From: Bolinopsis microptera
Lineage: Eukaryota > Ctenophora > Tentaculata > Lobata > Bolinopsidae
Direction: 5' to 3'
Assembly (NCBI RefSeq): GCF_026151205.1
Contig: NW_026971778.1
Location: forward strand, 1 to 64,000
DNA: 64,000 bases
Shown here: in pieces, positions 1 to 64,000 of the stretch
Layout: every line of letters starts with the position of its first letter
Numbering within the stretch: the first letter of the stretch is position 1
Notes under the pieces: model-generated
Databases searched by the model: none
What the model saw: the letters and a program-made list of their open reading frames with translations, nothing else
Told to the model about the DNA's origin: nothing
Translations under genes and position numbers: made by a program

Positions 1-131
1 AAAAAACCACATCGCAGCCAACTCAATGTTTGGTTGATGTAAAAAACAAAATTTTGGGGTACAAAAGGCTCCAGGGGGGAGGGGCACCAAAAAACTGTAG
101 GCAGGAGGGGCACAGACAGAGACTACCAAAA
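1..131. other. Flank without a gene
   Basis: No coding potential is seen. The stretch holds A-rich and G-rich simple sequence (GGGGGGAGGGGC-like) immediately before the 5' truncation point of the LINE-B copy that follows. Confidence 0.5.
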
Positions 132-1270
132 AACACTACCAAAAGATATACTCTGCATTATTGGAATCACATCTTGCTTACGGAATAAGTGTTTGGGGCT
201 CAGCCCTCAAAGACCAACCAAACGATAAGCTGTTCATAACTCAGAAACGTTGTATAAGAATCCTTTTTGGAGACCTAAATGCATGGTTAGGAGCTGCTTT
301 TTTCGAAAAGGAGCACACCAAGCCCATTTTTAATCGACTAAAATTGCTTACTGTTCAAAACCTGTACAAATACCACTGTATATCTGAGATATTTCGAATT
401 ATGAAATTTCGCACTCCATACTCGTTGTATTGTACTATAAACTTATCAAAACGTGATACAAGTAATGTCATAATCCTCCCAAGAAAAACCAACATGTTTC
501 TTTATATAGCCTCCAAATTGTGGAATAGCATACATAAACGGATTCTAAATGAGAATGGGGAAATCCTCACTACTTCTGTATCTTTGGTTAAATTACGCTG
601 TAAAAGTATCATCCTGGGATCCCAATCCATCAACAATAATAACACCTGGACTTACCACAACTTTCACATCGCCCCTCACTCAGTCACAGACCAAACCAGT
701 TCATCACTCACTCACCAAATTGCCGACCCAATATCTATTGAAGTGGCGAAAATTTTCTAGACAAATGACATATCCATATTATTGCTGCAGCAGATACAAA
801 TACCAACATTATTATATTCCCAAACGTTTGAACCATTAAATTAACTAGGAAATTCAATCCTCAACTTAACATTTACTGTTTTAAACTAATATGATGATAT
901 TAACTTAACTTATTTTTTTTTAAAAACATACTCCTTCTTAGTGTGGTGACTGGGGCCATAAATATAACAATACAAGCTGATAAACCAAAAAGAACAACTG
1001 GGGTAGGTAGGTAGCCCTGGTGGGTGCGTAAACTTTACGGTCTGCTCTCTCCAAGATCAGCCTGCTTCTCCATTTTACCATGAAGCCTAATTTCTAGTTT
1101 TTATAAATACAATGCAAGTGCAGGTTTACTAATCTTAATCTACTTAACAACTCAATAGCCCAAGTCACCATACCCGTAGTATATTCCATGGTAATAGAAG
1201 AAGTTTAAAGTTTGCTATAATTGATTTAAATAAAAAATTGTTGTTTTCTTGAAAAATTGTTGTTTTCTTG
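132..1270 (+). mobile_element. 5'-truncated LINE-B copy (ORF2 C-terminus plus 3'UTR)
   Basis: From about 132 this strand matches the reverse complement of the complete LINE-B at 56037-62677. The match covers the last part of ORF2 and the ~500-bp 3'UTR, down to the terminal tandem repeat. The copy ends with two units of the 3' tail (TTGTTGTTTTCTTG-type) at about 1237-1270, the mirror of the tail at 56037-56075. A palindromic 3'UTR motif, GTAAACTTTAC, lies near 1028. The 5' truncation inside ORF2 is what aborted target-primed reverse transcription usually leaves. No convincing target-site duplication was found. Confidence 0.85.
161..760 (+). pseudogene. LINE-B ORF2 C-terminal fragment with internal deletion
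   Basis: This reading frame corresponds to the C-terminal ~200 residues of the LINE-B ORF2 protein. It is the region downstream of the RT catalytic core, containing ESHLAYGISVWGSALKD. The RT and endonuclease domains are missing. Compared with the full copy it lacks about 18 residues between GDLNA and LGAAFF, an in-frame deletion, and otherwise differs by only a few substitutions. It is a dead fragment that cannot support retrotransposition. Confidence 0.8.
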
Positions 1271-1334
1271 ACAGATACAGATATAAACAGATAAGAGACC
1301 AACAAAGAAAGAAAACATTTTTTTAAGAAAGAGA

Positions 1335-1414
1335 AAATATGTATTTACCACAAAACAATCAATACACAATGTTATATTCATAAATGAATTCAAATTTGAA
1401 TTTCAACCATATAT
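1335..1414. repeat. Left half of a dispersed repeat interrupted by LINE-C
   Basis: The stretch starting TATTTACCACAAAACAATCA recurs at 44097 with a similar continuation. The right half of the same repeat, with CCCGCC and CGCACACAGCC, resumes at 9463. The last 23 bases (1392-1414) are repeated exactly at 9463-9485. That is the target duplication of the truncated plus-strand LINE-C. Confidence 0.6.
1392..1414. repeat. Left 23-bp target-site duplication (LINE-C pair)
   Basis: Exact 23-base direct repeat with 9463-9485, bounding the complete 1415-9462 insertion. It was made by insertion of the truncated plus-strand copy, not by the full-length minus-strand copy. Confidence 0.8.
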
Positions 1415-1422
1415 CAACCATA

Positions 1423-1446
1423 TAGACACGATCTATTGTAGAGCTT
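1423..1446 (+). mobile_element. First ~24 bp of the truncated LINE-C copy
   Basis: These bases (TAGACACGATCTATTGTAGA and on to AGCT) match LINE-C ORF2 in the sense direction; the complement is at 2789-2812. They run directly into the sequence that starts at about 8084 (GGCAAGACAAAACTTG). They are the severed 5' tip of the plus-strand truncated LINE-C and mark where the full-length copy inserted. Confidence 0.75.
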
Positions 1447-2321
1447 TTTGATTGAAATAAATTTTCGTGCACATACAGAATGAATGGTTAATAATTTAAT
1501 ATATATGTAGACCAAGGTCTGTGCACGGGATGCTTCCTGGAAGAATCCAGTTCTTTTAGCGGGGCACCCTACCTAAAGCCAAATTGAGATATAATAATCA
1601 TATTCCTAGAGAAATAATCAGAAATCGAATACCAATCAAATAATATGATATATAGGAGTAGTAACCATATTTACTATGCAAAATGCCCCAACCACATAGT
1701 GTAAATTTATATAGAATTCAAATTCCATATCATCATTAAACCTCAATAGTCAATATAATAGCCCAAGCAAAATTAAATAACTTCTTATATACCTTACTGT
1801 CATACTACAAATTAATACCTATTTTAACCTAATGCAAGTGAAATAATTTAGATGCAATAATGAATGCCTAATGTGAGTATCATCTGTCAATGTCCTTGTA
1901 AAAAAGTCTGTAAAAGAGATATGAGTAACTAATATAGAAGAAAAAACAGGAAGTTGTCGTCTGTTGAAAAATAAATAAAATATCTAGAATATAAATTAGA
2001 ATATAAAATAACATTCAGTCAATGTGTCGTCAATAAACTGTACAATTATCAAATGTTAAAACTGGGTGATACAGTCACCAAAAATAAATACTAAGTATAA
2101 TAAGTAAATAAATTAAATGTGGTCTATAAAACTACCACTAGGTATAATAGGTCAATAAATTAAAAGTGGTTTATAAAACTACCACTGTGCGAACCCTTCC
2201 TCCAGTTAAAACATGTCAGTCATGTGCAAAATCAATCAAAAAGGTAAGGTGGTAAAAAAAGGGAAAATCCTTTCGATACATCAATTATATATGCCTCAGA
2301 TTTAAAAGAATTAGAAGATAC

Positions 2322-5297
2322 TTAGTTATCGTCGACTATGATTGCAGTGTAAAATTTGTCATATGAATTGTCGACGGTATAATTAGGGTCTGTTGTTATA
2401 GATGAGAGTAGCTGTTTCTTATACGAATCACTTAAGCTTTTAACATCGGGCAGATTTCGTAGATCTGTTGGAACATTATTCCAACATTTTGCCCCCAAGT
2501 ATTGAAAGTTTTTATGTGATGTTGATCTATTAACATATAGGTTGCAGCTTTCGCCGCTCCTACTACCTCCTGATATGTAACTAAATTTGTTCATAAAGTT
2601 TGTAGGACAATTGTCATGGATGATTCTAAACATATAATTTGACAGATGGAGTTGTCGTCTAAGATGGAGTGGTAACCATTTCATGTCTCTATAAACATTA
2701 AGGCTGCTCTCTGTTTGTGGAACGTTGAGAGCTATTTTGGCTACCTTTTTGTACAGAGTGTCAAGTTCAGCAAGTTTTGTCTTGCCAGCTCTACAATAGA
2801 TCGTGTCTAAATAATCGAATTGTGGCAACATGAGTGCATTGGCAAACATTTTCCTATATTTAATGGGTAGCAGTGCTTTACTTCTATACATGGCACCAAT
2901 TCTCTTCATGACCTTCTTAATAATATAATCTACATGGCTTTTGAAGTTTAATTTACTATCTAGAATGAGGCCAAGATATTTTGTCTCTTTGCACTCCTTG
3001 ATTGTGAAAGTTACCTCATTACATTCAATGGTTAATTCATCATGTTGATCAACAGAATCAAACAATAGGAATTCAGTCTTCGTTTCATTGAGTGATAATT
3101 TATTTACACTGAGCCATTTAAAGATTGTCATAAGTTCTATTTTCATGTTTATAAATGTGCTTCTGCAGGTTTGATCAAAGAATAGTGCACCATCATCTGC
3201 AAATAGAAAGGGCTTAGATAGGTTACAGGCATAAATGATGTCATTTATGAAGATACTAAATAATATAGGCCCAATGATGCTTCCTTGTGGTACACCACTC
3301 AGAACTTCTAAAAATGAACTTAGTTTGCCATTGATCCTAGTGCATTGATATCTACAAGATAAGAAGTTCTTAAACCAGGTTAAAGCAATGCCACCAATTC
3401 CATAATATGCCAATTTTTGAAGCAATATTTCATGATTCACTGTGTCAAAGGCCTTCTTAAGATCAAGAAAGATGATTCCTGGTTTATAAGACTTAGATTT
3501 ACTCATATATATTTCGTCCATCAGATCGTACATCAAATAAGTTGTGGAGTGATTTTTCCGAAAGCCATATTGATGCCGGATGAAAAGTTTGTTCTCTTCC
3601 ATGTAATCAGTGAGTTGCTTGCCGACAAAGTATTCTATAAGTTTTCCTACAAGTGGAAGGATGGATATTGGCCTGTAATTATTAGGATCATCTTTCATTC
3701 CTGCCTTATGGATGGGAGTTACTCTAGCTTTTTTACAAAGGGTTGGTACAACACCTGTATTAAGGCTCAAATTGACAATATGGGTCAGTGGCTCAACTAT
3801 GTGTGGTACAGCTTGCTTAAGTAAAAATAGAGGCACATCGTCATATGAGGCCTTGTCATTCTTGAGTGTTTCGACATACATTAGGATATCAGTTTCATTT
3901 ATTTCTTGGAATCTATCAAATGAGATGTTAGAAGTTCTAGGAGGTAAAAAATCAGTAAAACTAACTCTTTCAATATTGGGGGCCTGATTTTGTAATCTTG
4001 ATCCAACATTTGCAAAATGAAAGTTAAATAGCTCAGGATCATTCTCATTGATAGTTTGACAATTAGTTGTACCAGGGGTCATATTTGATGCCAGTTTGAT
4101 AGTTTTCCATACCCCTTTAAGATCATTCTTGGCACTTTTAACTTTTAGATCATCGATTACATTAGCCTTTTTGCAGGTTTTAGCTAATTTATTTCTAATA
4201 TTTCTCTGAATCTTGTAGCAATCCCAGGCCTCATTACACTTTATACATTTGCTACATATACCACATTTATTGCAATTTCCATTGTCTCTCTTATCCTTCT
4301 TTTTACGGAATTTCTTTAGAAGAAAATGTGTATGATTAATGGCATTTAAAAGTTCAGTAGAAGGTTTATGTATGAACTTTTCATGCCTTTCTATGGTCTT
4401 GCAAGGGAAGAAGGTTGCATATGCCTGTTCAATATGATGACAAAGGCCAGCAGTGATAGCTTCAACATCTGTACTTTCCAATAGTGGACTGTAATCAGAA
4501 CAGGTATCTAGATAGTCTAAGAATTGTTTAACATTACGTTTACAATGATTTCTAATTTCAACCTTTTCAAATTTAGGAGCTATAGGTACTTTACAATCTA
4601 TCTCACACATAATAGCTTGATGATCCCCAATACGTTCATCAAGAACAGAAGATTGAACAAAATCTGCATAACAGTTAGTGAATATTACATCAATAGTAGT
4701 CTGGGTAAAATTGTCTCCACGTTTAGCAACTCTAGTTATCCCTTGAATGGTTTGAACTAGATTGTAACATCTCAAGGTCATATCTAATTTTTTGTACTGG
4801 GTGGATGAGATATTATTCTGGTCAATGTTTATATCCCCAATCCAGATAACCTTTTTCCCGTTCAATTTTTTCATGCAAAAATTAATGTACTCAATAAAGT
4901 TATCAACACTGCAATAATTTCCAGAGCGATAGAAGCAGCAAACATTGATCTTGCTATTCTTAAGCTTCACCCATAATGCTTCAATGTTATCAAGCTTACT
5001 ATCCATAACTAATTCTGTGTAAGCTAGTTTTTTGTTTATCATCAAGCCACAACCACCCCTAGAACTGTTTGGCCTGTCGCATCGCATAATGTTGAAGGAG
5101 GAAGGAATATTTATGGTGTCTGTGTCAATAGTATCATTAAGATTCATCTCATTTAGGGAAAGTATGTCTAGCTTATGATCTCGAATGAGTTGAGTAAGTT
5201 CATTACTTTTAGCTAAATTTAGGAGACCACCTTGAATGTTACAGTGACCAATGCAAAGGTTATGAAATTTGTCAGCTGAGTTGTGAATATTTGTCAT
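2322..5297 (-). CDS. LINE-C ORF2: APE endonuclease-reverse transcriptase
   Basis: This 991-residue protein would nick target DNA and prime reverse transcription. Residues ~14-235 form an APE-type endonuclease, with NEMN near residue 49, GDINID near 153 and GDHQAI near 223 as the Mg-binding and catalytic motifs. A cysteine cluster (CNKCGICSKC and following) lies near 340-355, between endonuclease and RT. RT motifs are LDLKKAFDTVNH (A), GVPQGSIIGPILF (B) and FADDGALFF (C, FADD in place of YADD). A thumb and C-terminal region follows. The frame is intact, so the protein could be functional. The start follows ORF1 by 135 nt; no N-terminal PHD-like finger is present, unlike LINE-A and LINE-B. Confidence 0.9.
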   Translation of the reverse strand: MTNIHNSADKFHNLCIGHCNIQGGLLNLAKSNELTQLIRDHKLDILSLNEMNLNDTIDTDTINIPSSFNIMRCDRPNSSRGGCGLMINKKLAYTELVMDSKLDNIEALWVKLKNSKINVCCFYRSGNYCSVDNFIEYINFCMKKLNGKKVIWIGDINIDQNNISSTQYKKLDMTLRCYNLVQTIQGITRVAKRGDNFTQTTIDVIFTNCYADFVQSSVLDERIGDHQAIMCEIDCKVPIAPKFEKVEIRNHCKRNVKQFLDYLDTCSDYSPLLESTDVEAITAGLCHHIEQAYATFFPCKTIERHEKFIHKPSTELLNAINHTHFLLKKFRKKKDKRDNGNCNKCGICSKCIKCNEAWDCYKIQRNIRNKLAKTCKKANVIDDLKVKSAKNDLKGVWKTIKLASNMTPGTTNCQTINENDPELFNFHFANVGSRLQNQAPNIERVSFTDFLPPRTSNISFDRFQEINETDILMYVETLKNDKASYDDVPLFLLKQAVPHIVEPLTHIVNLSLNTGVVPTLCKKARVTPIHKAGMKDDPNNYRPISILPLVGKLIEYFVGKQLTDYMEENKLFIRHQYGFRKNHSTTYLMYDLMDEIYMSKSKSYKPGIIFLDLKKAFDTVNHEILLQKLAYYGIGGIALTWFKNFLSCRYQCTRINGKLSSFLEVLSGVPQGSIIGPILFSIFINDIIYACNLSKPFLFADDGALFFDQTCRSTFINMKIELMTIFKWLSVNKLSLNETKTEFLLFDSVDQHDELTIECNEVTFTIKECKETKYLGLILDSKLNFKSHVDYIIKKVMKRIGAMYRSKALLPIKYRKMFANALMLPQFDYLDTIYCRAGKTKLAELDTLYKKVAKIALNVPQTESSLNVYRDMKWLPLHLRRQLHLSNYMFRIIHDNCPTNFMNKFSYISGGSRSGESCNLYVNRSTSHKNFQYLGAKCWNNVPTDLRNLPDVKSLSDSYKKQLLSSITTDPNYTVDNSYDKFYTAIIVDDN

Positions 5298-5432
5298 TTC
5301 ACAAAACGTGTTAGTCGTTGTGTCTGATTAAACTAAAATCAGGTGAAAATTATCCGCCTGTAAATATTTTCAATAGAAAAGTTTTAAACTTGAAATCAAA
5401 ATAAATATTCAGGTGGAAATGTCATGTCGATT

Positions 5433-6005
5433 TCAATGGTGGGCATGGTACTTGATGTGCTTTGCTAGTTTAAAGATACCATCGCTGTTTAGATGCACAT
5501 TGTCTTCCCCAAATCTACTAAAACAAGATGATTTCCTAAATCCAGATCTATCACTAAACAAAAATCGATTCATCTCTGTGGGTATAAAGCTAACAAACGA
5601 GTATTTGGAAGGAATCTTAGATAAAAAGATATTGATGTCATTTATCACTTTATTTCTAGCAAAACTTTCTCTTGGTAAAATGTTTATGATCTTAATTTTT
5701 GCAGCTGGAGCCCACGAGTGAAGTGACTGGATCAGATTATCAATAGAGCGATTGGTGTTATCAAGGGCCTTTGCTTTTCCTGTGAACTCATCGGGTGACA
5801 ATAATCTATTCCTCATGTGTCGAGGACTCTCTAGGATTAAGTCTACATCATTAGTTCCACACATGAGTACGATGGTCTTCACATTATTTGCATCAATTGA
5901 CCTCTTTCTTTCATCTGAGTGGAAGCGTTCATTGATACCGTTTGCAATGCCACCAGGATAGTGAAATACATGTGCTTCTTGATGAGCAGAGGATCCCAGT
6001 GACAT
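5433..6005 (-). pseudogene. LINE-C ORF1, C-terminal SGNH-hydrolase part
   Basis: This frame holds the C-terminal part of ORF1, separated from its N-terminal part by the insert at 5995-6676. SGNH-like blocks are visible: YPGGIANG, then VLMCGTNDVD (block III, GTND) and DNVHLNSDG (block V, D..H). The nucleophile block I probably lies in the upstream part as VSSSMF, with GDS reduced to SSS. Esterase domains are known in ORF1 of CR1-like LINEs. The first four residues of this frame come from the insert, so the apparent start is not genuine. Confidence 0.8.
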
Positions 6006-6676
6006 AAAGTGAGGAATCTAAGAATCTAATTCCTAGCCATATTAATTTCCATAGCCACGCCGACTAATTTTTGTCAACAAAATTATTAAATCAACTTTAA
6101 AATAGTCGCTCTCGGTTGTTACACACTGTAACGCCGCGCACTGTACTTTAATTTTATATTTATCCGAGAAGATGTTCGAATCGAGCGCAAATGCCAGATT
6201 CCTGCAGGATCCTAGTTCTTGCGCTTAACTTGCGCGTTACCAAATAATCCAAGATATTTCTGTCAGGATCCAAGATTTTCCTACTACCAGTATGGTAGTA
6301 TGGACTGTTTGGTAGTATGGTAGTATGGTAGTTGCAGGAACGCGCGAAGATCTATATGTAAATATTACGAAAGCGTACATGGAATCGTAGCCTAGCCGGT
6401 TAATCCGTCGGTACTATGGTAGCAGATCGCGAGTTCGAGACCCGGAAAGGAATTCTTTCACAATCTTTTGGCAATTATGAATAACTATACTAATGAATTA
6501 ATAACTATACTAATGAATAACTAAACCTCTGTAATATAACTAGCAAAGTAAAATAAAATCGTTATCCGGCCGCGGAGCGGCCGAAAAATTTATGGTAGTC
6601 GTTTTAAAAATATATGGTAGCCGTTTTTTCTTTCCAGACTGGATTCCTAGTCCCTTTTTAAATTTATGTCACTGGG
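5995..6676. mobile_element. 682-bp non-autonomous hAT-like element, copy 1
   Basis: Both ends carry the perfect 14-bp inverted repeat CCCAGTGACATAAA. The 8-bp duplication CAGAGGAT flanks it at 5987-5994 and 6677-6684. A near-identical copy sits at 49649-50331. The interior has TATGGTAGT-rich sequence, a tRNA-like segment and a perfect GC palindrome (CGGCCGC-GGA-GCGGCCG) near 6568. There is no transposase ORF, so it must be moved in trans. An 8-bp target duplication is typical of the hAT superfamily. It splits LINE-C ORF1. Confidence 0.88.
6388..6450 (+). other. tRNA-like (A box/B box) segment in the 682-bp element
   Basis: TAGCCTAGCCGG resembles a pol III A box. GAGTTCGAGACC, about 43 bases later, resembles a B box, and CCCGG follows. 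The cloverleaf was not completed, so this is a tRNA-derived promoter-like remnant rather than a tRNA gene. The copy at 50045-50100 keeps the B box but has changes in the A box. Confidence 0.4.
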
Positions 6677-7733
6677 CAGAGGATAGTTTTGTAGCATCTA
6701 ACTTGGAGAACATGCTTGAGCTAACATACACAGCAAGGGATTTGCTTTTGACTGAAGCAGGGGGTACGGTGCTCTTATGAGTGATTTTGTTGGGTGATGA
6801 TTTCCCTTTGATTGAGGGTTCAGTTTCTCTTACAGTAACGAAAGGCTTACTTGAGGTATCGGGTGGAGCAGACAAGGTTGCACTGCCATCAATCTGGCGC
6901 AGAGTAATGCTAATTCTCATGTCATCAGTATGGTCCTGAATAAGGCTGTGTTCAAAGCTGTCCTGAGATTTTCTGGTCATAATCATTATGTCGCCATGGG
7001 AGAGAGTAAGATTGGCAACGTGGACTTTGCTTTTAGACCTAAAACTGAGGACTCTTGTTGCTCCTAACGATATGGTGGAAATCATGGAGCCTGGTGATAT
7101 GGACCTCTCATCATCTGAATGGAATGGTATTCCTTGCTTGCCATTTTCATACTTGGTGATCATGGCGCTGTTAAATTTCAGACTTGGGAACTGTGAGCGT
7201 AAACGTTCTAAAATAGACTTTAATAAGGGATTGTCATTTAACGGCCTTGTGTTATGGAAGCCTCCATTGTAGGCATATGGGAAATCCCCATAGTATGCTA
7301 CAGCCCTATTGTTGAACGTTTGTGTGTATTGTGTTTCCATATCCAACTTGAGAGTATCAATAAACCTGAATACACCTCGACTCAAATCATGATATGGATT
7401 GATGGACTTACCCACAACATTAACACTGGTTGAAGATTGTTTGTTAACATCAGAAGAATTCACAAGAGATGGGTTGCTATTAAGTTCAGTCACACTGCTA
7501 ACTTCACAGTTTTGAGTTTCTGATTCATGTTCAGAGATAAGAACATTGTCCCCGCAAGAGAATGGAACCGCAATTTTGTCATGGCCTGAGCCTTGGGTAA
7601 GTTTGGTTAGACGAGCAATTTGTCTCCTCAAATTGTCGTTTTCAAGACTTAGTGATACACAGGTAGAACATTTTGCTTTTGCACTGTTAGGTCTGTCACG
7701 AAGGCTGTAATTTCTGATTGGGATACCGGACAT
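6669..7733 (-). pseudogene. LINE-C ORF1, N-terminal AlkB-like dioxygenase part
   Basis: The 5' part of LINE-C ORF1 begins MSGIPIRNYSLRDRP. An early CSTC and a short coiled stretch precede an AlkB-type 2-oxoglutarate/Fe(II) dioxygenase fold at about residues 120-280. The iron ligands are visible as FHSDDE (HxD) and FEHSLI (distal His). The 2-oxoglutarate motif is RISITLR (RxSxTxR, close to the AlkB RxNxTxR). Known AlkB enzymes oxidatively demethylate alkylated nucleic acid bases; that this one acts on LINE RNA is inference. A Ser/Lys/Pro-rich linker leads to the SGNH part. The reading frame is broken near 6684 by the hAT-like insert, and the last residues are insert-derived. Confidence 0.85.
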
Positions 7734-8083
7734 AGTTCAAATAAACACAATAATGCAAAGAATTCAGGATAGAGTCTAAAACCGATGCTACTGTTTATAG
7801 TTATTTAGTTGTTGATTACAGTACCTTTGCAGCAATTCAGAAGATGGGAATGAGTGGTGTCTGATATTCTTTAGGTGATAGATGGGTGATAGGTGATAGA
7901 TGGGAGTTAACAGCTCTTAAAAACGATGTCTGATAGTCTTTAGGATGTCTTTAAATAAACTATCATGCAACAACCATTTACATCGACATACAACCTGTAA
8001 TGGTTGCTACATTTGATTGAGGTGTTAATTCCCACTAGGGGTCCTCAATAAATGTAATAGATTTGTAGTGTTGTAATTAGTTT
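7734..8083 (-). other. LINE-C 5'UTR
   Basis: About 350 bases upstream of ORF1 with no ORF. It holds short direct repeats (GATAGATGGGTGATAG) near 7877-7905 and an imperfect palindrome near 7966-8008 (CAACAACCATT/AATGGTTG). The far end at about 8083 is set by the resumption of the truncated plus-strand copy. An internal pol II promoter is expected here for an autonomous LINE, but none is recognisable. Confidence 0.5.
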
Positions 8084-9462
8084 AAAACTGGCAAGACAAA
8101 ACTTGCTGAACTTGACACTCTGTACAAAAAGGTAGCCAAAATAGCTCTCAACGTTCCACAAACAGAGAGCAGCCTTAATGTTTATAGAGACATGAAATGG
8201 TTACCACTCCATCTTAGAAGACAACTCCATCTGTCAAATTATATGTTTAGAATCATCCATGACAATTGTCCTGCAAACTTTATGAACAAATTTAGTTACA
8301 TATCAGGAGGTAGTAGGAGCGGCGAAAGCTGCAACCTTTATGTCAATAGATCAACATCACATAAAAACTTTCAATACTTGGGGGCAAAATGTTGGAATAA
8401 TGTTCCAACAGATCTACGAAATCTGCCCGATGTTAAAAGCTTTAGTGATTCGTATAAGAAACAGCTACTCTCATCTATAACAACAGACCCTAATTATACC
8501 GTCGACAATTCATATGACAAATTTTACACTGCAATCATAGTCGACGATAACTAAGTATCTTCTAATTCTTTTAAATCTGAGGCATATATAATTGATATAT
8601 CGAAAGGATTTTCCCTTTTTTACCACCTTACCATTTTGATTGATTTTACACATGACTGACATGTTTTAACTGGAGAAAGGGTTCGCACAGTGGTAGTTTT
8701 ATAAACCACTTTTAATTTATTGACCTATTATACCTAGTGGTAGTTTTATAGACCACATTTAATTTCTTTACTTATTATACTTAGTATTTATTTTTGGTGA
8801 CTGTATCACCCAGTTTTAACATTTGATAATTGTACAGTTTATTGACGACACATTGACTGAATGTTATTTTATATTCTAATTTATATTCTAGATATTTTAT
8901 TTATTTTTCAACAGACGACAACTTCCTGTTTTTTCTTCTATATTAGTTACTCATATCTCTTTTACAGACTTTTTTACAAGGACATTGACAGATGATACTC
9001 ACATTAGGCATTCATTATTGCATCTAAATTATTTCACTTGCATTAGGTTTAGAAATTTATTCTCTGGTTAACAGATTTCAAATGTTTAATTAATTTGTAG
9101 TATGACAGTAAGGTATATAAGAAGTTATTTAATTTTGCTTGGGCTATTATATTGACTATTGAGGTTTAATGATGATATGGAATTTGAATTCTATATAAAT
9201 TTACACTATGTGGTTGGGGCATTTTGCATAGTAAATATGGTTACTACTCCTATATATCATATTATTTGATTGGTATTCGATTTCTGATTATTTCACTAGG
9301 AATATGATTATTATATCTCAATTTGGCTTTAGGTAGGGTGCCCCGCTAAAAGAACTGGATTCTTCCAGGAAGCATCCCGTGCACAGACCTTGGTCTACAT
9401 ATATAATATTAAATTATTAACCATTCATTCTGTATGTGCACGAAAATTTATTTCAATCAATA
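8084..9462 (+). mobile_element. Truncated LINE-C copy, main part
   Basis: The sequence from GGCAAGACAAAACTTGCTG onward is nearly identical to the reverse complement of 1450-2790. It holds the ORF2 C-terminus (frame 8192-8554) and the whole 3'UTR. A local difference of about 45 bases occurs near 9045-9090. The copy ends at 9462 and is followed by the 23-bp target duplication. It is opposed to the full-length copy, giving a ~1.35-kb inverted repeat at 1450-2790 and 8084-9455. Confidence 0.88.
8192..8554 (+). pseudogene. LINE-C ORF2 C-terminal fragment
   Basis: This 120-residue frame (MKWLPLHLRRQLHLSNYMFR and onward) equals the C-terminal end of the ORF2 at 2322-5297, apart from about two substitutions. 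It has neither endonuclease nor RT motifs. It is a remnant of the truncated copy. Confidence 0.85.
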
Positions 9463-9485
9463 AAATTTGAATTTCAACCATATAT
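9463..9485. repeat. Right 23-bp target-site duplication (LINE-C pair)
   Basis: Exact partner of 1392-1414. Its position immediately after the LINE-C 3' end shows which copy inserted first. Confidence 0.8.
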
Positions 9486-10006
9486 ACATCCCGCCACGCA
9501 CACAGCCAACAGAGACAACAATGCATATTTTAAAATAATAATAATAATAATCTAAACTTTTATATTATAGTGGCACAACTTAAAAATGCACAGGTGTGCC
9601 ACGAAAATAGTTCAAGACACAATACAACCTGAAAAAGCAATCCACATTTATATTTTAAACCAGGCAAGGGTATTAAACTTTATATACTAAATAAACGTTA
9701 ATGTGTATGCATTTTCCAGCGCATGTCACTGTGAGAAGCCTCGTTGAGTGCGCGGCGCAGCACAGTAACGCATCGCACTACACTTTTAATGGCAGCTCAT
9801 TTCATAATTTAGGGCTAACTTTCTGAAATTATCTTTCTTCATATTGTAAATGCAGTATGCACCCTAAGCCTAGGTTCAGTCAATTAGATAAAATGATTAT
9901 AGTTTGCAATTTAAAAACAGAACTTAAATAATTTTGGTTTAAAGACACACCCAGATAAAATTTAGCCTACGAAAACTTTTAAAGATTAAATAAAAAAGGG
10001 TATGTG
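9486..10006. repeat. Right half of dispersed repeat and gene-free spacer
   Basis: Continues the repeat also seen at 44190-44230 (CCCGCC-CGCACACAGCC). It contains an (AAT)n tract near 9536-9552 and a GC-rich motif near 9747-9780 (GCACAGTAACGCATCGCACT). That motif recurs at about 11137-11170 and 44589-44620. No gene is seen. Confidence 0.5.
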
Positions 10007-10014
10007 ATTAAATA

Positions 10015-10118
10015 TTGTCCTACGTTGTATGACCCGCCGCGCACGACTGCGCGGTTCCCCTGTATCGTAGAAACTCTACACCATGGTGAAGCGACTGTGT
10101 GGTCACAACGTGATAAAA
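10015..10118 (-). mobile_element. ~100-bp palindromic hAT-like MITE, copy 1
   Basis: Imperfect terminal inverted repeats start TTGTCCTACGTTG. The centre holds CCGCGCACGACTGCGCGG and CCCCTGTATCGT. Flanks ATTAAATA (10007-10014) and GTTAAATA (10119-10126) form an 8-bp duplication with one mismatch. The family has five copies in this window; this one lies in the opposite orientation to the others. Confidence 0.75.
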
Positions 10119-10126
10119 GTTAAATA

Positions 10127-10566
10127 AGGGGAAACAAAATTGTGAAAATATGCAAACGTTTCGTCCCCTATTCCAGGCACGTAGCCAGGGGGTCAGGGGG
10201 TTGAATCACGATGTCAATCCTTTGCATCTCTTATTCTAATGGCGCACGTTATATCTCCGCCAAAAGCACATCCAATTTGATACGTATAAAATATGTTTAT
10301 AACTTGCTTGATTCTGCACTAAGTTGGCGCTCCTCGACCAAAATTGAACGGGGAATCATTTGACATACGTTGCATGCCACTTTTCGCGCGCGAAGCGCGC
10401 GCCGCCGAAGGCGGAAAAATAATATCTCTGATATTTGGATACGAAACATGTATCAAGGAATCATTTAAAATCATTTTAAGGCACCTCGACAAAAGCTTCC
10501 TACTCTATTGTACTTTTTATGGAGAAATACGTCAGTAGTGTTCTTGAGCTTGTTATTCTCTTTCAA
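10127..10566. other. Spacer between MITE copies 1 and 2
   Basis: No supported gene. The palindromic stretch CGCGCGCGAAGCGCGCGCC lies near 10385, and GTAGCCAGGGGGTCAGGGGG near 10191 resembles a decayed repeat end. The short open frame here has no recognisable features. Confidence 0.4.
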
Positions 10567-10574
10567 AATTATTC

Positions 10575-10690
10575 TTGTATCACGTTGCAACCCCCACGGT
10601 CGTTTCACTATGGTGAAACCCCTTTATCGTCCTGAAGATACAGGGGGAGCCGCGCACTTCGTGCGCGGCGGGTCATACAACGTATGACAA
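10575..10690 (+). mobile_element. ~100-bp palindromic hAT-like MITE, copy 2
   Basis: Begins TTGTATCACGTTG and ends CAACGTATGACAA. An internal hairpin has arms GCCGCGCAC/GTGCGCGGC around TTC. Flanks AATTATTC (10567-10574) and AAGTATTC (10691-10698) are an 8-bp duplication with one mismatch. Confidence 0.78.
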
Positions 10691-10698
10691 AAGTATTC

Positions 10699-11936
10699 CA
10701 AATGATTTGTATAAGTGCATATATTATCTTTGTATACATTGCAAAATAGTTTATCTCGATTCATGAAGTTTGAAAGAAGTTACAGCAATGCGCGCAATTT
10801 GGGGAGTGTGCTTTTAGCGGAGATTAAAACTGCGCCTATTCTGATCTTACCTGGGGACCTCAGGCTTTTATGTTCATAAACATTTAATAGAGATTTGGCG
10901 GAATGACAGGCTGAGCGCGGCCCAGTAACGCCTATTTTAATTAGAACCCTAATTCGCTCGCCAAAAAATTTCACGTGACTTTGGTTTTTATGGTTTTACA
11001 GCCGTACAAAACGGTTTTACATAAACCCTAATCCCAACCCTAACCATAACCTTAATTGACGATATCAATTCATCGCAGCTCGGCGAGGCACTGTAGCGCA
11101 TTTCGCCGATCTAGCGCTAAGCCTCATGCATTGAGTGCGCGGCGCGGTACAGTAACGCATCGTGCTACAAACCTTACCTGGGGACCCCAGGCTATTATGT
11201 TCACTGTAGTGCTAGGGGGTGCACCATAAAAATAAACTTGCTCGGATTTAAAAATTTTTTGTACCATTGTTTTCTAGAGACTGTGAGAATTTTCACAGTA
11301 CCAAATTTGTTATACCTTTTTGGAAAGATCAGTGAGTTTCGTCTAGGTGCCATATTTGATGGTGCGCGGCTTTTGGAGCAAAATTAGCTGTAAAAGTCGC
11401 GTAATTTGACCAAATTTGACCAAATTCGTTGATTTATGTCGTATTATTTGGATATATCTTCAGTTCCTTGAATGAGATCATTCTGAAAATTGGTGACGAC
11501 CTTCCAATAGGGCTTTCACAACTGTCCTAAAAATTTGGTAGATATCGGGGTTGATATAGTGATCAAAATGGGGCAAAATACGCTGCTTTTAGCTGTAACA
11601 TAATGTCTGATGGTTGGATATGCTTTAAACTTTTCGGACACTTTCCTTGTAAGTCTATGAGTAAGCTTACCAATTTTTGTTGCAATTAGAGGTCGGGAAG
11701 GATACTTACTTGAGGACCCCAGGCTTTAATGTTGTTAGGCGGAATGAAAGGCTGAGCGCGGCCCAGTAAGAAGGATACTTAATATCTATTTGTTTGAAGA
11801 AAATTGTGCTGGCCGAAATTAGCGCTAAAAAACCATCCTAGAGTCGGCACGCGCGGCTCACTGTCGATAGCGCACTACCTAGTAGTGCGACCAGCGACAG
11901 TGTCGGCCTTGAAAATTCTCTGTCGCACTAGGGTAC
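10699..11936. repeat. Mosaic of short dispersed GC-rich repeats
   Basis: No gene is seen. A unit built around ACCTGGGGACCCCAGGCT plus GGCTGAGCGCGGCCCAGTAA recurs at about 10845-10930, 11175-11205 and 11700-11770. A GACGATATCAATTCATCGCA unit at about 11058 recurs at 44568. A CGCGG-CAGTAACGCATCG unit is at about 11137. The AT-rich remainder (11230-11680) shows no further structure. Confidence 0.5.
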
Positions 11937-12265
11937 GTGTCGCACTACGATCCAGGTAGCGTACTTTTGACTTTACCGCGACAGTGTCGATTTTGGAGGT
12001 TTCGCACTTGGGTACGTGTCGCACTAGAGTACGTGAACCTCCTATCCGGGCGCAAATGGTTCACGTACTGTAGTATGTGCGACACGTACCCTAGTGTGTA
12101 GGCTTACAACCTACCAGGACGCGCGCCGAGTTGGACGCCTGGACGGTCCAATATCAAATATATGGAACAGATATTTTAAGAGTATCACCCGTTTAACCCT
12201 AGTGCGAAACCTCCAAGATCGACACTGTCGCTACCTGGATCGTAGTGCGACAAGTACCCTATTTG
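11937..12265. repeat. Imperfect inverted repeat (foldback) of GTCGCACTA motifs
   Basis: The left arm (11937-12043) holds GTAGCG, GCGACAGTGTCGAT, GGAGGTTTCGCACT and GTACGTGTCGCACTA. The reverse complements appear in reverse order in the right arm (12056-12265). An ~80-bp interruption lies at about 12105-12190. This looks like a degraded foldback or MITE. Confidence 0.6.
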
Positions 12266-12396
12266 CGCCGGATCCGATAGGTTTTACATTTCCTATCGGG
12301 TCCGAGAGAAAATCCTATTGCCTCTCGGAATTGGAGGACTTCGCCGCTCCGACTAGCATTCTTGCTTCGCATCTGACACGATCTGGAAGGGTTGAC

Positions 12397-12488
12397 TTGT
12401 ATCACGTGGTGACCCCCACTGTCGCTTCACTATAGTCGACGATACAGGGGCCGGAGCCGCGCACTTCGTGTAATACAACGTATGACAA
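12397..12488 (+). mobile_element. ~100-bp palindromic hAT-like MITE, copy 3
   Basis: Begins TTGTATCACG and ends CGTATGACAA, with the CCCCCACTGTCGCTTCACTA interior. The right side of the GC hairpin is missing (GCCGCGCACTTCGTG runs straight to TAATACAACG). The flanks do not form an 8-bp duplication, so this copy is probably older or rearranged. Confidence 0.65.
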
Positions 12489-12693
12489 GATATATCCTAG
12501 GGGAATCCTATCTAATTCAGAAGACGTTTCCCTGTATTTTGTAGTGGATTTTGTAGTGGATTTTGCGCGCCGCACGTACGTTAAAATATTTATCATTGTA
12601 GAATCTACGACGGTAGAAGTCAGAAGTTTCAATAAACTGCTCGTACTTATACTTTTATAGACACTTATAAGATATGAAAATCTAAGTAACACA

Positions 12694-15600
12694 TCCAACC
12701 CCACTCAGGCCGCCCATCCCAAAGTCCCAAATAACTTGAAATCTGTGACAAATCCCTAAAAATCCAGAATGAGAATCTTTACCCCTGGGCCTTGAAGGGG
12801 ATTTGTGTTGCTGAGTATTTGAAACATGTTTTGGTGGTTAAATATGTAGTACATATCCCAAACCATCACAAAGACCAAGTTTTAAGCTCTTGAACCACTC
12901 AAGCCACTCCCAGAGGCAATGCCAATCCCAAAATTACTGAAATCCAGCTAAAATCCAGACTTTAAAATCTTTACCCCTGTAGTGCTTTTATGTTCCGGGT
13001 AGGTGGGACATGTTTTAGTTTTAAAATGGGTTCTGCCTGTCCCAAACCATCATAAAAATCAAGTTTCGACCTCTCAACCCACTCGGGCCACTCCCAGGGG
13101 CCACGCCCATCCCAAAATGACCGAAATCCAGCTAAAATCCAGACTTTAAAATCTTTACCCCTGTAGTGCTTTTATGTTCCGGGGTAGGTGGGACATGTTT
13201 TAGTTTAAAAATGGGTTCTGCCTGTCCCAAACCATCATAAAAATCAAGTTTCGACCTCTCAACCCACTCGGGCCACTCCCAGGGAAAACGCCCATCCCAA
13301 AATGACCGAAATCCAGCTAAAATCCAGACTTTAAAATCTTTACCCCTGTAGTGCTTTTATGTTCCGGGGTAGGTGGGACATGTTTTAGTTTAAAAATGGG
13401 TTCTGCCTGTCCCAAACCATCATAAAAATCAAGTTTCGACCTCTCAACCCACTCGGGCCACTCCCAGGGGCCACGCCCATCCCAAAATGACCGAAATCCA
13501 GCTAAAATCCAGACTTTAAAATCTTTACCCCTGTAGTGCTTTTATGTTCCGGGGTAGGTGGGACATGTTTTAGTTTAAAAATGGGTTCTGCCTGTCCCAA
13601 ACCATCATAAAAATCAAGTTTCGACCTCTCAACCAACTCGGGCCACTCCCAGGGGCCACGCCCATCCCAAAATGACCGAAATCCAGCTAAAATCCAGACT
13701 TTAAAATCTTTACCCCTGTAGTGCTTTTATGTTCCGGGGTAGGTGGGACATGTTTTAGTTTTAAAATGGGTTCTGCCTGTCCCAAACCATCATAAAAATC
13801 AAGTTTCGACCTCTCAACCCACTCGGGCCACTCCCAGGAGCCACGCCCATCCCAAAATGACCGAAATCCAGCTAAAATCCAGACTTTAAAATCTTTACCC
13901 CTGTAGTGCTTTTATGTTTCAGGGTAGGTGGGACATGTTTTAGTTTAAAAATGGGTTCTGCCTGTCCCAAACCATCATAAAAATCAAGTTTCGAACTCTC
14001 AACCCACTCGGGCCACTCCCAGGGGCCACGCCCATCCCAAAATGACCGAAATCCAGCTAAAATCCAGACTTTAAAATCTTTACCCCTGTAGTGCTTTTAT
14101 GTTCCGGGGTAGGTGGGACATGTTTTAGTTTAAAAATGGGTTCTGCCTGTCCCAAACCATCATAAAAATCAAGTTTCGACCTCTCAACCCACTCGGGCCA
14201 CTCCCAGGGGCCACGCCCATCCAAAAATGACCGAAATCCAGCTAAAATCCAGACTTTAAAATCTTTAACCCTGTAGTGCTTTTATGTTCCAGGGTAGGTG
14301 GGACATGTTTTAGTTTAAAAATGGGTTCTGCCTGTCCCAAACCATCATAAAAATCAAGTTTCGACCTCTCAACCCACTCGGGCCACTCCCAGGGGCCACG
14401 CCCATCCCAAAATGACCGAAATCCAGCTAAAATCCAGACTTTAAAATCTTTACCCCTGTAGTGCTTTTATGTTCCGGGGTAGGTGGGACATGTTTTAGTT
14501 TAAAAATGGGTTCTGCCTGTCCCAAACCATCATAAAAATCAAGTTTCGACCTCTCAACCCACTCAGGCCACTCCCAGGGGCCACGCCCATCCCAAAATGA
14601 CCGAAATCCAGTTAAAATCCAGACTTTAAAATCTTTACCCCTGTAGTGCTTTTATGTTCCGGGGTAGGTGGGACATGTTTTAGTTTAAAATGGGTTCTGC
14701 CTGTCCCAAACCATCATAAAAATCAAGTTTCGACCTCTCAACCCACTCGGGCCACTCCCAGGGGCCACGCCCATCCCAAAATGACCGAAATCCAGCTAAA
14801 ATCCAGACTTTAAAATCTTTACCCCTGTAGTGCTTTTATGTTCCGGGGTAGGTGGGACATGTTTTAGTTTTAAATGGGTTCTGCCTGTCCCAAACCATCA
14901 TAAAAATCAAGTTTCGACCTCTCAACCCACTCGGGCCACTCCCAGGGGCCACGCCCATCCCAAAATGACCGAAATCCAGCTAAAATCCAGACTTTAAAAT
15001 CTTTACCCCTGCAGTGCTTTTATGTTCCGGGGTAGGTGGGACATGTTTTAGTTTAAAAATGGGTTCTGCCTGTCCCAAACCATCATAAAAATCAAGTTTC
15101 GACCTCTCAACCCACTCGGGCCACTCCCAGGGGCCACGCCCATCCCAAAATGACCGAAATCCAGCTAAAATCCAGACTTTAAAATCTTTACCCCTGTAGT
15201 GCTTTTATGTTCTGTGGTAGGTGGGACATGTTTTAGTTTTAAAATGGGTTCTGCCTGTCCCAAACCATCATAAAAATCAAGTTTCGACCTCTCAACCCAC
15301 TCGGGCCACTCCCAGGGGCCACGCCCATCCCAAAATGACCGAAATCCAGCTAAAATCCAGACTTTAAAATCTTTACCCCTGTAGTGCTTTTATGTTCCGG
15401 GGTAGGTGGGACATGTTTTAGTTTAAAAATGGGTTCTGCCTGTCCCAAACCATCATAAAAATCAAGTTTCGACCTCTCAACCCACTCGGGCCACTCCCAG
15501 GGGCCACGCCCATCCCAAAATGACCGAAATCCAGCTAAAATCCAGACTTTAAAATCTTTACCCCTGTAGTGCTTTTATTCTCCGGGGTAGGTGGGACATG

Positions 15601-16979
15601 TTTTAGTTTAAAAATGGGTTCTGCCTGTCCCAAACCATCATAAAAATCAAGTTTCGACCTCTCAACCCACTCGGGCCACTCCCAGGGGCCACGCCCATCC
15701 CAAAATGACCGAAATCCAGCTAAAATCCAGACTTTAAAATCTTTACCCCTGTAGTGCTTTTATGTTCCGGGGTAGGTGGGACATGTTTTAGTTTAAAAAT
15801 GGGTTCTGCCTGTCCCAAACCATCATAAAAATCAAGTTTCGACCTCTCAACCCACTCGGGCCACTCCCAGGGGCCACGCCCATCCCAAAATGACCGAAAT
15901 CCAGCTAAAATCCAGACTTTAAAATCTTTACCCCTGTAGTGCTTTTATGTTCCGGGGTAGGTGGGACATGTTTTAGTTTAAAAATGGGTTCTGCCTGTCC
16001 CAAACCATCATAAAAATCAAGTTTCGACCTCTCAACCCACTCGGGCCACTCCCAGGGGCCACGCCCATCCCAAAATGACCGAAATCCAGCTAAAATCCAG
16101 ACTTTAAAATCTTTACCCCTGTAGTGCTTTTATTCTCCGGGGTAGGTGGGACATGTTTTAGTTTAAAAATGGGTTCTGCCTGTCCCAAACCATCATAAAA
16201 ATCAAGTTTCGACCTCTCAACCCACTCGGGCCACTCCCAGGGGCCACGCCCATCCCAAAATGACCGAAATCCAGCTAAAATCCAGACTTTAAAATCTTTA
16301 CCCCTGTAGTGCTTTTATGTTCCGGGGTAGGTGGGACATGTTTTAGTTTTAAAATGGGTTCTGCCTGTCCCAAACCATCATAAAAATCAAGTTTCGACCT
16401 CTCAACCCACTCAGGCCACTCCCAGGGGCCACGCCCATCCCAAAATGACCGAAATCCAGCTAAAATCCAGACTTTAAAATCTTTACCCCTGTAGTGCTTT
16501 TATGTTCCGGGGTAGGTGGGACATGTTTTAGTTTAAAAATGGGTTCTGCCTGTCCCAAACCATCATAAAAATCAAGTTTCGACCTCTCAACCCACTCGGG
16601 CCACTCCCAGGGGCCACGCCCATCCCAAAATGACCGAAATCCAGCTAAAATCCAGACTTTAAAATCTTTACCCCTGTAGTGCTTTTATGTTCCGGGGTAG
16701 GTGGGACATGTTTTAGTTTAAAAATGGGTTCTGCCTGTCCCAAACCATCATAAAAATCAAGTTTCGACCTCTCAACCCACTCGGGCCACTCCCAGGGGCC
16801 ACGCCCATCCCAAAATGACCGAAATCCAGCTAAAATCCAGACTTTAAAATCTTTACCCCTGTAGTGCTTTTATGTTCCGGGGTAGGTGGGACATGTTTTA
16901 GTTTAAAAATGGGTTCTGCCTGTCCCAAACCATCATAAAAATCAAGTTTCGACCTCTCAACCCACTCGGGCCACTCCCC
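12694..16979 (+). repeat. 185-bp satellite array, forward arm (~23 monomers)
   Basis: Landmark GTGGGACATGTTTTAG recurs every 185 bases from about 13003 to 16890. Interior monomers differ at only a few positions. The leftmost copies (12694-12990) are clearly divergent, as expected at an array edge that escapes homogenisation. There are no long ORFs. The landmark CCACTCCCAGGGGCCACGCC lies in every unit. Confidence 0.95.
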
Positions 16980-17320
16980 ACTTGGGATGGGCGTGGCCCC
17001 TGGGAGTGGCCCGAGTGGGTTGAGAGGTCGAAACTTGATTTTTATGATGGTTTGGGACAGGCAGAACCCATTTTTAAACTAAAACATGTCCCACCTACCC
17101 CGGAACATAAAAGCACTACAGGGGTAAAGATTTTAAAGTCTGGATTTTAGCTGGATTTCGGTCATTTTGGGATGGGCGTGGCCCCTGGGAGTGGCCCGAG
17201 TTGGTTGAGAGGTCGAAACTTGATTTTTATGATGGTTTGGGACAGGCAGAACCCATTTTTAAACTAAAACATGTCCCACCTACCCCGGAACATAAAAGCA
17301 CTACAGGGGTAAAGATTTTA
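16980..17320 (-). repeat. 185-bp satellite array, start of the inverted arm
   Basis: At 16979 the array turns into its own reverse complement. CCACTCGGGCCACTCCC is answered by GGGAGTGGCCCGAGTGG after a spacer of about 23 bases. About 1.8 monomers follow before the 4.0-kb insertion at 17321. Confidence 0.93.
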
Positions 17321-18998
17321 GGGCACTTTCAAAAACATCTGTCACGGAAAAAATGTTAAAATTTGTCAAAAATCAGTTTTTGTGGCATAATTTGGTGGAT
17401 AATTTTTGGAACGGGATGAAACTTCAGGATATGGTGTGCTAAACCCCAACCTTTACTATCTGCCACTTTTTGTTTCGATTTAGGGCTAAATCTGGTGGAT
17501 AAAAGTGAAACAGACCAATCCACTTCAGGTGGCCTTTAAAAATATTTAATTCCATCTAAACTCCTAAAATATGATTGAGACTTATAAATAATCGTTATAA
17601 CTTCACAATTTCATATGTAGGGCCGGGATTTTTCTTAAGGGCCAAATTTGGTGGATATATTTTTTTACCTCTTTTTTAAGACTGTTATTTGTTAGCTAAC
17701 ATCAATTTACTGGTCTTAAAATGGTGCAAAGGCAATGTTAAATCTATGGCATCAACTATAAAGTTCGAGATTCAAGTGAAAAGGCTATTTTTGGTGGATA
17801 TAATGATGTTAATTAGTTAAACACGTAAATGCTACCAAAATATCAATAAATAAGACATTATCATGATTAGAAACAGTTGAAAAAGATGAAATATAGGATG
17901 TTGAACATTAATATAAAAGGTAGTATGGTATTTTAAGCTTTTAGGGCCAATTTGGTGGATAATTAACTCAAAAATACTTAAAATATCGACCTGGATATTT
18001 TGATATCCATCAATTTTGGCCTTAAAAGTCGGCTTGAGCTTATCACATTTTGTGCTGAACAAGAAAAAGGTCTAAACAAACCAATATCAGTGTATGATTT
18101 CATAATTTAGCAAATCTAAGGCCAAAAATAGTGGATAAAAAAGCAAATTTAACCGTTTTTAAGCTAATTTCTTAGGCATTTATCCACCAAAAACGGCCCT
18201 AAATGGAGAATGTTTGGAACGTTTACTTGAAACTATAGCCCTCCTTTACGACCTCAGAGCAATAATTTTAAGCTATTTTAACTTTGGGATGGAATAATTT
18301 ACGATTAAAAGTGGATAACATACGTTATCAGTAAAGAAATCGTTATTTCAATCGCTGAGGTAGGTTATTCACATTTAATATCCACCAAATTGGGCCTCAA
18401 AAGGCAGGTTTCGGTTATTATTTTATAAGGTCACCCAGAAAATGGTCTAAACTAACTAAAATCATTCATGATTTCAAAATTGAACAAATCTAGGGCCAAA
18501 TATAGTGGATACAAAAGCAAATTTTCCCGTTTTAGAGCTTTTATCCACCAAAAACATCTCTAAAGGCTGAAAGGAAACAGTTTGTTAAGTTCGTATGAAA
18601 CTATATCCATTCATTATGGCCCTAGAGCAATAATTGTATACATTTTCAGCTTCTAGACGAGATAATTGGGGTCTAACAATGGATAACCTGAATTATTGAC
18701 ACAGAATTTGACTTAAAAATAAAATCAATCTTGAAGCTCCAATATATCCACCAAAAATGGCCTAAAAATTAAATCTTCTATGCTGTCATAAACTTGAAAC
18801 GATTTCCAACCTGATACGTTCACTGAGTAAAGCTGGTGAACTTGTTGACCAATATAATTTTTTCAGTTGAAAATTTTCGGTATTGAATTTTATTTCATCG
18901 TTTTATTATCCACCATATCTAGCCTTAAAATTGAAATCTTTCTTTTTTTTCGCCTTTTATCATAGAGGCATATCGATTTGCTACAATTCTATCTTTAA

Positions 18999-21036
18999 AG
19001 GACCAGTTAACTGAAAAATTTGTAGTCTCCAATTTGGCTAAGATTTAAATCAGCTGTGACAAACTGGTAAAGAATCGTATCGCCGAAAGAACCAACTCTC
19101 TATCGTACGTGTAACGCGTGTTATTGCAATAATAAGCTGTGGCCTCGTGACGTCATAAAGTCCCTCAGTGCGCGCTTGCATAGCGTAATTTACATTACAA
19201 ATGTTTATCATCGTCAATAAAACACATGTAACTCACTCAAATTTTAGAATTATGACTATTACCCTAGTTCTCCAAAATCCTTATAGTTTTGGCTATCATT
19301 CTAACTAAAGGAATAGCTGATTGGATGTACAGTGCTCACGTCATGATTTTAAACAGTGATATAGGTTCTTGAACAGTGGCGGGTGAATGTACGGTTAGAA
19401 AGTTTCTGCTATTACAACTTATGTCATATGTGATAATTTTGGATTGCTTTCATTGCTTAATTACACAAGCAGCTAGGGAGACTGTACCGATTATTTTTGT
19501 CCATGAAACTCTAACGAATTTAGAAAGGATCTAGATAAGTAGGAGTTTGTTCAATTCCGAGAGCAATTATATTTATAGCATATAGCGAAATTTATAACTT
19601 TAATCCGCATGTGTCAGCCAGTGCCCAGTACAGGAGACAAGAAGTCTGGCTACTTTACGGCCGTTCCTCTGGGACCATTAGTAGAAGTAGCTTCTATCAG
19701 AACAGTGCCGTGGGAACAGAATTCCCGCCAAAATACCTGGTCTCGGGTCTACCAAACAGTAATACTGTTCGGAGTGTACGGTGTGCAGTGTGTTTTGAAT
19801 TAGACTTACGGCTTACCTAGTTGTTATCCTAATTGCATTATCATCGGTACATAACATAAATAAACTACTGGTAAGTTTAAATACCAAGTGCAAACGTGTT
19901 CAGTCAATCGACCCACTGAACAATTATAGAATTTCCAAGACCCTATTATTCTCTAGCCATATATTACGGCACGATCGATTGTTAGATGGCTAAACGACCA
20001 ACGTTATAATCTATACAATTCTAAAACTATGAGCTAGCACTTTAATCTAAAAATACACTTTTTATATTACTCCTGATTTTTACATTTCACGTAAAACATT
20101 GTCGCCACAGGTTGATCATGGACACTAACAGCTTAATTTGAGATAAATGACTTATGACTTTCTCTAAAGTTAACTCTTAAGTTGTGTACTCCAGTCATTT
20201 ATGGACATTTATGGAAATGAACCTGCAAATGTTCAAATACTCTCGAAACTTTGCACAGACCTTCCTTAAGGTATGAATAAACGATTTTCGTTTGGAGACA
20301 TTTTTTTGACCGTGGAGAAAACCCAGGAGGGCCACGCCCATATTGACCCAATAACGTAACCGACCCCTTGCTTCTGAAGGTCGTAGAGGCTTCAAAATAG
20401 GCTTAAACGAAGCCGCATATGCATATTTATATAGGATTTATTGAGCAACACATGGCCTAAAATCCTTACTTTTCGAGAAATTCGCCAAAAACCATTTTGG
20501 GCGTGGTGCTGAGCCCATTTTCGATAGGATCGTGATAGAGTCTTTAGACAGGGTGCAAAAGAACCGCAATTAGCATATTAATATATGACTTACGAACAAA
20601 CATATGCCTTAAAGTGCTTACTTTTTCAGTTATTGGCGAAAAACTGATTTTCGGTTCCAGAAATCATACAAAACTATGGGTATCTGGTAACTTGGGCTAT
20701 GAAGGCCCTAAAGGTTTTTGAATGTGTGCAAATTGTGCAGAATGGCCATGTTTATATACAACTTATGAAGCAACATGTACCCTAAATTACTTACTTTTCG
20801 AGTTATTTGGGGGAAAAGATTGTATTATGTCCATTTTCTACCTGTAAAATACAGTCTCACGAGCTCTTCTGCGCGCGGGAGGGACTTTATGACGTCATCG
20901 CCAAAATAATACAAACGCTATTTACACGCGTTAGAGAGCAGTTAGAGATTTAGGAATTTCGACTCGTTGCTTAGTTTGCTATTTGTCACAATGTGTCAAA
21001 ATATGAGGATAACTTTTTTTTCAGTTAACTGGTCCT
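18999..21036. mobile_element. 2.04-kb TTAA-flanked TIR element nested inside
   Basis: Terminal repeats AGGACCAGTTAACTGAAAAA face each other. TTAA lies on both sides (18995-18998 and 21037-21040). Subterminal inverted stretches continue: CTCTCTA..GTGTAACGCG and GACGTCATAAAGTCCCTC at ~19095-19165, mirrored at ~20875-20940. TTAA duplication is diagnostic of piggyBac or Kolobok insertion. No long ORF is present, so the element is non-autonomous. Three diverged internal repeats lie at about 20400-20815. Confidence 0.82.
20400..20815 (+). repeat. Three diverged ~175-bp internal repeats
   Basis: Blocks at about 20405-20500, 20560-20650 and 20730-20815 share a layout. Each has a GCATAT/CATGTTTATAT stretch, then a CAACATG/CACATGGCC-like stretch with CTTACTTTTCGAG, then TTGGCGAAAA. 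They lie within the 2.04-kb TTAA element and are not coding. Confidence 0.55.
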
Positions 21037-21327
21037 TTAAATAATCACCATAAATTAACCACACGTAAAGTTACAGGCCAACAAATGATATATCCACCAA
21101 ACCCCTCTGAAAAGTATATCCACCATTATTAGCCCTGATTTAAATGCGTGTATCTCTGCTCATAGATATAGTAGACATTTGATTCTTTTTGTAAAAGTTG
21201 AACTATCGCAAATCCTATGCTGAAAAAAAGTTTAATCAAAATATTGAGTTTATCCACCAAATGAGAGCTTCTAGAAGTTGAAATTTTTCCCGTGACAGAT
21301 TCGTTAACATAGTTTTTGAAAGTGCCC

Positions 21328-24110
21328 TTTAAAGTCTGGATTTTAGCTGGATTTCGGTCATTTTGGGATGGGCGTGGCCCCTGGGAGTGGCCCGAGTGGG
21401 TTGAGAGGTCGAAACTTGATTTTTATGATGGTTTGGGACAGGCAGAACCCATTTTTAAACTAAAACATGTCCCACCTACCCCGGAACATAAAAGCACTAC
21501 AGGGGTAAAGATTTTAAAGTCTGGATTTTAGCTGGATTTCGGTCATTTTGGGATGGGCGTGGCCCCTGGGAGTGGCCCGAGTGGGTTGAGAGGTCGAAAC
21601 TTGATTTTTATGATGGTTTGGGACAGGCAGAACCCATTTTTAAACTAAAACATGTCCCACCTACCCCGGAACATAAAAGCACTACAGGGGTAAAGATTTT
21701 AAAGTCTGGATTTTAGCTGGATTTCGGTCATTTTGGGATGGGCGTGGCCCCTGGGAGTGGCCTGAGTGGGTTGAGAGGTCGAAACTTGATTTTTATGATG
21801 GTTTGGGACAGGCAGAACCCATTTTTAAACTAAAACATGTCCCACCTACCCCGGAACATAAAAGCACTACAGGGGTAAAGATTTTAAAGTCTGGATTTTA
21901 GCTGGATTTCGGTCATTTTGGGATGGGCGTGGCCCCTGGGAGTGGCCCGAGTGGGTTGAGAGGTCGAAACTTGATTTTTATGATGGTTTGGGACAGGCAG
22001 AACCCATTTTTAAACTAAAACATGTCCCACCTACCCCGGAACATAAAAGCACTACAGGGGTAAAGATTTTAAAGTCTGGATTTTAGCTGGATTTCGGTCA
22101 TTTTGGGATGGGCGTGGCCCCTGGGAGTGGCCCGAGTGGGTTGAGAGGTCGAAACTTGATTTTTATGATGGTTTGGGACAGGCAGAACCCATTTTTAAAC
22201 TAAAACATGTCCCACCTACCCCGGAACATAAAAGCACTACAGGGGTAAAGATTTTAAAGTCTGGATTTTAGCTGGATTTCGGTCATTTTGGGATGGGCGT
22301 GGCCCCTGGGAGTGGCCCGAGTGGGTTGAGAGGTCGAAACTTGATTTTTATGATGGTTTGGGACAGGCAGAACCCATTTTTAAACTAAAACATGTCCCAC
22401 CTACCCCGGAACATAAAAGCACTACAGGGGTAAAGATTTTAAAGTCTGGATTTTAGCTGGATTTCGGTCATTTTGGGATGGGCGTGGCCCCTGGGAGTGG
22501 CCCGAGTGGGTTGAGAGGTCGAAACTTGATTTTTATGATGGTTTGGGACAGGCAGAACCCATTTTTAAACTAAAACATGTCCCACCTACCCCGGAACATA
22601 AAAGCACTACAGGGGTAAAGATTTTAAAGTCTGGATTTTAGCTGGATTTCGGTCATTTTGGGATGGGCGTGGCCCCTGGGAGTGGCCCGAGTGGGTTGAG
22701 AGGTCGTAACTTGATTTTTATGATGGTTTGGGACAGGCAGAACCCATTTTTAAACTAAAACATGTCCCACCTACCCCGGAACATAAAAGCACTACAGGGG
22801 TAAAGATTTTAAAGTCTGGATTTTAGCTGGATTTCGGTCATTTTGGGATGGGCGTGGCCCCTGGGAGTGGCCCGAGTGGGTTGAGAGGTCGAAACTTGAT
22901 TTTTATGATGGTTTGGGACAGGCAGAACCCATTTTTAAACTAAAACATGTCCCACCTACCCCGGAACATAAAAGCACTACAGGGGTAAAGATTTTAAAGT
23001 CTGGATTTTAGCTGGATTTCGGTCATTTTGGGATGGGCGTGGCCCCTGGGAGTGGCCCGAGTGGGTTGAGAGGTCGAAACTTGATTTTTATGGTGGTTTG
23101 GGACAGGCAGAACCCATTTTTAAACTAAAACATGTCCCACCTACCCCGGAACATAAAAGCACTACAGGGGTAAAGATTTTAAAGTCTGGATTTTAGCTGG
23201 ATTTCGGTCATTTTGGGATGGGCGTGGCCCCTGGGAGTGGCCCGAGTGGGTTGAGAGGTCGAAACTTGATTTTTATGATGGTTTGGGACAGGCAGAACCC
23301 ATTTTTAAACTAAAACATGTCCCACCTACCCCGGAACGTAAAAGCACTACAGGGGTAAAGATTTTAAAGTCTGGATTTTAGCTGGATTTCGGTCATTTTG
23401 GGATGGGCGTGGCCCCTGGGAGTGGCCCGAGTGGGTTGAGAGGTCGAAACTTGATTTTTATGATGGTTTGGGACAGGCAGAACCCATTTTTAAACTAAAA
23501 CATGTCCCACCTACCCCGGAACATTAAAGCACTACAGGGGTAAAGATTTTAAAGTCTGGATTTTAGCTGGATTTCGGTCATTTTGGGATGGGCGTGGCCC
23601 CTGGGAGTGGCCCGAGTGGGTTGAGAGGTCGAAACTTGATTTTTATGATGGTTTGGGACAGGCAGAACCCATTTTTAAACTAAAACATGTCCCACCTACC
23701 CCGGAACATAAAAGCACTACAGGGGTAAAGATTTTAAAGTCTGGATTTTAGCTGGATTTCGGTCATTTTGGGATGGGCGTGGCCCCTGGGAGTGGCCCGA
23801 GTGGGTTGAGAGGTCGAAACTTGATTTTTATGATGGTTTGGGACAGGCAGAACCCATTTTAAAACTAAAACATGTCCCACCTACCCCGGAACATAAAAGC
23901 ACTACAGGGGTAAAGATTTTAAAGTCTGGATTTTAGCTGGATTTCGGTCATTTTGGGATGGGCGTGGCCCCTGGGAGTGGCCCGAGTGGGTTGAGAGGTC
24001 GAAACTTGATTTTTATGATGGTTTGGGACAGGCAGAACCCATTTTTAAACTAAAACATGTCCCACCTACCCCGGAACATAAAAGCACTACAGGGGTGAAA
24101 AGCACTACAA
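21328..24110 (-). repeat. 185-bp satellite array, rest of the inverted arm (~15 monomers)
   Basis: AAAGTCTGGATTTTAGCTGG recurs every 185 bases from 21331. It continues the array at 16980-17320 after the 4.0-kb insertion. Monomers are nearly identical, and the array runs straight into the right terminal repeat at about 24105. Confidence 0.95.
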
Positions 24111-24150
24111 ATCCACTACAAAAATCAAGGAAACGTGCTCTCATCTAATT

Positions 24151-25775
24151 AGAATCTCAGAAATCGACGTTCTGCTTAATGAACACTCTTGCAGGTACCA
24201 CCCGTATTCACACTCAGACCTGAGTTTAGTCCTTTCCCGATACGAGATTGGGGACGGGTTCTATAAACAAACAAACAAACAAACAATCGACGTTCTGAAC
24301 AGCCGTGATCGATTAAGGCGCGCGTATTTTGAATGCGTTTCATAGTTTGTATTCCAAGTTATTATTTGATTCGGCAGTCGCGCCGGCCGACTAAGACAAT
24401 AATTCCTCACCGTCCGTGTGAGTCGATATGATACACAGTCGTAGGTAGAGTTGGAGTTAAAAGGTTGGTTTTTTTGTAGGACTAGTGGCTACATGGGGTT
24501 GTTTACGAACCAATGGAAAATCAAAGTCTAAGAAGAGTTGAACACACTTAAATCGTATAAAAATAAAGCAGATTAGTTCGTCAATATGTTCATCTCAGAT
24601 TCTGGAAGATTTTAAAACCATCTTTTGAGATCTGTTAAAGTGTTAGGTTCATAGAAGCGGATAAAACTGCGTGAAAAACTTTTAAAGATAAACCAGTTTG
24701 CTGTACATGTTACTGAACTGCTCAGAGAAAAATGATCACCATTTACAAAAATCAATTGAACGAAAAACAGATAGACTTGAGTATAAATCTTAAACGTTAA
24801 TCGTCACGAAACAAGATTCGTTCAATAAAGAATCAGCGCTAAATTAATGTTAACGGAGCTCAACGCCACAACTTCATCAACAAAACTCAAATCGACTAGC
24901 GTAATATTCCAAACGTTAAGTACACAGGGTAACATTCAAAAATCAATATCCATGCGGTTAAGAGTCATCATCGCAGAATTTAATTAATAGCAAAATAAAG
25001 CTCATATACTTTGTGTCATACACTAGGTAGGTACACAATAAATCTCTGTGAATATCTAAATGAGTTCCTTAGTTCACGCTACGTCGATTTGATAATATAT
25101 ATGAGAAAATAAGTCGACTAAATAAACACACAATGCATTAAACAGTGATATCCCCATCTATTGTTAAAACACGTGACCGACATCGTGAGTGTTGGAAATT
25201 AAAACAATCAAATCGTGTTGGTCTACACCACACCATAATAATACAATCACGCGTCTTAGCAATAGTTGGGAACAACACGACAATCGCTCCAATTTCATCA
25301 GTCGGTTGGTTGGTTGGTAGGTATGGCACACTATTATTATAGATCTGAAATAGGGGGTAAGTGAGACATTTTGTAATTGATTTAATGACCTATTATCTAG
25401 GGAAAGTTATAATTAAAGGTGTTTTGATCAGCATAAAATCAATCGAGCATGAGATTTCAATATTTTAGTACTAGCGAGAGACACTCTGCGTTGTTATTTG
25501 AACGGAATCCAACAATTACTTTTCGAGACCGTCATTAAATGGAAGGTCAGCTTAATATACTGCGCCATGATTTTATTATATTGTAAGTTATTGTCATTCG
25601 TTATTTTATGATCAGTTCGAGGGCCAACACCAAATCAAATCCCAACCAAAATTATCCTATTTTGAGTATTTATTCAAACGAATTTGCAAGTTCTGCAGTA
25701 AATTATTATCAAAGGGACGAAGGTGGCTGACTATAAAGAAAAAGTTTTATAAAAATGTAAAATACTGACCTAATC
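24151..25775. other. Gene-free spacer downstream of CRK
   Basis: AT-rich non-coding DNA. A short (CAAA)n run lies near 24267-24290 and GGTTGGTTGGTTGG near 25305. CRK 3'UTR must lie in the upper part, but no poly(A) signal stood out as decisive. Nothing else is supported. Confidence 0.4.
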
Positions 25776-33781
<8,006 letters not shown>

Positions 33782-34616
33782 AGTGTCCCCTTCTTTATCA
33801 TTATAATCTCATCTCTCTTTTACAATTCTAAGATACATTATTTCGGTTTAATTTGATCTTGATAAGCATTTTAATAAAATCATGCATAAGTATACTGTAT
33901 CAGTTACAGTAAATCGATAGAATTATCTAGAATATATGTATGATCATGTAAAATATTAAATAATGATACATTTCTTTTTGAAGTTTTTATCGGATTTGTT
34001 TTAATGGTTTTGAAAGCAGTGAAGATAAAGAGGTTTGGTTAATCATTCAAAGTTAAAGTTAGCCGAATTTTACAATAATCAGGAAATTTATTATACAATT
34101 TAATTACATTCAAGTAAAACAAGCAACATTAAACAAAATATAAATCGTTCCCTTAATCCTCAAAAAAAATCTACGAAATAACCGGGCTGAAACTAAAAAT
34201 CTAAGAATAGCTCAAAAACAGTATGATATGCGCGATCACAAACCTCATATCAAATTGTAAGCATTAACTATAGACGGAGCATTACCTAAAGGTATTAACA
34301 TATTCCATCATCGATGAATGAAACTCTACCCTCGTGGCAACACTCATGGTACTCATACAATATTATTAGTCTCAGTATTAATGAGACTATGTATTATATA
34401 ATAATGCCACAAAATCTTTTGTTGAGTAAAGTTTAAAATAGCATATATTTATTAATGAGATAAGTGGAGTTTGCACATCACTCACCTGTATCGTATGTTT
34501 TACAAATACATAATCACCGACTCAACAGCACTGTTCATTCAACTCAAATACAGCACGTGCGTGACTAAAACACAGCACGTGCGTGACTAAGAACTAGCAC
34601 ATGCGCTCGTGACCGG
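33782..34616. promoter_or_regulatory. EXOC5-CRK intergenic region, likely CRK promoter
   Basis: 835 bases separate the EXOC5 stop from the CRK start, both genes on the minus strand. Near the EXOC5 end, two tandem copies of CAGCACGTGCGTGACTAA (34553-34590) each contain the E-box CACGTG. A third, degraded copy follows at about 34595. No TATA box stands out. The EXOC5 3'UTR must overlap this region. Promoter assignment is inference from position. Confidence 0.4.
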
Positions 34617-37600
34617 TCATTGCTTCACCTGAGCACTATAACTCGGTAGCTTACTCTGAATGTTACTCTTCCTGTAATCCGCGCGTAACTTTACAAACTG
34701 CACGAGGAAGCCGTGCTCAATGCGCGCCAAACTTCCCTCGTCCCAGATATCACGCAGCTTGTGGGGCTCTACAATCAGCAGCTGGGTAAGCTTGCTCAGA
34801 CCTTCAAATAGCTCCTCTACAAACGGCTCCTGTAAATAACCTTGTTAAAACCCTTCGTCTGTTGATTTGATTAATTAGACTGTATTAATCGATAGACTAA
34901 TAACAATAACGTCCGAGGAATTCCACAGTTGGAGGGAGATTGGGTTATTTTATCGAATCATTCAATTTAACCATTTTATATCCCATTCATTTCAACCAGT
35001 GACGTAATCAGTAATGTTGCCTGTTGCCTAAAATTGGACAAATTATATGATTTTAGAGAACACGCCATCAAAATCTCTAAAAAAGTGTGTTTCTAGAGCA
35101 AAACGCGCAGTTTTGCTAGTACCGTAGTGAAGTTTTTCCAAATTGTCCCTCATTCAAACGACGATTTGGCACTTCCCTAAGATGGCGCCCTCGGCCCCCT
35201 CTTCCCCCCCCCCTCGGCGGGGCCCTTCGTTACGCCACTGATTTCAACTACAGTGAAGCCTGTCTCTACCGGGCCTCTCGAGGGAAATGATAAATGCACG
35301 GTATAGAAAAGGCATGGTATAGCAAGGTTATCCAGTATAGCAAGGTTATCCAGTATTATACCCTCTCAAATAACCTGTCAGTGCACGCATCGTGATATGC
35401 TACAGCTCGATATAATGTACTCAATTGACCACCAAGTGCCTCAACATGCTACACAGGTTACGGACAGCTGAGTGGAGATAACTCACCTTGAAGTGGTGAA
35501 CAGTCTGCTTGTAGCGGTGTAGATCCTGTATGAGCTGCAGGGCTCCCACTATACTGTACTGGTACTGTAGCAGGTGATCAAGCAGAGCTCCGTGGAACCT
35601 GTAGAGTGTAGTTGTTATAAACTAAATTATATTATAGAACTTGTACATTACAGTTGATACACACCAAATTGTACAAGAATCATACATGTTAAACATAACC
35701 ATACGGCATACATATTACATTTGTCATAATATAATATACACATGTAATCAAACACATATTATAGTATGTGACGCGATAAACATATTCAATTTTACATACA
35801 TATGATACTATGCCGAGTGTATATAATAGTAATACACACAGCACAGAGTAAACAAATATTCTTTTATTCACACTATTTGCAGAGTGCACGTTATTTGAAG
35901 TCCAATACTGCATGGAGAATAATAATACAACATTATACAGGGTGGTCCAAAAGTCCGGCTAAGATTTACTTTTTAATAATTCTAAAATGGTGAAAGATAT
36001 TTCACTTCCCTAAAAAACCTAGAAATTATTGATGTTGAATTCCGAGTTTTGAAGGTCGCCATGACCACCAAACCAAACACAATGCAATAATTTCGAACCT
36101 TCTAAAAAACACCTTCCAGAACGTGTGGTAACGAGTTCCCATCCTCGCCACTAAACACATACTAATTGCAATTAGAACTGCCACTTTTACCTCACCACCT
36201 GGTTACTCCTGACCCAATAAATAGTGACCTCGTTTATCTTCACGAAACATTGGTATTTTATATTATGATGGTACTCGTTCAAATCAGTTAAAATGTACCG
36301 GAAAATCAGTTATTAGTGGGCACTCTTTTATCTGGTCACGTCAGCCCACAAAGTACAAACACGAACACAAAGACTAGACACTAAGCGTGTTCGTGGTTGA
36401 CAATGTAAATCAGTCTGGAGGTAACACAACAACACATACTAATTAGGTGTACTACACGAGACAAGGTACAGTCAAGAGACAATTAGCCACCAACTAACAC
36501 TACAACAAGTATTACAACACTGCAAATATTTGCGTGTTTCACTGTCGTCTAACCATGTACCAACTATTATTAACCAAGTTGAGTGATTGAGCGATTGTTT
36601 GTTAGCCGCATAGAATATATGCTCAAATGTTTTAAGAGCAGATTGTATTGTATTGTACATAATTATAGAATCTCTAATTATAGATGCGTGGAGTACGTGC
36701 ACGTGGTTCCTGACTTCCTGCACCTTTTCCACCTCAACATGGAGAAAAAACCTTCCTTCGTAACATTCATTCCTCTAAATTGAAAAACGACAGTTAAGCT
36801 GCCAAAATAAATATATAACATTCAACATACATTTGGACACGAGTCTTGAAACACCCTGTAACTATTAACTGCCACTAAAGTTACAACGTACCTGACACCT
36901 AGTTCCATCATGACATGCTGCAGGTTATCTCCGTCTACTGGTCCCTTGAAGGTGTCAATAACAGAAGAGGTGAGGAAGTTACACACTTCGTTACACGCCC
37001 GAGTGGAGCTCTGAGCTACACACAGAGAGTTGAAATCTTCCTGTGGGTGGAGTGAGAGTCAGCTGTGGTTAGAGAGTCAGTGAACTGGAGAGAAGCTGAC
37101 TTTTTAAAACTTCTGCCTTTTTCCTTTCATGCATGTTCATTATTCAAGGCACAACTATGGGAACTATTATTATATGTGAAGCGTAAAGACTAAAGTGAAA
37201 TTCATGAGAATTGTGTACCTTTTCCTGTTTAGACTTGAAGATAACTTTGATCCAGTTAATGATGATGTTAATCGAGTGGTTGATCTCGTTGGACACTTTC
37301 TCTTCTATTCTCTTCATCTCTGTTTGACGGATCTTTCTTACTTCGGTTTGAACCTGGACATCATCATGTTATACACACATTAATAGTGAACAAAACAGGT
37401 AAAATTATTGTATGATGTTGATGGCTTGAGGGATTCAAAAGGTGAAAATATTTCCCAACAAAAACTTACCTTGGGGTTTTGAATGTTGGGCAGGATGGTA
37501 TCATTGAAGAATTTATCAAGGCTGTGGTATGTGATATTTGCATTTCCCACAATCGTTAGGAATGGACTGATGATTGGCTCATTCCGAGAATCAAGAGATG

Positions 37601-39441
37601 GCCTGCAAATTGTTGATGTGAGATTAAACTTACACCTGTTGTAATAGTGCCTTGAAATGAACTGCAGCATTTAAAATTTTACAGTATTCAAAAAGTTGAA
37701 GTTCATTAATTCTGAATTTGTGTGTTGAATGAAAACCAACCTATTTGCTGTGTAGAAATCTATGGCATATTCTAAATGATTTGCAACAAAGTGTGTTAAC
37801 AATGAAGTTGCAATTTCCTTAAGAACATCTGAGCACGCTGTTTGGTCACTCAATAGCAGACATCTTTCAACTGCCTGTAAGAATAAATTGTATAATTATT
37901 GTATAATGTATTCTTCTACATTATACATGAGCATGGAACAACTATACAAACTATACAAACTATGTAAAGAAGATATATGATACATTGACGTTTATTATTT
38001 AAAATATGTACACATCACGTTTATAAATATGACAATTGGTTGACATATAATTTACCCGTTCATGAATTTTCAGAAGAGAGGTTGTTACATTGACGCTGAG
38101 AAGTTGGTCAGATGGCATTTCACTTGGCTCGTTGCTGAGCAGGTTGTTGCTACTTCCAATATTGTCTCGCAATTGATTAAACCGACTTTTAGCATTCTTG
38201 AGATGAACTTGAAGGGCATCAGAATGCAAATTCTTCTCATGCTTGATTGAATTATAGAACTGATTTAGGATTTCCTCTGATGCTTTGAGTAGATATTCTT
38301 TTTCAGTGTCACTGTATTTAGAAAGATATGAACAAAATATTGACTTCTTTATGTCATTAGCAAATGAAATGTCGTTATCATATTTTGAAAGATTTGATGA
38401 GAGCTCCATTGTCTGTGAATATAACTCTGCTAACGAGTCTAAAGACTGCTCAAGATCTTGAGATGATTGTTTTTCAGGTTCATCAAATGTATCCAGTTTA
38501 AGTGTAAGTCTCACTTTCTTCCAAATCTTGTCTTTGAATATTTTTTTGATAAACTTTGGCATGATAGTGTCATGATCTGAAAAAACTTTTGAAACTATCC
38601 CTGAAGTTTCATTGATACAATCTTTTATAGCTGAAAAAATGTTCTCACCGTAGAAAGGTGCCTTCAGCCTTGCATCAATAAAGTAATCAACAACCTCTTT
38701 ATAAGCTTGAAAACATGGTTGATTCAAAGTAGCAGCACATCTCTTCATATTCTCTAAATGTTCTTCATCAGTGTAATGATGTAAAGACATTTTGAAATCT
38801 TGAACTAACTGTTTTTCAATCTCATCAGTAATCCGTGTCACCACACCTTGTAACCTAGAAAAGTCTTTGCCACCTTTATCTGGTAAGTCTTGGGTCACGA
38901 GAGTAATCTTGTGAAGTACTCTTGCTGACTCATGTATATTAGTAACATCTGTGAAAATAGAGCTTGATATACTACCAGTCTTTTGTGCTTCGTTAATATA
39001 ATCAATCAATTCTTTTGCTTCTAGAGCACGTCTTCTTTTACCATCCATCTGCTTCAATTGATCACCCAAATGGACAACTTTTGTGGATACAAAATTGATA
39101 ACTTTATCCAAGTCCTGATATTGAGAGTCAACAACATTGAAAAACTGATCATGTTCCTTGGTCTTCCTCTTGAAAGATTCCTGCTTCTTAAGATTGATTT
39201 CTTCAACTCGCTGAACTTGTTTAGTTTTGTTTTCAAACTGAGTTTCAAGTTCTGTTAGCCTCATCTTCAATTGATCCCGTAGTGGCTTTGGATCAAACTC
39301 TGAGCCATTTTGACCAAGTATGACATTGTCTGTATTAGGTCTGGCAAGTTTTTCAATATAATGTTCTGGATTGAAGGGTTCCTCTTGAAATTGAGCACTC
39401 AATGTGTCTCTTGCACTATAGGAATCGAATGGATTGGCCAT
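34617..39441 (-). CDS. EXOC5: Exocyst complex component 5 (SEC10)
   Basis: Seven coding exons, in transcription order: 39441-38056, 37874-37741, 37602-37470, 37353-37219, 37040-36892, 35598-35487 and 34829-34617. Introns are GT-AG and the joined frame gives 753 residues (vertebrate EXOC5 708). The exocyst tethers secretory vesicles to the plasma membrane; Sec10 bridges to Sec15. Recognisable conserved stretches are VSTKVVHLGDQL near residue 130, the Sec10-type run MMELGVRFHGAL, and the C-terminal FVKLRADYR. The large first exon holds the N-terminal coiled coil (LETQFENKTKQVQRVEEINL). The protein is divergent but ungapped over the conserved blocks. A splice acceptor (ATTATTCAG) lies 13 bases before the ATG, implying a 5'UTR intron or a trans-splice site. 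Confidence 0.92.
35085..35240. repeat. Dispersed repeat with poly-C tract, copy 1 (EXOC5 intron)
   Basis: GTTTCTAGAGCAAAACGCGC, TCATTCAAACGACGATTTGG and a following C-run (CCCCCCCCC) with CGTTACGCCACTG recur in the same order at 39855-40040. It is probably a non-autonomous repeat family. This copy lies in the last EXOC5 intron. Confidence 0.6.
35938..36858. mobile_element. 921-bp Tc1/mariner-like non-autonomous element
   Basis: Inserted at TA (35936-35937 and 36859-36860). Terminal repeats begin CAGGGTGGTCCAAAAGTC on the left and CAGGGTGTTTCAAGACTC on the right; this CAGGGTG..CAAAAGT type is common in mariner-like elements. It lies in EXOC5 intron 6. No transposase frame or DDE/DDD motif is visible, so it is an internally decayed or non-autonomous copy. 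Confidence 0.75.
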
Positions 39442-40310
39442 TAAATTTCCAGACCTGAATAATAGAGTTGATTAAAATCAATATCATTATTACATTCTTA
39501 AAATTAGTAACCTCTGCCTGTCAAGGAAATGGTTTAAGGCAAATATTTGTCAGCTCATAGTGAGATGGTAAAGAATTACAACTATAAATAACGACACCTC
39601 GACTAAAAATAACAACACATTAATAATTAACTAAGTTGCATTTCATAAAGTAAAGTAAAGTAAAGTAAAATTTACGACATAACATCATCACTAATGTCTA
39701 CAAAGTATCATCATGCATCAGTGAATGGAGCACAACACCAAGTATTTGTTATGGATGTGTTCTTAATATTAATCTCGGATTTCTAAGATATCAAACATTA
39801 TTTTTAAGTCTTCGTGAAAGGATGGATACCACATTAAGGGCAAATGCCTTTGGAACCAATGGCGTAACGTTGCATGTTGGCGCCCCAAGAGAATACGCCG
39901 GCAAAATCTATTTGCACAATAATGTGTTTCTAGAGCAAAACGCACAATTTTGCTAGAACTGCAGTTAAGTTGTTCAAAATTGTCCCACATTCAAACGACG
40001 ATTTGAAGCCGCGCCCTCCTAAGATGCCCCCCCCCCCCCCCACGCATATAGAAAAGGGAGATAAATCAAGTGCGATGGTACTGAAAGTGCGATCTAAGAT
40101 CAGTTTTGCCCGCCTTTTGGTTCAGTTCGACATGTTCAGTTTAAATTTAAATTTTGTTTTACTCAAATTTTGTTTTACTTAGTGATATGTAAATTTTTGT
40201 TTTAAATAAAACAATATATACACATAATATAACAATTACCCTATATAAAATTCAATATAAATTCAATAGAAAACCCTTGAACACCCTTTAAGTAGTATAA
40301 GTAAGCCAGT
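39442..40310. other. Spacer upstream of EXOC5 with dispersed repeat copy 2
   Basis: Includes the EXOC5 5' flank with (TAAAG)n at 39649-39670. The second copy of the C-tract repeat is at about 39855-40040 (matching 35085-35240, with a run of 16 C). The AT-rich 3' flank of the next element follows (40140-40310). No gene is supported. Confidence 0.5.
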
Positions 40311-43300
40311 TTAAAGAACTGGCTCCAAATTTATATCTAATTCTGCTATTTTTACTGCACTACTACTTTTAAACCCTCTCTCTCCTCTAAGAGCTATGAT
40401 TGTTGTTCTCAATAGGTCAAATCTTACTCTCTTCCTAATAAATGTCATTGCCTCACTATATCGTTGGCCTGATTTCCTAGATAGTTTATCCGCTAACTTC
40501 TTGAAGAACTTATTAGCTTCCCTTCCCATACCCCCAGTGGTTGATAGGACTATCGGTGTAAACGTCCCATGTTCGACTTCTACAATCCTTTTATTGTATA
40601 AATTCTTTTTCTGTCTCTCGTGGCTATTGTACATAGTGGTTGGAGATCCAAGAGCCTTATTGGAAGGAGCTTGAGCATGAAATACTCTTACATCTAAAAA
40701 TGCCCTTTCCAATGGGTTCCATACACTCCTAGCACTAACATCTAATCTAGCTCCATCTGCTTTGTTGGCCCCTGCAGGAAGTTCTCTCCCGTTGACAGGA
40801 ATGAGGAGAGGTTCAGTGGTAACATCTTTACAGCCAGCAGTTTCTAATAGCTCTGCTATCACATCTCTCAATGAATTGTGGCGGAGAGATACATACCCAC
40901 CCCTTTTGCATATCAATGAGTGGTTTATTGAGTTGTCACTTCCACATACACATTTTCTTGCAGCATCTTTTATTCCAAAGTTGTACCTAAGGGCTAGGGC
41001 GTCATTGAATTCTTGTTTGTTGAGACAGAATCCAAATGATTTGAGTGGGAGTGATGAAAGCCAGGAACTTGCCCCTTTCTCTGATGTAAGATCTAATTGC
41101 AATTTTTGGGTTTCATTCAGGTCTTTTGTAACCTCTTCTTTTCTCTCTTTGAAAAACTCTATCCTTGATTTTCGGATTTGGGTCTTGATCTCGACAAGTT
41201 TTTCCTGATCGTCATAAAAATCTGGGTTTTGTTTGTATATTGCTTCTGTCAGATCTGATGTTACTTGGCATGAGTACTTGTACTCTAGGTCAGACATCAA
41301 ACTTAGGTCATATATACCAAGACCTCCTTCTTTGACTGGTAATGCAAAGAGTTTTCTGCTTGTTTCGTTGGTTCCAAAAGATCTATCCAATATTGCTGGT
41401 ATAAAGGATTCTTGAATTTTGTATTCTAGTCTTTTAAGGTATTGACTGATGCCAGGTGTTGTTCGGCATACATAATTCCATCTTTTAGATAACCCATAGT
41501 TGAATGCAGAATAAGCTGCCTGAGGTTCCCTTTTAGCAATATCTGCTAGATCTTCAATGTCGTTATTCCATTCATCGACTTTTCTCTCCACAAATGATTT
41601 TGTCCCCTCCTCAGTTCCAATGAATGATCCAAGATATCTGTGCCCAACCTCTGATACTTGTATATTTGGGAACATTTTTTCTGCTTTCTCTTTGCAATGT
41701 GGTTTAACAATGAGCCATGTCTTGGCTGCTTTGGGATAATAGCCAAACAGTGGCCCAGTTTCATTGAGTTTTTCCCACCATCTAAGAACATCATCCAATT
41801 TCCCTCCCCCTGCTGCGTCATCTGCATACCATACCTGTTTCACATTGGTCGCATCAGGTGTTGATTGTGCAACAGTTTGAACTAGAGGCATGAGGGAGCA
41901 AGAGTATTTTCCCATTGCACAATTATCTCCCTGAGTTACCCCTTCTTCACTTAGCAGTTCCTTGTCTGAGTTGGAGATAAAGAGTCTCGCCGGATTCCTA
42001 TAAGTGTTAATGAGGTAAGTAGCAATCTCTGGGCATATGAATTGTATGTTGTGTAGCGCTGCGGTTCGGTTAAGTCTGTTGAATGCATTGTCTGCGTCTA
42101 CTAAGAGTACTGCTTCAGTTTCTTCGTCGTTAAATATCTTCCTTAAGCCATGTACAGCAGCCTCTACTCCACCTGATAGCCCAGCGCAGACTTGGATGGG
42201 AGCTGTTGCTCCAACCATATCAGATTGAAGGACTCTTGATATTGCTTTGCCAATAATGCGTCTTAGTACCTCCCCTATCCCCACAGGTCTCACTCCGGGT
42301 TTCTTATCAAGTGGTATTAATCGGCATGCTGTATAAGCTTCCAAATGTTCTGGAATGACATGTTTGGTGCAGAGTTTTCTGGCCATAGCTGCAATGTTGT
42401 CTGCCAACTGTTTTGACTTTGAGGAGAATTGTTTTGAGCAAAGAATACGCTTCCAGCCATCCGCATCAAGGCCAGATGGACCAGCAGAACCACTCATTTT
42501 CCGAGCACATAACTCAATCAGATCTCCATCAATGTTTTCATAGATGACATCCTCAACATTTTGCTTCGCACCAAGAAGTAAGGAACCCTTTCCGGCTGGT
42601 GTTGGAGGTGGATGTTTGTCTTTAAGAGTTTTCACTACATCTGGGGTCACATCTAAGACTGATGTTGCCTGAGATCCTATCCATCTCATAGCATTTGATA
42701 CTTTCCCTTGAAGCATTAGTCTGACAAATACTTTTTCTTTGTTCTCTTCTGTCTTCTTTCCCTTCGTCAGTCTCTTCTGAATTTCCATTCCTTCCCTTAG
42801 AAGTGATTGTAGGTCCCCATCTGTCCACCATTTCAGTCTCTTCTCCAAGTACTCAACATGCTTCTTTGTTTTAGATTTCCTTGATGGCTTCTGCAATAGA
42901 AGTGGGGGCATAACCATGAGCAACTTGATAGCAACTTCTTCCATTCCTGTACCATTGGTGTAGTATCCTATAGTCTTTGACATCTCTTCAATTAAACGTT
43001 TTCCCGACTTCCCAGATGGAATTTTGAAGAGATTTATTTTCCACTTGATTTTCTCTGAATAGGCATCATTTACAGCCTTTATTATATCATTTCCCTTCAA
43101 AGAATTACCCCAACGGCAGTTTTCGATGTTACTAGTAGGTGTTGCTGGTGTTGGAATAGATGGTTGTATACTTTCTTCGACCTGTCTCTTTTCTTCGACC
43201 TGTCTCCTCAAAACTCGAATAGCTTTGGAGATGGGGTTGTCTTCGTCTTCCTCTTCGTTGCTCTTCTTCTCTTCGCTACATCTTTGACATGACCACTCAG

Positions 43301-43620
43301 AATCTTCATTTTCCGATAGGTCTTTAAATTCCAACTCCGACAGTCCACTACAAGCCATGTGGAACCATCGTCCACACATCCCCTCACATAGAATACAGTC
43401 GTTCATGACTTCCTTTGAACAAGATCCACATATATCAGCTTCATTTTCAATTCGCTTTACTACTCTGGACCTAGTGTCCATTTTTCTAGTGTCCGGCATT
43501 CCAACCCAAAAACAGGTACCACTACTGTTGCCGAGTCGGTTACCAGCAGAAACTGAAGCTTACCGCTGTCAGTCTCTACTGGATACGGGTCTCCTTAACA
43601 GTAGTGGACCCAAATTCGGG
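40200..43620 (-). mobile_element. PHD-RT-RLE retroelement (extent approximate)
   Basis: A single long ORF is flanked by short untranslated stretches. The 5' side (43500-43620) has no start codon context of note and ends near GGGATCTGATGG. The 3' side (40200-40310) is AT-rich without a clear tail. No target duplication was found, so both limits are estimates. Confidence 0.5.
40311..43499 (-). CDS. PHD finger-reverse transcriptase-restriction-like endonuclease protein
   Basis: Intact 1062-residue protein. Residues ~22-75 form a PHD finger (CGSCSKEVMNDCILCEGMCG...WFHMAC...WSCQRC). RT occupies roughly 390-620: RPVGIGEVLRRIIGKA, LLVDADNAFNRLN (A), EEGVTQGDNCAMGKYS (B) and WYADDAAGGG (C). The C-terminal ~200 residues contain CVCG..N..NHSLICKRGG, then RHNSLRDVI and ADGARLDV...AFLDVRVF. 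That order (CCHC, then PD-(D/E)xK-like) is what R2/NeSL-type LINEs with a restriction-like endonuclease show. There is no APE domain. A PHD finger could target histone tails (H3K4 state), but that is inference. I do not recognise the exact clade. The intact frame suggests recent activity or domestication. Confidence 0.8.
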   Translation of the reverse strand: MPDTRKMDTRSRVVKRIENEADICGSCSKEVMNDCILCEGMCGRWFHMACSGLSELEFKDLSENEDSEWSCQRCSEEKKSNEEEDEDNPISKAIRVLRRQVEEKRQVEESIQPSIPTPATPTSNIENCRWGNSLKGNDIIKAVNDAYSEKIKWKINLFKIPSGKSGKRLIEEMSKTIGYYTNGTGMEEVAIKLLMVMPPLLLQKPSRKSKTKKHVEYLEKRLKWWTDGDLQSLLREGMEIQKRLTKGKKTEENKEKVFVRLMLQGKVSNAMRWIGSQATSVLDVTPDVVKTLKDKHPPPTPAGKGSLLLGAKQNVEDVIYENIDGDLIELCARKMSGSAGPSGLDADGWKRILCSKQFSSKSKQLADNIAAMARKLCTKHVIPEHLEAYTACRLIPLDKKPGVRPVGIGEVLRRIIGKAISRVLQSDMVGATAPIQVCAGLSGGVEAAVHGLRKIFNDEETEAVLLVDADNAFNRLNRTAALHNIQFICPEIATYLINTYRNPARLFISNSDKELLSEEGVTQGDNCAMGKYSCSLMPLVQTVAQSTPDATNVKQVWYADDAAGGGKLDDVLRWWEKLNETGPLFGYYPKAAKTWLIVKPHCKEKAEKMFPNIQVSEVGHRYLGSFIGTEEGTKSFVERKVDEWNNDIEDLADIAKREPQAAYSAFNYGLSKRWNYVCRTTPGISQYLKRLEYKIQESFIPAILDRSFGTNETSRKLFALPVKEGGLGIYDLSLMSDLEYKYSCQVTSDLTEAIYKQNPDFYDDQEKLVEIKTQIRKSRIEFFKERKEEVTKDLNETQKLQLDLTSEKGASSWLSSLPLKSFGFCLNKQEFNDALALRYNFGIKDAARKCVCGSDNSINHSLICKRGGYVSLRHNSLRDVIAELLETAGCKDVTTEPLLIPVNGRELPAGANKADGARLDVSARSVWNPLERAFLDVRVFHAQAPSNKALGSPTTMYNSHERQKKNLYNKRIVEVEHGTFTPIVLSTTGGMGREANKFFKKLADKLSRKSGQRYSEAMTFIRKRVRFDLLRTTIIALRGERGFKSSSAVKIAELDINLEPVL

Positions 43621-43734
43621 ATCTGATGGAGTAATCTCAACACCAGAGGATTTTACAGATTATCACACAAAATCAAGTCTTGTTTAAAGCATAGTGATAT
43701 GTATGATAGGCTAGGTGAGGTGCTCAGCTCAGTT

Positions 43735-43800
43735 TGGAAATTAACAATATCAAAGATATCGGCTAGGTGGCCGATATCACAGAAGGTCCAGGGTTCGAAT
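43735..43800 (+). other. tRNA-like B-box segment (possible SINE head)
   Basis: CCAGGGTTCGAATCACCAG matches a pol III B box (GGTTCGAATC) followed by an acceptor-like stretch. An upstream GCTCAGCTCAGTTTGG resembles an A box, but the spacing is longer than in a tRNA. A 12-base palindrome (GATATCGGC...GCCGATATC) lies between them. A SINE is plausible and a functional tRNA is not. Confidence 0.35.
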
Positions 43801-43993
43801 CACCAGTTATCAGTATCTCCTAGTTAAGGGAGATTGCCAATGATCTAGTTGGATCTTTGCTAAGTTACTCATTAGTGTAATGACACAGATATGTAACTTA
43901 GCCAAATGATCGGGAAACTGTGATTGAGGGTTAAATGAGAAATCTTGCCAAAAATCCAATCTACATAATGCGATGATATTTTTTAGACATTCT

Positions 43994-44056
43994 CGCTAAT
44001 ACTTCATTTGATTCAAATTTTAGGAATGTTTCAAATGAAGTATTAGGGAGAATTAA
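43994..44056. repeat. Hairpin with ~22-bp arms
   Basis: ATTCTCGCTAATACTTCATT is answered by AATGAAGTATTAGGGAGAAT after about 20 bases. The arms pair except for one or two positions. It may be a tiny MITE or a structured transcript end. Flanks show no clear duplication. Confidence 0.6.
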
Positions 44057-44089
44057 AGGACCTAGCTTTTTTTTTCTTTTTTTTTTAAC

Positions 44090-44230
44090 AAAATTTTTAT
44101 TTACCACAAAACAATCAATACATATTTAATATTATTATACATTAACAAATAAATCTAAATTTAAATTCAGCTATATACAGAATACACAGCCCGCCGCGCA
44201 GACAGCCACACATTGCTGAGAGATTCTCAG
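44090..44230. repeat. Second copy of the LINE-C host repeat
   Basis: TATTTACCACAAAACAATCA at 44099 and CCCGCCGCGCAGACAGCC near 44190 correspond to the two halves separated by the LINE-C insertions (1335-1414 and 9463-9510). This uninterrupted copy supports the reading that 1415-9462 is inserted DNA. Confidence 0.6.
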
Positions 44231-44835
44231 GTGCAGATGTAAGCGCCGCGCGCGCGAGGTTTGTTATCTTACAATTACATGTCACGATATATTATTAATT
44301 ATCAGAGAATTTTAGAAGCAAAATAATGTTAGTAATAAAGAGAAGCATAACGATTATCTTTATTTCCACACTTTTGTGACAAAAAGCGATTTATAAATCT
44401 TTGTTCCACCAGGAAGTATGAATAAGGTTATCTTTTGGGGATGCTTTTTGAATTTATTTCAATTTTTAAAATAAAATTGCCGTGTAAAATGTATTAATTT
44501 TTGTGGTAGGATATTTATATTTTTCCATATAATAATTTGATACTTTGTAGACGTACATGTTTAATTGACGATATCAATTCATCGCAGCTCGGCGCGGCAC
44601 AGTAACGCATCGCGCTACAACGTACATGTACGTGTGATGATCTTATATCATAATTTGTATTATATATATTATATGTCCAATGTCTATAACATATATTATA
44701 TAAAGAATATGACCCCACAATTTTTGGTGTAAAATAATTAAGCACAAATATTTGTTGTAAATATCAAGACTGTTGACGAATCCAACTCGGCGCGTGTACG
44801 CGCGTGTCTTGGTAGGTTATAAACCTACAAAAATA

Positions 44836-44935
44836 TTGTATCACGTTGCATGACACCCACGGTCGTTTCACTAAATGACGATACAGGTGAAGCCGCGCAC
44901 TTCGTGCGCGGCGAGTCATACAACGTATGACAACA
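44836..44935 (+). mobile_element. ~100-bp palindromic hAT-like MITE, copy 4
   Basis: Begins TTGTATCACGTTGCATGAC and ends GAGTCATACAACGTATGACAA. A hairpin with arms GCCGCGCAC/GTGCGCGGC lies inside. A perfect 8-bp duplication, CAAAAATA, lies at 44828-44835 and 44936-44943. This is the cleanest copy in the window. Confidence 0.85.
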
Positions 44936-45049
44936 AAAATAAACATGCTAAAAAGTTATTGTCCATTGTTAATGAACTAACACGGCGCGCGCTACGTTCG
45001 AGAAGAAAGCGGCGCCTACTACTTCGAAAAAAGTAGACGAGTAAAATCT

Positions 45050-45148
45050 TTGTCTCACGTCGTGACCCAATCGTCGTTTCACTGTAAAGTTTCTACGATA
45101 CAGGGGAGCCGCGCACTCGTGCGCGGCGGGTAATACAACGTATGACAA
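45050..45148 (+). mobile_element. ~100-bp palindromic hAT-like MITE, copy 5
   Basis: Begins TTGTCTCACGTCGTGACCC and ends AATACAACGTATGACAA. Flanks TAAAATCT (45042-45049) and TAAAATCC (45149-45156) form an 8-bp duplication with one mismatch. The hairpin loop is one base shorter than in copy 4. Confidence 0.8.
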
Positions 45149-45227
45149 TAAAATCCGTAAAATAAAGTAAATGTCGGAATTTTTGTGTTAAATATTTGAA
45201 AAGGGCCGCGCACATTTTTGTTTTTAT

Positions 45228-46832
45228 GTGTTCATTATTAAATTAGTGAATTCTCGAAGTTATGGGGGTACTCTTGTTAAATCTGATCACAAAATTGTTA
45301 TTACACGTTTCAACTTCAGTGACGCTCACCTTGTCTTCCCCAAACAGAAACCTAAAATGCATTTTGATATCACAACCCTTGTCAGTAATCCTGCTGCTAA
45401 AATGCATTACAACAACACATTGAATGATATTCTAACAGACAGCCCTGTTAATCCTAACCCTGAGGAAGAAATGAATAGTTTGTTTCACAATGTACATAAA
45501 GCTGCTGAGGTTAGTATTGGATACCTTCCTAGGAAACGCCCTAAAAACTTTTGTAATGACCTTGAAATTCGAGAGATGTCTGATGAAAAGAAAGTTCTAC
45601 AAGCTCTACTCAATCAGAACAACACCTCTGAAGATAGATCAGTTATACGTACCAAAATCAATCGTATTCAAAATGACACTCGTAAGAGAATCAAGCTCCT
45701 TCAAGAAGAGCATGCAGACACTCTTGCTGAAGAGATAAACGAAACTGATAGTTCTAGAGCATACTTTGCAGCCACTCGCCAACTAGCAGGTATCAAACGT
45801 GCTCCAACCATAAGTGTGCATGATGAAAACTCTAACTTCATAGGTACAGACACTGGAAAAGCTGCTACACTAAAGAACCACTTTGAAGAGAAGTTCACTG
45901 CAAAACATACAGTTGAGCCTATTGACACTTTCTTTGATCAACCTAGTCCTCTCGCTGACCCTATTACTGCTATTGAAGTTGAGATAGCTGCTAAAGCTTT
46001 GAAGAATGGTAGAGCCACTGGGCCTGATGATATCCCAAGTGAATTGATTAAGTATGCAAACAGAAGTGTATTTCAGAAATATGCAGACTGTATAAATACC
46101 GCATTTGAAACAAACACCACCATAACATCTATTGGAAAAGGCAACATTACTCCACTCCAAAAGCCTAAGAAACCACTTGGTCCAGCAGCAAACATCAGAC
46201 CTCTCACCCTCTCAAACTGCTCCAGAAAATTACTGTCAATGATTACCCTAAAACGTATCCAAGGCAAGCTAGATCAGTACACCGGTCCTACACAAAGTGC
46301 TCACAAGAGAGGTAGAAGTTGTGGCGATATAATTTGGTCTCAACGTATGCTAACCTCAGTGGTACTTAGAAAGCATTGGAGCTACCACAGAATGAGTATA
46401 GACATGTCAAGTGCCTTTGACACCATCAGCAGAGAAACAGTACTCAATGTTCTTGAAGATGCTGGCTGTACTAGTGATGAAATTAGGATGGTACGGCTCC
46501 TACTATCAAACACAGTGTTGAAAGTAAAAGTCAATAATACTGTATCAATTGAGTTCCAAAGCACAACTGGAGCATTTCAAGGAGATGCACTATCAGGTAA
46601 TCTATTTACTGTTGTTGAAGCCGCTGCACTTATTCACCTCGGATCTGTACTCTCCCAAGTATCATCAACACCTTACCCAGTGAATCATCCAATCCCTAAT
46701 CCTCCTATCTCAGAAGAATTCATGCCACTCGAAACAGGATACTCTGATGATATTGACTTTAATAACACTGAACTTGCTCCACTCAAAGAAATGCTTCCTA
46801 TCGCTAAAGATATATTCCAGCAGTGGTGTTAA
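45228..46832 (+). pseudogene. Non-LTR retrotransposon fragment (RT, both ends missing)
   Basis: This 534-residue frame starts at the very end of an APE endonuclease (LVKSDHKIVITRF, the SDH motif). It passes through a basic linker into an RT: GRATGPDDIPSELIKYA, IRPLTLSNCSRKLLS, SIDMSSAFDTISRE (A), TTGAFQGDALSGNLF (B) and YSDDIDF (C). It stops just after motif C. Motifs fit an APE-type LINE unrelated to LINE-A, LINE-B or LINE-C. The first methionine is not a natural start. Truncation at both ends means a dead copy; the 3' part is replaced by the copia element. Confidence 0.75.
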
Positions 46833-46972
46833 TCTTATATACCATTTACAGGATGGCAGAAACTCCAGGAGGTTTTGTCTGACTTGATTTGTATTCCTCG
46901 TTTGAAGTTTATGTTTCTATCATCCACTAGTGTTACTGTCTCACTTTATTGAATTAAAAGTGATAGCAGGAA

Positions 46973-49666
46973 ATGTCGGAAAATCAAGTGAACAGTAGTG
47001 GACCACCTATCCCTAAGTTAGGAGATTCTTATCTTTTGTTCAAGAAAGAAGTGAAATTGTGGTCGGCAACCACATTGATCGAAGAAAAGCGTCAAGCAGG
47101 ATGTATTGTTTTTATGTTACCTCAGAAGGCTAAGTCTGAGGCAGTGGAAGTTCCACTTGAAGTATTACAAAATGGCAGAACAGACACAGTAGAAGGTGCT
47201 GAAGTAAAGACATCGGGATTAGACTGCCTCCTGGAGGTCCTTGATGGAATTTATCTTGAAGATTTGGCTAAGGAAAAGTTCAAGACTTATGACATGTTCA
47301 GAAAGTTAAGTCGGGAAGGAAGCCAAGATGTCAAGGAGTTTATTTCGTCATTCGAAAAAGTTGTAAAACGAATGGAAGAGCATGATATTAAGCTTCCACA
47401 ACCTGTTCTAGCGTATGAATTACTTAGAAGTTGTAATGTTAGTGATTACAAGTATTCTGTTGCCATTACTATGTGTGGCGACTTAACATACACTAACATG
47501 AAAGAAACGATAAAGAAGATCACAACTATGAAAGATCCAGAAAGTTCACACCAGAGAATGATTGGTGTAGTTAAAGAAGACTCTACATTTTATACTGGTA
47601 ACTCCTGTATTGAAAATCAGTTTAATATGTATGATGAATACGAAAATGAAAATGAAGTACTGAATGCTCAGGAAATGGAGCAGCATGCATATTACAGCCA
47701 AGGAAGAAGTGGCTATTCGGGAAGAGGATACCGGGGATATGGCTTTAGAAGAGGAAATGGTAGAGGAGCCAGAGGATACCGACAACAGAATCAACAGCAG
47801 GAAAGTCAACATCAGGTAGCTGCGGGTGTCAGAAGTGACAGAAAAATGAACCCAACAGACAAATATGGGCGGCATTTTACTTGTAATGTTTGCAAGTCGA
47901 TTTACCACTTTTCTAGAGATTGTCCAGAACGCCGCAGAATAAACAAAAGTGGAAATCAGGTAACGAGTGAGAATGTAAATCTCTTTATGAATGCTCCTGC
48001 CCAAGAAGAGAACTCAAATGTTATGGACCAATTTACCAGTGACAACTTTGGGTTAGCAGTTCTTGACAGTGGATGCAACAAAACGGTTTGTGGAAAGGAA
48101 TGGTTGAAAGTCTATCTTCAGTCGCTGTCTCCAGAAGATTTCATTAAGGTGTGCTATGAAGAGAAACATGTATCGTTTAAATTTGGAGATAATGCACCAT
48201 CAAAGTCAAGGACATGCTGCACATTCCCAGCCGTTGTATGTGACAAACAGGTGAACATTGTGGCACAAGTTGTTGATGATCAGATTCCATTACTGATTAG
48301 CAAACAGTCAATGAAAGATGCTAGAATGGTATTGGACTTTGGAGATGACACAGTGAAGGCTTTTGGTGTAAAGCAGAAAATCATCTTCAATGAATCAGGA
48401 CACTGTAGCATCCCTCTGAGCAAGAATACTATCCATCAACAAGTCTGCTTATGTAAATCAGGAGAGGAAATTGTAAACCTGACCATGGAAAGTACTGACA
48501 AAAGAAAGATAGCGATTAAGCTACATAAGCAATTCGCCCATCCCCCACCTGAAAAGTTAAAGTCACTCTTAAGAACAGCAGGACAGCTTACCAAGGAAAT
48601 TGCTCGAGAGATTGACACAGTATCGTCTAACTGTGATGTGTGCAAGAGATACAAGCGACCGAATAATCGTCCAGTAGTCTGTATGCCTTTAGCCAAAGAC
48701 TTCAATGATACCGTTGCCATGGATATTAAGGTGTACGACAAGAATAAAAACATTTACATCCAGCACATGATTGACCATAAAACCAGATTCTCTGCTGCAA
48801 AAGTTATCAGGTCAAAAGACAAGGAAACCATTGTGGAAAGTGTCTTTACACACTGGATCAACACTTTTGGACCACCGAAGAAGTTCATGAGTGACAATGG
48901 AGGGGAATATGTTAACAAAAGTTTTGTTGACCTCTGTGAGAAATTCAACGTTCATATCATCACTACTGGAGCTGAAGCACCTTGGAGCAATGCCCTTGTA
49001 GAACGGCACCATGCCCTTTTGTCTAACAGTATGATAAAGATCATGGAAGATACTAAATGCTCAGTTGAAGTTGCTTTAGCATGGGCCTGTCATGCCAAGA
49101 ACACTTTGGCAAATGTAAATGGTTTCTCGCCATATCAGTTAATCTTTGGCAAAAATCCATCTCTCACTTCTATTGATGATCCCTATGCTAGTCCAACGAT
49201 TGTTGAAGATGAGAGTCCAAGTGAAACTGTTGCCAAGAACATCTCTGCCATCTACAGTGCTCGAAAAAGAATGATGGAAAGCGAAGCTAGTGAGATGATC
49301 AGACGAGCCATTAGATCAAAAACTAGAGAAGTGTACACTGATGAGATACAGTCGGGTGATATGGTATACTACAAAAGAAATGATGATAAGCGATGGCGAG
49401 GACCAGGAACAGTTATAGGTGTGGACAAGAAAGTTGTAGTTGTAAGACATGGTGGGTATATTGTTCGATGCCACCGGATTCATGTTGTCAATGTAAATGA
49501 ACTGTACTCAAAAGATGTTTCCGAAGTAAGTGGGACCGATCCACCAGATGAGCCTAATCCCACTGTTGAAGAATTTTACAATGCAACTCAAATGCTGAAA
49601 AATGATGTTCTGTTGAACGCTTTCGATATTGCTCCTGCTGAAGAGGATCCCAGTGACATAAAGTGA
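46973..49666 (+). pseudogene. Copia gag-protease-integrase part
   Basis: The 897-residue frame holds a GAG region (LWSATTLIEEKRQAG) and an RG-rich stretch (YSGRGYRGYGFRRGNGRG) near residue 255. The zinc knuckle CNVCKSIYHFSRDC (CX2CX4HX4C) follows. The protease active site is LDSGCNKTVCG. The integrase has an HHCC zinc region (HKQFAHPP to CDVCKRYK) and the D,D,E catalytic residues in AMDIKV, SDNGGEY and VERHH. The frame continues past 49648 only for a few residues of the hAT-like insert (DPSDIK). The break separates integrase from RT, so the copy is not functional although each part is open. Confidence 0.88.
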
Positions 49667-50331
49667 GGAATCTAAGAATCTAATTCCTAGCCATATTAAT
49701 TTCCATAGCCACGCCGACTAATTTTTGTCAACAAAATTATTAAATCAACTTTAAAATAGTCGCTCTCGGTTGTTACACACTGTAACGCCGCGCACTGTAC
49801 TTTAATTCTATATTTATCTGAGAAGATGTTCGAATCGAGCGCAAATGCCAGATTCCTGTCAGGATCCTAGTTCTTGCGCTTAACTTGCGCGTTACCAAAT
49901 AATCCAAGATATTTCTGTCAGGATCCAAGATTTTCCTACTACCAGTATGGTAGTATGGACTGTTTGGTAGTATGGTAGTATGGTAGTTGCAGGAACGCGC
50001 GAAGATCTATATGTAAATATTACTAAAGCGTACATGGAATCGTATCCTAGTCGGTTAATCCGTCGGTACTATACTAGCAGATCGCGAGTTCGAGACTCGG
50101 AAAGGAATTTTTTCACAATCTTTTGGCAATTATGAATAACTATACTAATGAATTAATAACTATACTAATGAATAACTAAACCTCTGTAATATAACTAGCA
50201 AAGTAAAATGAAATCGTTATCCGGCCGCGGAGCGGCCGAAAAATTTATGGTAGTCGTTTTAAAAATATATGGTAGCCGTTTTTTCTTTCCAGACTGGATT
50301 CCTAGTCCCTTTTTAAATTTATGTCACTGGG
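49649..50331. mobile_element. 683-bp non-autonomous hAT-like element, copy 2
   Basis: Same CCCAGTGACATAAA inverted ends and nearly the same interior as copy 1 at 5995-6676. The 8-bp duplication AAGAGGAT lies at 49641-49648 and 50332-50339. It differs from copy 1 by scattered substitutions, some in the tRNA-like segment. Confidence 0.88.
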
Positions 50332-51704
50332 AAGAGGATGATAATAATACTGTAAGCACAGATAATATACCACAAAGCAACGAAACTAATGTAGAGGAAT
50401 CAATGTCTACAAAGGAGCAGAAGTTCTGCAAAGCTAAGTCAAAGTATGAGAAGAAGAAGGTCAGTATCGAAGTGTTAAACACTGACCCCTATAAGTCACA
50501 GAAGACTGACGAAATCGAAAAATGGAAGCAAAACAATGTGTATGAAGAGGTTGAGGCTCACGAAGTAGATGATCAGTTTGTCCCCATTTCGACAAGGTGG
50601 GTCACAAATGACAATGGTCATAAGAAAAAGGCCCGTTTGGTAGCTCGAGGTTTTGAGGAAATTCCTCTTGATAGTACCGAAAGAGTCAGTCCTACTTGTC
50701 GAAAAGAATCTCTAAGACTTCTATTCACAGTAGCAGCATCAATGAAGTGGCCTATTCATTCTCTTGATATAACCTCAGCATTTCTACAAGGTAAACCAAT
50801 TGAGCGACTAGTTTATCTTACCCCTCCAAAGGAATGCTATAAACCAGGAATACTGTGGAAGCTGAACACATGTGTTTATGGACTGTCAGATGCTGCAAAG
50901 ATGTGGTACAGAAATGTAAAAGACCACAGTGAACAAGCTGGTTTAAGGAAATGTTTATATGATGATGCTCTGTTCTTTTCAAGAGTTGACAAAGAAGATC
51001 TTGCAGGAATAATGACTGTACATGTAGATGACTTCATCTATGCAGGGACCAAAGGTTTTGAGTCTAATATTCACAAAGATGTGCTGCATGGATTTGAGAT
51101 TAAGTCACAGGAAGCATCGCGATTCACATATCTTGGACTTGAGGTGGAACAAGATCCAATCTCATATGAAATCACTGTTGGACAGTCAGATTATATCAGT
51201 GCTTTAAAGACCATAGGACTATCAAGTAACAGAAGAAGCCAGAAAACACATGCTCTGACTCACGAAGAGTATGTACAGTACAGATCAGGTGTTGGACAAC
51301 TTATCTGGTTATCTGTCCAAACCAGACCAGATATTTCGTTTGATGCTTGTCAGTTGAGCAATAATCTGAAAGATCCCAACGTCTCAGACATAATGCTTCA
51401 CAACAAGATAGTCAAAAAGCTTAAAACTGATGAAGATGCCCCACTGACCTTCAGAGAACTGCCTAACATAAAGAATGGAGTAAGACTACTTACATACAGT
51501 GATGCATCGTTTGGAAATCTTAGTAACAATGGTAGTCAGTGTGGGTATCTGATACTTATTTCGGATAAAGATAGTAGAGTCAAAAACCCTGTCTGTTGGA
51601 AATCTGTAAAGTTGGACAGAGTCTGTTACAGTACTTTAGCCGCTGAAAGCCTTGCACTCCTGAAAGCGGCTGATCACACCATTTTTATTCAGCAAACACT
51701 ACAA
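50332..51704 (+). pseudogene. Copia RT-RNase H part
   Basis: The frame resumes after the insert at EEDDNNTV. RT motifs: ISTRWVTN, KARLVARGFEE, SLDITSAFLQG (A), CVYGLSDAAKMWY (B) and TVHVDDFIYAG (C, VDD). RNase H: LLTYSDASFGN, NGSQCGYLI and LAAESLALLKAAD. The last residues before 51705 are genuine copia; beyond that the frame runs into the LINE-A tail. The apparent start codon at 50208 lies in the hAT-like element and is not that of the copia gene. Confidence 0.88.
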
Positions 51705-52296
51705 CAGGAAAACAACAATTTCAGGAAAACAACAATTTTATTTAGTATCAGTTACAGCAAACAAAAAATATATTTTATATAATATAATATAACTAGGACG
51801 AACTTTAGTTTAGAAATCTTGGGGGACTTGGAGTAGCAAGAGATTGACTAGAAGGTATATACCTTTTACCAAAAACGTCGAAAAGAATCCTGGGTGATAC
51901 AGGATCGGAGAGTACAGACCATAAAGTTTACGCACCCACCTTTGCCTCCAGAATTCTTGGTTGGTTGAAAATGTATGCTAACTTGGTCGTTTATACTCCA
52001 AGTCCCTTTGTTAAAAGAAGTAACATTATGTACGTCTGGAGTTAACTTCATTCAATAATAACAATATCAATATAGTCAATATCAATATCAGACTAAACTA
52101 TCAAATAAATTATCAAATATTATTTGTTAATTCGATCTGAATAAAAATTTAGTTAAGTTAAGATATTAAATAATTAAAAACATTACAACAAGTGGTTAAA
52201 AACGCCCAAAATTGATCTGAGAGCTTTTCAGTCTATGATACAATCATGATAGTAATATTAAGTGTGTTAAGTGTGTGCTGCTGCGATAAGAATAGA

Positions 52297-55200
52297 TTAC
52301 TGCAATTTAAAATTGTTTGGATTCCAAGTATCTTTTAAATCAGCAGCCTGTACTTGTAATAATAGTGCCTTGGTTCTCAATTTTATCAAGTTAATGGAAG
52401 TTTCTAGGCAATTGCTTGAGGTTAGAATTTTTTTATGAACAGTGTTCCAAAGCTTGGCTGCAGTGAACAAAAAAATATTTGATTTATTAAGAAGAATAAC
52501 CGTTAAACTCGTTGTACGGTTTGAAATGTTGATGGCCTCATAAAGGGAGTATGGGCAGTGGTACTTGATAATCTTAGAGAATTCTGAAATGCAATGGTAC
52601 TTGAACAAGTTTTGAACTGTAAGAATTTTTAGTCTATTAAAAATGGGTTTTGTATGCTCCTTTTCAAAATGTTTATGGCCTAATCTTTGCATACCATATG
52701 GTCTAGTTCTTGCACATGTTGATTGTTTATCTAGATATGAGTCGAGATCACCAAAAAGGATCCTTATACAGTGCTTCTGAGTGATAAAAAGACTGTCATT
52801 GGACCGTTCCTTGATGACAACACCCCAAACACTTATACCATAACTGAGATGTGATTCAAAAAGAGCATTATATATTTTCAAGTATAGTTCAGCAGGTATA
52901 GAGTGCCGGATTCTACAGATTGCACCAGTCATGGTCCGCAGCTTTTTACGGATGTAGTGCATGTGGGCAATCCAGTTTAGCTTACTATCTATAACAACAC
53001 CTAAGAATTTGGTATCCTTGACTTTAGTAATAACCTTACCATCGATGAATATTGATCTAGATTCATCTAGCAGGTTAGCAAATGGTCTAGTCCGCGCACA
53101 GGTGTCATCATATTCAGAGGCAGGTTTAAAATGTATGTAGCAGCATTTGGACATGTTGATATGAAGTAGATTACATTTCATGTAAATCGAGACATGTTTA
53201 AGTACTAAGTTGGCTTTTTTATATGTTGCTTCTCTAGATGGTCCTGATATGAAGATATTAGTGTCATCAGCATAAAGTACAAATTTCACCTCACTGTCTG
53301 AAAAACAGTTTACTATATCGTTCATATACAGTAGGAAGAGTAGTGGCCCAAGAATTGACCCTTGTGGTACTCCAAATTTCACGTCCATTGTTACTGATGG
53401 TACATCGTTATACATAACATACTGCTTTCTGTTAGTCAAATAGCTTTTAAGTAAGGTAAGTGCTGAACCCCTAATACCGTAGGAATTTAACTTGCTTAGA
53501 AGAATATTGTGATCAAGGGTGTCAAAGGCTTTGCTCAAGTCAATGAATATGCCCAATACATGTTTATTGCTAGCCAGAGACTTTGTAACGGAGTCTATAG
53601 ATTTGTGTAGAGCATGAGTGGTAGAATGGCCTTTTCTAAATCCAAACTGTGAGTCTGTTAGTACACCTTTAGATGTGAAGAAATTATAAAGGCGTTTGTA
53701 AATGATCTTCTCAAAGATTTTTCCAAATAAAGGTAATATTGATACAGGCCGATAATTTTCAATGCATTCCTTATTGTCTTTCTTGTAAATAGGAATAACT
53801 TTACCAGTTTTAAATATACTTGGGAATGTACCACTTTGTATACATGTGTTGTAAAGCCTGGCCAAGGTACCAGCAATGAGCTTTGCCGATTTTTTTACAA
53901 CGATTATAGGTATGTCACTCGCCTTGCCATTTTGAAAATCTCTGATGACCTCGACAATCTCGTCTTCATTAGTTTCTTCAAGGTATATGGAGTCAGATAC
54001 TGAATTAGACATGAACTGAGCAAATGATTCTACTGGTTCCAGAGAAATACTATTGTTTGACAATACATTTTTATTGAGATTACTTGCAAGAGATGTAAAA
54101 TATTCACAAAATTTGTTAGCAATTATTCGTCTGCAAGTAACTCTCTGGCCATCTATGACAAAATCGTCCTTACATCTAGACAAATTTTTACCACGGAGTT
54201 CATTTATAACTTCCCAAGTCTTTTTCGAATTCATGCTGTACTTCTCGAATTTTTGAGTATAGCACATAGCCTTTGCCATATTTATTGACCTTTTGAGAAA
54301 CTTGTCGAATTCCTTGTAGTAGATGTGCTTGTTTGGGTCCCCGTCAGGTAGTTTTAATGTACAAGTCTTCTTCCATTCGAAATACAACCTAGCTTTCTTA
54401 TCGATGGAATTAATTAGGCCCTGGGTAATCCAAGGGTTGGTTATGCTGTTACGTTTAGTGGTTCTAGGAGTTAGAAGTTTGCAAGACAAATCTATCTTTT
54501 CTTGAAATAACTGCATGAAAGAATCAAATGTGTTACAGCTGTGGTGGAACCTATCTACATCGTTTTCTATTTCAAGACAGAGCTTTTCTAAGTTAGCATT
54601 ACTATAGTCGTAGTGTATAGTAATTTTGTCTGATGAATCAGGTGTTGGCACAGAGTCAGGGGAAAGTTCAATAAGAGTGAATATAGGGTGATGGTGGGAG
54701 ATCTTGTCAGATATCACACCAGAAATAAGGGTTTGATCTACTACATTGGTATGGATATTGTCAATACAGGTCCTGGAACAGCCAGGCATTTGGTGAGTTG
54801 GTACTGATATGGTTGGTATGAAGCCGTTGTTGAATATTATTTCTTGGAATTTGTCCTCTGATGGAGATGGGTCCTTCAACATGTTTATATTGAAATCACC
54901 AAGAATATATACTTTTTTGCCATTCAGTTTTGAGAGAATACATTCATATGCTTCGTTGAACAGTTCAAGTGATGCGTTTGGGGGACGGTATATAACCCCT
55001 ACAACAGTTGGGTCTTGCAAGCTAGTGATGGATACGAACAGTGATTCTATGTGTTCATTACAGAGAGATAAGCCAGGGATTTTGTTAAAGTTAAAGGAGT
55101 TGTGCAGGTAAAGACACACTCCTGATCCTTTACCCTTGAACTGGTTTTTCTTTTGACAAAAATAACGTGATTGGTAACAGGAGGAGTATCCGTTAAGCTG

Positions 55201-55701
55201 ATACAGAGTTCCATTTTCGGGATTAGTATTTGTTTCTGCAAGACCGATAACAGAGAATTTGTGGTCGATACAAGACAGCTCAACTGCAAAGTTGTCAAAG
55301 TTTGATGCATTTCCATCAATATTTAGGAATAATTTGGACAAATATTTAGCTGAATTTTTAGGTAGGATGGTAGCATTCAACTCAGTTATGGAGAATGTTT
55401 TGCAATTTTCAAGAATCTTTGAGCTATTGTAGATAGATTCAATATAATTAACTGGCTCATCATCAATGAGGCCATTGTTTGCAAAGTGTGGAGCTTGGTA
55501 GAAAGGGTTGTACCGTACAATATCATTGGCATCAGTGCATATTTTGCAGTATGTTGCATCTCGAAATTTGGTTATGTTATCATCAGTTTTACATTTTTTG
55601 TGCATTATTTTGTCACACATCTGACAAATCAAAAATGGATGTCCAGCACGCACAGGTCTATCGCAACAGCAGCAGATTTCGCATATCAGTTTGACTACCA
55701 T
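52297..55701 (-). CDS. LINE-A ORF2: zinc finger, APE endonuclease, reverse transcriptase
   Basis: Intact 1134-residue protein. An N-terminal PHD-like zinc finger (CEICCCCDRPVRAGHPFLIC...MHKKC...YCKIC) lies at about residues 7-57. The APE-type endonuclease spans ~110-350 (GLAETNTNPEN, LGDFNINML, SHHHPIF). RT motifs: IDLSKAFDTLDH (A), GVPQGSILGPLLFLLYMNDI (B) and VLYADDTNIF (C). The CR1-like thumb and C-terminus follow (SHLSYGISVWG). The ORF2 ATG at 55701 lies 7 bases inside the end of ORF1 (ATGGTAG), so termination-reinitiation is likely. Close relative of LINE-B ORF2 with many substitutions throughout. Confidence 0.92.
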   Translation of the reverse strand: MVVKLICEICCCCDRPVRAGHPFLICQMCDKIMHKKCKTDDNITKFRDATYCKICTDANDIVRYNPFYQAPHFANNGLIDDEPVNYIESIYNSSKILENCKTFSITELNATILPKNSAKYLSKLFLNIDGNASNFDNFAVELSCIDHKFSVIGLAETNTNPENGTLYQLNGYSSCYQSRYFCQKKNQFKGKGSGVCLYLHNSFNFNKIPGLSLCNEHIESLFVSITSLQDPTVVGVIYRPPNASLELFNEAYECILSKLNGKKVYILGDFNINMLKDPSPSEDKFQEIIFNNGFIPTISVPTHQMPGCSRTCIDNIHTNVVDQTLISGVISDKISHHHPIFTLIELSPDSVPTPDSSDKITIHYDYSNANLEKLCLEIENDVDRFHHSCNTFDSFMQLFQEKIDLSCKLLTPRTTKRNSITNPWITQGLINSIDKKARLYFEWKKTCTLKLPDGDPNKHIYYKEFDKFLKRSINMAKAMCYTQKFEKYSMNSKKTWEVINELRGKNLSRCKDDFVIDGQRVTCRRIIANKFCEYFTSLASNLNKNVLSNNSISLEPVESFAQFMSNSVSDSIYLEETNEDEIVEVIRDFQNGKASDIPIIVVKKSAKLIAGTLARLYNTCIQSGTFPSIFKTGKVIPIYKKDNKECIENYRPVSILPLFGKIFEKIIYKRLYNFFTSKGVLTDSQFGFRKGHSTTHALHKSIDSVTKSLASNKHVLGIFIDLSKAFDTLDHNILLSKLNSYGIRGSALTLLKSYLTNRKQYVMYNDVPSVTMDVKFGVPQGSILGPLLFLLYMNDIVNCFSDSEVKFVLYADDTNIFISGPSREATYKKANLVLKHVSIYMKCNLLHINMSKCCYIHFKPASEYDDTCARTRPFANLLDESRSIFIDGKVITKVKDTKFLGVVIDSKLNWIAHMHYIRKKLRTMTGAICRIRHSIPAELYLKIYNALFESHLSYGISVWGVVIKERSNDSLFITQKHCIRILFGDLDSYLDKQSTCARTRPYGMQRLGHKHFEKEHTKPIFNRLKILTVQNLFKYHCISEFSKIIKYHCPYSLYEAINISNRTTSLTVILLNKSNIFLFTAAKLWNTVHKKILTSSNCLETSINLIKLRTKALLLQVQAADLKDTWNPNNFKLQ

Positions 55702-56036
55702 GACTGGATTACAGATCTACGAGAACGTGGGGAAAATCTATTTTGGGCCTTGGTAACATCACTGAACAACCTCCCATCAACGGGGCTACCTAGAATCTTA
55801 TGGGCAATTGCCCGGGAGAGTTTGAAGATACCGCTTGACCCCAGGTGGATTGGGTCATCCGGCTTCTTGTACCTACAAAACTGTTTGTTCAGTAGACCCT
55901 CCTCATCGACAAAACTATCAAAATCTAAATTTCCTATTCTAGCGTTGGTATTACAGTACCCAAACAATATACTATTAAACTCCATGGCTCTCTCATTTAG
56001 CCAGGAGGACCTAGTTGGTAGGATTGGTGAAACTAT
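55695..56036 (-). pseudogene. LINE-A ORF1, C-terminal SGNH part
   Basis: Codes the last ~113 residues of ORF1, from the SPILPTRSSWLNERAM stretch through DDPIHLGSSG (SGNH block V Asp/His) to the stop. The upstream part lies at 62685-64000; LINE-B separates them. The break falls in the same codon region at both edges (after the VIV stretch). Confidence 0.85.
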
Positions 56037-56569
56037 CAAGAAAACAACAATTTTCAAGAAAACAACAATTTTTTATTTAAATCAATTATAGCAACAATTT
56101 GAATAACTTTAAAGTTCTTCTATTACCATGGAATATACTACGGGTATGGTGACTTGGGCTATTGGGTTGTTAAGTAGATTAAGATTAGTAAACCTGCACT
56201 TGCATTGTATTTATAAAAACTAGAAATTAGGCTTCACGGTAAAATGGAGAAGCAGGCTGATCTTGGAGAGAGCAGACCGTAAAGTTTACGCACCCACCAG
56301 GGCTACCTACCTACCCCAGTTGTTCTTTTTGGTTTATCAGCTTGTATTGTTATATTTATGGACCCCAAGTCACCACACTAAGAAGGAGTATGTAAAAAAA
56401 AAAAAAAAAAATAATAATAAGTTAAGTTAATATCATCATATCAGTTTAAAACAGTAAATGCTAAGTAGAGGATTGAATTTCCTAGTTAATTTAATGGTTC
56501 AAACGTTTGGGAATATAATAATGTTGGTATTTGTATCTGCTGCAGCAATAATATCGATATGTCATTTGT

Positions 56570-59500
56570 CTATAAAATTTTCGCCACTTCAATAGATATT
56601 GGGTCGGCAATTTGGTGAGTGAGTGATGAACTGGTTTGGTCTGTGACTGAGTGAGGGGCGATGTGAAAGTTGTGGTAAGTCCAGGTGTTATTATTGTTGA
56701 TGGATTGGGATCCCAGGATGATACTTTTACAGCGTAATTTAACCAAAGATACAGAAGTAGTGAGGATTTCCCCATTCTCATTTAGAATCCGTTTATGTAT
56801 GCTATTCCACAATTTGGAGGCTATATAAAGAAACGTGTTGGATTTTCTTGGGAGGATTATGACATTACTTGTATCACGTTTTGATGAGTCTATAGTACAA
56901 TACAACGAGTATGGAGTGCGAAATTTCATAATTCGAAATATCTCAGATATACAGTGGTATTTGTACAAGTTTTGAACAGTAAGCAATTTTAGTCGATTAA
57001 AAATGGGCTTGGTGTGCTCCTTTTCGAAAAAAGCAGCTCCTAACCTCTGTTTTGTATAAGGTCTGGCTCGTGCACAAGTGGCATGTTTGTCAAGGTATGC
57101 ATTTAGGTCTCCAAAAAGGATTCTTATACAACGTTTCTGAGTTATGAACAGCTTATCGTTTGGTTGGTCTTTGAGGGCTGAGCCCCAAACACTTATTCCG
57201 TAAGCAAGATGTGATTCCAATAATGCAGAGTATATTTTTTGGTAGTGTTCCCCTGGAACTGAATGTTTAATCCTGTTAAGTGCTCCTGTAGTGGATCTAA
57301 TTTTTTTTCTTAGATATTCTATATGTGGGCCCCAGCTAAGTTTTTCATCAATTACTACACCAAGAAATTTGGTGTTGCTAACCTTGACAATTTTGTGTCC
57401 ATTTATAAATATTCCTTGTGATTTGTCATATTCATTGGCATACGGCCTAACTCTGGCGCAGGTTTCATCAGATTCGTATGCAGGTAGAAAATGTATGTAG
57501 CAGCATTTAGACATATTTATATGTAAGAGATTACTTCTCATGAATTTGCATACGAAATCAAGAACTTTATTGGCCTTCAAGTATGTTGATTCTTTGGACG
57601 GTCCAGTGATAAATATATTTGTGTCATCAGCATAGAGCACAAATTTGCATTCATCACCTTTGTAACAGTTTATTATGTCGTTCATATATAATAAGAAAAG
57701 TAGAGGGCCTAGTATGGAACCTTGGGGAACTCCATATTTTACATTCATAGTCTCTGATGTAGTGTTGAGAAATGAAACATACTGTGATCTATCCGATAAA
57801 TAGCTTTTTAGAAGTCCTAGAGCTAGACCTCTAACCCCATAATTTTCCAGTTTCCTCAGGAGAATGCCATGGTCAAGAGTGTCAAAAGCTTTGCTTAGGT
57901 CAATAAAGATTCCTAGAACATGATTACCACTGGATGTTGATGTTGTGATTGAATGAACTGATTTGTGGAGTGCATGTGAGGTTGAGTGGCCTTTTCGAAA
58001 ACCAAATTGTTCATTACTGAGAATGTCATTAGCAGTGAAAAAGGTATAAAGCCGTTTGTATATTATTTTTTCAAATATCTTACCAAAGATTGGCAATATT
58101 GACACAGGTCTATAATTTTCAATATTTTCTTTGTTATCTTTTTTATGGATAGGAGTTACTTTGCCTATTTTGAATATGGATGGGAACGTGCCTTTTTGAA
58201 TACATGTATTATACAAATTTGCTAATATGTTGGATAAGAGATAAGCCGGTTTCTTGATAACTGCTATTGGTATATCACTGGCTTTTCCGTTAACGAATTC
58301 TTGAATTATTTCAAGAATCTCCTCAGGATGAGTTTCTTCTAGATGTATTGAACTGTTGACTGATTTCGACATAAACTCAACAAATGATTGCATTGGTTGG
58401 ATAGACAGTTGGTTGTCGGACAAAACTTTCTCATTTAAATTACTAGCTAAAGATGTAAAGTAACTATTGAATTTGTTTGCAATTGTCCGCCTACAAATTA
58501 CTCTAGTTCCATCTATAATGAAGTCATCTTTTAGCTGATTCTTCTTTTTGCCACGAAGCTCGTTGATTATTTGCCAGGTTTTTTTGGAGTTATGGCTATT
58601 TTTCTCAAACTTTTCAGCATAATACCTGGTTTTGGCAGTTTTTATGGCAATTTTAAGATATTTTGAGTAGTCCTTGTAAACATTATGTTTTTCCGGATCC
58701 CCATCTGGAATTAACAATGTTTCTGTTTTTTTCCATTCAAAATAAAGTCTGGCTTTTTTCTCCACAGAGTTGATAAGGCCGTTTGTGATCCATGGATTTG
58801 TTATGTTATTTCGTTTGGTGGTTTTTGGTGAAGCCAATTTGCAAGATATATCTATCTTTTCTTGAAACAGATCCATGAAGGATTCAAAAGAGTCACATCT
58901 GTGGTAGAATGTATCTATGTCGTTTTCAATTTCTTCACAGAGCTTATCAAGGTTTGCATTACTATAGTTATAATAAATGGTTGTTTTTTCAGGTGGTTTA
59001 TTCTGTTCCGAACTAGCATCAGAATTCATTACTTGAAGGCAGAAAATGGGCTGGTGATGTGAAGCACTATCCTGAATTACTCCAGATATAGTTGATGAGT
59101 GAATGTCATTAGTGTGTATGTTATCAATGCACGTTTTTGAGCAGTGGGGCATTTGGTGTGTGGGAATGGATATTGTGGGCGTGAACCCATGACTATAAAT
59201 AACTTCTTCAAATATATCTTCATCTGGGCCTGATAAATTGGTTATGTTAACATTGAAGTCCCCTAATATGTATGCTTTATGTCCTTTCAGTGCAGTAAGA
59301 ACTTCTTTATACTGTGCATTGAAGTTAGCAAGTGGATTGCTTGGTGAGCGGTATACAACTCCAACTGTTACTGGTTCTGGAGCATTACTTATTGTTACAA
59401 ATAGGGACTCAAAGTGCTCTGTACAAACAGATAACTTTTCAATCACACTAAAGTTAAAGGAGTTGTGAATGTAGAGAGAAACTCCACTTCCTTTCCTTTT

Positions 59501-60073
59501 TACCTGTTGTGTCTTATTAGAAACGAAGCGTTTTTGGTAACATGAAGTATAGTCTTTAAGTTGGTACAGCTGACTATTGCAGGGATCAATGTTTGTTTCT
59601 GCTAGACCTATCACAGAAAATTTATGGTCTATGCAGGCTAATTCTAAAGCCAATTTGTCAAAGTTAGTACCATTTCCATCAATATTTCGAAAGTAGTGTG
59701 AGAAAATGCTCTTTGATGTTGATTGAGGAATCTGCTTTATGAGGTTGTTGAAGTTTTTAGTAGAATATGATTGACAGTTCTCAAGAGTTTTTGAGATTGT
59801 ACCTATTGAGTCTATATAGTCGTGAGGTTCATTGTCAAGTAGTTCGTTGTTTGAAAAGTGAGGTGCTTGATAGAATGGATTATAACGAATTATATCATGA
59901 TTTTGAATACAGTTTGAGCAGTAAGTTTTTTCTCTAAAAGTGGCAATGTTTTCCTGTGTTTTACATCTCTTGTGAATGATGCAGTCACACTTATTGCAAT
60001 TTATAAATGGGTGTCCAGCACGAATAGGTTTGCTGCAGCAGACACAGTTCTCACATATACGTTTGGCTATCAT
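56570..60073 (-). CDS. LINE-B ORF2: zinc finger, APE endonuclease, reverse transcriptase
   Basis: Intact 1167-residue protein. Residues 7-57 are a Cys/His finger of PHD type (CENCVCCSKPIRAGHPFINC...IHKRC...YCSNC). The endonuclease spans ~110-355 (GLAETNIDPCN, LGDFNVN, SASHHQPIF). RT motifs: IDLSKAFDTLDH, GVPQGSILGPLLFLLYMNDI and VLYADDTNIF. The C-terminus includes ESHLAYGISVWGSALKD, which also survives in the fragment at 161-760. The ATG overlaps the ORF1 stop by 4 bases (ATGA), so translation probably depends on ORF1 termination. A coupled stop/start occurs in some LINEs (for example SART1). Target choice by the finger is unknown. Confidence 0.94.
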   Translation of the reverse strand: MIAKRICENCVCCSKPIRAGHPFINCNKCDCIIHKRCKTQENIATFREKTYCSNCIQNHDIIRYNPFYQAPHFSNNELLDNEPHDYIDSIGTISKTLENCQSYSTKNFNNLIKQIPQSTSKSIFSHYFRNIDGNGTNFDKLALELACIDHKFSVIGLAETNIDPCNSQLYQLKDYTSCYQKRFVSNKTQQVKRKGSGVSLYIHNSFNFSVIEKLSVCTEHFESLFVTISNAPEPVTVGVVYRSPSNPLANFNAQYKEVLTALKGHKAYILGDFNVNITNLSGPDEDIFEEVIYSHGFTPTISIPTHQMPHCSKTCIDNIHTNDIHSSTISGVIQDSASHHQPIFCLQVMNSDASSEQNKPPEKTTIYYNYSNANLDKLCEEIENDIDTFYHRCDSFESFMDLFQEKIDISCKLASPKTTKRNNITNPWITNGLINSVEKKARLYFEWKKTETLLIPDGDPEKHNVYKDYSKYLKIAIKTAKTRYYAEKFEKNSHNSKKTWQIINELRGKKKNQLKDDFIIDGTRVICRRTIANKFNSYFTSLASNLNEKVLSDNQLSIQPMQSFVEFMSKSVNSSIHLEETHPEEILEIIQEFVNGKASDIPIAVIKKPAYLLSNILANLYNTCIQKGTFPSIFKIGKVTPIHKKDNKENIENYRPVSILPIFGKIFEKIIYKRLYTFFTANDILSNEQFGFRKGHSTSHALHKSVHSITTSTSSGNHVLGIFIDLSKAFDTLDHGILLRKLENYGVRGLALGLLKSYLSDRSQYVSFLNTTSETMNVKYGVPQGSILGPLLFLLYMNDIINCYKGDECKFVLYADDTNIFITGPSKESTYLKANKVLDFVCKFMRSNLLHINMSKCCYIHFLPAYESDETCARVRPYANEYDKSQGIFINGHKIVKVSNTKFLGVVIDEKLSWGPHIEYLRKKIRSTTGALNRIKHSVPGEHYQKIYSALLESHLAYGISVWGSALKDQPNDKLFITQKRCIRILFGDLNAYLDKHATCARARPYTKQRLGAAFFEKEHTKPIFNRLKLLTVQNLYKYHCISEIFRIMKFRTPYSLYCTIDSSKRDTSNVIILPRKSNTFLYIASKLWNSIHKRILNENGEILTTSVSLVKLRCKSIILGSQSINNNNTWTYHNFHIAPHSVTDQTSSSLTHQIADPISIEVAKIL

Positions 60074-62199
60074 GACATAACTACGGATCTACGAGAACGT
60101 GGGGAAAATCTTTTTTGGGCCTTGGTAACATCACTGAACAACCTCCCATCAACAGGGCTACCTAGGATCTTATGGGCAATTGCCCGGGAGAGTTTAAAGA
60201 TACCGCTTGACCCCAGGTGGATTGGGTCATCCGGCTTCTTGTATCTACAGAACTGCTTGTCCAGTAGACCCTCCTCATCAACAAAACTATCAAAATCTAA
60301 AGTGCCTATTCTAGTATTAGTATTACAGTACCCAAATAATAAACTATTAAACTCCATGGCTCTGTCATTCAGCCAGGAGGACCTAGTTGGAAGGATGGGT
60401 GAAACTATAACTTTAGAGTATGGACACATATCACAAATATTCTTGAGCTTCTTTGTCAGCTCATTAGCCCAATGTTTAACATCATCCCCTCCCCTCTTGA
60501 TATTATTTACACCACAGTGTACTACAACGTTCTTGTATCCTACACAAAGAACAGGGTCTAACTGATCTATTGTGAAACATTCAATTCTTTTCCCAGGCAG
60601 TTTGTGACCAAATGTTCCTTTTCCAGCCCCAAATTTGAGGAACCGGGTGTTTGAATCACCAATAATCAAAGTCGCATTGGTGCTCCTGCTTACGTAGCGA
60701 AAGGTTATACTGTATCTCAATTCCCTCTTATCTGTGCTCTTATCAATACGGTGGTCCCACAGAAACTGGGACTGTTTGCTCATCACATAGAGACTACGTC
60801 CCTCTATTGTCTCTACGATTTCTCCTTCAAGTTGATCCTTTTTTGTGAATTTGACAGAACAATCACCACCTAAGGATACTGTAAAAATGGAACTATCATG
60901 GACCAATGATTGCTCGTTATCAGAGTGCTTAGGAAGAAAGCTGTTCCCATCGGTGTACCGATTTATCAAGCACTGATTGATTGTTGAACTAGGACATTCT
61001 TCCTTTATCTTGGAGACAAGCTGATTAAGAACCTCAGGAAATTCTGTTGATGTCGGTTTTTCAGCTTTAGCCCCCGGGTACTGATAAGGTTCGCCAAAGC
61101 TCACAACCCCATGTCCATTTTCGGAGTTACTATCAAAGGCTTCCTTCTGTTGGTCTAAGAAAACTGAAAGCTCAGAGTTCAATTTTTCATCTACAAATTC
61201 TGGGACATACGACAGAATGTGCTTGGACTTAGGGTCGTCTACACTTGCATGCTTCTGTGCATCTAGGAGAAGCTGTTCTTGGTCTGTTTCACATGGAGCA
61301 GGTGACCTTATATGGAAAGGAGGCATGGTCAGATCAGGGGTGGAAACATTTGACGACCTACTGTTTTTAAAACAGTTGATGTCAAGTTTGAGCTCAGCAA
61401 GCTTGTTGTTGATAGAGTCAAGAGTTTTGAGATGGCTATCATTGTCTTTGAGGTTCTTGATGGAGATCTGGATGGCTTCTAGAGAATGGTGTATAGAGCT
61501 ACCATCAGATGTAGTGTGACCCGTTGGCATGCTCATGCTGCAGGGAGCTGACAAGTAGGAAGGGGACTTGACTTCGTTGTCAACTCTCTGTCCATTCACC
61601 ACAGCGCAAACACTTTCAGCAAGACCTAGCAGGGATAGGAGACCTTCTGCTAGGGTGAGCTTGTTCAGAGATGAACAGCTCTTGATCATGTGTGGAGTAA
61701 TGATTGCAAACTTATTTATTTCAAGTTTTAAGATACTGCAAATGTTAATCTTGATTAAGTCTACCTCGGAGCGTAGGTTCTGTGCATGGGTTAACAGATA
61801 GGTGTCGAGGGGAGCAGATCTATTTGAGAAGAAACTAAGGAGACTGCTGACATTTTTGTCTTCTTCTGAGTCCTGATTTTCTGAATGAATTATTTTATCG
61901 ACATCTCGAAGCATTTCGTCAATATCATCAATGACTGAAGCTGAGGGGGTGGTGGGTGTATCCTGATCGGGAACCGTAGTGGACGAAGTCTGGTCTGCAG
62001 CAGGTTGAGGTTTCTCACACTTTTCTGTTTGAGTGTCAGTGGGGGTTTCCATCATGGTGAAGAAGCAATGGGGGTACCAGGCAGACCAGGGGGCACCTTC
62101 ACGTCCAACCAGCACACTCACTGAAAAGAAGGAAGAGCAGAAAGTAGTTTGAAATGTTCTGTTGTGGAAAACAATGAAAGTGTAAACTGGATTAGTCAA
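60070..62199 (-). CDS. LINE-B ORF1: AlkB-like dioxygenase plus SGNH hydrolase
   Basis: Open frame of 709 codons. The likely start is the methionine at 62055 (MMETPTD), giving 661 residues; the 48 upstream codons are low in conserved features. Numbering from 62199: an acidic, helical N-terminal region (~90-280); an AlkB-like 2-oxoglutarate/Fe(II) dioxygenase (~360-503) with H425-x-D427, H483 and R495-x-S-x-T-x-R501; and an SGNH hydrolase (~508-690) with G514-D-S516, GVNN (563-566) and D658-x-x-H661. All expected catalytic residues are present. AlkB enzymes demethylate alkylated bases, and SGNH enzymes are esterases. Together in a LINE ORF1 they could repair or edit the RNA or act on membranes or modified protein; which is unknown. 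The protein also binds RNA if it does what ORF1 proteins do. Confidence 0.9.
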   Translation of the reverse strand: MTNPVYTFIVFHNRTFQTTFCSSFFSVSVLVGREGAPWSAWYPHCFFTMMETPTDTQTEKCEKPQPAADQTSSTTVPDQDTPTTPSASVIDDIDEMLRDVDKIIHSENQDSEEDKNVSSLLSFFSNRSAPLDTYLLTHAQNLRSEVDLIKINICSILKLEINKFAIITPHMIKSCSSLNKLTLAEGLLSLLGLAESVCAVVNGQRVDNEVKSPSYLSAPCSMSMPTGHTTSDGSSIHHSLEAIQISIKNLKDNDSHLKTLDSINNKLAELKLDINCFKNSRSSNVSTPDLTMPPFHIRSPAPCETDQEQLLLDAQKHASVDDPKSKHILSYVPEFVDEKLNSELSVFLDQQKEAFDSNSENGHGVVSFGEPYQYPGAKAEKPTSTEFPEVLNQLVSKIKEECPSSTINQCLINRYTDGNSFLPKHSDNEQSLVHDSSIFTVSLGGDCSVKFTKKDQLEGEIVETIEGRSLYVMSKQSQFLWDHRIDKSTDKRELRYSITFRYVSRSTNATLIIGDSNTRFLKFGAGKGTFGHKLPGKRIECFTIDQLDPVLCVGYKNVVVHCGVNNIKRGGDDVKHWANELTKKLKNICDMCPYSKVIVSPILPTRSSWLNDRAMEFNSLLFGYCNTNTRIGTLDFDSFVDEEGLLDKQFCRYKKPDDPIHLGSSGIFKLSRAIAHKILGSPVDGRLFSDVTKAQKRFSPRSRRSVVMS

Positions 62200-62677
62200 A
62201 ATGATTCAAAAGATTGAAAAATTGAACAGACTGACGGACTACGACACATGGGACAAGAGAGTGAGTGAGTATGAAAAATATGAGGTGGTTGGACTGGCAA
62301 GCCCTATCATTTAATCAGAATACATTACATATAATCCATAAGCCATATATGTCAGCCTGTTCTTGGAGCACAGCCCCAAAAGTTATCAGAAGTGATGTTC
62401 AAGTTTCAAGTTTAAAATTCTTTCAACACTATCTACACATTAATCAGGGTTGTCCAATTGTCCAATTGTGGATTGTGGTGTGAATGGAGTTATACATTGC
62501 CAAACAGAAACATTATTCACTACAACTACTTAACTTCTTAACAGGTTAAGAGTGCCAGTCTTCTGTTTCAGCACCCCCTGGACCATCATAGTACCCCCGA
62601 TGCAGTTGACTTTAGCAAGCCATGGACATATTGGACATCCTCAAATTATTTGTTATATAGTAGTGTTGAAAGTATTA
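62200..62677 (-). other. LINE-B 5'UTR
   Basis: No ORF. It should contain the promoter of the element. No TATA box or known initiator is clear. The element starts on the minus strand with AATACTTTCAACACTACTAT at 62677. Confidence 0.5.
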
Positions 62678-64000
62678 AAACTATAACTTTAGAGTAAGGA
62701 CAAATTTCACAAATATTCGTGAGCTTCTTCGTCAGCTCATTAGCCCAGTGTTTAACATCACCCCCTCCCCTCTTAATATTATTTACACCACAGTGTACTA
62801 CAACATTCTTATATCCTACACAAAGGGCAGGGTCTAACTGATCTATTGTGAAGCATTCAAGTCTTTTTCCAGGCAGTTTGTGACCGAATGTCCCTTTTCC
62901 AGCACCAAATCGGAGGAACCGGGTATTTGAGTCACCAATAATCAATGTTGCATTGCTACTGCTGCTCACGTAGCGGAATGTTATACTGAATCTCACGTCC
63001 CTCCTTTCACTGCTCTTATCTATTCTGTGGTCCCAGAGGAACTGAGACTGCTTGCTCATGATATATAGACTGCGTCCCTCTATTGTCTCAATGACTTCCC
63101 CACTTTCTGATCCTTTCATTGAGAACTTAACTGAACACTGGCTTCCTAATGATACAGTGAAAATCGAACTATCATGCACAAGCGAGTTCTCGTTATCCGA
63201 GTGTTTAGGGAGAAAACTGCTCTCATCATTGTACCGGTTGATCAGGCATTGATTAATAACTGTTTCAGGGCAAAGCTTCTTTATCCTTGAGGCAAGTTCA
63301 GCAAGAACTTCAGGCAGGTCTTCTGATATGGGCTTAGCAGCTTTTGCCCCGGGGTAATCATATCGTTCACCAAAGCTTATAACTCCATGCCCGTTTTCTG
63401 TGTTCTTGACAAAATCATCGTTCTGTTGAGCAAGGAAATCTAATAGCTGAGAGTTCAAGGTTGTATCAATGAATTCTGGTAAATAAGACATGATGTGCTT
63501 AGACTTAGGGTCGTCTGCACTTGAAGGCTTCTGTGCATCTAGCAGGAGCTGTTCATGGTCTGTTTCACAGGCTGCTGGTGGCCCTATGATAAAAGGAGGC
63601 ATGGGCAGGTCAGGAGTGGATACGTTTGAGGATCTGCTGTTTTTGAAACAGTTAATATCAACTTTGAGCTCAGCAAGCTTGGTGTTTATGGAGTCAAGAG
63701 TCCTAAGGTGGCTATCATTGTCTTTCAAGTTTTTAATGGATGTTTGAATATCTTCTAAGGACTTGTGTATAGAGCTTTCGTTAGAAGTAGTATGACCCAT
63801 TGGAATGCTGGAGGGGGCTGACAAATAAGAAGGGGACTTAACCTCGTGGTCACATCTCTTGCCACTTATTACAGCACAGACATTTTCTGCAAGGCCAAGC
63901 AGGGATAGTAGACCCTCTGCTAAGGTGAGTTTTTTAAGAGATGGGCAGCTCTTAACCATAGATGGCGTTATGATTGCAAATTTGTTCACATCAAGTTTTA
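62678..64000 (-). mobile_element. LINE-A, 5' part (ORF1 N-terminal portion), runs off the window
   Basis: Continuation of LINE-A beyond the LINE-B insertion. It starts with the second copy of AAACTAT and holds ORF1 upstream of the insertion point. The 5' end of LINE-A lies beyond 64000, so its own target duplication cannot be seen. Confidence 0.85.
62685..64000 (-). pseudogene. LINE-A ORF1, AlkB part and start of the SGNH domain
   Basis: The reading frame matches LINE-B ORF1 residue for residue with many substitutions (NKFAIITPSMVKSCPSL region). The AlkB catalytic set is kept: KHSDNE, WDHRI and RFSITFR. SGNH block I, LIIGDSNTRF, and block III, GVNN, are also present. The frame then runs into LINE-B sequence (LILSTLLYNK), which is not native. 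ORF1 continues past the window edge on the 5' side. Splitting by LINE-B inactivates the protein even though each half is open. Confidence 0.87.

Follow-up and report, generated by a model that had tools for sequence, protein, structure and literature searches.

Tetris of Drosophila virilis is a non-autonomous foldback element whose inverted ends contain tandem repeats of ~220 bp in variable number, and it was suggested that its long arrays disrupt transposition and then become free satellite (PMC4079207; statements on published systems rest, here and below, on the accessible parts of the cited papers). Target motifs of terminal-inverted-repeat elements have been generalised as palindromes centred on the target site duplication (PMC3276498, PMC4168063). 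The former survey, as far as its accessible text goes, took its motifs from the 3 bp adjoining the duplication left and right, which could let a more distant one escape. Foldbacks with tandem-repeat arms are already known (Tetris, Galileo and FB); the non-autonomous foldback family described here, from the ctenophore Bolinopsis microptera, is new, and the open-licence literature, searched through titles and the starts of abstracts, gave no report of it.

Within the window (the whole 64-kb stretch of DNA analysed), positions 12518–24142 of the forward strand are one copy of a foldback DNA transposon, 11,625 bp long, with satellite arrays as its arms and inverted tips as its outermost borders. 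The original prediction of two opposed 185-bp arrays, imperfect inverted ends and a perfect 8-bp repeat proved exact in its coordinates. The left tip, CAGAAGACGTTTCC (12518–12531, forward strand), and the right tip, GAGAGCACGTTTCC (complement; 24129–24142, reverse strand), are imperfectly inverted, and GTAGTGGATTT lies next to the tip inside both ends. The left end continues on the forward strand with a subterminal tandem repeat of ATTTTGTAGTGG (12536–12565) and with GCGCGCC (12565–12571), centred at about +49. Then comes the left arm (12856–16978, forward strand), in which the 185-bp monomer is repeated 22.3 times with 98% matches and which meets the right arm at an inverted-repeat centre almost without a unique loop (16979–16981). 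The right arm, on the reverse strand, consists of an inner part of 1.8 copies (16982–17320) and an outer part of 15 copies (21328–24096), both with 99% matches, and the satellite cargo of the element amounts to ~7 kb. Long inverted tandem-repeat arms between short inverted tips are present, which places the element in the foldback class (FB/Galileo/Tetris-type). As read by eye, the right arm is interrupted by a 4-kb nested insertion (17321–21327) with inverted ends GGGCACTTTC and many TATCCACCA-type repeats, bordered by TTTA repeats (17317–17320 and 21328–21331); it holds in turn a further element (18999–21036), which is flanked by TTTAA left and right and has AGGACCAGTTAACTG as its inverted ends.

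The 8-bp target site duplication, ATCTAATT, lies directly outside both borders on the forward strand (12510–12517 and 24143–24150). By itself this 8-mer is weak proof, because it or its complement occurs nine times within the window; its significance comes from its position plus an empty site on another contig, C74. There, in a locus of 5,006 bases, the two flanks are joined at a single ATCTAATT. Across the junction 990 of 1012 bases are identical to the window, as are 530 of 555 in the next piece leftwards; C74 departs from the window in two places, with a 7-bp indel close to the junction and ~630 additional bases around window position 12190. An empty site with a single ATCTAATT had been proposed as a check, and its discovery bears out the claim that the block transposed as one unit.

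Sister copies are found throughout the genome. Searches with the exact tips gave 105 matches for the left (1 for the reversed control) and 101 for the right (8 for the reversed control), and each of the 13 large contigs carries sister ends. These 13 contigs make up 258.07 of the 264.65 Mb of the assembly. Receptor matches favoured a ctenophore source over Nematostella: of three receptors searched, one, a glutamate receptor, matched ML032222a at 5e-125, another had ML032222a as its best match at 1e-61, and the third, which was truncated, was closest to vertebrate kainate receptors, ML032222a coming next. A right tip lies within 25 kb for 71 of the 100 listed left tips, and the paired elements span up to 21 kb, nested insertions included. 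Of these pairs 63 were read: the 8-bp duplication is perfect in 40, each with a different sequence, and the 8-mers are mismatched in 19; a ninth base would match in 6 of 40 and 4 of 40, which is the chance level. Copies with common ends and differing 8-bp duplications, which had also been proposed as a check, exist. In all 20 perfect pairs of the second set read, the subterminal repeat is of the same type at both ends (GTATGCG in 11, GTAGTGG in 5 and GTAGGGG in 4). The interior of the left end, used as a query, matched at 40 places, with 40 of 96 candidates scored, and by eye every one of these lies at or inside a family position; 13 of 20 sampled element interiors contain satellite at least partly, the other 7 none. 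We are fairly confident of the joint reading that this is a non-autonomous foldback, that its arrays largely pre-existed, that its left end is joined one way under GCGC guidance and that its arms turn over in length.

The family could instead be an ordinary hAT transposon with nothing special except its arms, a possibility that we place a little short of even. The length of the duplication (8 bp, perfect in 40 of 63 pairs) and the CAG at the start of the element favour it. hAT elements carry the terminal consensus (C/T)A(A/G)NG at both ends; here the left tip, CAGAA, is without the G at position 5 and the right tip, GAGAG, without the first pyrimidine, and a related nested family has tips CAGAG and GAGGC. 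The duplications, however, are unlike nTnnnnAn, the consensus given for hobo (hAT) in the accessible part of PMC3276498: position 2 is A in 20, C in 11, T in 7 and G in 2, and position 7 is A in 14, T in 11, C in 8 and G in 7 (n=40). The genome does hold hAT dimerisation domains (150 scored matches, 150 of 365 candidates), two of them on the inward side of left tips that are without a paired right tip (C9:12530258 and C6:20317583), at distances of 5.7 and 10.9 kb, but none lies inside a paired element, and for 98 left tips the first 20 kb inward contain 2 matches, near the 1.1 expected from density. Genome searches with hAT, MULE, KDZ and P-type domains placed none of the matches found inside a paired element. 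The MULE transposase had 88 matches, none within an element and only one less than 20 kb from a left tip, 8.3 kb outside C10:274467; neither the P/THAP9-type RNase H domain PF21787 nor the KDZ domain (Zisupton-type) PF18758 matched the genome, with controls likewise silent everywhere. The sampled interiors yielded no transposase: seven open frames from them gave a reverse transcriptase, a fragment of a 7TM receptor and five without Pfam match.

A pattern emerged in the flanks of the foldback family: most insertions lie ~48 bp from GCGC/CGCG, with the left end facing this core. We know of no hAT precedent for such an offset rule. Among non-redundant sites, 41 of 57 left flanks have the core centred 46–50 bp from the end, compared with 0 of 53 right flanks; when each left flank was rotated, 5.9 sites qualified on average and 15 at most in 2000 trials. 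The main peak spans ~3 bp and is one-sided, and members of the family usually lie 47–49 bp from the core. Clustering on the left side was first noticed in 29 left flanks and repeated in 35 further ones, where hits at 40–80 bp numbered 159 on the left versus 6 on the right. The exact distance holds in 21 of 27 sites of the first set and 20 of 30 of the second, the 48-bp offset being derived from all 57 sites jointly and the split being a prior test of the left-side cluster only. It is obeyed by 32 of 40 elements with perfect duplications; of the 16 sites (of 57) without a core at the exact distance, 12 have none at 30–80 bp, and secondary peaks lie near 20 and 60–80 bp. The copy in the window is an exception (57 bp), since the CGCGC of its left flank (12458–12462) is centred 57–58 bp from the junction, a distance that is 7 bp greater in the C74 empty site owing to the indel. 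The rule is not visible from a single window. Most left ends have a core of their own, at about +49: among 35 newly read ones it is at offset 48–51 in 23 and at 37–39 in 2, and is missing in 10. The insertions at C4:9114303 and C7:8932462 obey the rule with a left end that is without GCGC, so the internal core is either not strictly required or was later lost.

We propose that a transposition complex, formed by the transposase or by a carried host DNA-binding protein, would bind GCGC in the left end (~+49) as well as the matching GCGC of the target (~−48), and that binding at both sites would lead to joining of the left end at a fixed distance and in a single orientation. We infer this chemistry, because the transposase was not found. 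Alternatively, GCGC may mark open, positioned chromatin (a promoter, a nucleosome edge or a loop anchor), the transposon following accessibility only. The secondary peaks, which resemble a structured target, and the report that >90% of loop-anchor promoters in Mnemiopsis have a DNA transposon insertion (PMC12221973, accessible part) are consistent with this. We nevertheless hold it to be unlikely, because accessibility alone gives no orientation, whereas the ~3-bp peak is one-sided with a fixed facing end; also, a tRNA scan (bacterial code) of 54 loci found none within 300 bp of an end, and 20 left-end loci had no Rfam match.

A specific form of GCGC-guided joining is homotypic tethering, in which a single protein would recognise GCGC both in the left end and in the host, or would pair with a molecule bound to the host GCGC, and would thereby fix the insertion at 48 bp in one orientation. 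The ctenophore loop-anchor system CTEP1/CTEP2 binds GC-rich two-CpG motifs at loop anchors, and makes the obvious candidate for this role; the transposon would then exploit the looping machinery of the host and settle beside promoters and enhancers. The candidate link between the −48 core and the loop-anchor motif is suggestive, and we offer tethering only tentatively, as an idea that may well prove wrong. If true, it could explain why loop promoters are rich in DNA transposons; if the target is the ctenophore loop-anchor motif, this richness becomes directly testable.

Other features of the flanks were also considered. Pol III targets were rejected: the scan of 54 loci with the bacterial code found one tRNA (tRNA-Gly, ~325 bp outside the right end of locus L023), and none of 20 left-end loci matched an Rfam family. 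Z-DNA was rejected as the recognised feature, since 11 of 41 cores are merely GCGC, considered too short. As to a possible gene start immediately right of the insertion, the first ATG frames in 30 right flanks showed no pattern. Open frames of at least 55 aa run outward in 106 and inward in 99 cases on the left, and outward in 86 and inward in 101 on the right; Pfam matches were found in 4 of 8 scanned flank frames (on the left two outward and one inward, on the right one inward).

The divergence noted at the left edge of the window's array holds family-wide. Across 21 elements, the median difference between the first full left monomer and the inner monomers of its own element is 12%, and first left monomers differ between elements by 7%; the right edge is without divergence (0.5%). 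We suggest that the arrays would largely predate the dispersal of the copies, and that arm length would change by unequal exchange with partial local homogenisation. Growth in place, with small elements inserting first and most of the satellite never having travelled, appears improbable to us, although several observations favour it. Four compact copies (427, 615, 615 and 728 bp), with roughly two to four directly oriented monomers, do exist, but the sites of all four are copies of a single original insertion site. Monomers of one element are somewhat closer to each other (median difference 1.1% in the same arm and 2.2% in the other arm) than to those of other elements (2.7–3.3%), in a comparison that covers mainly the outer ~1.5 kb of each arm, with five elements read whole. 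In addition, the position of the inversion centre varies among three copies compared. On the other hand, monomers of the right arm are nearly as similar between elements (0.5–1.1%) as within them (0–0.5%); for left-arm monomers 2–6 the values are 2.2–2.7% and 1.6%. The nearest neighbour belongs exclusively to another element for 109 of 355 monomers and exclusively to the same element for 69, with 177 tied. Growth in place is weakened by this result, because few local founder monomers predict much tighter grouping.

The proposal that the element seeds free satellite DNA has so far not been borne out. The satellite matches listed (of 358; 35 of 240 candidates scored) fall into 20 loci, all bounded by element ends: both ends are present in 19, one of which has a truncated left tip, and the remaining locus has a left end only, in a survey that covers the assembly, from which heterochromatin may be absent. 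That the block arose by satellite expansion in situ or by misassembly, with the 8-bp repeat there by chance, is highly improbable, for although the window sits on a small contig (84 kb) and long arrays misassemble easily, the empty site, the ~100 sister ends (nearly all listed ones on chromosome-sized contigs) and the 40 different perfect duplications argue against it, leaving doubt about array length only.

Among known systems Galileo, of the P superfamily, resembles the ctenophore family in its long inverted ends, its 7- or 8-bp duplications and one copy with tandem repeats in ends of >4 kb (PMC4168063, accessible part). It differs in its target motif, which within the 93 bp examined is a 15-bp palindrome with the duplication at its centre, and in its P superfamily transposase; here PF21787 had no match, with a control silent everywhere. 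Tetris shares the 8–10 bp duplications, the lack of a detected transposase and a compact, tip-sharing relative (DAIBAM), but has three structurally complete copies and ends of up to 1.7 kb, and the accessible part of PMC4079207 mentions no target motif at an offset. The ctenophore family, by comparison, has intact tips with perfect duplications in 40 of 63 pairs and spans of up to 21 kb, and no free array among the satellite matches listed. Its multi-kilobase arrays are cargo of intact transposons, and comparison of monomers suggests that they largely travelled with them, so long arrays alone may not block transposition.

Tn7 with TnsD and the CRISPR-associated transposons insert in one orientation and a fixed distance away from a site that they recognise; they are bacterial, multi-protein systems whose ends are not known to carry the target motif. 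To our knowledge, the end of TRE5-A of Dictyostelium likewise carries no motif matching its target. TRE5-A is similar in its narrow offset, ~47 bp from the recognised feature, but it is a non-LTR retrotransposon, not a cut-and-paste element, that targets tRNA genes, with the Pol III machinery proposed to be involved (PMC5391098, accessible part). Dada is, like the present family, a eukaryotic DNA transposon with sequence-specific targeting, but it lands inside the recognised RNA gene, with 6–7 bp duplications and, in the accessible part of PMC3706591, no distance to a motif. The open-licence literature, as far as its titles and abstract starts tell, holds no eukaryotic cut-and-paste transposon with a target motif that is one-sided and at a fixed distance. 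Judged from the sequence, the GCGC target motif of the ctenophore family is distant, one-sided and apparently orienting, and is also present in the element's own end, unlike the centred palindromes.

The foldback block occupies window positions 12518-24142 (11,625 bp), with its left tip, CAGAAGACGTTTCC, on the 12518 side and its right tip, GAGAGCACGTTTCC on the opposite strand, on the 24142 side. GTAGTGGATTT lies slightly inward of both ends, and ATCTAATT immediately flanks the block on both outer sides. The left arm consists of 22.3 copies of the 185-bp monomer; the right arm carries the monomer in inverted orientation, as 1.8 and 15 copies split by a nested 4-kb insertion, which itself contains a further insertion. 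The nested element (window 17321-21327) has inverted ends GGGCACTTTC and numerous TATCCACCA-type repeats, with TTTA duplicated around it, and the second-level element within it (window 18999-21036) has ends AGGACCAGTTAACTG with TTTAA on either side. Since the two opposed arrays are only ~3 bp apart, there is no space for a gene between the arms. The tips, arms and 8-bp flanking repeat bear out the original prediction of a foldback unit with opposed 185-bp arrays and inverted ends.

A search with the right flank of the block identified, at 99% identity, contig C74 of the same assembly, which joins both window flanks through one ATCTAATT. This is the empty site that the original prediction had called for, and it indicates that the block moved as one unit. 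C74 and the window are identical at 990 of 1012 bases over the junction, apart from a 7-bp indel near it, and at 530 of 555 in the adjoining piece. C74 most likely represents the other haplotype of the window locus, less likely a paralogous site, so that the animal sequenced would probably be polymorphic for the window insertion. Farther left, C74 (locus L070) also carries ~630 bases absent at window ~12184-12195, the second length difference between the two.

Across 264.65 Mb, of which 13 contigs of 15-26 Mb make up 258.07 Mb, exact matches to the left tip number 105, versus one for its reversed pattern, and those to the right tip 101, versus 8. Among the matches listed, which do not include the window copy, 71 of 100 left tips had a properly oriented right tip within 25 kb, three of the 71 being tandem left ends with one common right end. 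Counting nested insertions, the shortest paired element spans 218 bp and the longest 21 kb. Where both flanks were read (63 pairs), the 8-bp duplication was perfect in 40, with 40 different sequences, so the expected sister copies with the same ends and differing duplications do exist. It had one or two mismatches in four pairs and no match in 19. Those 19 comprise six copies of a single site bearing a 5-bp insertion, four pairs that are one base off and nine that are wholly unmatched. In the second, later set of pairs, the type of subterminal repeat was identical at both ends in all 20 perfect pairs, the pattern expected of a putative protein binding site kept in step; it was different, or absent from one end, in 9 of the 15 others.

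Some individual members deserve mention. The left end of one is present three times with 325-bp spacing (C5:13629799-13630449). Another member, 17.8 kb long (C10:14092801-14110582, locus L098) and perfectly duplicated at its target (ATGCACTA), includes part of a 7TM receptor (PF00001, E 4.7e-07, slightly below the curated cut-off), which is either a piece of a captured gene or a copy nested there. A further sister copy has its left end interrupted by another element (C7 ~9534275-9536780, loci L122 and L057; partly read) with opposed ~195-bp tandem repeats, ends CAGAGGATGTTTTC and GAGGCGATGTTTTC, and CTGAATTT on either side. Judged by the C/G mismatch at the first base, which it shares with the foldback family, this element probably belongs to a related family, likewise with satellite arms.

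During the duplication checks we noticed a one-sided cluster of GCGC outside the elements, and then sought it in further pairs. At 40-80 bp outside, the first set gave 106 matches in 29 left flanks versus 1 in 31 right flanks; in 35 further pairs the counts were 159 left versus 6 right. Dropping flanks that share a 20-mer reduced the left set from 64 to 57 and the right set from 61 to 53, with residual similarity limited to six weak matches among five flank pairs (longest 46 bp). At single-base resolution, the GCGC/CGCG centre lies 47-49 bp from the left junction. The core was present at 46-50 bp in 41 of the 57 left flanks and in none of the 53 right flanks. When the left flanks were rotated, 2000 trials gave 5.9 on average and never more than 15. 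Longer GCGCG runs are common at the core, GCGC alone being found in 11 of the 41. In the remaining 16 left flanks, a core lay at some other distance within 30-80 bp in four and was absent from that interval in twelve; the window copy is itself an exception, with its core at 57-58 bp. Several distinct insertions (C9:14738687, C11:7110695 and those at the CCGAG sites) have similar right flanks, near TTCGACACAAAAACCGAGAATACACCCT, which places some of the targets within a repeated family.

Because the motif is offset and one-sided, something bound at GCGC would position the left end and set the orientation. A core also occurs near +49 inside the left end, in 23 of 35 newly read ends, as the mirror image of the target core about the junction. 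Given that left end and target usually agree in both core and spacing, a single protein binding the two would be the simplest model. Two insertions without a core in the left end (C4:9114303 and C7:8932462) obey the rule, so the internal core is either not strictly required for target reading or was lost afterwards. A glutamate receptor of this genome matches receptor structures named ML032222a, a Mnemiopsis gene, at E 5e-125; just four distinct sequences score below 1e-40, three of ML032222a and one kainate-like receptor, from Pleurobrachia. Two more receptors were compared: ML032222a came first for one, and vertebrate receptors for the other, whose sequence was cut short. In Mnemiopsis, according to PMC12221973, loop anchors carry a GC-rich two-CpG motif bound by CTEP1 and CTEP2, and more than 90% of looping promoters contain a DNA transposon insertion, causality being called unclear there. 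We hypothesize that the foldback target core may be this ctenophore loop-anchor motif.

The history of the arms was approached through the monomers. In 25 elements (five whole, the remainder over the outer ~1.5 kb only; 355 of 388 full monomers assigned), the median difference was 1.1% within the same arm, 2.2% between an element's two arms and 2.7-3.3% from one element to another. The nearest neighbour of the 355 monomers was only in another element for 109, only in the same element for 69, and tied for 177. With two divergent subfamily elements left out of the position comparison, right-arm monomers differed by 0.5-1.1% between elements versus 0-0.5% within. Being nearly as alike between elements as within them, they suggest that the array largely predates the spread of the element and was to some extent homogenised locally. 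Divergence of the left-edge monomer, which the original prediction had noted in the window, holds across the family; the right-edge monomer is not divergent. Among the matches listed (part of 358, with 35 of 240 candidates scored) there were 20 satellite loci and no free 185-bp satellite: 19 had both element ends and one the left end only. Heterochromatin absent from the assembly could conceal free arrays.

Four compact copies of 427, 615, 615 and 728 bp have the family tips and about two to four monomers that are direct, not inverted. All four lie at duplicates of one original insertion site, and thus represent one lineage; they may be a pre-foldback form or a deletion derivative of the foldback. 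The compact copies at C1:13028101, C6:1170394, C10:8253976 and C2:3951603 (loci L078-L081), and others with CCGAG flanks, have their flanks in common, which implies a single insertion that was later amplified along with a larger repeat around it.

Elsewhere in the window, two minus-strand frames close to LINE-type reverse transcriptases, at 6669-7733 and 60070-62199, contain a 2OG-Fe(II) oxygenase (AlkB-like) domain (PF13532, E ~1e-18), to our knowledge an unusual domain in a retrotransposon frame; one of the two also has a weak GDSL-lipase match. The host gene for exocyst subunit Sec10 (PF07393, PF20667) lies at 37999-39441 on the minus strand. The window also contains a direct repeat (5988-6684 and 49642-50339, 98% identity), an inverted repeat (1445-2788 and 9463-8088, 96.5% identity) and a simple array of GAGAGGGGGTAT units (29423-29832).

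The satellite-armed foldback is a new family of a structural kind already known. One-sided targeting at 48 bp is a feature that specialists would not expect. Offset targeting occurs in Tn7-like bacterial elements. It is also known for the retrotransposon TRE5-A (PMC5391098). Dada transposons (PMC3706591) insert inside their target. For terminal-inverted-repeat elements, PMC3276498 describes palindromic target motifs centred on the duplication, with logos that cover just 3 bp on each side. Structural precedents for a foldback with satellite arms are Tetris (PMC4079207) and Galileo (PMC4168063).
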